Shown here one piece after another: positions 1-64,000 of a stretch of 64,000 nt of DNA. A program made the translations under genes and the position numbers. The DNA is taken from contig CACYVC010000010.1 of the NCBI GenBank assembly GCA_902777835.1, positions 1-64,000 of the forward strand, read 5' to 3'. Every line of letters starts with the position of its first letter. Within the stretch, counting starts at the first letter, position 1. This DNA comes from an uncultured Bacteroidales bacterium (GTDB lineage Bacteria; Bacteroidota; Bacteroidia; Bacteroidales; Muribaculaceae). The notes below the pieces were generated by a model. That model was not told where the DNA came from and did no database searches. It saw nothing but the letters and a program-made list of their open reading frames with translations.

Positions 1-71
1 TTCTAATGTGAGACTCTTAAACTTGTAAGTATAAGTATTAGATTATTAACATTCAATAAATTTTGAAGTTT

Positions 72-1850
72 ATGAAAAAAACATATTTATTAGGACTAGC
101 TGGTCTCGCATTGCTTTTCGCTAGTTGCAACGACATGCTCGATGTGAATCCACGCGACAAGTTCACTAATGATCCCGAATTCTGGAATGACCAGAACAGA
201 GTATTGAATTATACCAATACTATGTATTCTTACAATTTCTCGGGATATGGTACCGGCATTGAAGATCCTTACTTCAGCAGTTTGACCGATGACCAAGCCA
301 ACCCAGAATTTGACAATTGGACATTTACCAGTGTTCCAGGCTCTACGAGCTACTGGTCAGGTCCTTACACCGAGATTCGTCGCTGCAACTATTTGCTCGA
401 CAACATGAAGGCTTCTACAATTGCCGATGCCACTAAAAACAGGTTCTGTGCTATCGCTCGACTGATGCGTGCTCACAACTATTTCCAACTTGTGAAACGC
501 TATGGCGACGTGCAATGGCAAGATCATGCGATTACCGACGTGAACGATGAAATAATTAAGGGTCCACGCGACGACCGCGATCTCGTTATGGACAAGGTGC
601 TTGAGGACCTTGACTATGCTATCGCCAACATTGGCTCGGGCGACAAGGCTTCTTGGAACAAAGACCTGGCGCTGGCTATGAAGAGCGACATCTGCCTCTA
701 TGAGGGCACCTACTGCAAGTATCGCACCCAAGCCGACAACGGCAAGGGTCCCGACAACGCTCGCGCTCAGAAGTATCTCAACGAGTGTGTAAAGGCTTCG
801 CAAGAACTCATGAACGGTGGATATGAGCTCACTAAAAACTATGGTGAGATCTACAACTCCACCAACTTGAGCAACAACAAAGAGATTATCTTCTACCGCA
901 ACTATCAGAAGGACATGCTCGGTCACAGCACTGTTGACTACACCAGCGGTTCTACTGCTCAGCGCGGTATTACCAAGGACGCCATCGACGCATTCCTCTT
1001 CCTCGATGGCAAGCCTCTGGCTACCACAACTATGGACAAGAGCGACAAGCCCCAGATAGAGCCTTACTACATGATTGGCCTCGACGGCAAAATCGTTAAG
1101 ACCGAAGATGGACGCGACTCTATCCGCGTTGATTCTGAGGAAGACCCTCTTTGGGTTTACTCAATGGAGGAGCCATTTAGCGTACGCGACAAGCGACTCT
1201 CGGTAATTGTTGATAAATATCTTGCCTTCAAGGGTTACGGACATGCCCGCACTTGGCTCGCCGAGATGACTTCGTCAACCGGCTATACCATCGGCAAGTA
1301 TTACACTACTGCCATGGGTGCTTCTCCACAAGAGCAGCTCACCTACTGCAACGAGATTGGCAAGGGCTATACCGATGCTCCTATATACTATCTCTCGCGT
1401 GTTCTCTTGAACTATGCCGAGGCTAAGGCAGAGCTTGGCAATGCCACTCAGGCCGACCTCGACAAGAGTGTTAACCTGCTCCAGGTGCGTGCCGGTCTTC
1501 CTGGCATGACTCTTAACCCCGAGGCCGACCCAGCCAACACCTTTGGCGTTAGCAGCCTTATCTGGGAGATTCGCCGCGCCCGTCGCTGCGAACTTATGAC
1601 CGATGGTTTCCGCTATTGGGATCTCGTGCGCTGGCACATGCTCGACAAGCTCGATACCAACAAGTATCCCGACATCCGTCGCGGTGCTAACTTGAGTGAT
1701 GTTGAGGATTGCGAAGTGGCACTCGATGGCGGATATGCTATTCCTTACACCGCTACCCGCACCTACGACAAGAAGTACTACTTCTATCCAATACCATCAA
1801 GTCAGATTAATGCCAGCCAAGGCGGCACTACTCAGAACCCAGGTTGGTAA
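72..1850 (+). CDS. SusD/RagB family nutrient-binding outer-membrane lipoprotein
   Basis: Surface lipoprotein of the SusD/RagB family, which acts as the lid of a SusC-type TonB-dependent glycan or peptide importer. The N-terminus is a lipoprotein signal ending in the lipobox LFASC (Cys19 from the chosen ATG). An in-frame TTG lies nine bases upstream, but the ATG gives the normal signal. The body has the TPR-like helical SusD organisation (ARLMRAHNYFQLVKRYGDVQ near residue 130), the RRARRCELMTDGFRYWDLVRW segment near 505 and the usual C-terminal NPGW end. At about 592 aa it is of normal family length. The partner SusC gene is expected immediately upstream, outside the window. Substrate cannot be told from the sequence. 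Confidence 0.93.
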   Translation: MKKTYLLGLAGLALLFASCNDMLDVNPRDKFTNDPEFWNDQNRVLNYTNTMYSYNFSGYGTGIEDPYFSSLTDDQANPEFDNWTFTSVPGSTSYWSGPYTEIRRCNYLLDNMKASTIADATKNRFCAIARLMRAHNYFQLVKRYGDVQWQDHAITDVNDEIIKGPRDDRDLVMDKVLEDLDYAIANIGSGDKASWNKDLALAMKSDICLYEGTYCKYRTQADNGKGPDNARAQKYLNECVKASQELMNGGYELTKNYGEIYNSTNLSNNKEIIFYRNYQKDMLGHSTVDYTSGSTAQRGITKDAIDAFLFLDGKPLATTTMDKSDKPQIEPYYMIGLDGKIVKTEDGRDSIRVDSEEDPLWVYSMEEPFSVRDKRLSVIVDKYLAFKGYGHARTWLAEMTSSTGYTIGKYYTTAMGASPQEQLTYCNEIGKGYTDAPIYYLSRVLLNYAEAKAELGNATQADLDKSVNLLQVRAGLPGMTLNPEADPANTFGVSSLIWEIRRARRCELMTDGFRYWDLVRWHMLDKLDTNKYPDIRRGANLSDVEDCEVALDGGYAIPYTATRTYDKKYYFYPIPSSQINASQGGTTQNPGW

Positions 1851-1883
1851 TCCTCGAGTTTAGATTCAATCTAACATAACCAT

Positions 1884-1917
1884 AAAGCGGCTGCATCATC
1901 ACGGTGCGGCCGCTTTT
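1884..1917 (+). terminator. Rho-independent terminator after the SusD-like gene
   Basis: AAAGCGGC (1884-1891) pairs with GCCGCTTT (1909-1916), followed by a short T-run. It lies 33 bases after the stop codon of the SusD-like gene. Confidence 0.75.
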
Positions 1918-1973
1918 GTTTGTGGCAGCTCAGCAGAATTCATCTATAAAAAAGCACTGATTGTATATTATTT

Positions 1974-2005
1974 TTTGGGGGAATAACAAATTGATACTAC
2001 TTTTG
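1974..2005 (+). promoter_or_regulatory. Bacteroidetes-type promoter for the beta-barrel gene
   Basis: TTTG at 1974-1977 (-33 box) and TACTTTTG at 1998-2005 (-7 box, TAnnTTTG), separated by 20 bp. The following gene starts about 60 bases downstream. Confidence 0.7.
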
Positions 2006-2067
2006 CAGCGTTAAACTATGTGGGATGCGATTGCACCCAACTATATAAACCAAAAAATAATCACATT

Positions 2068-5058
2068 ATGAAGATATTTTCAAGATTCATCATTTTTGCT
2101 ATGCTGCTAGTGGCAGTGGGCTCAGGAATCGCCAATTCGGCCATCATCAATGGCATATTGGTGGATTCTAAGGACACCACTGAGCTCATGCAGGCCAATG
2201 TGGCACTGCTGCAGGCCACAAAAGACAGCACCTACGTCACTAGCACCGTCACCGACTTCAACGGCGTGTTCAACCTTGAGAACGTGCAGCCGGGACACTA
2301 CTATCTCAAGTGCAGCTACATAGGCTATGACGACATTGTAAAGCGCGTGAACGTGGGTGAAGATGGCCGCGACGTGAACATGGGCATGATTGCCCTAAGC
2401 CAGAACACTGTGGTGCTCAAGGAGACCATAGTCATGGGCGTGAAGACCCCCATCACCGTCAAGGAGGACACCATAGAATATAACGCCGACACCTACAAGA
2501 CCCAGGCCAATGCCGTGGTCGAGGACCTCCTCAAGCGCCTGCCTGGCGTGGAAGTGGGCAGCGACGGCAAAATCACCGCCAACGGCAAGGAGGTGAAGAA
2601 AATCCTTATCGACGGCAAGGAGTTCTTCAGCGATGACCCAACGATGGCATCAAAGAACATCCCTGCCGACATGGTTGACAAACTGCAAGTGGTGGACCGC
2701 AAGAGCGACCTTGCACGACTCACTGGCGTGGATGACGGCGAGGACGAGACGGTAATCAACCTCACCGTGAAAAAGGGCATGAACAACGGCTGGTTTGGCA
2801 CCGTGACCGCTGGCTATGGTACCAACAAGCGATATGTGGGCAACGTCATCGCCAACTACTTCAATAACGGCAACCAGTTCACCTTCACAGGTAATGCCAA
2901 CAACACCAACAACGTGGGCTTCACCGACGGCGGTGCTTCACGATTCCGCCGCTTTGGTGGCGACCGAGGCATCACCACCTCGCAGATGCTGGGCGTGAAC
3001 TTCAACGTAGGTTCTAAGGAAGATGAGCACTTCCGCATTGGCGGTGACCTCACCTACTCCCACACCAGCCGCGACACCCGCACCGCAACGAGTCGCCAGA
3101 ATATCTTCACCGACTCTACCAGCTACCGCGACGCCCTCTCAATGGCTCTCGACAAGACCCACAACATTCGTGGTAACTTCCGCCTCAAATGGGAAATTGA
3201 CTCGTGCAACACCATCGACTTCAGGCCCAACTTCTCGTTCAACTTCAGCCATAGCGAGAGCAGCGACACCTCGATGACACGCGCCGGCGATGCTATGCGC
3301 ACTCCCGTCAACCGAAGCCTAAGCTACTTCGACAACCACGGCAAGAGCTACGAGTTTGGTGGACATCTTATATATAATCACAAGTTCAAATCACACCCAG
3401 GGCGCAGCTATAGCATGTTTGTGCGTTACAACTACAGCAACATCGACGAGGACGGCAACACCTACACCCTCAATAACTACTACCTCAAGGACGAGGAAGA
3501 GACCATCGACCAGGTTTATGACAACCTGCGCAAGACCAATAGCGTGAACAGCCGATTGAGCTGGACCGAGCCACTGGGCGACGTCAAGAAGGCCAACTTC
3601 CTCACATTCTCCTACAGCGCACGCTACAACGTGACTAAGGCAACCAAGAGCGTATATGACATCGTGCGCTTTGGCGATGTGATGCCTGCGCCACGGTTCA
3701 CCAAGAACGACATCATGCTTGACTTTGCCACTAACCCCACCCTGCGCAGCATGATTGCTGACTCTTACGGCACCTATGCCCTGCAAGATGGCCAACTGCT
3801 AAGCGAGATTATCGATGTGGAACTAGGCGACGAGGTTGACCGTATCTTCAACGAACTTCAGAGCAACGACTTCCGCAACAAGTTCTTCAATCAGGACTTC
3901 CAGTTTGGTTTCCAAAAGGTTACCAAGGAATATAACCTCAACGTGGGATTCTCGGTAACTTCGGCGATGTCAAAGAGCACCGACCTCATCAACAGCGAGC
4001 GAAACATTCCATCGCGATGGGCATGGGCTGTGGCACCTTTCGCTAGGTTCCGCTATAAGTTCTCCAAGACACGCAACATCGCCATCGACTACCGCATGCG
4101 CAGCAACCAGCCAAGCATCGCTCAACTGCAACCCGTTGCCGACGTGAGCAACCCGCTGAACATCGTCATCGGTAATCCTGAGTTGAAACCCACATTCAAC
4201 CACCGCATGAGCGTGCGTTTCAGCGACTTCAACCAAGACGCTCAGCGAAGCATCATGGCAATGGTCAATGCCAACGTGCAACAAAACAGCATTATCAGCA
4301 CCATCACCAACGACCCCACCACCGGTGGACAAACCACCACATATGCCAACACTAACGGCGTGTGGGACGCTATGGCGATGAACATGCTCAGCTTTCCTTT
4401 CAGCGAGAGCAAGGCGTGGTTCTTCAACAGCAACATCTTCGCTCGTTACTCGCAGACTAAGGGTTACAGCGACAATAAGTACAACCGCAGCACAAGCCTC
4501 AGCCTCAACATCGCGCCAGGCATCGCCTACCGCACTGCCTACTTCGACATAGAGCTGCGACCACGCTACGGATATCAGGTGACTCACAACACCATGCAAA
4601 TTAGCCGCGACCGCAACGTGCACACCTGGGGAGCTATGTTCAACGGCACCTACTCAGCACCTTTCGGACTGGTAATCAGCACCGACCTCAACTTCAGCAC
4701 CACCTCGGGTTACAGCACTGGCTACGACACCAAGCAGTGGATTTGGAACGGCTCTATCGCCTACCAGTTCCTTCGCAACAAGGAGGCATCAATCCAGCTT
4801 TCGGTGTATGACATCCTCGGACAGCAGAAGAACATCTTCCGTACCCAAACGGCAAGCTACATCCAAGATGCAATCTACAACTCGCTGGGACGCTACGGAA
4901 TGCTCACTTTCACCTACCGCTTCACCACGTTCGCCAAGGGTCAAGAACCCAAGAACAGGAATGATGAATTCCGCGGTCCTGGTGGTCCTGGCGGACCTCC
5001 TCCAGGTGGACACCCTGGCGGCGGTAGAGGCTTCGGCGGCGGAAGACCACCATTCTAA
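2068..5058 (+). CDS. Outer-membrane beta-barrel protein (TonB-dependent receptor-like, OMP_b-brl_3)
   Basis: Large outer-membrane protein of the Bacteroidetes group with a carboxypeptidase-regulatory-like N-terminal domain. From the chosen ATG a signal peptide ends near residue 25. A beta-sandwich domain follows (about 27-110, with the typical DFNGVFNLENVQPGHYYLKC strand pattern), then a plug-like region (VVEDLLKRLPGVEV, KILIDGKEFF) and a long beta-barrel made of alternating aromatic strands. The C-terminal 30 residues are a Gly/Pro-rich tail, which is unusual for a barrel that normally ends in an aromatic strand. An upstream in-frame ATG at 2020 would add 16 residues before the signal peptide and is less likely. 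Ligand is unknown. It stands as its own unit between a promoter and a terminator. Confidence 0.85.
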   Translation: MKIFSRFIIFAMLLVAVGSGIANSAIINGILVDSKDTTELMQANVALLQATKDSTYVTSTVTDFNGVFNLENVQPGHYYLKCSYIGYDDIVKRVNVGEDGRDVNMGMIALSQNTVVLKETIVMGVKTPITVKEDTIEYNADTYKTQANAVVEDLLKRLPGVEVGSDGKITANGKEVKKILIDGKEFFSDDPTMASKNIPADMVDKLQVVDRKSDLARLTGVDDGEDETVINLTVKKGMNNGWFGTVTAGYGTNKRYVGNVIANYFNNGNQFTFTGNANNTNNVGFTDGGASRFRRFGGDRGITTSQMLGVNFNVGSKEDEHFRIGGDLTYSHTSRDTRTATSRQNIFTDSTSYRDALSMALDKTHNIRGNFRLKWEIDSCNTIDFRPNFSFNFSHSESSDTSMTRAGDAMRTPVNRSLSYFDNHGKSYEFGGHLIYNHKFKSHPGRSYSMFVRYNYSNIDEDGNTYTLNNYYLKDEEETIDQVYDNLRKTNSVNSRLSWTEPLGDVKKANFLTFSYSARYNVTKATKSVYDIVRFGDVMPAPRFTKNDIMLDFATNPTLRSMIADSYGTYALQDGQLLSEIIDVELGDEVDRIFNELQSNDFRNKFFNQDFQFGFQKVTKEYNLNVGFSVTSAMSKSTDLINSERNIPSRWAWAVAPFARFRYKFSKTRNIAIDYRMRSNQPSIAQLQPVADVSNPLNIVIGNPELKPTFNHRMSVRFSDFNQDAQRSIMAMVNANVQQNSIISTITNDPTTGGQTTTYANTNGVWDAMAMNMLSFPFSESKAWFFNSNIFARYSQTKGYSDNKYNRSTSLSLNIAPGIAYRTAYFDIELRPRYGYQVTHNTMQISRDRNVHTWGAMFNGTYSAPFGLVISTDLNFSTTSGYSTGYDTKQWIWNGSIAYQFLRNKEASIQLSVYDILGQQKNIFRTQTASYIQDAIYNSLGRYGMLTFTYRFTTFAKGQEPKNRNDEFRGPGGPGGPPPGGHPGGGRGFGGGRPPF

Positions 5059-5128
5059 ATAGTTCATAGTTCACAGTTCATAGTTATGAGTTTTGAGTTG
5101 TTAGTTCTGACTTCTGACATTTGATATA

Positions 5129-5162
5129 TAGCGAGTTGTCACAGGTTTGTGGCGGCTCGCTA
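5129..5162 (+). terminator. Hairpin terminator after the beta-barrel gene
   Basis: TAGCGAGTTGTCACA pairs, with G-U wobbles, with TGTGGCGGCTCGCTA. Spacer 5059-5128 before it consists of T-rich repeated words (see the repeat findings). Confidence 0.65.
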
Positions 5163-5214
5163 AAATATTCGAGGGTTTCTTTCGTTTTATAGAAAACCAT
5201 CATTTACAACTATT

Positions 5215-6402
5215 ATGAGAAATTTCACCTTGATAATATGCACCTTAGTTGCCATTACGGCAATGGCGGCAAGTAACGACGACATCAAGTTGTGGAGCGA
5301 CGGACCGCTCACATGGGGCGACTTCCACCAACTGCTGCCTCCCACTTCGAGCGAAGCATCGCAACTGGAGGTGGAACTTAGCGCCACGCCCATCGAGAAC
5401 GGAGTTAATGCCAACGCCACCGTGCGCCTTGAGGCCCGCGCGATGATGCACCGCAACGCCTCCAAGACGAGTGCCGCACAAAGCACTCCCGAGCGTCTGC
5501 GTTACCATCAGCTGCAGTTTGACCTGCTCGAACTCATGCGCCGCAACTTGCAAGAGGAAATAAACAGCGGCATTGACGGTGCCACGGTAGAGAAACGCCT
5601 GAAATACTATCAGGACCTCTACCGACAGCGTGTGCGCCAGATAGCCCAAGAGACAAAGAACGGCACTCTCGAGGCTGCCGTGGCAAGTTGGGAGGACAAC
5701 ATCGAGAGCCAGCTGATTGCCGTGGGCACACCTCGTGTGCCACAGGTCACTGCTATGCAAGGTTGTTACGGCGTGTATGCCGGTGTGGGCTACGACTCCC
5801 CTACTGGTAAGCTCCGCGACAACTTCGGGGGCAGCTTCGTGTTTCATGTGGGACTGACTGGTGGCTATAAACGACTTAGACTCAAAGCCGACGTGGCATT
5901 TGGCCAACCATCTTATCGCAACAACAACATTTTCAACATCGCTCCCGATGCCGAAGGACGGCCTCTACAGGGCAACAACTCGGGCCATCCCACCCACATC
6001 ATGGCGAGCGTGCAACTAGGTTACACAGTGCTCAATGTGGGGCGCCTGAGTATCACTCCCAACGTGGGTGGATTCTATAACCATTATGGATGGGACATAG
6101 CCAACTATAGCTGGGACAAAGACGATGAAGGTCGCGACGTGCGCAGCATAACCAGCGTGGAGAAACACAACCTTAACAACTTCAGTTTCATAGCCTCTAT
6201 CGACTTCGACATCAACCTCAACAGCGGTGTCACCAACACTTCGCTCACCGGCGCAACACACCGCGAGCGCTGGACCTCGTCGCTGCGCATCACCCCCTGG
6301 CTCGCACATAGCAAGTTCAACAAGTGTGATCCCACAGTGAGCGGCATGCACGTAGGCATCAATGTGAGCTACTTGGGCCTAGCACGCCTGCTGAGGCTGT
6401 AA
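5215..6402 (+). CDS. Secreted/envelope protein with predicted C-terminal beta-barrel
   Basis: I do not recognise a named family with confidence. An N-terminal signal peptide ends around residue 19. Residues 20-35 contain an LTWGDF-type motif seen in some Bacteroidetes envelope proteins. The middle (about 60-170) is helical and rich in Arg, Glu and Gln. From about residue 185 the protein alternates Gly and aromatic residues in amphipathic strands (CYGVYAGVGYDS, SVQLGYTVLNVG), as in small outer-membrane beta-barrels. Probably an outer-membrane-associated protein of 395 aa. It lies between a terminator and a new promoter, so it may be a single-gene unit. Confidence 0.6.
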   Translation: MRNFTLIICTLVAITAMAASNDDIKLWSDGPLTWGDFHQLLPPTSSEASQLEVELSATPIENGVNANATVRLEARAMMHRNASKTSAAQSTPERLRYHQLQFDLLELMRRNLQEEINSGIDGATVEKRLKYYQDLYRQRVRQIAQETKNGTLEAAVASWEDNIESQLIAVGTPRVPQVTAMQGCYGVYAGVGYDSPTGKLRDNFGGSFVFHVGLTGGYKRLRLKADVAFGQPSYRNNNIFNIAPDAEGRPLQGNNSGHPTHIMASVQLGYTVLNVGRLSITPNVGGFYNHYGWDIANYSWDKDDEGRDVRSITSVEKHNLNNFSFIASIDFDINLNSGVTNTSLTGATHRERWTSSLRITPWLAHSKFNKCDPTVSGMHVGINVSYLGLARLLRL

Positions 6403-6510
6403 AAGGAAAGAAATAAAGAGGAAGATATAAATGAGTAAAGATTACAATACTCTCAACTGTGAACTCTCAACTTTTTATTAATTTTTAAACATTAATTTTC
6501 TTGCAGTTAT

Positions 6511-6540
6511 AAATCTTTGTTCTACTTTTGCAGTCCAAAA
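6511..6540 (+). promoter_or_regulatory. Promoter for the DUF4294 gene
   Basis: TTG at 6511-6513 and TACTTTTG at 6533-6540, spaced 19 bp; the ATG is 22 bases further on. Confidence 0.65.
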
Positions 6541-6562
6541 TGATGTGTATTTCAATATTGCG

Positions 6563-7195
6563 ATGAGTAAACACTTTAAAATATTGCTTTTGTTCCTACT
6601 TCTGTCGCCGCTTGCCAATTTGGCACAAGCACAGGAAGGAAGCATTGTGCTACCTTCGGTGCTCAAGCGCGCTGTCGCCAAGTGGGGATATACGATTGAC
6701 GCAAATGGCGATACCATCTACAAGGTGATTTTGAACAATATCATCGTTTACCCCGAAGAGAAGTTCAAAAACAAAGAAGAGGAAGAATTGTACTGGCGCA
6801 CTGTGAGAGATGTGCGCAAGACACTCCCCTACGCCAAACTCATTAACCGCACCCTGCAAGAAACTTACGAATACATCGAGACTTTCTCCACTCAAAAGGA
6901 GAAAGAAGACTATCTTAAACGCTTTGAGAAAGAAGTCTTTAACCAGTATAAGCCCGAAATGAAAAAGCTAACAAAGAATCAGGGTAAGACATTAATAAAA
7001 CTCGTCAACCGAGAGACCAACCAAAAGAGCTACTACATCATCAAGGCATTTATGGGCACTTTCAGGGCTGGATTCTGGCAGACATTCGGGCGATTCTTTG
7101 GCGTGAACATGAAAGATGGATATTCCCCAAGCAACAACCGCAAAGACGCCATGCTCGAGAGAATATGCGTCAGAATAGAGCAAGGAATTCTTTAA
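6563..7195 (+). CDS. DUF4294 domain-containing secreted protein
   Basis: About 210 aa. The ATG at 6563 gives a clean signal peptide (LLLFLLLSPLANLAQA), whereas an in-frame GTG at 6545 would sit almost on the transcription start. The mature part matches the DUF4294 family, found in Bacteroidetes: a short strand (VILNNIIVYP), then helices containing LPYAKLINRTLQETYEYIET and the conserved C-terminal segment GKTLIKLVNRETNQKSYYII, FRAGFWQTFGRFFG. Function unknown; predicted periplasmic. Confidence 0.8.
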   Translation: MSKHFKILLLFLLLSPLANLAQAQEGSIVLPSVLKRAVAKWGYTIDANGDTIYKVILNNIIVYPEEKFKNKEEEELYWRTVRDVRKTLPYAKLINRTLQETYEYIETFSTQKEKEDYLKRFEKEVFNQYKPEMKKLTKNQGKTLIKLVNRETNQKSYYIIKAFMGTFRAGFWQTFGRFFGVNMKDGYSPSNNRKDAMLERICVRIEQGIL

Positions 7196-7208
7196 AAAGG
7201 AATACAAA

Positions 7209-7241
7209 AAGTGGGTTCCATAAGATTACAGAACCCACCTT
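7209..7241. terminator. Bidirectional hairpin terminator between convergent genes
   Basis: GTGGGTTC and GAACCCAC arms flanked by A-run and T-run, placed between the plus-strand DUF4294 gene and the minus-strand GYF_2/DUF805 gene. Confidence 0.75.
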
Positions 7242-7262
7242 TAGCATTTATGGTTATTCTTA

Positions 7263-8069
7263 TCAATAACTTAAATTTCCATATTTATATTTAGGCGAAG
7301 GACCATATTTATTGTCCAGTTTATCGCTATCGGTGCAATAGAAAACGAGAAGTATTATTCCCATTACCAGCACATAAAGCGATAATACCATAGTTGCAAT
7401 GGAATATAATCCCAATGAGTAACTTGATAAAGAACGTACAGCGTGATAATAATCATCATAAGACGAATAACTATAGCCCAAATCATACACCGCAAAAGAA
7501 GAAACGACTACTAAGAGTATAAATCCTAAGTAAAAGAAGAACAACCACCATCCGCTATGCCCAGTATCATGCAATCGCCGAGTGGAAACCGCTAGTGTTG
7601 GTATTAAGCACACAAGCGACACGATATCACCCACATGGTTAAAAGGAATAAAACTGAGAGCAAATCCTAACAGAACATTAAAAAGGAAAAACCACCAAAA
7701 CTCGCTGCGACGGGCCCGCCCCTTGAAATTAGCGAAATTCGCAAAACACGAAGTTACCGCCTCACCAAAAGATGGCTTCGGTTCCATTCCTAGATATTGT
7801 GGTTGATTGTAATCAAACTGAGAATTGGGATCAAATGCATACTGGTCTTGCTGATAATAATGACCTTGCTGAGGTTGTGATTGGTACTGAGGTTGAGACT
7901 GTGCCACAAAATATTTCGCCAACTCGGGCACTTCGCCAGCTCGTTTCCATCCTGGCATGCTCTTACACCACACCAGTGAGTTTGGCGTCATTCCGTTCCT
8001 AATCAACTCTTCCTCAGGAATTGGGCCTATACGCTCACTGCCATTGTTAGATAAATAATAATTTGCCAT
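7263..8069 (-). CDS. GYF_2 - DUF805 membrane protein
   Basis: 268 aa. Residues 3-55 form a GYF_2 domain (YYLSNNGSERIGPIPEEELI, then SLVWCKSMPGWKRAGEVPEL), a small proline-peptide-binding type fold. A Gln/Tyr/Pro-rich linker of about 55 residues follows. The C-terminal part (about 118-258) is a DUF805 domain with four predicted membrane helices and the family motif GRARRSEFWWFFLFN at its start and RRLHDTGHSGWW in the middle. Its upstream neighbour has the same N-terminal domain fused to a different membrane module. Likely an inner-membrane protein with a cytosolic binding domain; the partner is unknown. Confidence 0.85.
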   Translation of the reverse strand: MANYYLSNNGSERIGPIPEEELIRNGMTPNSLVWCKSMPGWKRAGEVPELAKYFVAQSQPQYQSQPQQGHYYQQDQYAFDPNSQFDYNQPQYLGMEPKPSFGEAVTSCFANFANFKGRARRSEFWWFFLFNVLLGFALSFIPFNHVGDIVSLVCLIPTLAVSTRRLHDTGHSGWWLFFFYLGFILLVVVSSFAVYDLGYSYSSYDDYYHAVRSLSSYSLGLYSIATMVLSLYVLVMGIILLVFYCTDSDKLDNKYGPSPKYKYGNLSY

Positions 8070-8118
8070 AGTAATGACTACGTAGTATCAAAATTTTCTT
8101 TGACTATTTCTTAACAAT

Positions 8119-8155
8119 CAGTACTCAAGTTTCTGAATCAGAAGCTTGAGTACTG
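8119..8155 (-). terminator. Long near-perfect hairpin between the two GYF_2 genes
   Basis: CAGTACTCAAG (8119-8129) and CTTGAGTACTG (8145-8155) are perfect inverted repeats. The pairing continues through TTTCTG/CAGAAG to leave a three-base loop, about 17 bp of stem. It lies downstream of the minus-strand 8180-8800 gene and could be a terminator or an mRNA stabiliser. Confidence 0.6.
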
Positions 8156-8179
8156 AAAATAATCTTTGGTGTAGGCGTC

Positions 8180-8800
8180 TTATGGTAAATACCTGCTAAT
8201 CAGCTCGAAATTCTTTTCGCGAGTAGCATCCTGAATCTTGAACCAGTCAATAATTGCCCAAATGCCACAACCACCAGCGGTGAGTAGCTTACCAACTCCC
8301 AAGCCAGTGTCGCCAAGATAGAACCTGTCAACTCCCAAAGAGCCACAGAAGATAGAGAGCAGCAACGCTGTCATTGGACTCTTGAATTGCAGCATTGTGA
8401 GATTATTAAAGGTTCCTTCATCCATACGCCCCATTGCTTGTTGAATCATTGGCAATTTATCTACTGGGAAGTTGTCCTTGTTTGACATGATGAAAAAGTC
8501 TATTTTTTGCTTATCAACACCAAAACCAGAAGCATTTGGCTGCTGATAAGCGCCATAGGAAGCCTGTTGCTGATAGCCGCCGTAACCAGGTCCAGGAGCA
8601 GGGCCGGGAGTGGGAGGATAAGCAGGAGCTGCTGGAGCTACAAAAAGAGATGCCAATTCGGGAATACTATCAGCCTGTACCCAAGAAGGCAAACCTTGTG
8701 TCCACACCATAGTATCTCGAGTCATTCCGTTGGGAATAAGCTGATTAACCTCAAAAGGGCCAAGTTGCTGGCCATTTACTGCTAAATAATACTGAGCCAT
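8180..8800 (-). CDS. GYF_2 - TM2 domain membrane protein
   Basis: 206 aa. The N-terminal GYF_2 domain (3-53: [19 protein letters not shown], then [21 protein letters not shown]) is closely similar to that of the downstream neighbour. A Pro/Gly/Gln-rich linker (about 58-90), a short helical segment and a C-terminal TM2 domain follow (about 143-195: [20 protein letters not shown], then [12 protein letters not shown]) with two membrane helices. TM2 domains are common in small bacterial membrane proteins of unknown role. A consensus promoter lies just upstream on the minus strand. Confidence 0.85.
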
Positions 8801-8850
8801 AATTGTTAGGTTATTAGGTTATAAATTTATATTTGCTTATTATTATTGCA

Positions 8851-8882
8851 CAAAAGTAACTTTTTTTTCTGAAATCAGCAAA
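8851..8882 (-). promoter_or_regulatory. Promoter for the GYF_2-TM2 gene
   Basis: Read on the minus strand: TTTG at 8882-8879 and TACTTTTG at 8858-8851, spaced 20 bp. A perfect match to the Bacteroidetes consensus. Confidence 0.75.
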
Positions 8883-8971
8883 TTATTTTATCTTTTTTCG
8901 GAAATGAGGCTAAAAATGGAACAAGAGTGTAGTTGATCGATCTCCAATCCTCGTTCCACTTCCCAAGAAAA

Positions 8972-10369
8972 TCACAGCCCTGCAATTTTGTTGTCACGAT
9001 TTTGTCGCCAATTGGAGAACGTGCCGAAAATGTCGCTTAGGGCTATCACGGCATTAGCGGTCTCATTCTGATAAAGCGTGGCGCTGTTTCCCGTCACCGT
9101 AGTTTTTCCCTGCAAGGCGCCCGTCACTCCCGATATCTCCTCAAGCAGCTGCATTTGCAGCTTTACCATCTCGTAGGCACCTATGTTGGTGTTGTTGACA
9201 GAGATCTGTTCTGGTTTGTTGTCACCATAGTTGGGATTATAAGGCAAAATGCCGTTGCAGTTGCGCCACACATTCCTGACATCTTCCCATGTGAACCCGT
9301 CGGGAAGTGCCGTCTCGGGAAACACCAGCACGCCTTTGGCACTCGCCATCATAATGTTGTTGATGAGGGTAATAATCTGATTCACCGATTTCTGCTGGTC
9401 GATAATGTCTTCAACGAAGGAATGCACCTCGCCGTCGGTGAGCGGATAGAACTTCATAACAAAAGGATGCGAGCCGTGGGCCCAGGGTGAGTCCCACTCA
9501 GCGAGCAGGTCGCCCATTGGCGAGAACCAGCGGCAGTGCCACACGGTGGCTATGTCCCAGCGAACACTCAGGGAGGCATCGCTTTTCACTTTAGCGCCAG
9601 GTGGAAGGAGCCACACCTGCGCCGTTGCCTTGTCGTGACACAGCGTCACCTCGCGATTCTCGCGCGTCCACACCTCAATGGCGCGGCATTTGCCGGCATC
9701 GCTCGACATCCAGAACGATGCTCCCTGGTGCGAGTCGGCACCTATGGCATGGGCAAAATCGAGTGTGCGACCACGACAGTCGTTGCTGTAGAGTCGCCTC
9801 ACCCAACCAGCCTTACTGCGGGAACCATCGGCCACACGCTTCATTAGCTGCGCCATGGTCATTTCGTGCAGCTGCCCCACCATGTCGCAGTCGCGTGCCA
9901 GTGGGTCGCTAAACTGATTGACAAAGAAGCTGTTAACATTCACGTTGCTCACCGCCACCTGATGTTGCCACAGGTCGTGAACGATGTCGATGCGCTGCAC
10001 TGCCGTACCCGATATGAGAAACTCCTCAAGGGCACGACTGTCGAGCTCGTCGAGCTGGTTGTGCTGGTGCACGCTCTCCACATTCTTGTCATCAACATGC
10101 TTGCTATTGATGAATTCCGAGCGGTATCGTCCCACAATGGTCTTCACCATCTGACGGATGAGGTTGTTGGTCATGGGTTTAGTGCCGCCTTCAAGATACA
10201 CCTCATACTCGGTGCGCGTGGCGCCATTAATATTGGTGAAAGTGTCGCTCCACTGGTCTCCATAGGTAAAACGCTTGTTGCGCATCCGCCGGCTACGCAA
10301 CTGACTGCCCTGGCACCATGCCTTATAAGCATCGTGCAGAATTTCTTGGTTTTGGTTGATTGTGGTCAT
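8972..10369 (-). CDS. Phage portal protein homologue (orphan, possibly C-terminally shortened)
   Basis: About 465 aa from the ATG at 10369; an in-frame TTG at 10396 overlaps the preceding gene and is disfavoured. The N-terminal third resembles portal proteins of tailed phages (MTNNLIRQMVKTIVGRYRSE, and a wing-like region with many Trp). The C-terminal part has the ISGVTGALQG segment and the NSATLYQNET segment typical of portal subunits near the clip/stem. A TGA stop follows shortly after. No terminase, capsid or tail gene lies nearby; the only phage-like neighbour is the M15 peptidase. GC-rich composition matches the host. Either a prophage remnant or a retained module. Confidence 0.6.
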   Translation of the reverse strand: MTTINQNQEILHDAYKAWCQGSQLRSRRMRNKRFTYGDQWSDTFTNINGATRTEYEVYLEGGTKPMTNNLIRQMVKTIVGRYRSEFINSKHVDDKNVESVHQHNQLDELDSRALEEFLISGTAVQRIDIVHDLWQHQVAVSNVNVNSFFVNQFSDPLARDCDMVGQLHEMTMAQLMKRVADGSRSKAGWVRRLYSNDCRGRTLDFAHAIGADSHQGASFWMSSDAGKCRAIEVWTRENREVTLCHDKATAQVWLLPPGAKVKSDASLSVRWDIATVWHCRWFSPMGDLLAEWDSPWAHGSHPFVMKFYPLTDGEVHSFVEDIIDQQKSVNQIITLINNIMMASAKGVLVFPETALPDGFTWEDVRNVWRNCNGILPYNPNYGDNKPEQISVNNTNIGAYEMVKLQMQLLEEISGVTGALQGKTTVTGNSATLYQNETANAVIALSDIFGTFSNWRQNRDNKIAGL

Positions 10370-10382
10370 AGTAATATAATGT

Positions 10383-10781
10383 TTATCTAATTGCAAAATA
10401 GCTGCGACGATGGCGGGGGCCGTAGCTCACGTGTATCCAGCTGAAATCATGCTCATTGATGGCTTGGTCAACGGGCAGATTGAGGCTGCGAAGCAGCATG
10501 TAGAGGCGTTGGTTTTTGGTCTTTGAGCCTGCAGTAATGTCGGCAGCCTCGCCAAGCATGTGTTGACTTGCCGGCACGCCGCCCACAGCCTTGTTAAGAG
10601 CAGAACAACGGTAACCGCTATTCACATGGATGGGAGCACCCCATGCCTCACGCAGCGGGTCAAGTACATTCTCCACAAGGGCGGTGAGATTGTTGATAAC
10701 TTGCTGCGACGGAGTGTTATCGATGCCCCGCAGCTGAGCTGTAGTAGAGCGCGTTAGCTCTTTGATAGTGAAATACTTCAT
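10383..10781 (-). CDS. Peptidase M15 family (D-Ala-D-Ala carboxypeptidase-like endolysin)
   Basis: 132 aa, one M15_3 peptidase domain that cleaves peptidoglycan stem peptides. Visible zinc-site motifs are SGYRCSALNKAVGG followed by SQHMLGEAADI (His and Asp ligands) and the C-terminal WIHVSYG (second His). No signal peptide, as usual for phage-derived endolysins. It sits 13 bases upstream of the portal-like gene in the same orientation, which suggests co-transcription and a phage origin. Confidence 0.85.
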   Translation of the reverse strand: MKYFTIKELTRSTTAQLRGIDNTPSQQVINNLTALVENVLDPLREAWGAPIHVNSGYRCSALNKAVGGVPASQHMLGEAADITAGSKTKNQRLYMLLRSLNLPVDQAINEHDFSWIHVSYGPRHRRSYFAIR

Positions 10782-10879
10782 AATTGTTCATAGTTTAGAG
10801 TTAAGGGTTTTGATATTATAACTTGGCACAAAGTAAAGAATAGGGGACAAAAACGAGCAATGTTATTTTCTCACAAGGC

Positions 10880-11010
10880 TAGGAGCACCTCTATCCTCGA
10901 ATTTCGATCCCCATCCCCGAATTTCAATCCCCATCCCCGATTCCCGATTCTCCATCTCAGATCCACGTTCCACGTTCCACCTTCCACGTTCCACGTTCCA
11001 CCATTTTCCG
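10880..11010. repeat. Intergenic degenerate word repeats
   Basis: The 353-base gap between divergent genes contains repeated words of the type AATTTCGATCCCCATCCCCG (twice, imperfect) followed by five imperfect copies of CACGTTCCAC/CACCTTCCAC. No ORF is seen. The strand upstream of the plus-strand gene is A/C-rich. Confidence 0.7.
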
Positions 11011-11073
11011 TTAATTTTAATTAAGGTAAATTGTTATTATTGAGGTGATGGGGAGAATTTGAAAAAATATCCT

Positions 11074-11081
11074 TATCTTTG
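11074..11081 (+). promoter_or_regulatory. -7 box upstream of the DUF2723 gene
   Basis: TATCTTTG fits TAnnTTTG. No convincing -33 TTTG at the normal distance, so confidence is moderate. Confidence 0.5.
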
Positions 11082-11134
11082 CAAGTTTTTTAGAACTTTT
11101 AGTGCGAAAATATAATTTTATCCATCACATAAAG

Positions 11135-14100
11135 ATGAAGAAGTATAATCTAATCAACAACGTAATGGGCTGGTTGATATTCCTGGTGGCAGCTGTCACC
11201 TATATGTTGACCTTAGAGCCCACAGCGAGTTTCTGGGATTGCCCAGAATTTATCGCTCAAGGTTACAAACTCGAAATTGGCCACCCACCCGGCAACCCTA
11301 TGTTTATTCTTGCAGCACGCTTTGCTGCCAACTTTGCCGGTGGAGACGTGGCAGCAGTTGCCAAGTGTGTGAATGCCATGTCGGCTTTGCTCAGCGCAGC
11401 AACCATCCTGCTGCTGTTCTGGACTATCACCCACCTAGTTAAGAAACTGGTAGTTAAGGGTAACGACGAAGAAATGTCGCTGGCTCAGTACCTCGTGGTT
11501 ATGGGCAGCGGTGTGTGTGGCGCTCTCGCCTACACCTGGAGCGACACCTTCTGGTTCTCGGCAGAAGAGGCCGAGGTATATGCCTTCTCGTCGTTCTGTA
11601 CCGCCCTCGTGTTCTGGCTCATTCTCAAGTGGGAGAATCGTGCCGACCACCCCAGCAGCGACCGTTACTTGATTTTGATCGCCTTCATCTTTGGCATCTC
11701 GCTGGGTGTGCACCTGCTTAACCTGCTGGCAATTCCTGCCATTGCTCTGATTTTCTACTATCGCAAGACCAAGAACAGCACTGTCAAAGGCTCGCTCCTG
11801 ACATTGCTCGTATCATTTGCCATGATAGTTCTGATTCTCTACGGACTAGAGCCAGGCTTTGTGAAGATGTCAGGATATTTCGAGAGATTCTTCGTCAACA
11901 CCCTGCACACAGGTTATAACAGTGGCGTAATCGTCTATGCCTTGCTGCTGATGGCAAGCTTTGCTTGGACTCTATTTGAACTTCACCGCGACAAGAGTGA
12001 GGGACTAAAACGCACTAGCATCATCCTGAGTGTTATCCTTTCGGGTATGTTCATGATTGGTAGTGGATCTACAGGTGTTGTGATGGCTATCCTGCTGATT
12101 GTAGCATTATTAATCTACTTCTTTAAGTTCAGCAAGCGCATTTCGCCTCGCATCTACAGCAACATTATCCTTAGCATGATGATGATTTTCATCGGATTCT
12201 CATGCTATGCTCTTGTGCTCATTCGCAGTAACGCCAATCTGCCTCTCGATGAGAACTCTCCTAATAGTCCCTTTGCTCTGACTAGCTATTTGAGTCGTGA
12301 CCAGTATGGCAAGTCGCCGCTGATTTATGGCAACACTTTCATGTCGCCAGTGGTAGATTATAAAGACGGTCCCAACAAATACACCCGCGTGGTGAAGACC
12401 GACAAGAACCAACCCGATGAATATATCGACTTAGGACCTGAAAGAGACTATAAATATGCCTCTGAGACCGAGATGCTGTTCCCACGCATCCATAGCTATC
12501 TTCACGCCAACGATTATGCCAGCATCCTCGGCTACAACAGTCCTGAGGAAATTGGCGACATTGTTGACATATCTTTCACCGATAGCAGCGGTGCTACCCA
12601 CACCGGACAAGGTTTGAAGCCATCGGTTGGTGATAACCTCAAGTTCTTCTTTGGCTACCAGCTGCATCACATGTACTGGCGCTACTTCATGTGGAACTTC
12701 GCCGGACGTCAAAACGATATAGCAAGTATGGGACCTGGCGATGTGGCACGTGGCAACTGGCTTAGCGGAATCTCGTTTATCGACAATGCTCGCCTCAACA
12801 ACCTTGAGTATGTCCCCAACGAGTTTGGCGAGAGCAACAAAGGCCACAACGTGTTCTACATGCTGCCATTGCTGCTCGGCCTTATTGGCCTGCTGTGGCA
12901 AGCTTTCTCAGGAAAGAAGGGCATCGAACAGTTCTGGGTAGTATTCTTCCTGTTCTTCATGACTGGCATAGCCATTGTGATGTACTTGAACCAAACTCCA
13001 AGTCAACCTCGCGAGCGTGATTATGCCTACGCTGGTTCGTTCTATGCCTATGCCATCTGGATTGGTATGGGCGTGGCAGGTTTGTGGAGACTCGCCATGT
13101 CACTGATAGGAGAAAAGAAGAAAACCACAAAAGTGGGAACTGCAGCTATTAATGAGACAGAATACACCAGCAACGGCAATTCATTGGGAACTGTATTTGC
13201 TGCTATAGCAGCAGTTATCGGTCTTGCAGTGCCTTTGCAGATGGTAAGCCAGACGTGGGATGACCACGACCGCTCGGGACGATATTGCGCACGCGACTTT
13301 GGAGAAAACTATCTGCAAAGTCTTGACAAGGACGCCATCGTCTTCTGCAACGGCGATAACGACACCTTCCCACTATGGTATCTGCAAGAGGTAGAAGGCG
13401 TGCGCACCGACGTGCGTGCTGTGAACCTGAGCTACCTTGCTACCGACTGGTATATAGCCCAGATGCAACGTGCATCCTACGACAGCAAACCACTGCCTAT
13501 GTATGCCGGACCAACCACCTACGCCTACGACAAGCGACAAGGCGGCGCATTTAAAGAGGGTCTCTCTAGCAACTCTGAAATCTCTGTTGAGAAACTGCTT
13601 AAGGACTTCTATAGCGACAATGCTCCTAAGGACGAGAATGGCCACTATGTGTTCAGCAGCACAAATGTGACAATACCTACCAACGTTGACGCAGCAATCA
13701 AGGCTGGTGTGCTGCCCGAGTCGATGCGTGATAAGACTATCGACAATATCTCCGTTGACATCAACTCTGCTTCAGGCGGTGGCTTGAGCGCTAGTCAAAC
13801 CATGACGCTCGATTTGGTGGCAAGCAGCATAGCTCAAGGCTGGAAACGCCCAGTATATTTCGCCAGCACAGTGCCCGAAAACCTGTATATGGGACTAAGA
13901 CCCTACATGCTCTCTACTGGACTCTGCTACCAGGTAACTCCTGCTCTGCTCAACGATGAGGAGAACGAAATTGAGTGCAACACCGACAAGATGTACAATA
14001 TTGTAACCACCAAGTTTAAGTGGGGTGGACTCGACAAGGCTACTAAGGGCAGCCTCTATCTTGATGAGACTGTCATGCGCATGGTTTCTACAATGCGTCT

Positions 14101-14797
14101 GTCGATGATGTCGCTTGCGCGCTCGCTCTCTATCGAAGGCCTAGAAGCTAGTGACCAAATAGTAGATAGCACTTCGGTCGATGGCAAGAAATTCATTGCT
14201 CGAGCCAACGACCGCTTCAAGAAAGCCGAGGAAATTCTTGACCTAATGGAACAGAAAATGCCCGCCGAGACTGCTCCTTACCAGAACGTGATGGCGCTGA
14301 GACTGGCTCAATACTATGGCGACATCTATAAATATGGTCATAGCGAGACAGCACGCAAGAAGGCCATCGCAGTACTTGATAGAGAAGTAGAACGCATGGC
14401 ACAATACTGCATCTTCTATGAGAGTATGAGCGATCAAGACCTTGCTAACGGCAACATCACCGAACAAGACCAAAACATGGTGCATGCCACTACTATGATG
14501 TTTGACATATACAACGATATTGATCCTAATGGATTCAATAACTTTGTTAAGAAGTTTGCAAACATCGAGAAGTCAGGAAGAAAAGTCTCTAAACAGTTGA
14601 TTGATGCGCTCTCTATGCCAAAGAGCGAGCGAGAAGCACTCATTCAGCAACAAATGGCTGCCGAGCAGGCACAGCGAGAAGCTCAAGCGCAAGCGCAAGC
14701 TATGATGCAGGAACAAGACCCAGAACAAGGCGTGTCGCAATTCGGCTCTGGAGTGGCAACAGAACCTAGAAGCACCGACTTTGAAGACGAGAATTAA
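11135..14797 (+). CDS. DUF2723 family membrane protein (GT-C/O-mannosyltransferase-like)
   Basis: About 1220 aa. The ATG at 11135 is preferred over an upstream GTG at 11102. The N-terminal half is polytopic, with about a dozen hydrophobic helices. Its first loop carries the family signature TASFWDCPEFIAQGYKLEIG with acidic residues and HPPGNP, like the catalytic loop of GT-C glycosyltransferases. The C-terminal half is soluble (ARDFGENYLQSLDKDAIVFC and GDNDTFPLWYLQEVEG are family signatures) and ends in a Gln/Ala-rich helix. DUF2723 proteins are widespread in Bacteroidetes and predicted to transfer sugars from lipid donors in the inner membrane. Donor and acceptor are unknown. A terminator follows. 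Confidence 0.85.
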   Translation: MKKYNLINNVMGWLIFLVAAVTYMLTLEPTASFWDCPEFIAQGYKLEIGHPPGNPMFILAARFAANFAGGDVAAVAKCVNAMSALLSAATILLLFWTITHLVKKLVVKGNDEEMSLAQYLVVMGSGVCGALAYTWSDTFWFSAEEAEVYAFSSFCTALVFWLILKWENRADHPSSDRYLILIAFIFGISLGVHLLNLLAIPAIALIFYYRKTKNSTVKGSLLTLLVSFAMIVLILYGLEPGFVKMSGYFERFFVNTLHTGYNSGVIVYALLLMASFAWTLFELHRDKSEGLKRTSIILSVILSGMFMIGSGSTGVVMAILLIVALLIYFFKFSKRISPRIYSNIILSMMMIFIGFSCYALVLIRSNANLPLDENSPNSPFALTSYLSRDQYGKSPLIYGNTFMSPVVDYKDGPNKYTRVVKTDKNQPDEYIDLGPERDYKYASETEMLFPRIHSYLHANDYASILGYNSPEEIGDIVDISFTDSSGATHTGQGLKPSVGDNLKFFFGYQLHHMYWRYFMWNFAGRQNDIASMGPGDVARGNWLSGISFIDNARLNNLEYVPNEFGESNKGHNVFYMLPLLLGLIGLLWQAFSGKKGIEQFWVVFFLFFMTGIAIVMYLNQTPSQPRERDYAYAGSFYAYAIWIGMGVAGLWRLAMSLIGEKKKTTKVGTAAINETEYTSNGNSLGTVFAAIAAVIGLAVPLQMVSQTWDDHDRSGRYCARDFGENYLQSLDKDAIVFCNGDNDTFPLWYLQEVEGVRTDVRAVNLSYLATDWYIAQMQRASYDSKPLPMYAGPTTYAYDKRQGGAFKEGLSSNSEISVEKLLKDFYSDNAPKDENGHYVFSSTNVTIPTNVDAAIKAGVLPESMRDKTIDNISVDINSASGGGLSASQTMTLDLVASSIAQGWKRPVYFASTVPENLYMGLRPYMLSTGLCYQVTPALLNDEENEIECNTDKMYNIVTTKFKWGGLDKATKGSLYLDETVMRMVSTMRLSMMSLARSLSIEGLEASDQIVDSTSVDGKKFIARANDRFKKAEEILDLMEQKMPAETAPYQNVMALRLAQYYGDIYKYGHSETARKKAIAVLDREVERMAQYCIFYESMSDQDLANGNITEQDQNMVHATTMMFDIYNDIDPNGFNNFVKKFANIEKSGRKVSKQLIDALSMPKSEREALIQQQMAAEQAQREAQAQAQAMMQEQDPEQGVSQFGSGVATEPRSTDFEDEN

Positions 14798-14819
14798 CCG
14801 ATAATTCCCAACCATCCAC

Positions 14820-14861
14820 ACACCACCAAAGGGAGAGAACAATCTTCTTTTGGTGGTGTTT
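14820..14861 (+). terminator. Terminator after the DUF2723 gene
   Basis: ACACCACCAAA pairs with TTTGGTGGTGT, followed by T's. The remaining spacer up to 14990 holds G/T-rich words then A-rich words, as described in the repeat finding. Confidence 0.8.
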
Positions 14862-14990
14862 AGTGAGGGGGCGCTACGCGCTGATCAAGAGTCAGTTGTG
14901 CTTCGCACGATTTGGGATTAGGGATTAAAGATTAGGGACTACCACTTACTACTTAACACTTAAAACTTAACACTTAAAACTTAGCATATC

Positions 14991-15614
14991 ATGCTCATCG
15001 AACGCCCACCACTGCTTTACCGCATGCTGTTTCCAGAGACCATCTGGCGCATCCAGAAGAAGCAGAAAACAGTATATCTCACCTTCGACGACGGTCCCAT
15101 ACCCGAGATTACGCCGTGGGTACTTGACACCCTCGACCAATATGGGGTAAAGGCCACGTTCTTCATGGTGGGCGAGAATGTGGAGCGCAACCCCGAGCTC
15201 TTCCAAGAGGTGAAACGGCGAGGTCACAACATTGGCAATCACACCATGAGCCATCTGCAGGGCTCTCAAGTGACTACCCGCACCTATCTGCATAACGTGT
15301 TCCGCGCCCACGACCTAATTCAATCGCCTTTGTTCCGCCCTCCACACGGACTGCTGCGCTGGGCACAGAGCAAGGTGCTTAGGGGCAGGTTCACCATAAT
15401 CATGTATGATCTCGTGACCCGCGACTACAGCAAGAAAATGCGCCCCGAGCAGGTGCTTGCCAACGTGAAACGCTTTGCCCGAAACGGTTCCATAATCGTC
15501 TTCCACGACTCCCTAAAAGCCGAGAAAAACATGAAATGGGCACTTCCTAGAACCATTGAGTGGCTGAAAGAAAAAGGTTACCAATTTGACGTTATAGGCC
15601 CAAAATCCACATAA
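14991..15614 (+). CDS. Polysaccharide deacetylase (NodB/CE4 family)
   Basis: 207 aa CE4-type metal-dependent deacetylase acting on N- or O-acetylated glycans. All five family motifs are visible: LTFDDGP (catalytic and metal Asp), GNHTMSH (metal His pair), FRPPHG, the Asp-containing MYDLVTRDYS, and IIVFHDS (catalytic His). No clear signal peptide, so it may be cytoplasmic or use a short N-terminal anchor. It lies four bases upstream of queG, so the two are likely co-transcribed, without an obvious functional link. Confidence 0.88.
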   Translation: MLIERPPLLYRMLFPETIWRIQKKQKTVYLTFDDGPIPEITPWVLDTLDQYGVKATFFMVGENVERNPELFQEVKRRGHNIGNHTMSHLQGSQVTTRTYLHNVFRAHDLIQSPLFRPPHGLLRWAQSKVLRGRFTIIMYDLVTRDYSKKMRPEQVLANVKRFARNGSIIVFHDSLKAEKNMKWALPRTIEWLKEKGYQFDVIGPKST

Positions 15615-15618
15615 ATCA

Positions 15619-16527
15619 ATGGATAACGCTCACATTAAGCATATTGCCCAACAGCTAGGCTTTGACGCCTGTGGCATAGCGCGAATTGACCGTGTTGATG
15701 ACGAAGCGGCAAAGCGCTATCACCAATGGCTGATAAGTGGCAAGAACGGATGCATGGAGTGGGCACAAAACCATCAGGAAATAAGGGAGAACCCCGAACT
15801 GCTACTCGAGGGAGCACGCTCGGTTATAGTGGTGGCGATGAACTACTATCCCCAGGTGTTCCAAAGCGAAAGCGCGCCTCAGTTTGCCTACTATGCCTAC
15901 GGTCGCGACTATCATGAGGTGATGAAACAGAAGCTATGGATGCTAGGCGAAGCCATAGAGCGGGAGACAGGATGCAAGTCAAGGGCGTGTGTCGATTCAG
16001 CACCACTGCGAGAACGATACTGGGCACAGCGAGCAGGAGTTGGTTTTATTGGATGGAACAACCAACTCATCATTCCGGGCAAGGGGTCATATTTTTTCTT
16101 AGGCGTGCTAGTGACAACACTGGAGTTGGAACCAGACAAGCCATGCCTTGACCATTGCCTTCAATGCCACGCATGCGAGAAGGCGTGCCCTAGCGGTGCA
16201 CTGCGCTGCGGCGAGACGGTTGATGCCCGCCGATGCCTATCGTGCCTGACCATCGAGCACAAAGGCGAGTTGCCCGAGTGGGTGAAAGATGTAATAGGCA
16301 ACCGCGTATATGGCTGCGACGAGTGCCAGAAGTGCTGTCCTCACAACCGTAATGCGGTGGGAAACACAACTCCCGAATTCCAACCTAAGCCAGAACTACT
16401 CTCCCTCACCCGCGACGACATCCTCACCATGACACAGGAGCAGTTCAGCAGCATTTTCTCACATAGCGCAGTAAAGCGAGCAAAACTCGCTGGTCTGCAA
16501 CGAAATGCTAAACTATTGCGTAATTAA
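15619..16527 (+). CDS. queG: Epoxyqueuosine reductase QueG
   Basis: 302 aa. Catalyses the last step of queuosine biosynthesis in tRNA, reducing epoxyqueuosine with cobalamin and two 4Fe-4S clusters. The N-terminal cobalamin-binding part includes CVDSAPLRERYWAQRAGVGF and WNNQLIIPGKGSYFFLG. The ferredoxin-like part has CLQCHACEKACP and GCDECQKCCPHN, with the family-typical CLTIEHKGELP between them. Length is slightly short of that of enterobacterial QueG because the C-terminal HEAT-like extension is missing, as is usual in Bacteroidetes. Confidence 0.93.
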   Translation: MDNAHIKHIAQQLGFDACGIARIDRVDDEAAKRYHQWLISGKNGCMEWAQNHQEIRENPELLLEGARSVIVVAMNYYPQVFQSESAPQFAYYAYGRDYHEVMKQKLWMLGEAIERETGCKSRACVDSAPLRERYWAQRAGVGFIGWNNQLIIPGKGSYFFLGVLVTTLELEPDKPCLDHCLQCHACEKACPSGALRCGETVDARRCLSCLTIEHKGELPEWVKDVIGNRVYGCDECQKCCPHNRNAVGNTTPEFQPKPELLSLTRDDILTMTQEQFSSIFSHSAVKRAKLAGLQRNAKLLRN

Positions 16528-16540
16528 TAATTAATTTGTA

Positions 16541-17431
16541 ATGAAGAAGATACTATCAACACTTGTCTTTGTTGCCATCACATTGATTATGGCTAATGCT
16601 CAGCCAGGCAAGATGGCTGCGATGACAGGAAAAGTGAAAAACGGCTATGACTTCTGGCTCTATGCGCCACAGTCCTATTTCGACAAGCCCGATACAAAGC
16701 AGCCAGTGATAATCTACCTGCACGGCGCGAGACTATGCGGCCGAGGCCTGCGCTCGTTCCATAAATATCTCACCCTCGACGCTATCGCCAAGGGACGAAA
16801 CATCGAGGCTATGGTCATTGCACCACAGAACAATGGCGGAGGATGGAAACCCGAAAAACTTAACAACATTCTGGAATGGGTAGTGAAGAACTACAACGTT
16901 GATACCACGCGCATCTATGTTGTGGGCATGAGTCTCGGAGGATATGGTGCGATGGACTTCGTGGGCACTTACCCTCACAAGATAGCGGCAGCCATGGCTC
17001 TGTGCGGAGGATGCACACTCAACGACGTGCAGGGACTGGGCACACTGCCATTCTGGATAATTCATGGCACTGGCGACAGGGCGGTCACCGTGGGGCAATC
17101 AAAGAAAGTTGTTAATGCATTAAAAGAGCAGGGCAACGACAAGTTGCTGCGATTTGACTGGCTACCAGGTGCCAACCATGGTCAGCTGGCACGCATCTAT
17201 TACCTAGAGCAGACCTACCAGTGGCTATTCTCCCACTCTTTGAACGACACTCCTCGCAAAGTGAACCGCGACATTGTCATCAACCTCAATGTGATGTCCA
17301 ATGCCTACAAAGGCCTCAACTCACGAGGCACCATCACCAAAGTCTCGTCAATAAAAACTCCTACCATCGTGGAACCCCAAAATGATGACGATGACGATGA
17401 TGATGGAGAAATAGATGCCGAAGAATATTAA
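16541..17431 (+). CDS. Secreted alpha/beta-hydrolase (esterase) with acidic tail
   Basis: 296 aa. A signal peptide ends at about residue 20 (MANAQ). The alpha/beta hydrolase fold shows the oxyanion strand IIYLHG, nucleophile elbow GMSLGG (Ser), an Asp in HGTGDRAV and a His in GANHGQ, completing the triad. This resembles Bacteroidetes phospholipase/carboxylesterase-like and feruloyl-esterase-like proteins; the substrate is unclear. The last 40 residues are a disordered extension ending in a run of seven Asp and other acidic residues, encoded by a GAT/GAC microsatellite. Thirteen bases separate it from queG. Confidence 0.78.
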   Translation: MKKILSTLVFVAITLIMANAQPGKMAAMTGKVKNGYDFWLYAPQSYFDKPDTKQPVIIYLHGARLCGRGLRSFHKYLTLDAIAKGRNIEAMVIAPQNNGGGWKPEKLNNILEWVVKNYNVDTTRIYVVGMSLGGYGAMDFVGTYPHKIAAAMALCGGCTLNDVQGLGTLPFWIIHGTGDRAVTVGQSKKVVNALKEQGNDKLLRFDWLPGANHGQLARIYYLEQTYQWLFSHSLNDTPRKVNRDIVINLNVMSNAYKGLNSRGTITKVSSIKTPTIVEPQNDDDDDDDGEIDAEEY

Positions 17432-17486
17432 TTCTATTTTGTGCTCGTCAGATAAATAATATTTTTGTTAAAATCGTCACTCTTTA

Positions 17487-17516
17487 TTGCTTTTATAATA
17501 TAATTTATTACTTTTG
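17487..17516 (+). promoter_or_regulatory. Promoter for the DEDDy exonuclease gene
   Basis: TTG at 17487-17489 and TACTTTTG at 17509-17516, spaced 19 bp. Confidence 0.6.
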
Positions 17517-17549
17517 CACTACCAAAAAAGGTTGTAAGAGAATAAAAAG

Positions 17550-18176
17550 GTGAAAATTTCTATTGACAAAGCCGTTATTCAGAGTATGCCGCAAGTGATT
17601 TTTCCTGGCGACATTCACGTCATCGACTCAATTTTTCACGTAAAAGAAGCAATAAGAGTGCTTATGAATCATGAGATGGTCGGCTTTGATACTGAAACAA
17701 GGCCCTCCTTCCGTAAAGGTGTGGTACACAAGACTGCACTGATTCAAATCTCAACACCCTACGAATGTTTCCTTTTCCGCACATGTAAGATTGGAATGCC
17801 GCAAGATTTGGTGCAATATCTCACCGACTCTACCTACAAGAAAGTGGGCCTCTCGCTTCACGACGACTTCAAGATAATGAGCAAGTTTGGCAACTGCGAC
17901 GAACCACAAGGTTTCATCGACCTACAAGAGATTGTAGGACGATTCTATATCACCGATATCAGTCTGCAAAAAATCTATGCTATTCTCTTCGGAGAGAAGA
18001 TTGCCAAAGGACAGCAACTCACCAATTGGGAGGCGCCCGAACTCACTCCTGCGCAACAAAACTACGGCGCAGTAGATGCATGGGCGTGCCTCAAAATTTA
18101 CAATTACTTGAAAGACGGACTTTTCGACCCCAATCTATCACCATATAAAATCATAGAAGACAATGAGCAAGAGTAA
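17550..18176 (+). CDS. 3'-5' exonuclease, RNase D-like DEDDy family
   Basis: 208 aa (GTG start; a later ATG at codon 13 is possible). Single DnaQ/RNase D-type exonuclease domain. ExoI motif VGFDTETRP supplies DxE, ExoII is in KVGLSLHDDFKIM (Asp), and ExoIII is YGAVDAWACLKIY (Y-x3-D). No HRDC domain, unlike E. coli RNase D, which is usual for the Bacteroidetes short form. Likely degrades or trims RNA or DNA 3' ends. It overlaps the next small gene by 14 bases, so translation is probably coupled. Confidence 0.88.
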   Translation: MKISIDKAVIQSMPQVIFPGDIHVIDSIFHVKEAIRVLMNHEMVGFDTETRPSFRKGVVHKTALIQISTPYECFLFRTCKIGMPQDLVQYLTDSTYKKVGLSLHDDFKIMSKFGNCDEPQGFIDLQEIVGRFYITDISLQKIYAILFGEKIAKGQQLTNWEAPELTPAQQNYGAVDAWACLKIYNYLKDGLFDPNLSPYKIIEDNEQE

Positions 18177-18432
18177 AATTAAGAAATCGGTAGTATTTCC
18201 ACTCGTGATGCTGGCTTACCTAGCTGTGATGGCATGGATAGGCCGCGACCGCCTTGATCGAGGTGAATATCTCTATTACTTTGGCATCATTGGCGTGGGA
18301 CTTGTCATCATCCTCTTACTTTACTTCTCCCTGCGCAAGAAGGAACAACTACAGCAACGCCGTGAAGAAGAACAACAATACGGCACATACGAAGAAGAGG
18401 AAAATCAAGATAACAATCCTAAGAAGCAATAA
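18163..18432 (+). CDS. Small two-helix membrane protein
   Basis: 89 aa, no named family recognised. Two hydrophobic helices (about residues 10-25 and 38-58), then a highly charged cytosolic tail rich in Glu, Gln and Asn. Overlap with the exonuclease gene supports its being real and co-expressed. Confidence 0.6.
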   Translation: MSKSKIKKSVVFPLVMLAYLAVMAWIGRDRLDRGEYLYYFGIIGVGLVIILLLYFSLRKKEQLQQRREEEQQYGTYEEEENQDNNPKKQ

Positions 18433-18439
18433 TAGGCTT

Positions 18440-19057
18440 TTATTGACAATTACCTGTGACTATTGCGGGTTTTAGTTGCTGCTCAAAGATTTCGCGTTTC
18501 ACTATGCGATAGTGGGGGTGGTAGGCAGTGTTGTAGGCTTCGCTGTGGTGAACGGCTTGATTCTGCTGGCTTGCTTGGCGCAGGAGCGCACGCTCCTCCT
18601 CGGTTCCAAATCCAGGTTTAATCTCATCTATTGTCTTTATAATAGTTTCCCACTTCGTTGACCAGTCGAGGGCTGTGTGCTTCGCTGGCTTAGCACTATC
18701 GAGAAATGCCCAAAGGAGTTGTTCAGATGTAATGAGATCGTCTTTGACGGCATTGAGATATACCCGCACATAGTCACCTTTCACGCCTATGGGCTCGTAG
18801 TATAATGGTTTCACCTGGTCGTCGCAGTGGTCAAGTTCGTAGTTGAGGTAGTTGCGCACCGCAGCAGTGTCGGCAATCATGTGCTCGGCTCCAAAATGCT
18901 CTTGATAGAACGCCTTATACACGTCTTGCAGCATTGACTCAGGATAGTCGCTCAACTGTCGCTCCACAGCCATCCCAAGCGCCATCTTATCTATTTCCTG
19001 CGCGTTAGAAGCCATAGACACCATCACAATAAGCAAAAAAATAGTTCTGTATTTCAT
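18440..19057 (-). CDS. Secreted protein of unknown function
   Basis: 205 aa, predicted signal peptide ending at about residue 19 (MASNAQ). The mature protein is mostly helical, with conserved-looking segments FYQEHFGAEHMI and YVRVYLNAVKDDL. No catalytic motif recognised. It is convergent with the small membrane protein gene, with only 7 bases between stop codons and no visible terminator. Confidence 0.6.
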   Translation of the reverse strand: MKYRTIFLLIVMVSMASNAQEIDKMALGMAVERQLSDYPESMLQDVYKAFYQEHFGAEHMIADTAAVRNYLNYELDHCDDQVKPLYYEPIGVKGDYVRVYLNAVKDDLITSEQLLWAFLDSAKPAKHTALDWSTKWETIIKTIDEIKPGFGTEEERALLRQASQQNQAVHHSEAYNTAYHPHYRIVKREIFEQQLKPAIVTGNCQ

Positions 19058-19074
19058 TAATTATGTATAGCCTA

Positions 19075-20181
19075 TTATTTTATTATTGCTTCTATCTCTT
19101 TTATTGTTGGTATTGTGCCTTCAATGCTAGTTGGATAGAATTTCTCAAGTTCATACTCAGAAATTCCTATGGGTTGACTTGATGATTCTAAAGCATATCT
19201 AGCAAGAGTATTGTCCTTACCACGGCAAACTAGCAATCCAATTGTTGGATTATCTTTTTCTTTATCTCTTATAATGTGATTCACTGCCGTAACATAAGTC
19301 CCTAACTGTCCTATATCCTTAGAATCAAATTTATCAACCTTTACCTCTACCACGACATAACATCTTAATTTCAAATTGTAGAATAGCAGGTCAATAAACT
19401 TTTCGGTCTCACCAATCATCAAGCTATATTCCTTGCCAACATAAGCAAAACCAGTTCCTAATTCTATTAAGAAATCAGTAATATTATTCAATAGTGCGTT
19501 TTTGAGTTGCTTTTCATTATATCTTTTAGTTATTCCAACAAAAGAAAAGTTATAAGGATCTTTTGTCAATTCTTGGGCTAAATCACTCGTTGGTTCGGGC
19601 AAAGTATTACTGAAATTTGTTAATGCTTTGCTTTGGCGCTCATAAAGGTCAGTATCAATAAAGTTTAGCAGCATAGCTCTACTCCAACCATTCTCTAAGG
19701 TTTGATGAACAAAGAAAAGCGCTTTATTAAGATTAGATTTGCAACTATCAATAATCTTCACGTGGTGCCCCCATGGAATAGAAAAAATTTCATTTACTAT
19801 TTGTGGGTCACTAGCACTTTCTACAACAAGTTGTTGGACACTTTGCTTCTTCTCATTTTGTCCAACAAGTTGTTGGACATTTTCAACTTCTTGAGAATAA
19901 AGTTGATAGAACTTCTTCATATAATAAAGATTGGTCCTAGAGAAACAATGAGCATTAGGTATCTTATTTTGCAAATCAACAGATAATCTTTTAATTACTT
20001 TTTCACCCCATCGTTCTTCTATCTTCATTTCTACAATGTCATGGCCGAGTTCCCAATAGAATTTTAGCATTTCTTGATTAACTCTAATTGCCGATTTTAT
20101 TTGGCTTTGGCGATAACGAGTCGCTAACTGCTCAACCCATCGTTGGTAGTCTTTATCTAAAATGCTAATAGATTTATTCAT
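19075..20181 (-). CDS. DUF1016/YhcG-type PDDEXK nuclease
   Basis: About 368 aa; the ATG at 20181 is preferred over a TTG two codons upstream. The N-terminal helical DUF1016 domain (about 10-160) has WVEQLATRYRQSQIKSAIRV and the FSRTNLYYMKKFYQLY segment. The C-terminal PDDEXK nuclease domain shows the active-site pattern KFIDLLFYN followed by YVVVEVKVDKFD (D ... ExK). Family members occur as stand-alone accessory genes in many bacteria, and role in DNA repair or mobile-element biology is unproven. The gene is noticeably more AT-rich than neighbours such as rimO and ftsY, which suggests recent acquisition. Confidence 0.87.
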   Translation of the reverse strand: MNKSISILDKDYQRWVEQLATRYRQSQIKSAIRVNQEMLKFYWELGHDIVEMKIEERWGEKVIKRLSVDLQNKIPNAHCFSRTNLYYMKKFYQLYSQEVENVQQLVGQNEKKQSVQQLVVESASDPQIVNEIFSIPWGHHVKIIDSCKSNLNKALFFVHQTLENGWSRAMLLNFIDTDLYERQSKALTNFSNTLPEPTSDLAQELTKDPYNFSFVGITKRYNEKQLKNALLNNITDFLIELGTGFAYVGKEYSLMIGETEKFIDLLFYNLKLRCYVVVEVKVDKFDSKDIGQLGTYVTAVNHIIRDKEKDNPTIGLLVCRGKDNTLARYALESSSQPIGISEYELEKFYPTSIEGTIPTIKEIEAIIK

Positions 20182-20210
20182 TTTCAATATGATTTAAAAA
20201 GTAACATCTT

Positions 20211-21506
20211 TCAAATTGTAGTCGCCATGAGTTCAAAGGGCAGTGCGCTGTTGATGTGGACGTTGTAGAAGTTGCCTATAGTTAGTGGTGTGTGTTTTGA
20301 TATGAGAACTTCGGGGTCAACTTCGGGGGAGTCATATTGTGTGCGGCCCACGTAGTATTCCTCTTCCTCTCGGTCGATAATTACGCGCTGGGTGGTACCT
20401 ACCTTGCTTTCTTGAATCTCCATAGAGATGGATTCTTGCAGGTCCATAAGAGCCTCTAGTCGGGCATTCTTCACCTCTTGAGGAATATTGTCGGTAAGAT
20501 TGTTGGCAGCCCATGTGCCGGCTTCCTCGCTATAGGCAAAAGCGCCCATGCGCTCAAATCGTGCCTCACGCACAAAATTCATTAGTTCGTCAAATTCCTT
20601 GTCACCTTCACCAGGGAAGCCCACCATGAGCGTGGTGCGCAGGTGCAGTCCTGGCACCTCGCGTCGCATGCGCTCGATGAGTCGAAGCGTCTCGTCGCGG
20701 GTTATGTGCCGGCGCATGTTGGCGAGCACCTTGTCGCTTATGTGCTGCAGAGCTATGTCAAGGTAGTTGCACACATTTTGGTGCTGCGCCATTACTGGCA
20801 GAATGTCCCACGGAAACTGTGTTGGGTAAGCATAGTGCAGCCTTATCCACTCCACGCCATCGATGGCCGCCATCTGCTCCACCAGTTCAGGTAGCATCAT
20901 TTTGCCCGTGAGGTCAAGGCCATAGCTCGACAGGTCTTGTGCTATCACGTTAAACTCCTTCACGCCACGGCTCACGAGGTTACGTGTCTCGTCAAGCAGC
21001 TGCTCCATCGGCACACTCTTGTGGCGGCCCGTGATGAGCGGTATAGCGCAGAAGGCACAGAAACGGTTACAGCCTTCCGAGATTTTCATGTAGGCATAAT
21101 GCGAAGGAGTGGTGAGGATGCGGTCGCTGGCGAGGTCGTCGTGGTAACTCTTGCCTAAGTCGGTGAGTATCTGTTTCCAGTTGAATTTACCATAAAAATG
21201 GTCAACCTCTGGCAGCTCGTCGATGAGGTCGGCCATAAATCGCTCGCTGAGGCATCCCATCACCAAGAGTTTGCGTATTTTGCCCTGCTTTTTGGCTTCA
21301 CCCAGTTCAAGGATGGTGTTGATCGACTCCTCTTGTGCATCGGCAATGAAACCACAGGTGTTCACCACCACAATCTCACCATCGACATGGCTGGGATTGT
21401 GCTCAACGGTATATCCAGCAGCATGTAACTGACGAATAAGGTGCTCCGAATCGACAAGATTCTTAGAGCACCCCAGTGAGATAATATCAATTTTATTTCT
21501 ACGCAT
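20211..21506 (-). CDS. rimO: Ribosomal protein S12 methylthiotransferase RimO
   Basis: 431 aa. Radical-SAM enzyme that methylthiolates the conserved Asp of ribosomal protein S12. The N-terminal MTTase domain begins with IISLGCSKNLVDSE and contains the Cys ligands of the auxiliary cluster. The radical-SAM core carries CNRFCAFCAIP (CxxxCxxC). The C-terminal TRAM domain lies after about residue 370. Full length for the family. Confidence 0.96.
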   Translation of the reverse strand: MRRNKIDIISLGCSKNLVDSEHLIRQLHAAGYTVEHNPSHVDGEIVVVNTCGFIADAQEESINTILELGEAKKQGKIRKLLVMGCLSERFMADLIDELPEVDHFYGKFNWKQILTDLGKSYHDDLASDRILTTPSHYAYMKISEGCNRFCAFCAIPLITGRHKSVPMEQLLDETRNLVSRGVKEFNVIAQDLSSYGLDLTGKMMLPELVEQMAAIDGVEWIRLHYAYPTQFPWDILPVMAQHQNVCNYLDIALQHISDKVLANMRRHITRDETLRLIERMRREVPGLHLRTTLMVGFPGEGDKEFDELMNFVREARFERMGAFAYSEEAGTWAANNLTDNIPQEVKNARLEALMDLQESISMEIQESKVGTTQRVIIDREEEEYYVGRTQYDSPEVDPEVLISKHTPLTIGNFYNVHINSALPFELMATTI

Positions 21507-21516
21507 ATTTATTTTA

Positions 21517-21545
21517 GGGGAGAGGGGAGAGTGAGAGGGGAGAGA
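21517..21545. repeat. GA-rich inverted repeat, rimO-side copy
   Basis: Plus strand reads GGGGAGAGGGGAGAG then TGAGAGGGGAGAGA. It is the inverted partner of 21957-21979 and flanks the small four-helix-bundle gene. Confidence 0.75.
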
Positions 21546-21546
21546 A

Positions 21547-21930
21547 TTATTGAGTTTTATTAATTCTATTTAATAGACTGCTTCTCAATCCATATAACAT
21601 TCTTGCAATTTCATCTATTTGTATTTTCAGTTCTTTATGTTTTTCATCTGAACAATAACCTAAGTCATTTGCAATTGATAGTTGGCAATAAACCTCCATT
21701 AAAGAACCATAAGAAATCTCTACAAAATGTATTCGTTCCTTAAGAGAAAATCTTCTACTTCCTTCGGCTAAATTAGATGGTACCGAAATTGCAGAACGTC
21801 TAATTTGGTCACATAAAGAATACTTTTCGTATGATGGGAAATTTTCAAGTAGCAAGTAAATCTCTTTAACTAATTTACGAGCCTTTTGATAAACATCAAG
21901 AGTTTCAAAAGTGAAAAAAATATCTTCCAT
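21547..21930 (-). CDS. Four-helix-bundle protein (S23/IVS family)
   Basis: 127 aa, of the small four-helix-bundle family also encoded in 23S rRNA intervening sequences and related to the Avd accessory protein of diversity-generating retroelements. Typical segments are FETLDVYQKARKLVKEIYLL, YSLCDQIRRSAISVPSNLAEG and SYGSLMEVYCQLSIANDLGY. Function unknown, with nucleic-acid binding suspected for relatives. The gene is AT-rich and sits between rimO and ftsY, bounded by GA-rich inverted repeats. This looks like an inserted cassette. Confidence 0.87.
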   Translation of the reverse strand: MEDIFFTFETLDVYQKARKLVKEIYLLLENFPSYEKYSLCDQIRRSAISVPSNLAEGSRRFSLKERIHFVEISYGSLMEVYCQLSIANDLGYCSDEKHKELKIQIDEIARMLYGLRSSLLNRINKTQ

Positions 21931-21956
21931 AAATAATATATTTAGACGAAGCTCTT

Positions 21957-21979
21957 CCCTCTCCCCTCTCGCTCTCCCC
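21957..21979. repeat. GA-rich inverted repeat, ftsY-side copy
   Basis: Plus strand reads CCCTCTCCCCTCTCG then CTCTCCCC, the reverse complement type of 21517-21545. Confidence 0.75.
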
Positions 21980-21986
21980 TTTTAAA

Positions 21987-22943
21987 TTATTTTCCGAAGA
22001 GTGATTTCACAAATTCTTCTTTGCGGAAGATTTGCAGGTCTTCCATCTTCTCTCCTAGGCCGATGTACTTCACTGGAATCTGGAACTGGTCGCTGATGCC
22101 AATCACCACGCCACCCTTGGCGGTGCCGTCGAGTTTGGTGACTGCCAGGGCATTGACCTCGGTGGCAGCGACAAACTGCTTGGCCTGCTCAAAGGCATTC
22201 TGGCCCGTAGAACCGTCAAGCACGAGAAGCACCTCGTTGGGCGCGTCGGGCAGCACCTTCTTCATGGTGTTCTTGATTTTGGTGAGCTGGTTCATCAGTC
22301 CCACGTTGTTGTGCAATCGTCCTGCGGTGTCGATAATCACCACGTCGGCATTCTGTGCCTTGGCGCTTGCCACGGTGTCGTAGGCCACCGATGCTGGGTC
22401 GGTACCCATCTTATGCTTGATGACTGGCACTCCCACTCGTTCGCCCCATATCTCGAGTTGCTCGTCGGCGGCAGCGCGGTAGGTGTCGGCAGCACCGAGC
22501 ACCACTTTGTTGCCAGCCTGAGTAAACTGGTAGGCTAGCTTGCCAATGGTCGTAGTCTTACCCACACCATTCACACCCACCACCATGATGACATAAGGTT
22601 TCTTGTCGTCATCAACGGTGAAGTCTTCGCGGTTAGCGTTGTCATTATCGGCAAGCAGCTGTGTGATCTCCTCGCACAGCATGTCATTAAGTTCGTTGGT
22701 TGTGGCATATTTGTCGCGAGCCACGCGCTCCTGTATGCGGTCAAGAATCTTCAAGGTGGTGTTGACACCCACATCGCTGGTGATGAACACCTCCTCGAGG
22801 TTGTCGAGCACGTCGTCATCAATCTTTGACTTGCCAGCCACCGCTTTCTTGAGTTTTGAGAACAACCCTTCTTTGGTCTTGTTCAGACCGCTGTCGAGTG
22901 TCTCCTTTTTCTCTTTGCTGAAAAATTTTTTAAAAAAGGCCAT
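21987..22943 (-). CDS. ftsY: Signal recognition particle receptor FtsY
   Basis: 318 aa SRP GTPase that docks ribosome-SRP complexes at the inner membrane. A short basic N-terminal region replaces the long acidic A-domain of E. coli. It is followed by the N four-helix domain and the G domain with GVNGVGKTTTIGKLA (G1), DTYRAAADEQL (insertion box), DTAGRLHNN (G3) and TKLDGTAKGG (G4). Complete. Confidence 0.96.
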   Translation of the reverse strand: MAFFKKFFSKEKKETLDSGLNKTKEGLFSKLKKAVAGKSKIDDDVLDNLEEVFITSDVGVNTTLKILDRIQERVARDKYATTNELNDMLCEEITQLLADNDNANREDFTVDDDKKPYVIMVVGVNGVGKTTTIGKLAYQFTQAGNKVVLGAADTYRAAADEQLEIWGERVGVPVIKHKMGTDPASVAYDTVASAKAQNADVVIIDTAGRLHNNVGLMNQLTKIKNTMKKVLPDAPNEVLLVLDGSTGQNAFEQAKQFVAATEVNALAVTKLDGTAKGGVVIGISDQFQIPVKYIGLGEKMEDLQIFRKEEFVKSLFGK

Positions 22944-22949
22944 ATCTAT

Positions 22950-23060
22950 TTTTAAGTAGTAAGTGTTAAGTTATAAGTGTTAAGTGGCTGCGATAGAAGT
23001 CGCAGCATGGAGAACTTTCCCAATTTTCGATTCCCGATTCTCGATATTCAATCCACCATT
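22950..23060. repeat. Composite intergenic repeat between luxS and ftsY
   Basis: Contains AAGTGTTAAG-type words, a small hairpin GCTGCGA...TCGCAGC (about 22987-23006) and words of the type TTCGATTCCCGATTCTCGAT. No gene seen. Confidence 0.6.
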
Positions 23061-23065
23061 TATCT

Positions 23066-23545
23066 TTAAGGATAAACGAGATTTTGTGGCTGAATGTTGT
23101 TGAGAATTTCCACAAGAAATTTGCGGGCTTCCCACTTTGCCATAGGCAAGTTGTTGAGCATGTAGTTGCCGCACTCCTGCGCGCTGGCGCCAGGAATGTC
23201 GCCGTCGAAATTGGCGATGAAAGTGAAGAGTTCCTGCATCAACGGCACGATGTCGCTCGAGTCAAGGTCGCCCTGCAGGAGCAGGTAGTTACCTGTGCAA
23301 CATCCCATTGGTCCCCAATACACCACTTTGCTTCCCCACACAGGGTGGTTACGCAAGAAGGTAGCTGCAAGGTGCTCAATAGTGTGCAGTGCGCTCTGGC
23401 TCACGGCAGGCTCACGGTTAGGCAACTTCATGCGAATGTCGAAGGTGGTGATCATGCCTCCGCCTTCTACCTTATCTTTGCGTGACACATACACGCCACG
23501 CAAGAGCTTGGTGTGGTCGATAGTAAAACTTGCTATTTTTTCCAT
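23066..23545 (-). CDS. luxS: S-ribosylhomocysteine lyase LuxS
   Basis: 159 aa Fe2+-dependent enzyme that cleaves S-ribosylhomocysteine to homocysteine and the AI-2 precursor DPD. The metal-binding motif is HTIEHL, and the catalytic Cys lies in GPMGCCTGNY. Standard length. It lies 16 bases after the nucleosidase gene, which makes its substrate, so the two form an activated-methyl-cycle unit. Confidence 0.96.
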   Translation of the reverse strand: MEKIASFTIDHTKLLRGVYVSRKDKVEGGGMITTFDIRMKLPNREPAVSQSALHTIEHLAATFLRNHPVWGSKVVYWGPMGCCTGNYLLLQGDLDSSDIVPLMQELFTFIANFDGDIPGASAQECGNYMLNNLPMAKWEARKFLVEILNNIQPQNLVYP

Positions 23546-23561
23546 TATTATTTGAGTGTTG

Positions 23562-24251
23562 TTAATCTAACTTTTGCAGCAGTTCTTTTACCACTTCGAG
23601 GGTATGGGCAGGAGCATCGGCCCAGAAGTCGCTGTACTGCTGGCTGTTGTCATGACTGGCTCCTGGCGAGTCGCTGATGATGCGCATGCTCACAAACGGC
23701 GTATTCCTCACGTGGCAAGTGTGTGCAATGGCGCCACTCTCCATATCCACTGCAAGGGCTTGTGGGAAATGGTCCCTTATCTTGTTGATATCGTCGATAT
23801 TGTCGATAAACTGGTCACCGCTCACTATAAGGCCGCAGTGCACGTGTGGGTCCTCATGGATTTTTTCAATCACATTGGCAGCGCCATCGAAGTATAACGG
23901 CAATCCCTGCATCTGACCGTAGCTCACAGTGTCGTCAAAGCCGCCGCACCACACGTCGTGGTAGCACACCTGATTGCCCACCACAAGGTCCATGATGCTC
24001 ACATTGTTGTTCACCCCACCAGCCACACCGGTGTTGATGATGAGCTGTGGATTATAGGTGTCGATCATGGTCACTGTTCCTATTGCGGCATTAACCTTGC
24101 CCACACCACATTGCATGGCGGCAATTTTGTGTTTACCTATTGTGCCACAATAGAATGTGATACCGTTTTTGACGATAATTCTTAGATTTTCAAGTTGCGG
24201 CTTGAGCAGCTCGAGTTCCTTGCTTAATGCTACAATTATTCCGATTCTCAT
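23562..24251 (-). CDS. mtnN: 5'-methylthioadenosine/S-adenosylhomocysteine nucleosidase
   Basis: About 229 aa from the ATG at 24251, which begins the family-typical MRIGIIVAL; the longer reading adds an implausible N-terminus. Hydrolyses MTA and SAH to adenine and the thioribose compounds, including S-ribosylhomocysteine for LuxS. Conserved segments are TGVAGGV, the substrate-binding VDMESGAIAHTC and the catalytic Asp in IISDSPG. Directly upstream of luxS. Confidence 0.93.
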   Translation of the reverse strand: MRIGIIVALSKELELLKPQLENLRIIVKNGITFYCGTIGKHKIAAMQCGVGKVNAAIGTVTMIDTYNPQLIINTGVAGGVNNNVSIMDLVVGNQVCYHDVWCGGFDDTVSYGQMQGLPLYFDGAANVIEKIHEDPHVHCGLIVSGDQFIDNIDDINKIRDHFPQALAVDMESGAIAHTCHVRNTPFVSMRIISDSPGASHDNSQQYSDFWADAPAHTLEVVKELLQKLD

Positions 24252-24420
24252 AACTTTATACTTTAAAAGCACAAAGTTAGACAAAAAACTGATAACGGCA
24301 AAAAAGTAAATAAAGAAATTAAATCTTTAAGGAGTTGATTTATTGCACCACACTGTGGTCTAAGGAGGAGCCTTCAACCCCTCCTCTCTCAGATCTTCCC
24401 TCTCAACTCTCCACTCTAAA

Positions 24421-25146
24421 CTATTTGGTTAGGAACTTGCTGTTGATGTAGGCAAGGAACTGGTCGCGGTAGCTATCGCCAATAGGTATCTCAACATCTT
24501 CTCCAAGCGAGATGCGGTTTTTGCTCACCTCTCTAATCATCTTCAGGTTGATGATGTAGGAGCGGTGTACGCGCATGAAGCTGCGACTTGGCAGGCGCTC
24601 CTCCATCTTCTTCATGCTCAGAAGCACAATGATTGGGCGCATGGAATCAACGAGATAGATGCGCAAGTACTCGCTCATAGCCTCGACATAACTGATGTGG
24701 CTGATGTTGATGCGCACAATCTTGTACTCTGTCTTTAGGAAGATGGCGTCATCCTCATCAATTTGGCTCACTTCCTGCAATGTGCGTATGGCATCATAAC
24801 GCCTTTTTATTTTCTCGGCGGCGCGGTTCATATCCTCAAAGCTAAAGGGTTTGAGCAGGTAGTCGATGGCATTGAGCTGGAAACCCTCAACGGCATACTC
24901 ACTATAGGCTGTGGTGAAGACCACCATCGGCGGATTTTCCAGCGATTTAACGAAGTCGAGGCCGTTGAGTTCTGGCAAGTTTATATCGCAGAACATGGCG
25001 TCAATCTTCTCAGTTTCAAGGATTTTCTGCGCATCAATAGCACTTTGGCATGATGCAACCAGTTCGAGATATGGAATTTTTTTCACGTAGCCTTCCATTT
25101 GCTGTAGAGCAAGAGGCTCGTCGTCGATAATTATGCAGCGTATCAT
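24421..25146 (-). CDS. LytTR-family response regulator
   Basis: 241 aa. The receiver domain (1-120) has IIDDEP, phospho-acceptor Asp in MFCDINLPELNG and Lys in LLKPFSFED. The LytTR DNA-binding domain (about 140-240) has ISYVEAMSEYLRIYL and MRVHRSYIINLKMI. It lies 69 bases downstream of its likely cognate kinase gene. Confidence 0.93.
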   Translation of the reverse strand: MIRCIIIDDEPLALQQMEGYVKKIPYLELVASCQSAIDAQKILETEKIDAMFCDINLPELNGLDFVKSLENPPMVVFTTAYSEYAVEGFQLNAIDYLLKPFSFEDMNRAAEKIKRRYDAIRTLQEVSQIDEDDAIFLKTEYKIVRINISHISYVEAMSEYLRIYLVDSMRPIIVLLSMKKMEERLPSRSFMRVHRSYIINLKMIREVSKNRISLGEDVEIPIGDSYRDQFLAYINSKFLTK

Positions 25147-25215
25147 AATAAGTGATAAGTTTTAAGTCATAAGTGTTAAGTTTTGTCGCTCGCAGAGCTA
25201 ATTATGCATTGTGCA

Positions 25216-26400
25216 TTATGCATTAGCAGAGGGGTCGCTAGTGAAGACTGGGATATCCATTTCTACCAGGAAGTCGTTCTCGCCGTCGGTGATGTTGAGG
25301 GTGTAGTTAGTGCCAAACATCAAGTCAAGTCGTTGTCGCACGTTGGTGAGTCCAATGCCGCTGGCCTCGTCGACCTTTTTCTTTCCGTTGCCACTGTGCT
25401 TACTGTTGTGGCAGGTCCAGAACATGCGAGGCTTGCCATCGTCGCCGTCATAAATCTTTTCTACGATGTCGATAAATGACTTCTTGTTGTGACTCACGCC
25501 GTGTTTGAAGGCATTCTCAACAAAAGATATGAAAATGAGTGGAGGAATCCACACTTGGGTGCCATCATCGGAGTTGTTGACGGAGAACTTGAGTTTGTCG
25601 CTATAACGAATGCGAGTTAGCCTTACATAGTTCTTCATGAACTCACACTCTTTTGATGCTTGCACATACTCATGATTGCTCTCATAGAGCACATACCGCA
25701 TTAGTTTCGACAAGTCGATGATGCACTCTTGGGCTTTCTTGGGGTCGATATCTACGAGGGCGTGAATGTTGTTGAGAGTATTCATGAAAAAATGGGGATG
25801 CAACTGACATCGCAGCTGGGCAAGATTCTGCTTGAGGTTTACCCTCTCCATGTCTTCAATCTGTTTGCGCGCATCAAGAGAGCGGAAGTAGAATTTCACG
25901 CCAATGTTGGTGCCTATTCCAGATAGGAGCATTATCATTGCCAAGATATCGTGGCGCCTCATGGGCGGTGGGGCCATTGGACCAGGATCTTTTGCGTCAA
26001 TCTCTTGTGGAGGTAATGGCGTCTCATTAGGCGTACCATTCTTAATGTCACTAGAACCTTTTTGAAACTTCTCAACTTTTATGTTCTTCGGTTCGGCAGG
26101 ATGTGTGTTGCACTGGTAAAGCATAAACACCACTCCAAGTGCCACAACCCCAAGGATATAGAGCCACGGTTTGTGCTTATTTACTAGCAGTGGCGCAATG
26201 AACGCATCGTGAATTGCAAAGGCGATAATATACACACCCACCACCTTTAGGGTGCGCAGAAAGTCGTTAAAGAGAAAATGGGTCTCATCTATATCATGCC
26301 CATGGAATAACGTGCTGGTGGTGAATCCCAGTAAAATTAGCAGCATGAGCAAGCCATATACCAAATACTCAGTCCTATTTATGCGAGTTTTTGAGTTCAT
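25216..26400 (-). CDS. LytS-type sensor histidine kinase (His_kinase family)
   Basis: 394 aa. The N-terminal region has about four membrane helices (12-32, 43-66, 80-98, and about 150-170 after a proline-rich loop). The phospho-acceptor region reads QLRCQLHPHFFMNTLNNIHA, diagnostic of the His_kinase/YehU type that pairs with LytTR regulators. The C-terminal HATPase_c shows FVENAFKHG (N box) and GIGLTNVRQRL (G box). The signal sensed is unknown. The consensus promoter upstream suggests the pair is transcribed from here. Confidence 0.92.
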   Translation of the reverse strand: MNSKTRINRTEYLVYGLLMLLILLGFTTSTLFHGHDIDETHFLFNDFLRTLKVVGVYIIAFAIHDAFIAPLLVNKHKPWLYILGVVALGVVFMLYQCNTHPAEPKNIKVEKFQKGSSDIKNGTPNETPLPPQEIDAKDPGPMAPPPMRRHDILAMIMLLSGIGTNIGVKFYFRSLDARKQIEDMERVNLKQNLAQLRCQLHPHFFMNTLNNIHALVDIDPKKAQECIIDLSKLMRYVLYESNHEYVQASKECEFMKNYVRLTRIRYSDKLKFSVNNSDDGTQVWIPPLIFISFVENAFKHGVSHNKKSFIDIVEKIYDGDDGKPRMFWTCHNSKHSGNGKKKVDEASGIGLTNVRQRLDLMFGTNYTLNITDGENDFLVEMDIPVFTSDPSANA

Positions 26401-26435
26401 TAATAACGAAAATTTACTTCAGATTTTTATTAATA

Positions 26436-26466
26436 CAAAAGTAATATTTATAAGTAGAATAAACAA
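26436..26466 (-). promoter_or_regulatory. Promoter for the two-component operon
   Basis: On the minus strand, TACTTTTG at 26443-26436 with TTG at 26466-26464, spaced 20 bp. Confidence 0.6.
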
Positions 26467-26638
26467 TCATTTTCAATAGAAAACAAAAAATAATCAACAA
26501 ACACACTAAAGAATATGCACCAACGCATTTTTACAGAAGAAACCTTATTTTCTAGGGCACTAAGTGCCGTTAATAGGTAAAAAACACCTTTTTTATAAGA
26601 TTTTTCGCAAATTGTTTTTATATTAGGCAAATATCTAT

Positions 26639-26646
26639 TACTTTTG
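26639..26646 (+). promoter_or_regulatory. -7 box upstream of the TPR gene
   Basis: TACTTTTG matches TAnnTTTG; the -33 element is poor (nearest TTG is about 24 bp upstream). Confidence 0.5.
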
Positions 26647-26696
26647 CACCGCAAAATTGAAAAACAAGATTTTTACACACATTTTCACATAATATT

Positions 26697-27635
26697 ATGG
26701 CAAAGAAAAAAAATCAACAAACCCGTACCAAGCTAGAAGAAATCAATGATTCGCTGTCGGGTATCGAGCAGAAATTTGAGCAACACAAGAACCTTATTTA
26801 CATCATTGTTGCCGCTATTTTAGTTATTGCTTTAGGATTTTGGGCATACTACAACTTTGGATATAAGAAGCAAGAGGAAAGTGCCCAGAAAGAAATAGCA
26901 CAAGCCGATGAGCTGTATAAGAATTCTCAACAGATGCTTCAAGGAATGGCAGCTGATTCAGCATCTATGGCTTATGCCACAACCCTTCAGGACTCTGCTT
27001 TAAAAGTTTATGAAGGTGTTGCAAAGAAATATGGCAATAATCTTATCTTTAAGAATGGTGTAGGCAACCTTGCCAAATTCTATGCTGCCCAAATTCTCTA
27101 TACTCAGGGCAAAAACAAAGAAGCACAGCAATATCTTGAAGATTATTCGCCAAAGGGAAAGACTGTAGGTCCCATGTCACAAGTTTTACTTGGTGACTCC
27201 TACGTAAACCAAGACCAGTTTGACAATGCTATCAAGGCTTATGACAATGCTATTGACATGGCTCAAGACTCATTCTGGGAGCGTCTCACTTGGCGTGAGG
27301 TAGTACTCTTCTTGCTGGCTCTTGCTGCACTTGCTGGTATTATATTCTACGCAAGAAAGAAAGACGATGCCAAGACTCGTAGCTGGGCGCTGATTTGCTT
27401 AGCAATCATCTTCCTTGCATCGGCAGGCTACCTTGCTTATCGCTTAATCAACCAAAAGGGCTTCGAGAATCGTTCTCTTATCCCATACGCTATGCAGAAG
27501 AAGGCCACCGTGCTTGACGCTCAGCAGAAGTATGACGAGGAGATTAAGATTTACGAAGAGATTGAGGCTAAATATTACGGCCCTGGCAGCATGTCAATGC
27601 AGATTGAGCGTGCCAATGCTAAGAAAGGCAAATAA
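26697..27635 (+). CDS. Membrane-anchored TPR protein with an extra two-helix insert
   Basis: 312 aa. An N-terminal membrane anchor (about 36-56) is followed by a TPR domain (about 70-190), like the YfgM-type Bacteroidetes protein usually of about 225 aa. After the TPR helix ending AIDMAQD (to 191) there is an unusual segment of about 67 residues (192-258) with two hydrophobic helices (EVVLFLLALAALAGIIFYAR and LICLAIIFLASAGYLAYRLI). The TPR pattern then resumes (LIPYAMQKKATVLDAQQKY) to the end. The reading frame is intact across it. Likely a periplasmic or envelope scaffold; the insert would force a different topology. Confidence 0.82.
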   Translation: MAKKKNQQTRTKLEEINDSLSGIEQKFEQHKNLIYIIVAAILVIALGFWAYYNFGYKKQEESAQKEIAQADELYKNSQQMLQGMAADSASMAYATTLQDSALKVYEGVAKKYGNNLIFKNGVGNLAKFYAAQILYTQGKNKEAQQYLEDYSPKGKTVGPMSQVLLGDSYVNQDQFDNAIKAYDNAIDMAQDSFWERLTWREVVLFLLALAALAGIIFYARKKDDAKTRSWALICLAIIFLASAGYLAYRLINQKGFENRSLIPYAMQKKATVLDAQQKYDEEIKIYEEIEAKYYGPGSMSMQIERANAKKGK

Positions 27636-27671
27636 GAGTTTCACATTGTGACACATCATTTATAAAAAAAG

Positions 27672-27713
27672 AAAAGTTGGACATAGCGACAAGTCGCTTA
27701 GTCCAACTTTTTT
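27672..27713 (+). terminator. Strong Rho-independent terminator
   Basis: AAAAGTTGGAC and GTCCAACTTTTTT arms enclose a second perfect stem (AGCGAC/GTCGCT), followed by a T-run. It lies between the TPR gene and pyrH. Confidence 0.92.
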
Positions 27714-27742
27714 CCTTCCAACACCTTTAATTCATTTCAAAA

Positions 27743-28456
27743 ATGGAAACAAGATACAAGCGCATTTTACTCAAGCTCAGCGGTGAATCGCTGATGGGAA
27801 AGCAAGGCTACGGCATCGACCGTGAGCGAGTTGACGACTATGCCGAGCAAATCAAAGAACTAGTGGATGCTGGCGTGCAGGTGGCCATTGTGATTGGCGG
27901 TGGCAACATCTTCCGCGGACTCTCGGGCGCCGCCAGCGGCTTTGACCGCGTGAAAGGCGACCAAATGGGTATGCTCGCCACTGTAATCAACTCTCTAGCA
28001 CTATCGTCGGCTCTTGAGGCCAAAGGACAACCAGCACAGGTGTTCACTGCTATCGCCATGACGCCAATAGGCGAACACTACACCAAGTGGCGCGCCATCG
28101 ATGCCATGAATCAGGGCAAGGTCGCAATTATGTCGTGCGGAACTGGCAGTCCTTTCTTCACCACCGACACCGGTAGCACGCTGCGTGGCATCGAGGTTGA
28201 GGCCGACGTGATGCTCAAGGGCACCCGCGTTGACGGCATCTACACCGCCGACCCCGAGAAGGACCCATCGGCCACCAAGTTTGACACCATCACTTACGAC
28301 GAAATAATCAGCCGTGGCCTCAAAGTCATGGATATGACCGCTACCGTGATGGCTAAGGAGAACAACCTCCCCATCCACGTCTTCAATATGGATGTGAAAG
28401 GCAACCTCAAGAAAGTAATCACCGGTGAGCCTATTGGAACCGTGGTAACACCATAA
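27743..28456 (+). CDS. pyrH: Uridylate kinase PyrH
   Basis: 237 aa amino-acid-kinase-fold UMP kinase, the essential step UMP to UDP. Motifs are LKLSGESLMG at the start, VIGGGNIFRG, the MGMLATVINSLAL UMP-binding helix, and GTGSPFFTTDT. Complete and of standard length. frr, its usual neighbour, is not next to it here. Confidence 0.96.
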   Translation: METRYKRILLKLSGESLMGKQGYGIDRERVDDYAEQIKELVDAGVQVAIVIGGGNIFRGLSGAASGFDRVKGDQMGMLATVINSLALSSALEAKGQPAQVFTAIAMTPIGEHYTKWRAIDAMNQGKVAIMSCGTGSPFFTTDTGSTLRGIEVEADVMLKGTRVDGIYTADPEKDPSATKFDTITYDEIISRGLKVMDMTATVMAKENNLPIHVFNMDVKGNLKKVITGEPIGTVVTP

Positions 28457-28480
28457 GTAATACACTTTTATCTATATAAC

Positions 28481-28515
28481 AAGCGGGATTAGTGCAGCAA
28501 AACTAATTCCGCCTT
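28481..28515 (+). terminator. Terminator after pyrH
   Basis: AAGCGGGATTAGT and ACTAATTCCGCCTT arms with a loop of eight bases. A nearly identical hairpin occurs at 29673-29707. Confidence 0.7.
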
Positions 28516-28577
28516 GTTTGTGTCATTATATGGAAAAAAGTCAGTAAAAGAGTTTTTTTGAAAAATAGTGGTAATTA

Positions 28578-28609
28578 TTTGCAGATAAATAAATAATCAA
28601 CTATATTTG
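28578..28609 (+). promoter_or_regulatory. Promoter for the structured RNA
   Basis: TTTG at 28578-28581 and TATATTTG at 28602-28609, spaced 20 bp. Perfect consensus. The expected transcription start (about 28615) coincides with the first hairpin of the RNA. Confidence 0.75.
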
Positions 28610-28615
28610 CGGTTG

Positions 28616-28817
28616 GATTGCAGAGGCAATCTTTACATTTTGGATAAAAGAAAGCGTTTTGCTTATCACTCTTAATTGGGAACTTAGGAACTTTTCAATG
28701 AGAAGAGAGGGAGGCAAAATGGCTCGCGTGTATGGCGTGAGCTGTTATTCCCATCTTCTTCTCAAGGTATCCTAAGACCTCCAATTAAAGATGTGGCAAT
28801 ACAGTCCACGCTTTTTT
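28616..28817 (+). ncRNA. ssrS: Rod-shaped structured RNA, probable 6S RNA
   Basis: A 250-base gap contains a series of nested, long-range complementary blocks. AAAGCGT (28651-28657) pairs with ACGCTTT (28808-28814). TTAATTGG (28672-28679) pairs with CCAATTAA (28781-28788). CTTAGGA (28683-28689) pairs with TCCTAAG (28770-28776). TGAGAAGA (28699-28706) pairs with TCTTCTCA (28757-28764). GCTCGCG (28722-28728) pairs with CGTGAGC (28736-28742) around the apical loop. The RNA ends in a T-run at 28812-28817, and a small hairpin GATTGC/GCAATC opens it at 28616-28631. A single long imperfect rod of about 170-200 nt with internal bulges and its own promoter is the architecture of 6S RNA, which binds RNA polymerase by mimicking an open promoter. 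Bacteroidetes carry a divergent 6S class. Structure is seen; the 6S identity is inferred. Confidence 0.7.
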
Positions 28818-28867
28818 GTTGAATTATTATAGTCGACATGGACTGTTGTTGACAACCTTTATGAAGT

Positions 28868-29650
28868 ATGAAAAAAATCTTAATCTTTTTTGCAGCGGCA
28901 TTGATTACTCTTTGCTCTTATGCTGATGAACCTTGCCCTTCTGCTTTGAATTTAGCTTTGCTTAATGGAGATGATCCTTCACAAGTTGAGGTTGAGATTC
29001 AGCTCATTAACAGTAGTCCCAATCTTTTTGGGTTTTCTTTGATTGTTGAAAAGGCTCCAAATTGTGAGAACATTCATTGGAAGAAAATAGGCCAGCATTG
29101 GTTATATTTTGATTTTGAAAGTTATTTTGATGTTATTTTTGCAAACTTGGAAATTCCTGCTGGTCAGGATATTAATGATCCAGATTTCTTTTTTAGTCAT
29201 TTAGATATTAAAGCATATCCAACTAATAACATAATGCAAATTAAAGAAGAGCTCTGGGTTCCATCTAATTTCTTCTACCCAGTTTTGGAAGAGCCAACAG
29301 GTGTAGGCAGGTTCGCCCTAGACATGTCTAGTTGTGAAGATGGAGACTATCAACTTTATGTTGCTAAAGATCCTAATGATTATAATGGTAGTTTGTATTA
29401 CAAATATCCAGAAGGCTGTCACTATTGGAAAATTGATGAACCAATGGTTTTAACCCTTACAAAGCAAGGCAATATTGTTGTTGAGAAACAGAGAAGAAAT
29501 GCAACTTATGTTCCATCGTCTTTTACTGGCATCAGCACTATCGCTGCCGATAAGGTCGATAACCGTATCTTCGACCTCCAGGGTCGCGAGCTAAAGAGCG
29601 TTCCAGAGCATGGAATCTACATCCAAAATGGTAAGAAGTATATTAAGTAA
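28868..29650 (+). CDS. Secreted protein with C-terminal sorting-type (CTD) tag
   Basis: 260 aa. A signal peptide ends at about residue 19. The body (20-215) is beta-rich and acidic, similar in style to Bacteroidetes cohesin-like or surface adhesin domains, but no family is recognised. The C-terminal 45 residues (GISTIAADK ... NRIFDLQGRELKSV ... HGIYIQNGKKYIK) have the form of the C-terminal domain used by Prevotella/Muribaculaceae surface proteins. The body is AT-rich (TTT, TTA, GAT codons), while the last 130 bases switch to host-typical codons, so the tag and body may have different histories. Confidence 0.65.
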   Translation: MKKILIFFAAALITLCSYADEPCPSALNLALLNGDDPSQVEVEIQLINSSPNLFGFSLIVEKAPNCENIHWKKIGQHWLYFDFESYFDVIFANLEIPAGQDINDPDFFFSHLDIKAYPTNNIMQIKEELWVPSNFFYPVLEEPTGVGRFALDMSSCEDGDYQLYVAKDPNDYNGSLYYKYPEGCHYWKIDEPMVLTLTKQGNIVVEKQRRNATYVPSSFTGISTIAADKVDNRIFDLQGRELKSVPEHGIYIQNGKKYIK

Positions 29651-29672
29651 TTAATTTAAGTTGCTTTAATAA

Positions 29673-29707
29673 AAGCGGGACTAGTGCTGCACACACTAAT
29701 TCCGCTT
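29673..29707 (+). terminator. Terminator, near-copy of the one after pyrH
   Basis: AAGCGGGACTAGT and ACTAATTCCGCTT arms. It shares the hairpin sequence with 28481-28515. Confidence 0.7.
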
Positions 29708-29761
29708 AGTTATATGCGCTATAGTAGAGAGAAGAGTGGGGATGGAAGTAGGGAGGTAGAT

Positions 29762-29904
29762 GGCCGTAAGTGCTGCGGGAAATGTCCGAAGGCCAGAACG
29801 TCCCCGAAGGGGGCGAAGTGGTTAACCCCACGGCGCGTAGCTCGAAGAGCTGCGTGGCGTGGGGGACTAGCGTCTCTCCCCCTCCTTGAGCCCCGAAGGG
29901 GGTC
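29762..29904. repeat. Left REP-like palindromic block
   Basis: Holds palindromes around CCCCGAAGGGG (29802-29812), an imperfect hairpin from CCCCACGGCGCGTAGCTC (29826-29843) to GAGCTGCGTGGCGTGGGG (29847-29864), and CCCCGAAGGGG again (29891-29901). Confidence 0.75.
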
Positions 29905-29955
29905 AACATTTGCATCTTTGCCCGCATTTCACTAATTTTGCAGAAAAACTATAAT

Positions 29956-30402
29956 ATGAGCGCAGTCACAGCTATCTATCACCTTGTTATTAACACCTAT
30001 TGCCGCCAGATGACTCTACCACTTCAATCGTCCGAAAATCTCTATAGTTACATTGCTGCCACCATCCGTAACAAAAATTGCCATGTCTATGAGATTAATG
30101 GTATAGAGAACCACATCCACATCTTGTTGAGTTTGCGTGCCGACGTGCGTCTTTCCGACCTCGTGCGAGATATCAAACTCAGTTCCGGCAATTGGATAAA
30201 GATACATCAAGCTTCATTCCCGATGTTTTCGGGTTGGGGCAAGGAATATGGCGCGTTTACCTATGCTCTGCGCGACAAAGACATGGTGGCAAATTATATC
30301 AAGCGTCAGAGGGAACATCACCAGCGACAGAGTTTTGAGGATGAGTATAAGCATTTGCTCAAAAATGCCGGCATAGAGTGGAATGACTATAGGTTGACTT
30401 AG
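29956..30402 (+). CDS. IS200/RAYT-type Y1 transposase (HUH nuclease)
   Basis: About 148 aa from the ATG; a TTG 18 bases upstream is possible. Single Y1_Tnp domain. The HUH motif is HIHIL near residue 54, and the catalytic Tyr lies in VANYIKRQREHHQ near residue 115. Conserved LVRDIKLSSGNWI lies in between. It cuts single-stranded DNA at hairpin-marked ends. The domain looks intact, and the flanking palindromes indicate the REP-associated branch rather than a bare IS200. Confidence 0.88.
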   Translation: MSAVTAIYHLVINTYCRQMTLPLQSSENLYSYIAATIRNKNCHVYEINGIENHIHILLSLRADVRLSDLVRDIKLSSGNWIKIHQASFPMFSGWGKEYGAFTYALRDKDMVANYIKRQREHHQRQSFEDEYKHLLKNAGIEWNDYRLT

Positions 30403-30415
30403 TGTCTCTGTTGTT

Positions 30416-30534
30416 GGCCCTCTTCAAGGCCCAAAGGAGGGGAGGTTCCATTACCCCACGCCACGCACCCCTTTGGGGTACGCACCGCGGGGCTAGTCAT
30501 TTCGCCCCCTTCGGGGACGCTTTGGCCTACGGCC
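30416..30534. repeat. Right REP-like palindromic block (inverted)
   Basis: Reverse-complement counterpart of the left block. It includes the hairpin CCCCACGCCACGCACCCC/GGGGTACGCACCGCGGGG (30454-30492) and CCCCTTCGGGG. Confidence 0.75.
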
Positions 30535-30573
30535 AATTGCCTGTCACTGCTCCATAGCTATGGTACTATGTAA

Positions 30574-30603
30574 GATGGTGCGCCACAATTGTGACACACC
30601 ATC
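30574..30603. terminator. Hairpin between the transposase element and the peptidase gene
   Basis: GATGGTGCGCCACAA pairs with TTGTGACACACCATC (13 of 15 positions). It sits between convergent genes; no strong T-run, so termination is likely but not certain. Confidence 0.5.
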
Positions 30604-30658
30604 TGCTTAGTTTGTATAGGGGTGGATGAGACAGGTCTCTTCCCTACTTAAAACTTAA

Positions 30659-32068
30659 TTATCTGTCTTCTTGGAACAATGGGTCTTCGGGCATAACCAT
30701 AATTGGTTTCTGCTCATAGGCTTTGAGGATGTTGGCGGGGACATATTTCTTGTCAACTACCAAGCGGAAAGCAAACTCATTGAACCACTCGTTAGTCATA
30801 ATGATGTAACCCTTGTGTCCGCTGTCGGCGCCCCAAGAGTTCTCAACTTTCCACTTCACTGGCTTACCGCTCTCATCGAGATCTACTGCAGTAAGTGTCA
30901 TGGCGTGCGTAGAACCGCTATCGAAGGTAGCAATGCGGTCGGCCTTGTTCATGCCAAAGGTGGTGCCAAACAAGGTGCCATAGTTATAGTTGTCGAGAGC
31001 GAGATAGCCGTTGGTGCGATTTAGCTGCTTGCCCACATCGTAGCTAGAATAAAGCTTAGTCGAGTCTTTGAGTGAAGCAATTGCCATCTTCGCGATGTCT
31101 TCCATAGGCAAATTGATGTAACGCCAGTTGTGGCCGTCATAGGTGTGACGGTCCCACTCAACCTCATAGGTTTTGTAGTATTCGCGTCTTGGGTCATTCA
31201 TCGCCATGATGAAGGTGCCGTTGATAGGGCCACCTTGTGTCTCACGGTAGAACTCAAGTGGAGTGTAGGTGCGCACGGGTGTCACAGCTTTGCCATCTTT
31301 GTTCTTGAAGGCGTAAGTGAACGACTTTATGGGCTCACCAAGCGTTAGTGACAGCATGCTGTAAATTTCTCCAAGCATCTCGGTTTTGCGCTGACGGATA
31401 GCATTCTTCGACTTGCCGTCGGCAACCATCTTACGCAACTCCAGACCTTGCTCACGCAGCTTCGAAGAAACCAACTGACTCATGCGCGAGGTGCGCTCGG
31501 CGCTATAGGTCTCGGGCTGTGCTTCTACTGGCACAAGGCCATATTTCTCGGCGAGGTCGGCAGCGCCGCAGAATGTGCCACCATCGTTAATGGGGTGATG
31601 GAAGAAGAACTGCACTCGCTGGTCGTCAAGAGGCTTGTCGGCACAATCTATCACGCCTTGCAGCATGAGGTTGGCCTTCTCGAGCTGGTCATAGAAGAAA
31701 AGGTAGTCGTGGCTGTACTCCACGCGCATGGTGTCGTTGTGGCGGCGTGCGAAGTTGGCTCGCATCACGTTAAAGCTGGAGTACATCCAGCAGCGTCCGC
31801 TAGAGCGCTGGTTGTGGATGCTCTGCTTGGGAGTCTCGATACTGAAATGGGTGTCGGTGATTGTGTTGTTACGGTAATTCTTGGCTAGGTCGTCAATAGA
31901 ATTTGCCGCCATAGCATTGCTCAGTGCGGCATTGCTCTTGCCGGCTGCCGCCTGTGTGATTTGTCGCATCATGTCGGCATCGATGCCGCCTTGAGCTCGG
32001 TTTTGCGCCATTGCTGGCATGGCGACCACCAATGCTGTGATAAGTGCTAATGTTTTGATTGCTTTCAT
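30659..32068 (-). CDS. C1-family aminopeptidase (bleomycin hydrolase/PepC type)
   Basis: 469 aa papain-fold cysteine aminopeptidase with a signal peptide (ending near AMAQ, residue 22), so probably periplasmic or exported. The catalytic Cys93 lies in NQRSSGRCWMYSSFN, the His in GSTHAMTLTAVD and the Asn in VENSWG. Bleomycin-hydrolase-type proteins of this length are common in Bacteroidales and remove N-terminal residues from peptides. Likely contributes to peptide use, which is typical of gut Bacteroidales. Confidence 0.9.
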   Translation of the reverse strand: MKAIKTLALITALVVAMPAMAQNRAQGGIDADMMRQITQAAAGKSNAALSNAMAANSIDDLAKNYRNNTITDTHFSIETPKQSIHNQRSSGRCWMYSSFNVMRANFARRHNDTMRVEYSHDYLFFYDQLEKANLMLQGVIDCADKPLDDQRVQFFFHHPINDGGTFCGAADLAEKYGLVPVEAQPETYSAERTSRMSQLVSSKLREQGLELRKMVADGKSKNAIRQRKTEMLGEIYSMLSLTLGEPIKSFTYAFKNKDGKAVTPVRTYTPLEFYRETQGGPINGTFIMAMNDPRREYYKTYEVEWDRHTYDGHNWRYINLPMEDIAKMAIASLKDSTKLYSSYDVGKQLNRTNGYLALDNYNYGTLFGTTFGMNKADRIATFDSGSTHAMTLTAVDLDESGKPVKWKVENSWGADSGHKGYIIMTNEWFNEFAFRLVVDKKYVPANILKAYEQKPIMVMPEDPLFQEDR

Positions 32069-32093
32069 GTTGTAAATATTATTAATGAGTTTT

Positions 32094-33617
32094 TTATATA
32101 CTTTTCATAGCCTTTTGACGATAATACTCATTGAGGTTGTTTAGATATTCGGTCTGCGCATCGTAACACAGCACGAGAATTGCTATCAGTACAAAGGCAT
32201 AGATTATCATCCATAGGGCAAACGAGCGGCGGTAGCTACCGCATTTCACGTTGAGCAGCACATAGAGGGCGATGACTACAAATAGCGGCTGCAGAGGCAG
32301 AGCATATCGGCTCACCGAACCTCCTGTGATGTAAGCGATAATCATAAACAGCGCCAATGGCCACCATGCCCACATTCCCAAGTTGTTGCTCTTGGGATGG
32401 AGGATAGTTATGTAGAGGAAGTAATGCAGGCACACTCCACCTACAAAATACCACATCAGCCTGAAGCGTGGCAGCAGGGAGAAGATGCTTGCGTGGGAGT
32501 AGTCATAAACCCAAGGGAAGGGTATAACATACTGCACTCCAGCGGTGACAGGCATCAACAGTAGGCGTTTCCACTCAGGATAGTGAAAGTAGTCGCCAAT
32601 GATGGCGAAATAGGGCTGCTGCACAATACTCACCTTGAAAGCTAATGCCATAGCATCGCCGCCATCGACAGTGCGGTATTGTTGCCCAAAGGAGTATGAA
32701 AACAGAATGCTGAAAACAACAGTAATCACTGCTGCTATCACAGCAAGCAATGCGCCATATTTCCATTGGGTGCGATGATTGGAAAATACCATCATCAACG
32801 CCCCAAAAACGGCAAAATAGACAAAATTGGTACGCACCATTGCCATCAATAGGCATCCAGTGACGAATATCGCGATGTCGCGGTAGCGGTCACGCTTGCT
32901 CAATGTCTCACCACTAGCCATTCCAGCCAAAGTGTAGCCCACAAGCAAAAGACCTAGCGCACAGCCCGATTCCTTCTGGATTCTCAATCCCTGCGATATG
33001 AGAAATCCCATGAGCGACACCATGAGCATTGCCACCGCTGCGATTGTTGATGGCTTAAAGTCGTCAAACTTGCGGCACAACATCCTGCAAGCCACCTTGC
33101 CGGTCATCACAATGGTGAGCATCGTGAACATATAATTCATCGCCAATGGCCAAGCTATGCTCACTCCCAGCACTTTCCACTGCCACAGCATGAAGAGTGG
33201 CAAACCCTTAAATGGCAACTTAGGCGCAGGACAGCGGCCGTCATAGTGCGACAATGCCCAGGCATAGTATGCACCCGAGTCGGAATGAAGACCTGGTTCC
33301 TCAAGTGTCTCACCTATATCAACAGTGCATACCTTGATGCTCAGCACCACATACATCGCCAGCAGGAAGCCAACAATGAGCAGCAGCCAGTGCCCCCAGC
33401 AGCACCAGTAGCGACTGCGAGAATAAATAAATCGTGGAATGAGATAGGCTACTGCCATCGAGAGGATTACGCTGATAGCGTCGTGCAGTTCAAAGACCTT
33501 CACGGCAAATGCCGCCAGCAAAGCCAGCGCCAGCATTTCGCCTAGCAGATGCATCATGCTACCCGCCTTGAAAGGAAGTCTTATCCTATGTGCCACACTA
33601 TTCTCTCGATTGGTCAT
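32094..33617 (-). CDS. Polytopic membrane protein, glycosyltransferase-like
   Basis: 507 aa with about ten to twelve predicted membrane helices and a periplasmic loop containing HSDSGAYYAWALSHYDGRCP after the second helix. This arrangement (acidic residues in the first large loop) is like GT-C/ArnT-type glycosyltransferases, but no family is recognised with confidence. The start could also be the later MMHLLGEM. It follows the C1 peptidase in a co-directional pair, with 25 bases between. Confidence 0.55.
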   Translation of the reverse strand: MTNRENSVAHRIRLPFKAGSMMHLLGEMLALALLAAFAVKVFELHDAISVILSMAVAYLIPRFIYSRSRYWCCWGHWLLLIVGFLLAMYVVLSIKVCTVDIGETLEEPGLHSDSGAYYAWALSHYDGRCPAPKLPFKGLPLFMLWQWKVLGVSIAWPLAMNYMFTMLTIVMTGKVACRMLCRKFDDFKPSTIAAVAMLMVSLMGFLISQGLRIQKESGCALGLLLVGYTLAGMASGETLSKRDRYRDIAIFVTGCLLMAMVRTNFVYFAVFGALMMVFSNHRTQWKYGALLAVIAAVITVVFSILFSYSFGQQYRTVDGGDAMALAFKVSIVQQPYFAIIGDYFHYPEWKRLLLMPVTAGVQYVIPFPWVYDYSHASIFSLLPRFRLMWYFVGGVCLHYFLYITILHPKSNNLGMWAWWPLALFMIIAYITGGSVSRYALPLQPLFVVIALYVLLNVKCGSYRRSFALWMIIYAFVLIAILVLCYDAQTEYLNNLNEYYRQKAMKSI

Positions 33618-33809
33618 CAGCTAATGGTATGAAATCAACTCGCAAATTTACGGTTTTCTTTGGTAGGATGCAATTAAAAATGAAACATTTGGCATTTTTT
33701 TCGTTTATATTTATCCAAATCTCAGTTTTTTGAGACAGGAGCAGCAAAGTGTGTCTAAGGACAACTAAAAAAACTGTCAACTAAAAACTGATAACTGAAA
33801 ACTATTTAT

Positions 33810-33817
33810 TATCTTTG
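33810..33817 (+). promoter_or_regulatory. -7 box immediately before recF
   Basis: TATCTTTG ends eight bases before the recF ATG, so transcripts from it would be almost leaderless. Upstream spacer has A-rich AACTGATAACTGAAAACT words. Confidence 0.55.
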
Positions 33818-33824
33818 CAGTGCT

Positions 33825-34949
33825 ATGATACTGGAGCAGATTTCCATATTGAACTATAAGAACATTGCCGAGGCTCAATTACAGTTCTCAGGGAAGGTTA
33901 ATTGCTTGATAGGCAATAATGGCATGGGCAAGACCAATGTGCTCGACGCCATCTATTACCTGAGCTACTGCCGCAGCTTCACTAGCAGCAACGAGCATAG
34001 CGCAGCCATCAACCACGATGCACAGTTCTTGATGCTGCAGGGACGTTATAGCCGTAAGGGGGCACCCGAGGAAATCTCTCTAAGCGTGCAACGTGGCAAG
34101 CGCAAGACAGTGAAGCGCAACGGCAAGGACTACAAGCGGCTTAGCGAGCACATTGGACTGCTGCCGCTCGTGATGGTATCTCCGCTAGACTGGGATTTGA
34201 TACGTGGCGGGGGCGAGGAGCGCCGCCGACTCATGGACCAGATAATCTCGCAAGGTAATCGTCAGTATCTTGATGCCCTCATTCGTTACAACAAGGCCCT
34301 GGAGCAGCGCAACTCAATGATTAAGAACGACTATCGCGATCCTTTGCTCTATGAGACAGTGGAGCAGGCAATGGCAACATCGGCCACTCTGCTGCACAAG
34401 GCACGCAAGCAGTGGCTCGAGGAGTTTGCTCCAATCTTCATGCGCTACTATCAAGCGATTGCCGGTGATGACGAACAGGTGCGTCTGAGCTACAAGAGCC
34501 ATTTGAGCGAACTCACGATGCAGCAGTTGCTCAATGCCAACCGCGACCGCGACATGATAATGGGCTACACTACTCGCGGCGTGCACCGCGACGATATTGA
34601 GCTATGGCTCGGCGACCATTCCATGCGCAAGACTGGGTCGCAGGGACAGTGCAAGACCTACACAATCGCGCTTCGAATGGCGCAGTTTGAGTTCCTGAAG
34701 AAATACACTGGCACCACACCCATACTGCTGCTTGACGACATCTTCGACAAACTCGACGAGCAGCGAGTGGTGAGCATCATCAATGTGGTGAGCAACAGTC
34801 AAGACTTTGGGCAGATATTCATCACCGACACCAACCGCACTCACCTCGACGAGATAATCGCAATGATGAGCGGTGACTATGCCATGTTTATGGTAGAGAA
34901 CGGCGCCATCACACCTATCGCCAGCCGCCAGGAGGAGGCACACCAATGA
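33825..34949 (+). CDS. recF: DNA replication/repair protein RecF
   Basis: 374 aa SMC-like ABC ATPase that helps load RecA at gapped DNA with RecO and RecR. Walker A is GNNGMGKTN near residue 30, the signature region is TGSQGQCKTYTIALRMAQ, and Walker B is PILLLDDIFDKLDEQR. Full length. Overlaps the next gene by four bases. Confidence 0.95.
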   Translation: MILEQISILNYKNIAEAQLQFSGKVNCLIGNNGMGKTNVLDAIYYLSYCRSFTSSNEHSAAINHDAQFLMLQGRYSRKGAPEEISLSVQRGKRKTVKRNGKDYKRLSEHIGLLPLVMVSPLDWDLIRGGGEERRRLMDQIISQGNRQYLDALIRYNKALEQRNSMIKNDYRDPLLYETVEQAMATSATLLHKARKQWLEEFAPIFMRYYQAIAGDDEQVRLSYKSHLSELTMQQLLNANRDRDMIMGYTTRGVHRDDIELWLGDHSMRKTGSQGQCKTYTIALRMAQFEFLKKYTGTTPILLLDDIFDKLDEQRVVSIINVVSNSQDFGQIFITDTNRTHLDEIIAMMSGDYAMFMVENGAITPIASRQEEAHQ

Positions 34950-35236
34950 AACGAACCGAGGCAAAGTCGATAGCCGAGATAATAGGCGACTTCATGCAGC
35001 AAGAAGACATAGAGGATGCTGTGCTCGAGCAAAAAGCGTTGAGGTTGTGGCATCAAGTGGTGGGACCTGGCGTAAACCGCATGACTACCGAGCGATTTGT
35101 GGATAATGGTGTGATAACAGTGAAAATTTCCTCAGCTGCCCTGCGCAACGATCTTATGCTCTCGCGCTCAGCAATCATCGCTCAGCTTAACCAACTAGTG
35201 GGCAAGCCGGTAATAAGGGAAATTGTGTTCCGATAA
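34946..35236 (+). CDS. DUF721/DciA-like protein
   Basis: 96 aa, overlapping recF by the ATGA tetranucleotide, so translationally coupled. DUF721 proteins include DciA, the helicase-loading partner of DnaB in bacteria lacking DnaC/DnaI. The conserved LWHQVVGPGVNRMTTERFVDNG and KISSAALRNDLMLSRS match the family's KH-like core. Coupling with recF fits a replication role; the loader function is inferred. Confidence 0.87.
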   Translation: MKRTEAKSIAEIIGDFMQQEDIEDAVLEQKALRLWHQVVGPGVNRMTTERFVDNGVITVKISSAALRNDLMLSRSAIIAQLNQLVGKPVIREIVFR

Positions 35237-35279
35237 TAGCAAAAAACTTAACACCTAAAAACTTAACACTTAATCATAT

Positions 35280-35714
35280 ATGGACTTCAACATTACTAAC
35301 CCATTCCATTGCGAGCTGCCAGTGCAGCTGCGCTTCAGCGACCTCGACACGTTGGGGCATGTCAACAACTCGGTGTATCTCAACCTCTTTGACCTGGGAA
35401 AGAGCATATACTTTGAGCGGGCTGCTGGCGAGCGCCAGGATTGGAATAACGTGAACGTGGTGATTGCCAACATCAACTGCAACTTCCTGCATGAGACTCT
35501 CTTTGACGAGCCGCTGGTAGTTAAGACGCAAATCGACCACGTGGGGAACAAGAGCTTCACAGTGCTGCAAATTCTCCAGAACACCGCCACCGGTGAGGTG
35601 AAATGCGTGTGCTCGCAGGTGATGGTATATCTTGACCCCGAGACTCGAATGCCGGCACCGCTGCCACAGCACTGGCGCGACTGCTTTGCAGCCTTCGAAG
35701 GGAGACCAATGTAA
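35280..35714 (+). CDS. Acyl-CoA thioesterase, hotdog fold (4HBT)
   Basis: 144 aa single-hotdog thioesterase. The motif LRFSDLDTLGHVNNSVYLNL (active-site Asp and His/Asn region) begins the core helix, followed by the FDLGKSIYF segment. YbgC/FadM-type enzymes hydrolyse short- or medium-chain acyl-CoAs. A-rich intergenic words precede it. Confidence 0.87.
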   Translation: MDFNITNPFHCELPVQLRFSDLDTLGHVNNSVYLNLFDLGKSIYFERAAGERQDWNNVNVVIANINCNFLHETLFDEPLVVKTQIDHVGNKSFTVLQILQNTATGEVKCVCSQVMVYLDPETRMPAPLPQHWRDCFAAFEGRPM

Positions 35715-35767
35715 TAAAGACTTTGCAACAAACTCTAAATCATAATATTTATAAAATCACAACCATT

Positions 35768-36451
35768 ATGAAAAAATTAGTCTATCTCATTGTTGTAGCG
35801 ATTGCTGCGCTAGGGTCTGTCACCGCTAACGCCCAAAACGCTTTTCACGCTAAAACCGACAAAAACGGATTCTACAAAGTGCTTGACTGCCAAACTAGTC
35901 CTTCATATTTCAAGGCCACAAGCGAACAGAACGAGGATGGTTCTTACAATGTCAAAATCTATCACGGGCGCCAACTGGCTCAGACAATAAAGTGTGAAGT
36001 GACCGGAGAAGAACTCTACTTCATTGATGCAAATTTTGACGGGAATCTCGACATCGTGGTTGGACCCGCTACAGCACGCAATTACAGTACAATCTTGCTT
36101 TGGAGCGACAAGAAGAACGAGTTTGTTCCCACAGGAGTCGAACTCAATGGCTATTTCCTCGTAAACCCCAAAGCCAAGATGTGGGTAGGGCTGAGCAGCG
36201 GTGGCGCCAGCTCAACATACTACACAAAATATATTTGGAAAGGCAACAAATTCGAAGTCTCTGAGACGCTTATGGAGTTCAGCGAACCAAGCGAATATGC
36301 CGACTATGGTGTAACCACAAAGTACACCCTCATCAAGGGCGATGACTACTACAGCCCAGCATCTGTAGGCTGCGTGAAACAGAGAACCAACAAGCGCGTA
36401 AAACTTCCAAAAGACTGGCAGCGCATCCTCAACTCGTTTGACAATATGTAG
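35768..36451 (+). CDS. Secreted XAC2610/VCBS-like protein, paralogue 1
   Basis: About 227 aa from the ATG at 35768. A signal peptide ends near NAQ (residue 23). The conserved core reads LYFIDANFDGNLDIVVGPA followed by RNYSTILLW; the D-x-N-x-D-G-x-x-D pattern resembles calcium-binding FG-GAP/VCBS loops and the XAC2610-like family. The C-terminus is KLPKDWQRILNSFDNM. Two paralogues follow within 2.5 kb. Predicted periplasmic; function unknown. Confidence 0.65.
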   Translation: MKKLVYLIVVAIAALGSVTANAQNAFHAKTDKNGFYKVLDCQTSPSYFKATSEQNEDGSYNVKIYHGRQLAQTIKCEVTGEELYFIDANFDGNLDIVVGPATARNYSTILLWSDKKNEFVPTGVELNGYFLVNPKAKMWVGLSSGGASSTYYTKYIWKGNKFEVSETLMEFSEPSEYADYGVTTKYTLIKGDDYYSPASVGCVKQRTNKRVKLPKDWQRILNSFDNM

Positions 36452-36503
36452 AAACAACATCTATAAACATTACTATTAAAAATAACATTAAATTTACCAC
36501 AAA

Positions 36504-36980
36504 ATGAAAAAGACCTTTTATCTACTTTTAGCAACTATGTTGCTGGCTGTAACAGGCATGACACTCACTGCCTGCGGTGATGACAATGATGAACCCAGCG
36601 GTGGCGACATCGTGGGAACTTGGGAATCAGACACCCCATGGCTTTCTTCTCCTGGCGGTCTTTATGAGGATTTTTATGAATCTATAAAAACATATACCAA
36701 ATTCAATCAAAACAACACTTATGTCTCAGTTTCTGACATGATTCTAACTGATGAGTGGGTAGAGTTAACAGGTGAAGACAAACATCAGATTGAAATAGAC
36801 CGAGGTACATATACGATTTCGGGTAATAATCTCACAACAAAGTCCTACGATGACGAAACTGAGACAAGCCTGCCTTGCACATATAGCATTAAAGGAAATA
36901 AAATGACTGTGAAAACTCTGGGCATGACCTTCACATTTACTCGTGTATCAGATAGCTTAATTGATCACTACCTGCACTAA
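36504..36980 (+). CDS. Small lipocalin-like lipoprotein
   Basis: 158 aa. A lipoprotein signal with lipobox LTAC (Cys near residue 24) is followed by an acidic DDNDEPSGG linker and a beta-rich domain that begins IVGTWESDTP, typical of Bacteroidetes lipocalin-like/DUF5004-type lipoproteins. Substrate unknown. It lies between the first and second XAC2610-like genes. Confidence 0.7.
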   Translation: MKKTFYLLLATMLLAVTGMTLTACGDDNDEPSGGDIVGTWESDTPWLSSPGGLYEDFYESIKTYTKFNQNNTYVSVSDMILTDEWVELTGEDKHQIEIDRGTYTISGNNLTTKSYDDETETSLPCTYSIKGNKMTVKTLGMTFTFTRVSDSLIDHYLH

Positions 36981-36997
36981 TTCCCCAAAAAGAAACA

Positions 36998-37042
36998 ATT
37001 GCAACCGGCCGCAACACATTACCAAGGTGCGGTCGTTGTATT
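36998..37042 (+). terminator. Terminator after the lipocalin-like gene
   Basis: CAACCGGCCGCA and TGCGGTCGTTG arms (with one bulge), followed by T-containing sequence. Confidence 0.65.
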
Positions 37043-37095
37043 CTTCGTTATTGGGGAATATGACATTCTGATTCAATAGAAATAAATACATAAAT

Positions 37096-37127
37096 TTGCG
37101 ATAATCATAAATGAATTATATCTTTGT
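37096..37127 (+). promoter_or_regulatory. Promoter for the second XAC2610-like gene
   Basis: TTTG at 37096-37099 and TATCTTTG at 37120-37127, spaced 20 bp. Confidence 0.75.
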
Positions 37128-37157
37128 GGCAAATAATCTATTGAAACTTTAATTGCT

Positions 37158-37889
37158 ATGAGACGTATTATCGGAATATTACTGCTTGCCATCGTGTGCG
37201 GAGGTAGCATCACAGTTGATGCTCAAAATTATGACTCTGTGCTTAAGGCACGCAAACCTAAGACCGACGCCAACGGCTATTACAGCCTCCTCAAATGCCC
37301 CACATCACTACCTAATGTGAAGGTAACGACAGAACAAAACGATAACGGCAGCTATAACGTTAAGGTATTCATAAAAGGCAATCCTGTCGATTCATTCACC
37401 TGTGAGTCAACAAGCGACGACGTGCGATTTGTCGATGCCAATTTCGACGGCTATTACGATATTTTAATAGGTCCTGCTACATCACGCAACTATAGCAGCC
37501 TCTACCTATGGGATCCACAAAAACAATGGTTCTACCATGCTGTTTCATCTGACAACCTCAATGGCCGTTTCATCATCAACCCAGCCAAGAAACAATGGGT
37601 GAGCGCAGGGTCAAGCAGCTACTGCTCAATGTACTACACTATCTTCCGTTGGGACGATGACAAAGAAGTTGACATCGAGTCGCTCATCGAAATCAGTGAC
37701 CCTACGGAATATGGTTCCTACGGTGTGAAACGTCGATACACCATCATCAAAGGTGGCGACTTCGACAAAATCTCCAAAAACCGCAAACAACATACCAACA
37801 AAAAACAGCCCTCCCAAAACAGTGGAGAATCATCCTCAACGAGTTTGATAAATTTGATCATCTGGAGTAAGAAAACTAAAGCGAACTAA
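37158..37889 (+). CDS. Secreted XAC2610/VCBS-like protein, paralogue 2, C-terminally frameshifted
   Basis: 243 aa as read. A signal peptide ends near DAQ (residue 23), and the conserved core VRFVDANFDGYYDILIGPA is followed by RNYSSLYLW. After KKQ (about 215) the reading frame departs from its paralogues. In another frame the sequence reads ALPKQWRIILNEFDKFDHLE and stops at 37868-37870, matching the KLPKDWQRILNSFDNM end of paralogue 1. Adding one A to the A-run at about 37799-37804 would restore it. So the tail shown is a frameshift product: mutation, phase variation or a base-call error. Confidence 0.65.
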   Translation: MRRIIGILLLAIVCGGSITVDAQNYDSVLKARKPKTDANGYYSLLKCPTSLPNVKVTTEQNDNGSYNVKVFIKGNPVDSFTCESTSDDVRFVDANFDGYYDILIGPATSRNYSSLYLWDPQKQWFYHAVSSDNLNGRFIINPAKKQWVSAGSSSYCSMYYTIFRWDDDKEVDIESLIEISDPTEYGSYGVKRRYTIIKGGDFDKISKNRKQHTNKKQPSQNSGESSSTSLINLIIWSKKTKAN

Positions 37890-37894
37890 CAAAG

Positions 37895-38065
37895 ACTATG
37901 ACAAACAATAAATGCCCCTATTGTGGAGCAACTTTGCAGAAGATACAAGGCTATAACTTTGTGTGTGAATACTGCGGAAAAACAACCCCAGTTGATGCTC
38001 AAACCAGGGCTGCGATTGATGCTGCAAGAAACGCTAAGCAACGGCAAATAGCGATGGCGCAACAG
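37895..38065 (+). repeat. 171-bp duplication, copy 1
   Basis: Differs from 38818-38988 at five positions. It covers the start region of the zinc-ribbon gene. Confidence 0.9.
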
Positions 38066-38080
38066 CTTTGCCACCTTTGA
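37898..38080 (+). pseudogene. Truncated duplicate of the zinc-ribbon membrane protein gene
   Basis: A 60-codon ORF whose first 56 residues are almost identical to the N-terminus of the 313-aa protein at 38821 (NKCPYCGATLQ ... FVCEYCGKTT). It then leaves the homology (QLCHL) and stops before the membrane helix. It could still make a free zinc-ribbon peptide. Likely left by a tandem duplication of the two-gene unit. Confidence 0.75.
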
Positions 38081-38128
38081 GAGACGAAACATGTAAACGA
38101 CAATAATTAACCACTTAAACGTCTTATT

Positions 38129-38824
38129 ATGACCACATTTTTCAAAAGTATATTACCTATAGTAATGGCAATTATCGCACTAGGTTGCTATGCACAGACC
38201 AACAAATACGTAGATATAAACGGGTATTACAACTTGATGAATGCCCCTCAAACCAACAGTAAATATAAAGCCCAATCGACAGAGAACGAGGACGGCTCTT
38301 ACACCACAAATATTTACAACGGCAAAAAACTGCTTCAATCATTCAAGCATGAGGCAACATCAGGTGAAGTGCGATTTGCCGATTTGAACTTCGATGGCTA
38401 CGTTGACCTCTTTGTGGGACCAGCTTCTTCGCGCACCTACAACACTATATACCTCTATAACAAGAAAACTGGAAAATTTGTGCCTACACAGAAAGAAGCT
38501 AGTCTCAACGGATTTTTCCTAGTCAACGATAATAAGAAACACTTCGTTAGCATGGGTAGCAACGGCGCCAGCTCAACTATCTATTCAAAATACATCTGGA
38601 ACGGCAATAAACTAGAAGTCTCTGAGTCGCTCATGGTGTTTAGCGACCCAAGCGAGTATGCTGAAAATGGCGTCACAACAAAATTCACACTCATCAAGGG
38701 CAATGACTTCTACAGCCTTAAATCGATAGGCTGCGTGAAGTTGAGAACCAACAAATTCAATAAACTTCCCAAAGAGTGGCAAATAATCATATATTCATTT
38801 GATGATATGTATTACCAACTATGA
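38129..38824 (+). CDS. Secreted XAC2610/VCBS-like protein, paralogue 3
   Basis: 231 aa. A signal peptide ends near CYAQ (residue 22). Core VRFADLNFDGYVDLFVGPA is followed by RTYNTIYLY, then the conserved GSNGASSTIYSKYIWNGNKL region, closely similar to paralogue 1 (GLSSGGASSTYYTKYIWKGN). The intact C-terminus is KLPKEWQIIIYSFDDMYYQL. It overlaps the zinc-ribbon gene by ATGA, so the two are translationally coupled. Confidence 0.68.
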   Translation: MTTFFKSILPIVMAIIALGCYAQTNKYVDINGYYNLMNAPQTNSKYKAQSTENEDGSYTTNIYNGKKLLQSFKHEATSGEVRFADLNFDGYVDLFVGPASSRTYNTIYLYNKKTGKFVPTQKEASLNGFFLVNDNKKHFVSMGSNGASSTIYSKYIWNGNKLEVSESLMVFSDPSEYAENGVTTKFTLIKGNDFYSLKSIGCVKLRTNKFNKLPKEWQIIIYSFDDMYYQL

Positions 38825-38988
38825 CAAACAATAAATGCCCCTATTGTGGAGCAACTTTGCAGAAGACGCAAGGCTACAACTTTGTGTGTGAATACTGCGG
38901 AAAAACAACCCCAGTTGATGCTCAAACCAGGGCTGCGATTGATGCTGCAAGAAACGCTAAGCAACAGCAAATAGCAATGGCGCAACAG
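38818..38988 (+). repeat. 171-bp duplication, copy 2
   Basis: Counterpart of 37895-38065, with about 97 percent identity. Confidence 0.9.
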
Positions 38989-39762
38989 CGGGCAATTAAT
39001 GATAGATTTCAAAAGAAAACAAAAAAGGGCTGTTGGATTGCTATAATCATTGCTATCTGTGCAATATCTATTCCTTCTGGTATTAGTATTTATTCTAGCT
39101 ACAAAAAGAAACGTGATAAAGCCGAAGAGCAAGAAAAAATCGAGAAAGTACAACAAGATATTTTATCGAGCAATCCTAATTCAGTTTACGTTGCGCCATC
39201 CGACATTTTCATAACCAACAATAAAGAACTCATAGGACATCTTAATCAAGACCTAATCACGACTCTCAAACAGAAGGGGTATGTTGAAGATGGAGCACTA
39301 ACCTATTCCTATTATGTAAACGGCAAACCAAAAGAAAAGAATTCATCAGTTTATAACTCCACAAAGCCATTAATCACGGTTGAAATCAATTCCTATAAAC
39401 CTATCACTAACTACAGCGAAAGGCTTAATGAAACCGACGCTGTTCATAGTGTTGCTATAATTATTGCCAACCAAGACATAAGAAAAGCCTATGAAAACAG
39501 TTTTAAAAAAGACCTGAGAAACATTGGGTTTGGCAATAAACCTAATTATGATTTCAGGATTAAACTTAAAAGTTCTTTAGAAATGGATGATTTCGACCTC
39601 ATTAGGTTTGGGACACAAAAAACGATAATAGACACTACATTTTCATCAGAATATTATACTAGCACTGAAACACATATTATCCCTAATTGGGAAGGCGTGA
39701 AATGCGGAGAAAAATATTCCTATGAGAATAAAATAGAATGTGTCGCGTTTAGAGAATTCTAA
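38821..39762 (+). CDS. Zinc-ribbon single-pass membrane protein
   Basis: 313 aa. N-terminal zinc ribbon with two CxxC knuckles (CPYCG and CEYCG, residues 6-26), a helical linker, a membrane helix (about 71-92: CWIAIIIAICAISIPSGISI), a charged coiled segment and a C-terminal domain of about 200 residues with no recognised family. The predicted topology puts the zinc ribbon in the cytosol and the C-terminal domain in the periplasm. That is the same plan as the last gene of the SrfB/SrfC cluster 17 kb downstream. Confidence 0.68.
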   Translation: MTNNKCPYCGATLQKTQGYNFVCEYCGKTTPVDAQTRAAIDAARNAKQQQIAMAQQRAINDRFQKKTKKGCWIAIIIAICAISIPSGISIYSSYKKKRDKAEEQEKIEKVQQDILSSNPNSVYVAPSDIFITNNKELIGHLNQDLITTLKQKGYVEDGALTYSYYVNGKPKEKNSSVYNSTKPLITVEINSYKPITNYSERLNETDAVHSVAIIIANQDIRKAYENSFKKDLRNIGFGNKPNYDFRIKLKSSLEMDDFDLIRFGTQKTIIDTTFSSEYYTSTETHIIPNWEGVKCGEKYSYENKIECVAFREF

Positions 39763-39789
39763 CCAAAACACTAATAACTATTTATATTA

Positions 39790-40040
39790 GTGTCCGGTAA
39801 AAGTTTTTTGTTGAGATAAAAAAAGGATGAAACCCTTGTGTGAGTTTCAGCCTTTCGTTACCTTTGTTTTCACCACAAAAACATATATAACGATGAACAA
39901 AGGTACACATTTTATCGCACAGCCTATGTATGGTCAGCTAATAGATTTGCTTGACAAGTCAAAAATCATCAAATTCAGTCGTGAGAACGGCTGAGAGCGC
40001 TATGTGAAACATTTTGACACCTGGCAGCATCTGGATCAGA
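39790..40040 (+). mobile_element. Remnant of an IS4-type insertion sequence (left end)
   Basis: Begins with a terminal-repeat-like GTGTCCGGTAAAAG, followed by about 90 bases of leader and a degraded transposase start at 39893 (MNKGTHFIAQPMYGQLIDLL, the DUF4372 N-terminal form of IS4-family transposases). A TGA interrupts it at 39992-39994. Homology resumes as ERYVKHFDTWQHL and then ends near the DUF4143 gene. No right end found. Confidence 0.7.
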
Positions 40041-40071
40041 TAATCGTGATTATCAATAATAATCTTTTGAG

Positions 40072-41385
40072 TTATCGACCAATATATCCTTTCACAAATG
40101 CCTCCACGGCATAGAGTGGCACGTTCTGCATCCAGCCCTGGTCGATGTGGGGCTGCATTGAGAATCGCAAGGATTGAGCTACTCTAGCGCTATGAGTCTT
40201 AGAGAATGTTGCCAGCGACTTTGCTTTAACATTCACTTCGGCTTTCACCTCAATTGGCACAATGTTGCCTTCTATCTGGCACAGGAAATCAATCTCTAAT
40301 GTTGAATTGGGCTTACTGTAATAATAAGTGTGAACTCCATCAATAGATTTGAGCTGAGTGAGTACATAATTCTCGGTAAAAGCCCCTTTGAAAATACTGA
40401 ACACATTATCCTTTACCAGCATCTCATCGGGTGAGGCAAGAGCCATAGCCCCCATCAGACCCACATCGAGCATAAAGACTTTGAATATATCGCGGTTAGC
40501 AAAGAATTTCAACGGCATTTCCACTTGCCTGATATTCTCCACTTTATATATTAGTCCCGCATCTTGCAGCCATTGCAGAGCGTTGTCGAAATAACTTGCC
40601 CTGGCTCCCGACTTTACTGCACCAAAGATAAACTTCTTGTTCTCTCGCGCCAAATGCTCGGGCACAGAGTCCCACACAAGCCTAACTCGCTGAGTCTCTC
40701 CTGCGGCATGCTTTGCAAAGTCGCGAACATAGGCATTAAGTATCTCCTCGTGAATAGCCCTCACACGAGAAGGATCGGCACATTCTAAATATGTGGTCAC
40801 AGCCTCGGGCATCCCGCCAACAAAATAATAAAGCCTCAACTCATCGACAAAAATATTGTGCAGGGGATTTATTATGTTCCAGTCAAGGCTTTGCAACACA
40901 TCAACAAGTTGTTGCTTGCCTCGAGCCATCAAGAACTCAATAAATGTCATGGGATATAGACGCAACGTCTCAACCTTTCCCACGGGAAACGACTGGCCTT
41001 GCAAGTTAAATATCCCTAACAATGAACCTGCTACCGCAACATGAAGGGAACGAGCATTCTCACAAAAATATTTGAGCGATGCCACACCACCTGGCAACTC
41101 CTGAATCTCGTCAAGGAACAATAGAGTCTTGCCAGGAATTATCTTTTGCAGCGAATATGCCTCAAGACCTAGCAAAATGCGGTCGATGTTGTAGTCTATC
41201 GCAAACAGTTGCTTTATTGCCTCGTTATTCTCGCAGTTGATATACACCATATTGTCAAACTCATTCCTACCAAATTTTTGTAGAATATAAGTCTTTCCCA
41301 CTTGCCTTGCTCCCTCAAGAACTAATGGTTTGTGGTCGCTGCGATGCTTCCACTCAAGCAATTTACTGTAAATAAGTCGCTTCAT
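40072..41385 (-). CDS. AAA+ ATPase with DUF4143 domain (1)
   Basis: 437 aa. AAA_14 ATPase domain with Walker A LEGARQVGKT near residue 24 and Walker B LLFLDEIQ. It is followed by the DUF4143 domain with a PDDEXK-like core (EIDFLCQIEGNIVPIEVKAE). These proteins are numerous in Bacteroidales and their function is unknown, though stand-alone defence or mobile-element roles have been suggested. A second member lies at 62519-63796. Its promoter region holds three phased copies of a 16-bp repeat. Confidence 0.9.
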   Translation of the reverse strand: MKRLIYSKLLEWKHRSDHKPLVLEGARQVGKTYILQKFGRNEFDNMVYINCENNEAIKQLFAIDYNIDRILLGLEAYSLQKIIPGKTLLFLDEIQELPGGVASLKYFCENARSLHVAVAGSLLGIFNLQGQSFPVGKVETLRLYPMTFIEFLMARGKQQLVDVLQSLDWNIINPLHNIFVDELRLYYFVGGMPEAVTTYLECADPSRVRAIHEEILNAYVRDFAKHAAGETQRVRLVWDSVPEHLARENKKFIFGAVKSGARASYFDNALQWLQDAGLIYKVENIRQVEMPLKFFANRDIFKVFMLDVGLMGAMALASPDEMLVKDNVFSIFKGAFTENYVLTQLKSIDGVHTYYYSKPNSTLEIDFLCQIEGNIVPIEVKAEVNVKAKSLATFSKTHSARVAQSLRFSMQPHIDQGWMQNVPLYAVEAFVKGYIGR

Positions 41386-41411
41386 GATTATTTTAAATTA
41401 GTTTTGCACTG

Positions 41412-41496
41412 CAAAATTACACTTTTATGAGCGAATATGCAAAATTATTTACACTTTTATGAGCATATAATTGTAAAAATTTACAATTTTATGTGG
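41412..41496 (-). promoter_or_regulatory. Promoter plus phased repeat array of DUF4143 gene 1
   Basis: Plus-strand TTACACTTTTATGAGC occurs at 41417 and 41449, and a variant TTACAATTTTATGTGG at 41481, an exact 32 bp period. On the minus strand, -7 TAATTTTG is at 41419-41412 and -33 TTTG at 41443-41440, spaced 20 bp. So the first repeat overlaps the -7 box and the second lies just upstream of the -33 box. Confidence 0.75.
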
Positions 41497-41513
41497 ATAT
41501 AATTGTAAGAGCC

Positions 41514-41557
41514 GACGAGCAAACAAGGCTATGTTATGTTTTTATACTTGTCTCGTC
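41514..41557. repeat. Imperfect stem-loop and word repeats upstream of the SrfB-like gene
   Basis: GACGAG...ACAAG pairs with CTTGT-CTCGTC. The following bases to 41585 repeat the words AGCTCGTTTCTTGTTAGC. The 340-base gap holds this, the array above and the promoter below; no ORF. Confidence 0.5.
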
Positions 41558-41615
41558 AGCTCGTTTCTTGTTAGCTTGTTAGCGATAACACATTAGTTAA
41601 AAAAAAGAAATCTGC

Positions 41616-41645
41616 TTTGTCTATGCAAAAAAAATAATAATTTTG
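41616..41645 (+). promoter_or_regulatory. Promoter of the SrfB/SrfC cluster
   Basis: TTTG at 41616-41619 and TAATTTTG at 41638-41645, spaced 18 bp. Predicted start about 75 bases before the first ATG. Confidence 0.68.
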
Positions 41646-41727
41646 GCATTCATTTTGCAATATTGATGAAAAGTGTGAGTAATAGAATTAATCACGATAA
41701 AAACATTCATAAAACTATATAACAAAG

Positions 41728-44700
41728 ATGGACTATTCACTAATCGCCAATTCTGGCATTCAACTACTGTCGAAGCGCATTGACATCAACCTCAACGCGG
41801 GGTTCAAGTGCCGCTTCGCCGAGTCGTTCGACGACGAGCGCTTTCAGTGGAAACTGGAATTTGCCTACACCCTGAGTAACCAGATTGTGGTGCTCACATC
41901 GCAGCTGCGAGAGAAAGGGTATCTCGACAACGACAACAAGCTCACCACGAGCGAGGCGGTGATTCTCGCCAACCCCGAGGTGCAGCAGTTCAATGTTGCC
42001 GAAAACGAGGAGGATAGCCTTGGCATCTTCTTCTCTAAACTTGCTGCCAACAACAAGTTCCTGAGCCATTACTTCAATGTGTGGCTACCAATGCCGTTTA
42101 TTGAGAAAGATGAGACTGGCGACTACAAGAAGGGACCATACAACTGGTGCAAATTCATGATTGTGCCTCGCGAGACCAATGCCGGCATCCTCACTGCCGA
42201 CGTGGTGCTGGCCTTCGACACACAGGCGCGCTACAACACCATGGATGCCTATAAAGAATATCCCGTGTTTATGAGCGATGGCGAGACCGAGAAGATATTT
42301 GGTCTGTGCGGCAATGAGCGCCAGCTCATCGACTACTGCACATGGAACAAGAATTGGGTGCGCGACTACCTAATGGAAATCGCCTACCCCGACGCCAAGA
42401 ATTTCGACGTACTTGAACTCAAGGACGGCAGGCACAAATATGAGTTCCTCGCCACCTACCTGATGCTTATCAAGTACCTGAGCAGTCTCGACGACTTCTT
42501 CCCCACCGTTAAACTCATGCGCGATCGCGACGTGAACATCGTCAACGTGGAGATGATTATCGACATTGGCAACTCGCGCACCTCGGCACTGCTCTTCGAG
42601 AACAACAATTTCACACAAGACTTCACCAAGGTTGATCCACTGCGACTGCAGAACTTCACCCATGTGATACTCCCCAACGGTGACCTCAACCGTGTGGAGG
42701 AGACCTTTGATATGCGACTCGCGTTCCGCAAAGTGACTATAGGCAAGAATATCGCTGGCAGCAATCAGTTTGTGTGGCCAAGCATCATCAGGCTGGGACG
42801 TGAGGCTAACTACCTCAACCACGAGGCAACAGCGCTCAATCTGGGCCTGGAGACACTCTCCACCAACTCTAGCCCTAAGCGCTACTTGTGGGACAACAAG
42901 CGCACCGAGAACGAGTGGCGCTTCATCAACATTGGTGACGAGAACTACTCGCTGCCACCCATCATTGAAGGCCTCACCTGCTTCATCAACGACGACGGCA
43001 CCTACAATGCCGAGGGCTATGGCATTGGGGCGCACTACTCGCGCCGCTCGCTCATGACGCTCGCATTCATTGAGATTATAGAGCAGGCCATTACCCAAAT
43101 CAACAGTTTCCAGTCGCGCGAGCGCCATGATCTGCGCAACACTCCGCGCCGACTCGAGCGGGTCATCATCACCTGCCCCACAGCGATGTCGCGAGTGGAG
43201 CGTCAGGCCCTCTACAGCAGCTTTAGCGATGCGGTAAAAATCATCAATTCCTATCACCACATCATCGACAATAACAGCATTGCCTTGCAAATGCAGGTGA
43301 TTCCCGGCAACCAGCCACGACGCTACGACGATGATGAGCACAAGCAGTGGTACTACGACGAGGCCACCTGCTCGCAATTCGTGTATCTCTACGCGCAATT
43401 CTGCGAGCGCTACAAGAACCGCAGCGACCTCTTCTTCAAGCTCTATGGCAAGAAGCGCGACATCGACGGCGTTCCTTGCGACACCCTCAAGGTGGGCTCA
43501 GTAGATATTGGCGCCGGCACCACCGACGTGATGGTGTGCCAATATCGCTACAACGAGAGCAATCCCTCACAAATCAGTCCTAACCCCATCTATTGGGACA
43601 GCTTCAACTTGGCTGGCGACGACATGCTCCAGCAACTGGTGCAGAATGTAATTATCGAGGGTTCGAGCGGCATCCTCTACCGCCACCTCACCGAGAAGAT
43701 GGGCAAGAGTCACCAAGAGGCTTATAAGGTTCTTTATCACTTCTTCGGTCAGGACAACAATATGATGACCTTCAAAGACCGCATTATGCGCCGCGACTTT
43801 AACATGCAGGTCAATGTCCCCGTCATGTACCGCTTCCTCAACCTGCTCAGCGAGGGAGAGCGATATCTCGAGATTGGCTACGACGAGATGTTTGGCGACA
43901 GCAAGCCCAGCGACATCGTGTGCGAGGCCTTTAAAGAGCGTTTCGGGTTTGAACTCAGCGAGGTGGTATGGACCTACGACCACAACGTGCTCTCGCAGCA
44001 TGTGGAGAAGTCGCTCGACTCGCTCATAGAGTCAATTTCCACCCTGCTCTATGCCCACGATTGCGACATAGTGGTACTATCGGGACGTCCCACAATGCTC
44101 AAGCCCATCAAGGACTGCTTCCTCAAGTACTTCCCTGTGAGTCCCAACCGACTCATCGTTCTTGGCAAGTACCGCATTGGCCGCTGGTATCCTTTCAAAG
44201 ACGAGAATGGCTACATGCACGACACCAAGAGCATCGTGCCAGTGGGTGCCATGATTGGCTACCTAGCATCGATGGCGGGCGGTCTCAACGAGTTCTCACT
44301 CGACTTGACCAACCTCAGCGACAAACTAGCGCCCACCACTGAGAGTTTCTACAAGATGGGCGGCATACCAAAAGAGGAGTGCATTATCACTCCTACCATC
44401 AACAATGGCCGCATTACCATCAACTCCTTCCCGTGCTACATCGGAGCCAAGCAGTTTGACATCGGCATCTATCCGCTAAGGCCGTTCTATGTGCTCGAAA
44501 TTGACAACCGACGCATCAAGGAGCGTATCAGCAAGGGCAAGACACTCACCCCCGAACAGCTGCAGCGCATGCTGCGCGACTACCGCGATGAGTTGTTCAA
44601 GAAGGGCCCATTCACCTTTGAGATAGAGCGTGAGGCCTACGATGAGGACAAGGAGCTCATAACCATCGCATCGGTTACCGGCAGCGACGGCGAGGAACTC

Positions 44701-44826
44701 AAGACCGACGACTTTATGCTGCAAGTGCAAAGTATCAACGACCCACAATGCTACTGGCTTGACTCAGGAGAATTTAACTTGAATATTGCAACCACCGACT
44801 TAAACGAGTTCACAGTTCAGAGTTAA
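41728..44826 (+). CDS. SrfB-family protein (ASKHA-type ATPase)
   Basis: 1032 aa homologue of the SrfB virulence-factor family first named in Salmonella. It contains two phosphate-binding loops of the actin/Hsp70 superfamily: IIDIGNSRTSALLFE (Asp279) and SVDIGAGTTDVMVCQY (Asp593), the latter followed by the family-typical FNLAGDDMLQQLVQ. A VLSGRPT segment near 784 fits an adenosine-site motif. RYLWDNKRTENEWRFIN is also family-like. No signal peptide or membrane helix, so cytosolic. The molecular role of SrfB is unknown; ATP-dependent conformational switching is inferred. First gene of a nine-gene co-directional cluster. Confidence 0.85.
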   Translation: MDYSLIANSGIQLLSKRIDINLNAGFKCRFAESFDDERFQWKLEFAYTLSNQIVVLTSQLREKGYLDNDNKLTTSEAVILANPEVQQFNVAENEEDSLGIFFSKLAANNKFLSHYFNVWLPMPFIEKDETGDYKKGPYNWCKFMIVPRETNAGILTADVVLAFDTQARYNTMDAYKEYPVFMSDGETEKIFGLCGNERQLIDYCTWNKNWVRDYLMEIAYPDAKNFDVLELKDGRHKYEFLATYLMLIKYLSSLDDFFPTVKLMRDRDVNIVNVEMIIDIGNSRTSALLFENNNFTQDFTKVDPLRLQNFTHVILPNGDLNRVEETFDMRLAFRKVTIGKNIAGSNQFVWPSIIRLGREANYLNHEATALNLGLETLSTNSSPKRYLWDNKRTENEWRFINIGDENYSLPPIIEGLTCFINDDGTYNAEGYGIGAHYSRRSLMTLAFIEIIEQAITQINSFQSRERHDLRNTPRRLERVIITCPTAMSRVERQALYSSFSDAVKIINSYHHIIDNNSIALQMQVIPGNQPRRYDDDEHKQWYYDEATCSQFVYLYAQFCERYKNRSDLFFKLYGKKRDIDGVPCDTLKVGSVDIGAGTTDVMVCQYRYNESNPSQISPNPIYWDSFNLAGDDMLQQLVQNVIIEGSSGILYRHLTEKMGKSHQEAYKVLYHFFGQDNNMMTFKDRIMRRDFNMQVNVPVMYRFLNLLSEGERYLEIGYDEMFGDSKPSDIVCEAFKERFGFELSEVVWTYDHNVLSQHVEKSLDSLIESISTLLYAHDCDIVVLSGRPTMLKPIKDCFLKYFPVSPNRLIVLGKYRIGRWYPFKDENGYMHDTKSIVPVGAMIGYLASMAGGLNEFSLDLTNLSDKLAPTTESFYKMGGIPKEECIITPTINNGRITINSFPCYIGAKQFDIGIYPLRPFYVLEIDNRRIKERISKGKTLTPEQLQRMLRDYRDELFKKGPFTFEIEREAYDEDKELITIASVTGSDGEELKTDDFMLQVQSINDPQCYWLDSGEFNLNIATTDLNEFTVQS

Positions 44827-44884
44827 AAGTTCAGAGTTCCACGATAAACGATAAACGACCAACGATAAACGATCAACGACAACT
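44827..44884 (+). repeat. Intergenic word repeats between SrfB- and SrfC-like genes
   Basis: After the stop: GTTCAGAGTT words. Before the start: five imperfect ACGATAAACG/ACGATCAACG words. Confidence 0.7.
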
Positions 44885-47677
44885 ATGAACATCAATCAAT
44901 ATCTTCACATTGTAGAGAAAGCCATTTCATGGCAATCTAATGTCCCCGATAGCGAGAGGCAGAACTACCTTGAGCAGCTGGTAAACCTTCGTCGTGCGTT
45001 CAAGAAAATCCAGTTTGCCGCCGATGAGCGATGCTCCACCGCCGCCTTTGGCGAGAGCCAGATGGGCAAATCCTATCTCGTGAGCGCGCTGATGAGCGAC
45101 CCCGGCAAGCCCTTCACCGTCACCGACGGCCGCCGTGAATACAACTTCATCGACGAGATAAACCCCAGCAATCCCAACTCGCGCGTAGAGGCCACTGGTG
45201 TGGTGACACGATTCACCTCTAGCACCGACCCCGCCGTTCCCGAAGGATACCTCAAAGCACGCCTGCTGTCGGTTGCCGATATCATCCTAGTCTTGTGTGA
45301 AGCCTATCACACACAGACCGACTATGACAACTCCGAGATTAAGAAAATCGACTATATTCGCCAATACTGCGACTCCGTTGGCGTGTCGTCGGTACCAAAT
45401 CCCTCACCCATCCTCACCCAGGACGACGTGATGGACATCTACGACTACCTGCGCAACTCCACTATGAAGCAGCGTGTCGCCAATCTCACCGACCCAGAGT
45501 CGGGGCTGTTTGCGTTCCTCTTGTTCAACGTGAACCGCCTCAGCGATGACCAACTCATTTCGGCTATCAAGCTGCTATGGTTCGACAATCCATCCATCAA
45601 CCGCCTCTTCGACACCCTCATCACAGCCTACCGCTCCATAAGGTTCAACTCCACGGTGTATGTTCCCTTTGATGCGGTGCTCAAGAAGCATGGCACGCTG
45701 CTCGACGTGGCTCGCCTCGATGAGATTTATGACGAAAGTGAGATAGAACTTCCCGACTATCGCCCCACCACCATTGTCACCACCCAGCAGGGTATGTCAA
45801 TAGAGATGAACAAGGGCGAACTCAGCGCTCTCGTTGCCGAGCTCTACATGTCGCTGCCCACCCTCGAGAGCGAGACACGCAACTTCCTATCATGTCTCGA
45901 CATCCTCGACTTCCCCGGCGAGCGACGTCCCGAGAACATGGCCAGCGAGAAGCTCACCAATGGCAAGAACCTCTCGGTGGTGCTGCGACGCGGCAAGGTG
46001 ACCTACCTCTTCAATCGCTACAGCGACACCAAGCGCATCAGCTCCCTCATGCTCTGCCACAACAATATGCAGAGTGCCGAGAGCAAAATGGGCATTGTCC
46101 TCGAGAACTGGGTTAATAAGAACGTGGGGGAGACTGCAGCTCAGCGCGACACTTTCATGCACGACACACAAATGTCGCCTCTATTCATCATCAGCACATT
46201 CTTCAACCTCGACCTGGAATATCAAACCAACGACTCACCCGACAAACTCGAAGAACTACGACGTCGCTGGGACAACCGCTTCAAGATTGTACTTGAGAAA
46301 GAAGTGCTGCGCGCCAATACCGACGAGGACCAAACTCACTGGTTCAACCAGTGGACCACTGGCCATCCCTTCCGCAGTATTTTCATGCTTCGCGACTTTA
46401 AGTACTCCACCAAGTCGTTTGACGGCTACAATCCTAACACCAAGTCGCCCGAGACCGAAGAGATTATCCCAGCGGCATTCCCCAACTTCATGCAGTGCCT
46501 CAAGGACTCTTTCGTGAACTATGACTTCGTACAGCAGCATTTTGTTGACGCCAGTCAGGCATGGGATAGCGCAGCAACCCTCAACAACGACGGTACCAAG
46601 CCCATTATAGCCGCTCTCAACCAGCTAGCGCCACGCGTTAAGCAAGCCCGCGACAATATGTTTGGCGAGGAGATAACTCGACTCGTGGCTTCTCTTAAGA
46701 GTCTGCTCACCAAGTACTACCACAGCGGTTCGGCCGACGACGAGATACGCAAGGCTAAACGCCAAGCAGCGCAAGCCAATCTGCAGTTGGCAAAGATTGA
46801 AGGTGCCGACAAGGCTGCCTTTGGAAAGATGCTCGACATAATGATGATTGACGAGCCTCACCTCTATGAGATAATTCACAACGCACTCAACAACACGGTG
46901 GCCACGACATCGCAGCCCGACCCAGAGATGGAACTGTTCATTAGGTTCGGACTCGACCCCAAGGCATCACGCGCCGATAATCTCACTAGGTTGTGCGACG
47001 CTCTTGGCGTGGATACCGAGGAAGAGTGCATCGAGATGCTATCAACTGAGGGATTTGACATCAACAAGCTATTGAACGCCAATTTTATGGCCAACTCGCA
47101 ATCAGACCAAGTGGCTACGATGGTAGAGAACTTCTGGATTGACCAGTTCCTTACTCAATATGCTGTGCCCAAGTGCAAAGACAACATCCCCGCTGTGAGC
47201 GACATGACCACCAACCTCATAAGGCTCTACCGCTTCCTGGGAATGCATGACCGCATCACTAAGCGCATCGACGAGTATATAACCACCTTCGACAAAGACA
47301 GTGCTGTGGCTATCATTGCCGACTATCTGGCAATGGAATTCAACCACTTCGTCACTACCTTTGGCTTCGATTACCTCGACAATAAGCATCTCAACAACAT
47401 CCTCGAGAAAAATGCCAGACTCAAGCTCAACATCAGCGAGGATATGCTCTCGGCACACAACACCTCCAGCGGAGTGAAGCTGCTCGAAGAACTAGACCAC
47501 GCCAAGAAGGACAATATCACCGACCGCAAGACTCTCATGCGACTGCCACGCTATGGGTTTATGCTCAGATGGATTGAGTATCTGAAAGTGGGATACATCC
47601 TCTCGTGCGACCTTCCCGACTATGACATCGCCGCCAACAAGCGCCTCGGGGAAATCATTAACGAGATTGACGCTTAA
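44885..47677 (+). CDS. SrfC-family protein (P-loop NTPase)
   Basis: 930 aa homologue of SrfC (putative bacterial virulence factor family). Walker A FGESQMGKSYLVSAL (G56-S63) is followed by the family-specific INPSNPNSRVEATGVVTRF, which aligns in kind with the NPPGGKESTGLVTRF region of enterobacterial SrfC. A second nucleotide-related segment is CLDILDFPGERRPE (DxPG, G3-like). The C-terminal half is helical and likely a dynamin- or coiled-type stalk. Cytosolic. SrfB and SrfC are almost always encoded together, as here. Confidence 0.85.
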   Translation: MNINQYLHIVEKAISWQSNVPDSERQNYLEQLVNLRRAFKKIQFAADERCSTAAFGESQMGKSYLVSALMSDPGKPFTVTDGRREYNFIDEINPSNPNSRVEATGVVTRFTSSTDPAVPEGYLKARLLSVADIILVLCEAYHTQTDYDNSEIKKIDYIRQYCDSVGVSSVPNPSPILTQDDVMDIYDYLRNSTMKQRVANLTDPESGLFAFLLFNVNRLSDDQLISAIKLLWFDNPSINRLFDTLITAYRSIRFNSTVYVPFDAVLKKHGTLLDVARLDEIYDESEIELPDYRPTTIVTTQQGMSIEMNKGELSALVAELYMSLPTLESETRNFLSCLDILDFPGERRPENMASEKLTNGKNLSVVLRRGKVTYLFNRYSDTKRISSLMLCHNNMQSAESKMGIVLENWVNKNVGETAAQRDTFMHDTQMSPLFIISTFFNLDLEYQTNDSPDKLEELRRRWDNRFKIVLEKEVLRANTDEDQTHWFNQWTTGHPFRSIFMLRDFKYSTKSFDGYNPNTKSPETEEIIPAAFPNFMQCLKDSFVNYDFVQQHFVDASQAWDSAATLNNDGTKPIIAALNQLAPRVKQARDNMFGEEITRLVASLKSLLTKYYHSGSADDEIRKAKRQAAQANLQLAKIEGADKAAFGKMLDIMMIDEPHLYEIIHNALNNTVATTSQPDPEMELFIRFGLDPKASRADNLTRLCDALGVDTEEECIEMLSTEGFDINKLLNANFMANSQSDQVATMVENFWIDQFLTQYAVPKCKDNIPAVSDMTTNLIRLYRFLGMHDRITKRIDEYITTFDKDSAVAIIADYLAMEFNHFVTTFGFDYLDNKHLNNILEKNARLKLNISEDMLSAHNTSSGVKLLEELDHAKKDNITDRKTLMRLPRYGFMLRWIEYLKVGYILSCDLPDYDIAANKRLGEIINEIDA

Positions 47678-47756
47678 GCCGGTTAGAAGTTACGGGTAAG
47701 TACACCAAACTAAAAACTGAAAACTCAAAACTATAAACCATAAAGAGTTAACTATT

Positions 47757-50315
47757 ATGCCAAACGTGAAAAATAAAGTGCGACTGTGCACCACCTCCCC
47801 CATGAGCATATTTATTGTGGAGAACCTGGGTGGCACACCGTTCTACAACAGGCGAGACGACTTTGAGAGATTGCTTGACAAATATGTCACCAATCCTCGC
47901 TATAAAAACTTCTTCGCCATGCCCTATTTTGAGCCCGCACTACACGGGTTGGAGTGGCATGTTGACCCCGAGTTTGCTTATGCCGTGAAACTCTCTTCTT
48001 TGGTAGGCACACAGCAATACTTTGCCGCCAAGCAATATATTGCCGAAGCAACCAGCTACTTCCGCACCCTCGCAACACAAGTTAACGAGTGGGAGCAGCC
48101 CTACTTTAACTGCCTCATCAAGTATATTGACTCTACCGATATCGACGAGATGGCATTTGTAGCAAATTCGCAGGTGATTTTGGGTGTGTGGGGCATCAGG
48201 TCGATGCCTGGTCAGAGCATGAACACCTCTATCGTCACCAATGTTGAGGACACGCGCCTGCACAGGGTATCGTTTGAGACTAACAACGCCACCCTGCAAG
48301 GCACCACGTCGTTCATGAGGCGGCATGGCTACAAGCTACACCCAGGCATTGATGTTCCTAAGGTGATTCCCGACGACGGTTTCGTCTTCGTGAGCTGGAT
48401 GCCTTTTGACCCCAACAATGCCCAGGTCAACGAGGACTTGCACTTTGTGGCACAATGCGAGGAGATAAAGACTCCACCGCCATACCAACCCGAGTCCGAA
48501 ACGCTGCCACCACCATTACACGAGTCACGCATGTGTCAAGTGAAATTTGAGAACGGCACCTTTGGCACCCTGAGTGGCACGTCGCCATCGCTCACTGTGC
48601 CCTCGGGCACCGTGCTCACGCCAGCGATGATACCTCTCGTAACACCCCTCAAAGGATACTCCTTCCTGGGATGGGACAAACCTGTGGATAAACCCATAAC
48701 TGGCGACACCACCTTTGTGGCACAATATTCTAAGTTGCCTTGGTGGAAACGCTGGTTTGCCGACGGCTGCCTGCGCTGGTTGCTGCTGGCACTGCTCGCC
48801 CTGTTACTGTTCTTGCTACTAGCCATCGTACTCACCCGCTGCACCTCGTGCACAGGAACCTTTGGTGGCTGTGTGCGCGACGCTCACGACATGATAATGG
48901 GTGCCGACACTACCGACACCATACGTGGCCGCACGCGCGTCATTATCCATGACGAACGAGTAATTAACCGCATACGTACCGACGATGGCCGCTACATCGA
49001 CGACAATGGCAATAGCCGTGGCGTGAGAGACATTTCCGACGACTTGGACGGCGATGACCCAGTCTCTCCACCGCTAGTTGACGATAATGGTGATCCAATC
49101 TCCGACCGAGGCCGCCTCAACCCCAACGATCCCAACAGTCCCGAGGTGGTGAGCGACCGCCTCAACATCTTCTTCGATAACGACAACCCCGATTTCCAGA
49201 AGTTTGCCACCGAGTTCAAGCGCAACTATCCCGGCGAGCAATACAAGATTATAGGCAAAGACAAGAACACCCGTTGGTTGCTGGTGCAGGTCCCGCCTGA
49301 GGAACGCCCAAAGATTCGCGATGAGCTACCCTCAAAGATACCATCAATGAAGTTTAAAGTAGTTGATGAGGTAATTATGGCGGGCGGGCAGATGCCAGGC
49401 TCAAGGTCCAATCTACCCAAAGGATGGCACCTCGATGCTGCCCACATCAAGCAGGCATGGCAAATATCTAAAGGCATAGCCAACGTAACGGTGGCTGTCG
49501 TTGACGACGGCATCGACTTGAACCATGAGATGTTCTCAGGACGCATCACCAAGCCTTACAATGTGTTTCGCTGCGATGACCATTTGAGCTCAGGAGTAGG
49601 ACATGGCACCCATGTGGCTGGCCTCGCCGCTGGCAGCACTGCTCATGTGAACCAAGGTGCCGCTGGAGTAGCCCCAAACTGCAAAATCATGCCCGTGCAG
49701 GTGTTTGACAATGGCCAATGCACCATTTCAGGAGTGATACGCGGCATCATGTATGCCATACGCAACAACGCCGACGTCGTGAACATATCCATTGGCACCG
49801 CCTATCCTGTGGAACTGGGCAACATGGTACCCATCGAGGAGCAGAAGGAGGTGGCACGCAGCTATTACAAACCCGCCGAGGACGTGTGGAAATGGGTCTT
49901 TGAGCAGGCGGACAAGAAAAACACAATACTCGTGTTTGCCGCTGGCAATAGCCATCTTCTGGCTGCCATGCAGCCGCAACTAAGGTCGAAGAACACCATC
50001 AACGTTGGGGCGTTAGGCAAGAACAACACCATGACTGAGTGGTCAAACTTTGGTAGCACCGTCTATGTCACAGCACCTGGCGAGGGAATCTACAGCTCCA
50101 TGCCAGGCAACCGCTATGAAGCACTCGACGGCACCAGCATGGCAGCGCCCATCGTCACTGGCGTAGTGGCGCTGATGAAATCGGTAAACAAAAACGTCAC
50201 CGTGAGTCAAGCTCTCACGGCGTTTACATCTACCGGCGTGAACATTCGCAACGGCAATCAGAGTGGCCCTGCAATTCAGGCCGACAAAGCAGTGAATAAA
50301 GTCAAGCAAAGATAG
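47757..50315 (+). CDS. Membrane-tethered subtilisin-like (S8) protease
   Basis: 852 aa. N-terminal cytosolic region (1-170) of unknown fold, then two InlB-type beta repeats (about 165-240 and 258-325; VSFETNNATLQGTTS and VKFENGTFGTLSG start them). A membrane helix (342-363) follows WWKRW (positive-inside). An acidic Asp/Arg/Asn-rich linker comes next, then a propeptide-like domain (about 465-540). The S8 protease domain (about 560-852) has Asp583 in VVDDGID, His616 in GHGTHVAG, oxyanion Asn731 in AAGNS and Ser794 in DGTSMAAP. All catalytic residues are present. Predicted active site in the periplasm. Confidence 0.92.
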   Translation: MPNVKNKVRLCTTSPMSIFIVENLGGTPFYNRRDDFERLLDKYVTNPRYKNFFAMPYFEPALHGLEWHVDPEFAYAVKLSSLVGTQQYFAAKQYIAEATSYFRTLATQVNEWEQPYFNCLIKYIDSTDIDEMAFVANSQVILGVWGIRSMPGQSMNTSIVTNVEDTRLHRVSFETNNATLQGTTSFMRRHGYKLHPGIDVPKVIPDDGFVFVSWMPFDPNNAQVNEDLHFVAQCEEIKTPPPYQPESETLPPPLHESRMCQVKFENGTFGTLSGTSPSLTVPSGTVLTPAMIPLVTPLKGYSFLGWDKPVDKPITGDTTFVAQYSKLPWWKRWFADGCLRWLLLALLALLLFLLLAIVLTRCTSCTGTFGGCVRDAHDMIMGADTTDTIRGRTRVIIHDERVINRIRTDDGRYIDDNGNSRGVRDISDDLDGDDPVSPPLVDDNGDPISDRGRLNPNDPNSPEVVSDRLNIFFDNDNPDFQKFATEFKRNYPGEQYKIIGKDKNTRWLLVQVPPEERPKIRDELPSKIPSMKFKVVDEVIMAGGQMPGSRSNLPKGWHLDAAHIKQAWQISKGIANVTVAVVDDGIDLNHEMFSGRITKPYNVFRCDDHLSSGVGHGTHVAGLAAGSTAHVNQGAAGVAPNCKIMPVQVFDNGQCTISGVIRGIMYAIRNNADVVNISIGTAYPVELGNMVPIEEQKEVARSYYKPAEDVWKWVFEQADKKNTILVFAAGNSHLLAAMQPQLRSKNTINVGALGKNNTMTEWSNFGSTVYVTAPGEGIYSSMPGNRYEALDGTSMAAPIVTGVVALMKSVNKNVTVSQALTAFTSTGVNIRNGNQSGPAIQADKAVNKVKQR

Positions 50316-50329
50316 TATTCAGAAAGATT

Positions 50330-51322
50330 ATGGGCAATAAAAAGTTTAACTTCGCTTTTGTCATCTCTATCATCGTTCTTCTCATCTATTCCTACATCGT
50401 GTTTATGGGAATAGTGTATTGGAAAGATGGTGACATTGTGCAAGGCATCATCTACTCAGTGGCATTGATTGCGGTGACTCTCGCGTGCATCGTCATCATG
50501 TGCAAGGCCAAAGCCACACGATGGAAGAAGACTGGCAACATAGTGCAGATTGTGTGTGGAGCGGTCATCCTTGTTGCGCTGGCGCTGAGCACTATGCCGT
50601 TTGCCCATTTCATCAACCTCGTAGTTAAGCAGAAAGAAATTTCCCAATCATTTGAGAAAGCCCACTTGTATGGTTCTCAGAGCGCGGTAGCCTACAACAA
50701 CTACGTGAAAGAACGCGAAGCAAAGACACGTGACTTCCTCAACGCCGTTGACGCAGGACATGGAGTGAGAAACCCTTCGGAATATGAGGCAATCTTCGGA
50801 CTGCCAGGAAACGACAGCAACACCGAAAAAATTGACCGCATGATAAACAGCCTCCACAAAATTCTACTACCCGAATCGGTAACACGTGCCAGTGATGAGG
50901 CACTCAATAATCTGGATAAAGGCGCAAAGATGAGTGTGTGGAACATCGCCATGCCGCAATACATAAACAGCATCGACAAGATGGTAAAGAATAATGTCGA
51001 GACTTTCAGCAACCTCAGCAAGAAAGCCCATGGCTACAAGGGCGACAACGACTACCCGCCGTTCACCTACCAGCAATACACCAACCAGAATGCGCAGCTC
51101 AAGGAAATGCTCACTCACATGTCGATGCCATCAATCGTTTCCATCATCGCAGCGCTGGTGTGCTTCGCCTTCATGCTGTTGCCCTACTACCTCGTGGAGC
51201 GTGACCTGGCCCAAGGCACTAGCGGCAAGCGCAATCCGCTTGCCTCCTCACCCTCTACTCGCCCCAATGGCAGTCAGCGCCGCAGCCGCCTCAGCGAGAG
51301 AGAAGAACGAAAAAACCAATAG
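50330..51322 (+). CDS. Four-helix membrane protein of the SrfB/SrfC cluster
   Basis: 330 aa, not in a family I recognise. Three closely spaced membrane helices at the N-terminus (about 8-28, 36-58, 66-94), a soluble helical region of about 170 residues with many Lys and Asn, a fourth helix (about 265-288) and a basic Ser/Arg-rich C-terminal tail. The loop is probably periplasmic. Fourteen bases after the protease gene. Confidence 0.65.
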   Translation: MGNKKFNFAFVISIIVLLIYSYIVFMGIVYWKDGDIVQGIIYSVALIAVTLACIVIMCKAKATRWKKTGNIVQIVCGAVILVALALSTMPFAHFINLVVKQKEISQSFEKAHLYGSQSAVAYNNYVKEREAKTRDFLNAVDAGHGVRNPSEYEAIFGLPGNDSNTEKIDRMINSLHKILLPESVTRASDEALNNLDKGAKMSVWNIAMPQYINSIDKMVKNNVETFSNLSKKAHGYKGDNDYPPFTYQQYTNQNAQLKEMLTHMSMPSIVSIIAALVCFAFMLLPYYLVERDLAQGTSGKRNPLASSPSTRPNGSQRRSRLSEREERKNQ

Positions 51323-51422
51323 TTTATACTCGCATAAAAAGGTTAGTGTTAGCAACTGAAAACTAAGAACTAAAACTGATAACTCATAACTGATAACTGA
51401 CAACTGATAACTGACAACTCAA
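51323..51422 (+). repeat. Intergenic word repeats before the second GTPase gene
   Basis: GGTTAGTGTTAGC after the stop, then about eight imperfect AACTGATAAC/AACTGACAAC words up to the start codon. Confidence 0.75.
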
Positions 51423-53060
51423 ATGAATATGCCCACTAAAGAATATGTATTAAGTATAGCTCACGGCGTGCCAGTGCCCAACCTCATAAGGTCGATTCAG
51501 CGAGGCATAATTACCCTCGACGAATTGAAGAGAATACAACTTGCTCCCGAGAAACTCGAAGTCATTGAGCAGAAACTGAGAGCCGAAGAAGACCAGTTAT
51601 GGGCCAAAGCATGTCAAAGCGGAGAAGCAGCCGACTTCTTCAGCTATCTGACAATATATCCCAACGGACTCTTTGCTGAGCCATGCCGGCAGGCGCTGAT
51701 ATCGGGAGAGGAGCACTTCTGGAAAGGTATTCTCGACAGTGGCTCTGTTCCCCTGCTAGAGCAGTATCTTAAATTTTACGAGCCTCTTGGAGGCGCTCAC
51801 ATCTATGAGTGCCAAGAAATGATTCAAGACCCCGACTGGGTGCAGGTGAAGAAACAACCCACACTCGTCAACATCGAGGCCTACCAACAAGCCAATCCCG
51901 GCAAGCACCACATTGAGATTGCTCAGATGCTAGATGCCATCACCGACGATATCGATTGGCAAAAAGCACTGCACACTGACGACACGCCAGCCTTTCAGGC
52001 CTATCTTGCTGCGCATCCACAGGGCAAATTTAAAGCTCTAGCACAAGAGCGCATCGATGCTGCTGCAGGCCATGACGAGTTTGTAGCTAATATGAACAAC
52101 GACCTCAAGAATGCCGACGAGATACAAAAAGCCGTGACTAGCAAGATAATAAGCTGGGAGGACGTGATTAAGGTTTATGGGGCCGAGCGAGCACAGGCCA
52201 TCCAGAACTTCGTTGGGCGCAACATCCAGCCCAACCCCAACATCCCCGTCGCACTCACTAAGGACTCTACCGAGGTGTATTTCTGGGGCACTCCGTCATC
52301 GGGAAAGACCTGCGCGCTAGGCTCAATATTGTGTGGTGCCATGAACAACTACTATCTTGAGCCACAGCAGTGCCAAGGCTATCACTACATGACTCAACTG
52401 CGCAATGTGTTTGACTCCCACAACAAATATTGCAGTCTGCCACCCAGCACCATCGTCAATGTGATACAAGAAATGGTATTCACCATCATCGATGAAAAGA
52501 AGAAGCGTCACCGAGCCACCTTCATCGACATCGCTGGCGAGATATTCCGTTCTATTTACTACAACATGAACCACATGTTCCTCGACCAGGAGCATAAGGA
52601 GACCCTCGCTCACGTGATGAAATTCCTCCATGACAACAGCAACCCCAAGATTCACTTCTTTGTGGTGGAATATGGCGCCGAGAGCAACCAGTGGGAAGAT
52701 ATTTACATGCGTGATTACCTGCAAGCCTGCTCGCTCTACATCAAGGACAACAAGATTCTGAATAACTCATCGGGAGTGTATGTCCTCGTCACCAAGTGCG
52801 ACAAGATGCATTGCCCCGACGAGATGATTGTTGACAACGCCGAGCAATATGTGCAAAAGAACCTCAGTTCGTTCTACAAGAACCTGCAGGACGCCTGCAA
52901 TGATGCCTGCATCAACGATTTCAAGGTGATACCCTTCTCTATTGGAGAGGTGTTTGCCGGCAAGATATGCTCCTACGACGACAGCTTCATCGACGACGTG
53001 ATTGATGTGCTCATCGCTAAGACACCTGCACTGAAAAAAAATAATTTTTTGAGAATGTGA
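51423..53060 (+). CDS. P-loop GTPase-like protein with TPR-like N-terminal repeats
   Basis: 545 aa. The N-terminal half (about 50-215) has three or more copies of the pattern F-x3-Y-L-x3-P-x-G-x-F-x4-A (FFSYLTIYPNGLFAEPC, AFQAYLAAHPQGKFKALAQE), known from solenoid-type scaffolds. The C-terminal half is a P-loop domain: Walker A WGTPSSGKT (G289-T296), a G3-like DIAGE (Asp369-Glu373) and a G4-like TKCD (T457-D460) preceded by a hydrophobic strand. That combination indicates a GTPase, possibly of the double-GTPase/conflict-associated type, but family assignment is uncertain. Cytosolic. Second nucleotide switch in the cluster. Confidence 0.72.
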   Translation: MNMPTKEYVLSIAHGVPVPNLIRSIQRGIITLDELKRIQLAPEKLEVIEQKLRAEEDQLWAKACQSGEAADFFSYLTIYPNGLFAEPCRQALISGEEHFWKGILDSGSVPLLEQYLKFYEPLGGAHIYECQEMIQDPDWVQVKKQPTLVNIEAYQQANPGKHHIEIAQMLDAITDDIDWQKALHTDDTPAFQAYLAAHPQGKFKALAQERIDAAAGHDEFVANMNNDLKNADEIQKAVTSKIISWEDVIKVYGAERAQAIQNFVGRNIQPNPNIPVALTKDSTEVYFWGTPSSGKTCALGSILCGAMNNYYLEPQQCQGYHYMTQLRNVFDSHNKYCSLPPSTIVNVIQEMVFTIIDEKKKRHRATFIDIAGEIFRSIYYNMNHMFLDQEHKETLAHVMKFLHDNSNPKIHFFVVEYGAESNQWEDIYMRDYLQACSLYIKDNKILNNSSGVYVLVTKCDKMHCPDEMIVDNAEQYVQKNLSSFYKNLQDACNDACINDFKVIPFSIGEVFAGKICSYDDSFIDDVIDVLIAKTPALKKNNFLRM

Positions 53061-53103
53061 AGATTAACACTTAACACTTGACACTTAAAACTAACTCTTA
53101 ACT

Positions 53104-54729
53104 ATGTCAAACTACAACTATCTCAAAATAGACTTCTACGGACAGTTTAACGACGACACGATACACAAGCTCACCTATCCCGAGGCATTTAACCCCATTG
53201 ACACCTCGTCACTGCTGTGGCTCAATCCCATTACCGATCCACGAGCCATAAGGACCTTGTTCCCCATGGCAAAATATGGCTACAAGGTGCACCGCGACGC
53301 TAACGGCACCTATTTCTCATTGCTCACACGTTACGAGCGTGACGCGCGTCAGGGCTATGTCGCCATCACTGTGATGATAGGTGCGAAATATGAGTCAATA
53401 ATCAACGGCAAGGCAATTTTTGCTCTACTGCACCTGCTCAAGACCAATGTGCTCGACACCAATAATATCACGGCAGTAGCAGTAGAGCAATGCATCATCG
53501 CCAGCCAGATGCCCGCCCTCAACGCCGCACCACTGAGCATCAAACCAGTGCAGAACTATGGCCAGCAGGCTTTCAGAGTGTATAGCTCTAACGAGGAACT
53601 CTACGACATATTCCAATTCCCAAATCAGGCGGAATATGACCAATATGGCGAAGTGTTCCTTATCAATAAGCTATGGTGCAACAGCACCGTGCCTGGTGTG
53701 GCACTGCTCACCTCACCCATCATTAAGACCTATAGCGTGACCAAGACCAACAACGTGAAGTGCGACAGCACCACGCAAACCGGCAACACTCTCAATATCA
53801 CCTACAACAAGCCAGGCTATGCGCCGCTGGTTGTACCTGTCACCATCAATGGCATCAACAACCAATATGTGCGCTACGATGGAGCCAATATCACCATTCT
53901 AACCCCCGACGAACTGCCATTCAAGCAACGCGTGAGCATGCGGGTGAGAATCAATGGTTACAGCTATAGCGACAACTCGGTGCAAGCGTCGGTGGGTGGT
54001 GCGCCCATGCACTATTCGTCACAGCTTAACGCTTATGGCACCGATGTCACTGATGATATGCTCTCGGAGGGCGATATCAAGGTGAGTGTTAATATCAACG
54101 ACCCATTGCTTGACCCCACTGGCAAGTCGCAACGCAGAACAGCAATTTTCAAGTGGCTGATGCCTATACTCGCCTTCGTTCTGGGAGCAGCGATTGCTGC
54201 TGGCATCACATGGTATTTGATGAAAGATGACGTCGATGACGATACTGCTGGGCAACCACAGGCCATCGAAATTACCGACAAGGTGAACCTTGACAACCAA
54301 GAGCACGACATCAACTACATGAATGAGAACAACACGTGGCAACTTGACAGCCTCAAATCGCAGAAATACAAGCATTTTGCTCAAGCCATCAACAATGGCA
54401 ATGATAAAGAGCTTATCAAGTGTCTTGACGATTTGAAGAACGATAAAAAACCTGTAAACCCTATTTTGGAATCTATCGTCGAGAAGATTAAGCAAGATCC
54501 TGAAACAGCTAAAGGCATCTTGAAGAATCCCGACCCTGCAAGCAAGACTGTCAATCTTGAGAAGATCTTGAAAGACCTAAGCACCAACATCAATAAAGCT
54601 GTGGAACCACAACCTGCTGTAGAAAGTCAGGTCGGTGGCAACGGCACCAATAATGACCCTCAAACAAATCAACAAGCGTCGAGGGACGTTACAAGAGATA
54701 TCCCTTTCATTAATCAACAACAGAACTAA
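53104..54729 (+). CDS. Single-pass membrane protein of the SrfB/SrfC cluster
   Basis: 541 aa, family not recognised. The first 345 residues are soluble, with a beta-sandwich stretch around 245-335. A membrane helix (about 351-373: KWLMPILAFVLGAAIAAGIT) follows a basic QRRT segment, placing the large N-terminal part in the cytosol. An acidic, helical C-terminal tail of about 165 residues rich in Asn, Asp and Gln would be periplasmic. A-rich words precede the start codon. Confidence 0.65.
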   Translation: MSNYNYLKIDFYGQFNDDTIHKLTYPEAFNPIDTSSLLWLNPITDPRAIRTLFPMAKYGYKVHRDANGTYFSLLTRYERDARQGYVAITVMIGAKYESIINGKAIFALLHLLKTNVLDTNNITAVAVEQCIIASQMPALNAAPLSIKPVQNYGQQAFRVYSSNEELYDIFQFPNQAEYDQYGEVFLINKLWCNSTVPGVALLTSPIIKTYSVTKTNNVKCDSTTQTGNTLNITYNKPGYAPLVVPVTINGINNQYVRYDGANITILTPDELPFKQRVSMRVRINGYSYSDNSVQASVGGAPMHYSSQLNAYGTDVTDDMLSEGDIKVSVNINDPLLDPTGKSQRRTAIFKWLMPILAFVLGAAIAAGITWYLMKDDVDDDTAGQPQAIEITDKVNLDNQEHDINYMNENNTWQLDSLKSQKYKHFAQAINNGNDKELIKCLDDLKNDKKPVNPILESIVEKIKQDPETAKGILKNPDPASKTVNLEKILKDLSTNINKAVEPQPAVESQVGGNGTNNDPQTNQQASRDVTRDIPFINQQQN

Positions 54730-54749
54730 CTACTTAGGGTTGCTCTATC

Positions 54750-55577
54750 ATGAGAAAGGCTATTAAAATAGGACTTATAGCACTTGCCGCACTGGGTATC
54801 GGGGCGCTGATATGGCTCACGTTGCTTTATCACGCCAACGATATCAAGAAGGTGAATGTGGATGATTCTTATTTCACAGCTCAAATCAAGGAGCAAGCCG
54901 AAAGGGAGATTACCGATGAGCAGTCTTATGACTATATAATGCAATCCTACAACACCATGATGCAGGAAGTGAGCGACGCTGCCTATCTGGAGAATATTGA
55001 TGCCAGCGAAGTTGCAAACTGCCGCAAGCTGCTCGCCTACAGATATGCCCCTAAACTCACTAGTTATGCCCGTCAGTGCTTTAAGAACCACGAATGGGAT
55101 GTGAGCGTGATCAACATGCTGCGCAACGAGGCTCAAAACCTCATCAATGCAGGCATACTGCCCAATGACTCGCGCGACTTGCCTAAGCTGCACGAAATCA
55201 TCAAGACGGTTAACGACTATCACGCAGCCGTGGCGGCAACTAAAGTGGGAGGCATTACCACGGTTGCTGCAGCGCAAGCGGCTATCGCTCGAGCCAACTC
55301 CTACAAACGTGCACCGCTTACCAACTGCCGCAGTCTTGCCGATGCTCTCAACGCCGTGCCCGAAAAAGCCAAGAAATCGCTCGCACAGAACATCGCTGCC
55401 GCATGCCAGCGCCACAGCGATAGCACCGATGCACTGATAACACGCATCAATGACTATGAGCATGCATTTGGCTACAACTCACAACTCTCACAAGAGAAAC
55501 AGCGGCTATTGGAAACTAAACAAAAAGCCCAAGGCCAAGAAACGCAAAACATCATTGACTATAATGTTGAAATATAA
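54750..55577 (+). CDS. N-terminally anchored helical protein of the SrfB/SrfC cluster
   Basis: 275 aa, unknown family. N-terminal helix (about 6-30) as a signal anchor after basic RKAIK, then an entirely helical periplasmic domain with many Ala, Asn and Glu, resembling lipoprotein-type coiled scaffolds. Twenty bases from the previous gene. Confidence 0.62.
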   Translation: MRKAIKIGLIALAALGIGALIWLTLLYHANDIKKVNVDDSYFTAQIKEQAEREITDEQSYDYIMQSYNTMMQEVSDAAYLENIDASEVANCRKLLAYRYAPKLTSYARQCFKNHEWDVSVINMLRNEAQNLINAGILPNDSRDLPKLHEIIKTVNDYHAAVAATKVGGITTVAAAQAAIARANSYKRAPLTNCRSLADALNAVPEKAKKSLAQNIAAACQRHSDSTDALITRINDYEHAFGYNSQLSQEKQRLLETKQKAQGQETQNIIDYNVEI

Positions 55578-55607
55578 ATAACGAACTAGAATAAAGGATT
55601 TACGATT

Positions 55608-56312
55608 ATGGCAAAGAACAATACACCTAAACCGGTAACACCCAGAACCGAAGAGGAGAACCGCAAGCGCCGACAGGCGTGGATGTGTGGCATTCTTGCT
55701 GTGCTCAATCTCATAGCACTGGCATTGCTCATTATGCTACCCTACAACTGCAAGGGCACCTACGACCGCGGCGGCAACGACACCATAGTAGTTACCGACA
55801 CAACAATACATGAGCGAAGAATCACTAACGAAGACCAACAAGTAAGCGATGATATTGACGAGGCTGTGGAAGACGAAGGCGGCGACACCGACGCTTTCAT
55901 GAGATTCTCAATCGTGTGGAACGAGAACGGTCGTGACCTCGTCGATCTCGATGCTCACGCTATAGAGCCTAATGGGACACACATCTACTTCGACAACTAC
56001 CGCGCTCCACGTCGCACTCGCTGTGGTGGTCAGCTCGATGTTGACATGCAAAGCCCACGTGGCAGAGGTGTGGAAAATATCGTTTGGCCCAGTGCTAACC
56101 AACTTGATGACGGTGATTATGAGTTCGCTATCGACAACTACAACAACCGACAGTTTGGAGTGTGTGTTGCAAAACTCAAAGTGGGTGATAAATCATTCAT
56201 CTACAAAGTGGGACACTTTAGTAAAAGTAACCCCGTGGAAATCGCAGTTGTCACCATCAAAAACCACCAAGTGGAAAACATCAAGCAAATTCAGCGACCC
56301 ACATCAGAGTAA
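55608..56312 (+). CDS. Membrane-anchored protein with a DUF2135/YfaP-like domain
   Basis: 234 aa. Basic N-terminus (ENRKRRQAW), membrane helix (about 28-48), acidic linker and a beta-sandwich domain (about 98-225). It has LDAHAIEPNGTHIYFDNYRA and GGQLDVDMQSPRGRGVENIV, which match the DUF2135/YfaP pattern (DLDLHVxEPxGxxIYY, LDVDV). Such domains are found with von Willebrand-like and surface proteins. Predicted periplasmic; likely a binding or sensing module of the cluster. Confidence 0.75.
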   Translation: MAKNNTPKPVTPRTEEENRKRRQAWMCGILAVLNLIALALLIMLPYNCKGTYDRGGNDTIVVTDTTIHERRITNEDQQVSDDIDEAVEDEGGDTDAFMRFSIVWNENGRDLVDLDAHAIEPNGTHIYFDNYRAPRRTRCGGQLDVDMQSPRGRGVENIVWPSANQLDDGDYEFAIDNYNNRQFGVCVAKLKVGDKSFIYKVGHFSKSNPVEIAVVTIKNHQVENIKQIQRPTSE

Positions 56313-56363
56313 TCGCCACAATAGACACAAACGCACGAATACACATAAAAACCTTCTCACTTT

Positions 56364-57695
56364 ATGAAATGCATAAACTGTAATCAAGAGATTGACGATG
56401 GCAACAAGTTCTGCAACTTCTGCGGCACGATGCAGCCACTTGACAGGGAAGCCTACGAGAAAGAGCATCCCAATTTTGCCACGGCAATGACCAATCAGCC
56501 TGCCAATAGTAACCCGTCGCCACTCCCTCCACAGCAGGGCACACCCATGTCACCACCAACTGGTGTGCCTGGTGGTGAGGCGATTCAGGCTAAATCTAAT
56601 AACGTGTACGTAGTGCCACAACCACCGATTGCTGGGGGCAACAACTCCACCGATAGCGGCATGATGCAGTGCCCTGATTGCGGCCGCATGATTCCCAAGG
56701 ATTCACTTTTCTGCCCTCATTGCCGATGCCCATTTGTTGACCCAAGCGAACAATACCATGAGGATTCGCGCATTCCTGTTCCTCCCGCACCAAGTCATAG
56801 AGAGACTCCACTCCCTCAAAAGCCTAAAGACAAAGGCATGTCGGGTTGGGCAAAAGCCCTCCTTACATTGTCGATTATCATGATGCTGGGGGCAATAGCC
56901 GGCGGAGTATATTACTTTTTATTCTACAACAAAGTGGATAAATTCCGTCCCGACGATGATATGGTGACATTCTCACGCAATGGAGGCGAGAAAACAGTAA
57001 CATTCACTACCGATGCTAAAGAATTTAGTGTTACAAAACATCCTGAATGGGTGATCGTTACCACAGGCAACAAAGAGATTACCATTATATGCCAACCTCT
57101 TGAGTCCTACGAAGACCGAGAGGGAACCATCAAGCTCAAAGCTGGTGACAAAGAAGCAAAAATCACCGTTAAGCAGAGCGCTATTGCTACCTATTTGCGA
57201 CTCTCGCAAGATATAATAAAAATTGGATACAATGGTGAAGAGGTACCCATCGAGATTGATACCGATGGCGCTCCATCTTCCATAGATTATTACATTGACG
57301 ACTATTTCATGTGCAGCCTCACCGACAAGTCAAATGCAGGATTTACGGCACGAATTGAGGAAAACACCTACCCGTTGCCACGAGAATGCAGCATCACCAT
57401 CACTAGCGGCAACCAGGAGAGGAAACTAACCATTATCCAGGCAGGAATGTGCGCCAATTGCATGGGCACAGGAAAAGAACCATGTTACAGTTGTGACGGA
57501 GAAGGTCATAACGATTGCAGCAACTGCAATGGCACAGGTTTGCTCTATAATTTATATAACAACGAATACATCAAATGTGAGTATTGTGAAGGACGCGGAA
57601 CCTTCCCCTGCGAAGACTGCGACTCAAAAGGCTACAACACCTGCGAGCAATGCAACGGCACAGGCAATAACTTCACGAGAGAAGAGAGTTTTTAA
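56364..57695 (+). CDS. Zinc-ribbon / transmembrane / BACON / DnaJ-zinc-finger protein
   Basis: 443 aa, last gene of the cluster. Zinc ribbon 1 (CINC...CNFC, residues 3-20), a proline-rich linker and zinc ribbon 2 (CPDC...CPHC, about 110-127). A membrane helix (about 166-188) precedes a BACON-type beta domain (about 196-275, VTFSRNGGEKTVTFTTDA), then a second related beta domain. A C-terminal DnaJ-like zinc-finger region has repeated CxxCxGxG (CMGTG, CDGEG, CNGTG, CEGRG, CDSKG, CNGTG) from about 371 to 438. Zinc ribbons are predicted cytosolic, BACON and DnaJ finger periplasmic. No J-domain is present. Confidence 0.83.
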   Translation: MKCINCNQEIDDGNKFCNFCGTMQPLDREAYEKEHPNFATAMTNQPANSNPSPLPPQQGTPMSPPTGVPGGEAIQAKSNNVYVVPQPPIAGGNNSTDSGMMQCPDCGRMIPKDSLFCPHCRCPFVDPSEQYHEDSRIPVPPAPSHRETPLPQKPKDKGMSGWAKALLTLSIIMMLGAIAGGVYYFLFYNKVDKFRPDDDMVTFSRNGGEKTVTFTTDAKEFSVTKHPEWVIVTTGNKEITIICQPLESYEDREGTIKLKAGDKEAKITVKQSAIATYLRLSQDIIKIGYNGEEVPIEIDTDGAPSSIDYYIDDYFMCSLTDKSNAGFTARIEENTYPLPRECSITITSGNQERKLTIIQAGMCANCMGTGKEPCYSCDGEGHNDCSNCNGTGLLYNLYNNEYIKCEYCEGRGTFPCEDCDSKGYNTCEQCNGTGNNFTREESF

Positions 57696-57765
57696 GTGTT
57701 AAGTGTTAAGTTTTAAGTGTTAAGTTTTAAGTGTTAAGTTTGCGCCTGCGGTGCGATAAACGATA
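57696..57765 (+). repeat. AAGTGTTAAG word array after the cluster
   Basis: Five imperfect copies of AAGTGTTAAGTTTT-type words directly after the stop codon, then a GC-rich mini-palindrome and ACGATAAACGATAAACG. Confidence 0.8.
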
Positions 57766-57769
57766 AACG

Positions 57770-57812
57770 AATTAGAACCAATATTGCATTAACGCAACAA
57801 TTGGTTCTAATT
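57770..57812. terminator. Strong bidirectional hairpin terminator
   Basis: AATTAGAACCAAT and ATTGGTTCTAATT are perfect inverted repeats enclosing a second stem TTGC/GCAA. It lies between the convergent cluster and rdgB. Confidence 0.85.
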
Positions 57813-57841
57813 AATTTCGTTAGTGTAAATAAAACTCCTTA

Positions 57842-58426
57842 TCAGCGTTTTGATAGAAATTCTGTGAGTTTTGCTACGGCACGGCCGCGGTGGCTGATGC
57901 GGTTTTTCTCTTCGGCGGTCATTTCGCCAAAGGCACAATCGGCCTCATCGGGCTTGAAAATGGGGTCGTAGCCAAAGCCACCTGCTCCGTGGCGCTCGGT
58001 GAGGATGTGGCCCTCAACCTTGCCGTCAAACTGATGAGTCTCGCCGTCCATGATAAGGACAATGGCGGTGCGGAATCGCGCGGTGCGCTGCTCCATGGGC
58101 ACTCCGTCGAGCAGACGCAGCACCTTGTCGATATTGCGCTCGCTATCGTGTGCCACGCCGCCATATCGTGCCGAGTGCACTCCAGGTTCGCCATTCAGCG
58201 CGTCAATCTCAAGCCCTGTGTCGTCGCTGAAGCAGTCATAACCATAGTGCTCCTTCACCCATTGCGCCTTAATCATGGCATTGCCCTCGATGGTAGGTGC
58301 TGTCTCAGGGATGTCGTCGTGGCAGCCTATATCGGCCAGACTCAACACATTATACTTGCCAGCCATAATCTGACGTAACTCACTGAGCTTATGCTCATTA
58401 TTTGTCGCAAATACTATATCTTTCAT
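57842..58426 (-). CDS. rdgB: Non-canonical purine NTP pyrophosphatase RdgB/HAM1
   Basis: 194 aa. Hydrolyses ITP, dITP and XTP to protect DNA and RNA. Motifs are VFATNNEHKLSELR at the N-terminus, DCFSDDTGLEIDAL (catalytic Asp), GFGYDPIF and NRISHRGRA. Complete. Confidence 0.95.
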   Translation of the reverse strand: MKDIVFATNNEHKLSELRQIMAGKYNVLSLADIGCHDDIPETAPTIEGNAMIKAQWVKEHYGYDCFSDDTGLEIDALNGEPGVHSARYGGVAHDSERNIDKVLRLLDGVPMEQRTARFRTAIVLIMDGETHQFDGKVEGHILTERHGAGGFGYDPIFKPDEADCAFGEMTAEEKNRISHRGRAVAKLTEFLSKR

Positions 58427-58429
58427 ATT

Positions 58430-58509
58430 CTTTAGTTAACAAGTTAACGGGGATTGGGAATCCGGCGCCGCAGGCGCAACTTAACACTTAACACTTACTA
58501 CTTAAAAAC
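58430..58509. repeat. Composite intergenic repeat
   Basis: GTTAACAAGTTAAC next to the rdgB start, a GC-rich palindrome (GGCGCCGCAGGCGC) and AACTTAACACTTAAC words next to the acyltransferase stop. Confidence 0.65.
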
Positions 58510-59508
58510 TTAATACATTAGCGTCTCTTCTTTCTTCTTGCCTAGCATCCAGGGGGCGTAGTTGTGGATAAACCAAGCGAAAGGGAAGATAATGACCATG
58601 ACGATGAATGGAGAGATGAACTTTATCCAGATGTGGTCGTCCATAACGCCAGTGTAGAAGGCTCGCTCGAGCATGACTTTAATGAAGCCAATGGTGTGGT
58701 TCTGGAAGGCGAGATAGACGGTGCCATTCATCACTACAAGCTCGATCACGCGGTTGCGGCCATAGCGCTTGGCGAGCCATTTAGCAAGGGCGATATAGGT
58801 GGGTATTACCATCACTCCACAGGCTATCTTTATGGCGTTCATGCTGTTTTTCTCCTCAATATAGATGCTAAATGCCATTATCACGAGCGAGATGATGCCC
58901 AGGGCAATGAGCACAGCGGTGCGCTGCGGACTTGAGAACTCCACCTTAGAGATGTAGTTCTTGAAACTGTTGCCGAAGGCGTAAAACGGCATATACACCA
59001 TCGCGTTCCACACATGCCAGTAGTTCTCGATGGGGCAGTTGATTGCCGCCACCGAGAGCAGGATGCTTGCCGGGAAGAGCCACTGCGAGGGTAGCCACCG
59101 CTGCATGAAGTAATAAAGGATCTGCATCACTATCAGGCAGGATAGGTACCAGAAGGTGCCTAGCACGGTGTGAGGCTCGCCTTTGACGAAGTCAATCATC
59201 GGCTGCCACCACTCCACATCGGCGTCGCCCAGATTTTTGCCAAATAGCAGCCACAATGCGTAGAACACTATAAAAAATGTGACGTAAGGCACAAGAATCT
59301 GCTTGCCACGATGCTTGAAAAACTGCCCGAATGAGCTGTACTTGCCTATGTTAAACAGGAATCCAGAGATGCAAAAGAAGAGCGGGATGCGCAAATTGAT
59401 GATAATCTTGCCATCCATGATTGGCGTCTGCGGCGGCGTGTGAAACAGTATCACTAAGAAGATACTGAAAAACCGCACATAGTCAAGCCAGGGAAGTCGC
59501 TCTTTCAT
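58510..59508 (-). CDS. Membrane acyltransferase, Acyl_transf_3 family
   Basis: 332 aa with about ten membrane helices. It starts LPWLDYVRFFSIFLVILFHT, the family motif with the catalytic-type His in the first helix. It may O-acylate a cell-surface sugar such as a capsule or LPS unit. Neighbours do not identify the target. Confidence 0.85.
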   Translation of the reverse strand: MKERLPWLDYVRFFSIFLVILFHTPPQTPIMDGKIIINLRIPLFFCISGFLFNIGKYSSFGQFFKHRGKQILVPYVTFFIVFYALWLLFGKNLGDADVEWWQPMIDFVKGEPHTVLGTFWYLSCLIVMQILYYFMQRWLPSQWLFPASILLSVAAINCPIENYWHVWNAMVYMPFYAFGNSFKNYISKVEFSSPQRTAVLIALGIISLVIMAFSIYIEEKNSMNAIKIACGVMVIPTYIALAKWLAKRYGRNRVIELVVMNGTVYLAFQNHTIGFIKVMLERAFYTGVMDDHIWIKFISPFIVMVIIFPFAWFIHNYAPWMLGKKKEETLMY

Positions 59509-59615
59509 CTTGGGTTTTCGTTTATCGTTATTCGTTTATCGTTTATGGAAGATAGTGATGAGTTTTTTGCACTACACTATTCTCATGCCATACTTCGATA
59601 AACGACAAACGAGAA

Positions 59616-62387
59616 TCACACTACCACATTAACGATTTTGTTGGGTACCACGATGACCTTCTTGGGCTGCTTGCCGTCGAGCCAGCGGGCAGCACCTTCG
59701 TGGGTGAGTGCTTGCTGCTGCACCTCGTCATTGGGTGTGCCGGCAGGCACCTCAATGTTGAAGCGTGGCTTGCCATTGAAGAGCACTGTATATTTCACCA
59801 TACTCTCCTTGAGGTAGTCCTCGTTCCAAGTGGGCCACTTAGCGTCGCACACGGTGCCTTGCTCACCCATCTGATGCCAGAGTTCCTCGGCGATGTGAGG
59901 TGCGAATGGCGCGAGCAGCACGATGAAGTCGCGATACACGCTCTTGCTCTTGCACTTGAGAGTGCTGAGCTCGTTGGCACAAATCATAAACGCCGCCACG
60001 CTGGTGTTGTAGGAGAACACCTCGATGTCTTGCGACACCTTCTTGATGAGCTTGTGGATTGACTTGAGAGCCTCGGCACTGGGTTTATCATCGACAAGCT
60101 GCATAGTGTCACCATCGAAGAATTGTCCCCACAGACGCTTGAGGAACTTGCTCACACCGCTGATGCCATGAGTGTCCCAGGGTTTGCTCTGCTCGATGGG
60201 GCCAAGGAACATCTCGTTGAGGCGCAGGGTGTCGGCACCATAATGCTCCACGATGTCGTCGGGGTTGACCACGTTGAACATCGACTTCGACATCTTCTCA
60301 ACAGCCCAGCCGCAGATGTACTTACCATCCTCGAGGATAAACTCGGCATCGGCAAACTCAGGTCTCCAAGCCTTGAATGCTTCAATGTCGAGCACATCGT
60401 TATAAACCAACTTGATATCCACATGAATAGGAGTTACATCATAGTCTTTCTTGAGGTTGAACGACACAAACTTATTGGTATCCTTGATGCGGTAAACGAA
60501 ATTGGAGCGGCCCTGAATCATACCCTGGTTCACGAGTTTGCGGAATGGCTCGGCCTCGCACACGTAACCGTAGTCGTAGAGGAACTTGTTCCAGAAACGG
60601 CTGTAGATCAAGTGACCTGTAGCGTGCTCGGTACCACCCACATAGAGGTCAACCTGACGCCAATACTCGTCGGCTTCCTTGCTCACGAGGGCCTCGTTGT
60701 TGTGGGGATCCATATAGCGCAGATAGTAAGCGCTTGAGCCTGCAAAACCAGGCATAGTGTTCAGTTCCAACGGACGACCATTGCTTGCCACCCAATTCTT
60801 GGCGCGTCCCAGTGGAGGCTCGCCAGTCTCGGTGGGCAGGAACTTGTCAACCTCGGGCAACTGCAGTGGAAGCTCGCTCTCGTCGAGAGGCTGTGGCTGA
60901 CCGTCCTCATCATAGTAGATGGGGAATGGCTCGCCCCAGTAGCGCTGACGGCTGAAAATGGCATCGCGCAAGCGGTAGTTAACCTTCACCTTGCCGATTC
61001 CTGCCTCTTCGATATATTCTTTGGTCTTGGCGATAGCGTCCTTCACCTGAAGGCCGTTGAGCTGCAGACGCTCGTTGCTGGAGTTCATCATTATGCCGTC
61101 CTTGGCATCGAAGCTCTCCTCGCTGATGTCGGCACCCTCAATCAGTGGGATAATGGGCAGGTCGAAATGCTTAGCGAAGGCATAGTCGCGGCTGTCGTGA
61201 GCTGGCACCGCCATGATGGCTCCAGTGCCGTAGCCAGCGAGCACATAGTCGCTGATATAGATAGGAATCTCTTTGCCAGTAACGGGGTTGATGGCATAAC
61301 GACCGCTGAACACGCCGCTCACCTTCTTCTCGATGAGGCGCTCACGCTCGGTCTTGTGCTTCACCTCGTTGAGGTAGGCATCGACGGCGGCGCGCTGCTC
61401 GGGAGTAACCACGAGGTCAACATAATCGCTCTCGGGAGCTAGCACCATAAAGGTCACGCCAAAGATAGTGTCGGCACGGGTGGTGAAGATGAGCAGTTGC
61501 TCGTCGCAACCCACGATGGGGAACAACATCTCGGCACCCTCGCTGTAGCCTATCCAGTTCTTCTGAGTCTCCTTGATGGAATCGCTCCACTCAATGGTGT
61601 CGAGGTCGCGCAGCAAGCGTCCAGCGTAGGCGCTCACGCGCAGACACCACTGACTCATTACCTTCTGCTCCACGGGGTAGCCGCCACGCAGCGACACGCC
61701 CTCGCTCACCTCATCGTTGGCAAGCACGGTGCCGAGTTTTGGACACCAGTTTACCATAGTGTTGCCCAGATAGGCGATGCGATAGTCCATAAGAGCCTGA
61801 CTCTTCTCGGCTTCGGTCATGGCATTCCACTGCTCGGCGGTGAAACCTTCTTTAGCGTTGGTGTGAGCATTGCATCCCTCGCTGCCGTGTTTCTCGAAGT
61901 ATTCCTCAAGTTCGGTAATGGGTCGAGCCTTGTCGAGAGCGGTATTGTAGTAGCTCTTGAACATCTGGAGAAATGCCCATTGAGTCCACTTGTAGTAACC
62001 TGGCTCGCAAGTTCTTACCTCACGGTCCCAGTCATAGCAGAACCCTATCTTGTCGAGCTGCTCACGATAGCGAGCGATATTCTGTTTGGTGGTAATCTCA
62101 GGATGCTGGCCAGTTTGGATGGCATATTGCTCGGCTGGCAGACCATAGGCGTCATAGCCCATGGGGTGCAGCACGTTAAAACCTTTGTGACGCTTGTAGC
62201 GGGCATAGATGTCACTGGCGATATAGCCCAGTGGATGACCCACGTGCAGACCCGCGCCACTAGGATAAGGGAACATGTCGAGAACATAGAACTTAGGCTT
62301 GCTCTCGTCGATGTCAACCTTATAGGTCTTGTTGTCCTTCCAATACTGTTGCCACTTTTTCTCAATCTTGTTAAAGTTGTATTCCAT
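59616..62387 (-). CDS. leuS: Leucyl-tRNA synthetase
   Basis: 923 aa class I aminoacyl-tRNA synthetase. HIGH-type motif [16 protein letters not shown] near residue 38, the CP1 editing domain with [17 protein letters not shown], and KMSKS at [16 protein letters not shown] near 690. Complete and of normal length. Confidence 0.97.
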
Positions 62388-62427
62388 CTTGAATTATATT
62401 ATTTTTTGTGATTTTTCATTCAAACTG

Positions 62428-62435
62428 CAAAGGTA
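62428..62435 (-). promoter_or_regulatory. -7 box for leuS
   Basis: Minus strand TACCTTTG; A-rich AACTGACAACTG words lie just upstream. Confidence 0.5.
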
Positions 62436-62518
62436 GTGAATAGTTTTCAGTTAGCAGTTGTCAGTTGCCAGTTTTTTTAAAAAAGCGGAGTTAAGAACCT
62501 CATAAATCATAATCATAA

Positions 62519-63796
62519 TCACACTGAATATAATGGATAATTCGTCACCCAATCTTGGTCTTTATATGACAACATTGAATATCTCACGCCCTTCATGCCT
62601 GGATGCTTGTCAACAAGCAGTTTTAATGATTTAGCTTTCACATTTGCCTCAGCTTTCACTTCGATAGGTTCCACTTTCCCGTTTCTCTCGATTATGAAAT
62701 CAACTTCGGCACTGGCGCCACTTGTCCAAAAATATATAGATGATATTCCATGGCTCAATATTTGCTGAAGCACATATTGCTCAGTAAAAGCACCCTTGAA
62801 GCCAACAAAAGCATTGTTGCCAATTAGCATTTGTTCACTACTTGCACCAGCCATAGCTGCGAGCAATCCGCAATCAAGAAAATATATTTTGAAAGACGAT
62901 AAGTTCTCATAAAACGAAAGCGGTGCAATCACATCGTTGACACAATTTACTTTGTATAATATTCCGCAGTCAATCAGCCATTGAATAGCAATCTCATACT
63001 CTTTGGCTCTTGCTCCTGGTTTTAAAACTCCATAGATGAATTTCTTGTTGTCTTTTGCAAGTTGTGAAGGTATTGATTTCATCACCATGTTTATACGAGG
63101 TACTTGTTCACGTGGTGCATGTTTCGAAAAGTCGTTTCTGTAAGCATCAAGAAGATTTAACTGTATTTGTCTTACCTGCTCTAAATTCTTATCCTTCACA
63201 AAGTTTTCTACTACTTCTGGCATACCACCCACATAATAATACTGACGTAGTAAATCTAGAAGTTTGTGTTCAACACCTGAAAGCACATCCCATTTCCGCT
63301 TCTCTATTAATTCAGCCCAATCTTCATGATCCATAGCCATTAAAAATTCCCTGAAATTCATCGGGTAAAGGGTTATCATATCTACTTTCCCAACAGGGAA
63401 TGAGGTGCCTTCATGCATAGCAATCCCTAATAATGAACCTGCAACCATCACATGGTATTCTGGAGCTTTCTCAGCAAAGTATTTTAATGCCGCAAGTCCT
63501 CGCGGAACACTTTGTATCTCATCGAGGATTATCAACGTTTTGCCAGGTTTAGGTTTTATATGAGAAATAGCTTGTAGTTGCAAAAGGATTCGGTCAATAT
63601 CATAGTCATTGGCAAAAATTGTAGCTGCCTGTGGTTCATCATCACAGTTTAAGTAAATTGTATCTTCATATTGCAATCTGCCAAATTCTTGCATCAACCA
63701 TGTCTTGCCTACTTGTCTTGCCCCCCTTATAATCAATGGTTTGCGATAGATATTAGACTTCCATTTTAATAGTTCGTTCCAAATTACTCGTTTCAT
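62519..63796 (-). CDS. AAA+ ATPase with DUF4143 domain (2)
   Basis: 425 aa, paralogous to the gene at 40072-41385. Walker A IRGARQVGKTWL near residue 24, Walker B IILDEIQSVPRG, DUF4143 with EVDFIIERNGKVEPIEVKAE. AT-rich relative to leuS. Four phased copies of a 20-bp repeat fill its upstream region. Confidence 0.9.
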   Translation of the reverse strand: MKRVIWNELLKWKSNIYRKPLIIRGARQVGKTWLMQEFGRLQYEDTIYLNCDDEPQAATIFANDYDIDRILLQLQAISHIKPKPGKTLIILDEIQSVPRGLAALKYFAEKAPEYHVMVAGSLLGIAMHEGTSFPVGKVDMITLYPMNFREFLMAMDHEDWAELIEKRKWDVLSGVEHKLLDLLRQYYYVGGMPEVVENFVKDKNLEQVRQIQLNLLDAYRNDFSKHAPREQVPRINMVMKSIPSQLAKDNKKFIYGVLKPGARAKEYEIAIQWLIDCGILYKVNCVNDVIAPLSFYENLSSFKIYFLDCGLLAAMAGASSEQMLIGNNAFVGFKGAFTEQYVLQQILSHGISSIYFWTSGASAEVDFIIERNGKVEPIEVKAEANVKAKSLKLLVDKHPGMKGVRYSMLSYKDQDWVTNYPLYSV

Positions 63797-63799
63797 TTC

Positions 63800-63918
63800 T
63801 TACACTTTTTTGAAGGAATTATCGCTGCAAAATTACACTTTTTCGAAGGAATAAACAAGCTTTTCTTACATTTTTTCGAAGGAATAATTACTCAAACTAT
63901 ACACTTTTCCGAAGGAAT
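63800..63918 (-). promoter_or_regulatory. Promoter plus phased repeat array of DUF4143 gene 2
   Basis: Plus-strand copies of TTACACTTTTTCGAAGGAAT (with small variations) start at 63800, 63833, 63866 and 63899, an exact 33 bp period. The minus-strand -7 box TAATTTTG (63835-63828) overlaps the second copy, and TTG at 63858-63856 serves as -33, spaced 20 bp. The first copy lies in the 5' leader next to the start codon. The remaining 80 bases of the window show nothing further. Confidence 0.8.
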
Positions 63919-64000
63919 ACCCTCAATTACTCAAAAATAAAAACAACTGATTTTTCTGATAATTATGATTTGCCACGTCGCTTGTGGGGCGCTTCGCTTA

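Follow-up and report, generated by a model that had tools for sequence, protein, structure and literature searches.

The window, the whole 64,000-nucleotide stretch of DNA that was analysed, carries nine co-directional open reading frames on the + strand at 41728-57695, encoding proteins of 1032, 930, 852, 330, 545, 541, 275, 234 and 443 amino acids. All nine genes picked out by an earlier sequence-only reading proved real, and the spacers between them do measure 14-100 bases (58, 79, 14, 100, 43, 20, 30 and 51). Promoters in Bacteroidetes follow the consensus TTTG-N17-22-TAnnTTTG, and a putative promoter of this type lies upstream at 41616-41645 (+ strand; pattern search). This site had been proposed as a consensus promoter; it is absent from a list of E. 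coli-type sites but matches the Bacteroidetes form. The pattern occurs at 13 sites in the 64-kb window against 1.4 expected, and at none in the interior of the nine-gene operon. At the downstream end, a hairpin at 57770-57812 (+ strand), between convergent genes, is a likely terminator; it folds at z -5.3 and has no classic T run. Short direct repeats rich in TTAAG can be seen by eye at 57690-57740, between the gene 9 stop and the hairpin.

Pfam returned SrfB (PF07520; E 6.6e-178, 594.2 bits against a cut-off of 27.1) as the top family of gene 1 (41728..44826) and the SrfC-type family PF10139 (E 3.7e-101, 340.3 bits against 28.1) as that of the adjoining gene 2 (44885..47677), an outcome on which the sequence-only reading had staked itself beforehand. 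The residues it named are likewise conserved in alignments: SrfB D279 in 53/53 relatives and D593 in 52/53, and the SrfC P-loop G56-S63 in 49/49. The families were thus correctly named, but the predicted folds were overlooked. In its predicted structure, SrfB matches the Hsp70 nucleotide-binding domain over residues ~272-868, with additional N- and C-terminal parts, and is predicted to be an Hsp70-like ATPase. The predicted model of SrfC combines a dynamin GTPase with a bundle fold, at low whole-model TM-scores, and together with the P-loop and a DFPG motif at 342-345 this suggests a dynamin-like GTPase. Down to E 1, the HSP70 Pfam profile did not match SrfB and the dynamin profile did not match gene 2, and neither the SrfB nor the SrfC profile found a convincing relative of solved structure by sequence; SrfB is at most a distant relative of Hsp70. 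We took several stray matches as chance: SrfB to PDC-M61B, its only PADLOC match (E 0.0019), one of 37 SrfC members to mad8 (9.1e-4), and, among PDB profiles, the designed helical proteins and nanobodies found with gene 2.

Gene 3 (47757..50315, 852 aa) encodes a Peptidase_S8 protein (Pfam, E 2.5e-46), as had been read, and the triad D583/H616/S794 is kept in 42/42 aligned members, the His being numbered from the HGTH motif. The S8 domain (~576-819, predicted periplasmic) is preceded by a transmembrane segment at ~342-360 and, at ~1-165, by a SrfA-type domain that the earlier reading had missed (profile comparison and hydropathy). This N-terminal domain first matched two proteins encoded upstream of Rhizobium SrfB, and an HMM of it then matched Salmonella SrfA (2.6e-10), Rahnella SrfA (3.1e-10) and a trypsin-like protease of Cereibacter (2.8e-7). 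Aligned by hhalign to 16 SrfA-type sequences, it scored 98.1% (E 1.4e-13), against 0.1% and 0.4% in two control comparisons with gene 6. When a profile was built from 20 sequences of Bacteroidota only, it matched 15 of 52 chosen annotated coding sequences from eight loci, all at the N terminus: the S8 protein of Runella plus 14 proteins from Proteobacteria, with at least one in each of seven proteobacterial loci. In a control set of 572 sequences, reversed or shuffled, there was no match at E up to 10, and four of 645 other ORFs of the gene-call set (47 of them from L029, L030 and L033) matched at E < 1e-3. The domain is present in 34 of 43 S8 members longer than 480 aa, with an identical count at E 1e-3 and 1e-5, although 20 of these 43 also built the model.

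In three of five alphaproteobacterial loci, the carrier of the SrfA domain is a trypsin-like protease (L030 by Pfam; L155 and L156 by annotation and a GNSGG motif) with a hydrophobic segment N-terminal to its catalytic part. Thus, two protease folds ride on one SrfA adaptor in different phyla. A hydrophobic segment follows the SrfA domain in Rahnella and Ewingella SrfA as well, and the Cys-containing C-terminal domain of Enterobacterales SrfA is absent from gene 3, where the S8 domain takes its place. The window locus shares with the SrfABC operon its SrfB (PF07520), its SrfC-type protein (PF10139) and a SrfA N-terminal domain followed by a transmembrane segment. It differs in that the periplasmic part of SrfA is an S8 protease, in that the SrfA-type gene comes after SrfB-SrfC and not before, and in the addition of a four-TM protein, a second GTPase and a variable tail.

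A hydropathy scan found transmembrane segments in genes 3, 4, 6, 7, 8 and 9, and therefore six membrane proteins, in agreement with the earlier count; genes 4, 6, 7 and 8 have no Pfam family above cut-off. Gene 4 (50330..51322, 330 aa) is the four-TM protein. Gene 5 (51423..53060, 545 aa) joins an N-terminal TPR/YfiO-like helical region to a GTPase domain related to the DO-GTPases. Its GTPase motifs are invariant in the alignment (P-loop G289-K295, G372-E373 and K458-D460), and DO-GTPase1 matches the window protein only weakly and below cut-off (E 0.016; 14.9 bits against 27). Among 36 aligned members, DO-GTPase1 is matched in five and DO-GTPase2 in four at E up to 0.01 (best 5.6e-8), and YfiO in two. 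The second GTPase can expand, since L077:350-9397 holds four gene 5-type matches, of 235 (three TM), 548, 459 and 496 aa.

Gene 6 (53104..54729, 541 aa) consists of a cytosolic part, a TM at ~355-373 and a fast-changing, predicted periplasmic tail, with no Pfam family in 19 members. Gene 7 (54750..55577, 275 aa) has an N-terminal TM followed by a predicted periplasmic part; its PDB profile match to ribosomal S20 was taken as chance. Gene 8 (55608..56312, 234 aa) combines a TM with a domain that had been called DUF2135-like, a call that receives no Pfam match above cut-off in gene 8 itself but is backed indirectly by fusions elsewhere. In L111 (E 3.8e-10) and L112 (1.1e-9), the S8 protein carries this domain as a C-terminal fusion, and in the alphaproteobacterial L030, L155 and L157 the domain is joined to SrfA-domain proteins; these fusions link gene 8 to the protease and the adaptor. 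Gene 9 (56364..57695, 443 aa) has zinc ribbons, a TM and BACON domains; Pfam bears out the zinc ribbon and BACON, and a C terminus rich in CxxCxGxG can be read from the translation.

The other test set beforehand, conservation of the gene order, also came out in favour: the order recurs in other Bacteroidota loci. With HMMs built from the window genes, we surveyed 46 loci of Bacteroidota in which 9 kb or more follow SrfB, including the window and Runella and leaving out L024, L030, L033 and five shorter pieces; these loci are not independent, several coming from one genus. SrfC lies within two genes of SrfB in 42/46 loci (in L105 it is the third gene and so was counted as missing), and the S8 gene lies within three in 40/46, or 40/42 where SrfC is adjacent. 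The four-TM protein is found within five genes of SrfB in 36/46 loci and the GTPase within six in 39/46. Beyond gene 5 the picture changes, with gene 6 in 24/46, gene 7 in 28/46, gene 8 in at least 5/46 and gene 9 in at least 7/46; the last two counts are lower bounds, as in L014 and L016 the ORF picker chose antisense frames over a gene 8 that is present. The nine genes do not form one conserved block: conservation holds mostly for genes 1-5, and genes 6-9 vary. In a second clade of six loci (L020:8266-9240 and five others), a coiled-coil-like protein of 325-341 aa lies between SrfB and SrfC. L103, L106 and L108 have SrfB without SrfC in the following genes and may represent a different system. 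In L102:1-9541, the usual S8 place directly after SrfC is taken by a one-TM protein at least 3180 aa long, which has no Pfam match at E 0.01.

Most tail genes diverge faster than the core. Against L014, identity is 94% for SrfB, 92% for SrfC and 81% for gene 5, and 71% for gene 6 (52% in its predicted periplasmic part), 72% for gene 7, 77% for gene 8 and 57% for gene 9. The exception is gene 8 in L087, which is 92% identical in a locus without genes 4 and 7 and without a complete gene 6 tail.

The nearest named relatives, at 93-95% SrfB identity, are MAGs of Bacteroidales, of which three derive from the rumen or omasum of buffalo or yak. A single-sequence contig scan found six close loci only, and breadth rests on a search across genomes. 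Counting its own genome, SrfB exceeds the cut-off in 10/61 relatives, 8/37 genomes of the genus, 46/397 of the family and 20/344 of the order; across the phylum the count is 2/395. These patchy counts indicate that the locus is accessory. In a quick tree of SrfB, genera and families are intermixed. Among 12 neighbourhoods of the downstream anchor rdgB, the Srf operon adjoins only in G001; the others hold different genes or reach an early contig end (G010), and most are unlike each other, G032 resembling G026. In G011 and G005, the Srf locus is on a different contig from rdgB, and in L087 (G586) rdgB adjoins the operon as in the window. The rdgB-adjacent segment differs among most of the fetched species of the genus (L143-L154), as a variable site would.

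We propose that this nine-gene cluster is a Bacteroidales version of the SrfABC locus, with the SrfA domain joined to a subtilisin, and that its products probably make up a machine in the inner membrane that would switch on periplasmic proteolysis upon envelope damage, a reading to which we give a probability of about 50%; the folds and topology in it are predicted. In such a machine, a disturbance would be sensed by the periplasmic domains of genes 6-9, whose signal would reach the cytosolic SrfA domain, and also the GTPase of gene 5, across the membrane. SrfC could then assemble at the disturbed site as a dynamin-like GTPase, and SrfB, as an Hsp70-like ATPase, may load, remodel or release the SrfC assembly. 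This change would be relayed back through the SrfA domain, freeing the protease to cut foreign or damaged envelope proteins. Comparative evidence and predicted structures agree with the earlier suggestion of a membrane-spanning machine whose cytosolic NTPases control proteolysis in the periplasm, and the earlier interpretation is thus supported in part. Hsp70 and dynamin also work together in eukaryotic vesicle traffic; the model describes a bacterial machine coupling the two to proteolysis across the inner membrane. A wider version comes just short of even odds in our estimate: SrfABC may be a cross-phylum envelope surveillance system, in which SrfA-domain adaptors that carry an exchangeable periplasmic protease or binding module are driven by a dynamin-like GTPase together with an Hsp70-like motor; the Bacteroidales form would have gained a further GTPase and a sensor tail that changes fast.

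In oral Deltaproteobacteria, one study places srfBC next to tagQ, ppkA, tagRST and a Hap-like gene (PMC3608642), and TagQRST is described as sensing envelope attack (PMC11323562). In the two alphaproteobacterial loci L030 and L157, genes for ABC and SUMF1 proteins come after SrfC and a vWA gene. These are likely Tag genes; the identification is likely and not proven, because the NCBIfam matches are no more than ABC ATPases of generic type and weak hits of SUMF1 type. The TagQRST-PpkA system adjoins srfBC in the Deltaproteobacteria, and Tag-like genes do so in these two loci; Tag genes are not among the nine of the window. A T6SS marker was found in 0/40 of the genus, which says nothing either way on T6SS co-occurrence. 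An srfC mutant swarms poorly, as does, by citation, an srfB polar or whole-operon mutant (PMC4219756). Together with flank scans that show no enrichment of defence genes, the Tag-like neighbours, envelope sensing by TagQRST and the srfC swarming defect lead us to favour an envelope-damage response over phage defence.

Anti-phage or anti-plasmid defence, in which the machine would sense foreign DNA being injected across the envelope and its protease would kill the invader's entry apparatus or the host cell, is nevertheless the least improbable of the other readings, though we consider it unlikely. The patchy distribution within family and order and the mixing of genera in the SrfB tree would suit it, as would the weak IetS matches of the S8 domain and the proposal that related DO-GTPase systems are conflict systems (PMC7159879). 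Those systems resemble the window in the GTPase motifs of gene 5, the weak profile matches of its relatives, membrane parts, zinc ribbons and a peptidase; unlike them, the window has a SrfB/SrfC core, and no GAP1 match came up for the nine proteins in the Pfam search, whose library may lack GAP1 models. Likeness to the IetAS anti-phage system is confined to the S8 domain: the full-length IetS model scored 35.8 bits on gene 3 against a cut-off of 900, over the S8 stretch only, and the nine genes include no AAA family (IetA) by Pfam. Also in its favour, on Runella plasmid pSP2_1 (L029:1-12730) the Srf locus lies directly after a BREX operon, but such a neighbour was seen just once. We rejected a defence-island context, since the flanks were no richer in PADLOC families than control neighbourhoods: 119 flank ORFs gave 18 families at E up to 1e-10 and 57 control ORFs gave 14, the scan using 119 of 206 flank ORFs, with the Runella BREX flank among those omitted. 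A viral or phage origin was set aside as well, as SrfB had no match in 50,697 phage records or a viral contig scan.

Constitutive biogenesis, in which surface proteins would be matured or exported by the complex and the protease would serve as a mycosin-like maturation enzyme, is a shade less probable still. Gene 3 finds its best NCBIfam match in a T7SS mycosin (E 2.1e-37), and the swarming phenotype would also fit. Yet mycosin TIGR03921 scores 129 against a cut-off of 278.75 bits, no other T7SS family occurs among the nine proteins, and an accessory distribution with changeable tail genes is ill-suited to a housekeeping export route. Host-directed virulence, with SrfA, SrfB and SrfC as secreted effectors or a tripartite toxin, appears very improbable, despite published claims for Salmonella SrfA (PMC11942329) and Xenorhabdus SrfABC (PMC6950479). 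It sits poorly with the hydrophobic segment behind the SrfA domain in Rahnella and Ewingella, with the resemblance of SrfB and SrfC to cytosolic NTPases by predicted fold, with the predicted tethering of the window protease and with the occurrence of Srf relatives in river, freshwater and plant-root bacteria.

An envelope machine of the kind we favour would be used by non-pathogens, and the Salmonella and Xenorhabdus phenotypes may then arise from envelope physiology. SrfA, SrfB and SrfC carry a virulence-factor annotation in many genomes, for which the shared adaptor, the predicted folds and the tethered protease offer a testable model instead. A 2025 review gives no function for SrfB or SrfC (PMC11942329). 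Among the literature matches listed, in which subscription papers are thinly covered, no title or abstract start describes SrfC as a dynamin, assigns SrfB to Hsp70 or presents SrfA as an adaptor that bears a protease. SrfC resembles bacterial dynamins (SynDLP, the Campylobacter-type pair, IniA, LeoA and BDLP) in its predicted fold, P-loop and DFPG switch; it differs from them in having no sequence-profile match and in its partners, an Hsp70-like ATPase and a tethered protease.

Two further features lie 5' of the locus. At 37158-38824, two tandem paralogues with a hydrophobic segment have relatives upstream in L014 and L024 too. At 38821-39762, a zinc-ribbon-like protein with a TM, which has a homologue upstream in L087, resembles the N terminus of gene 9.
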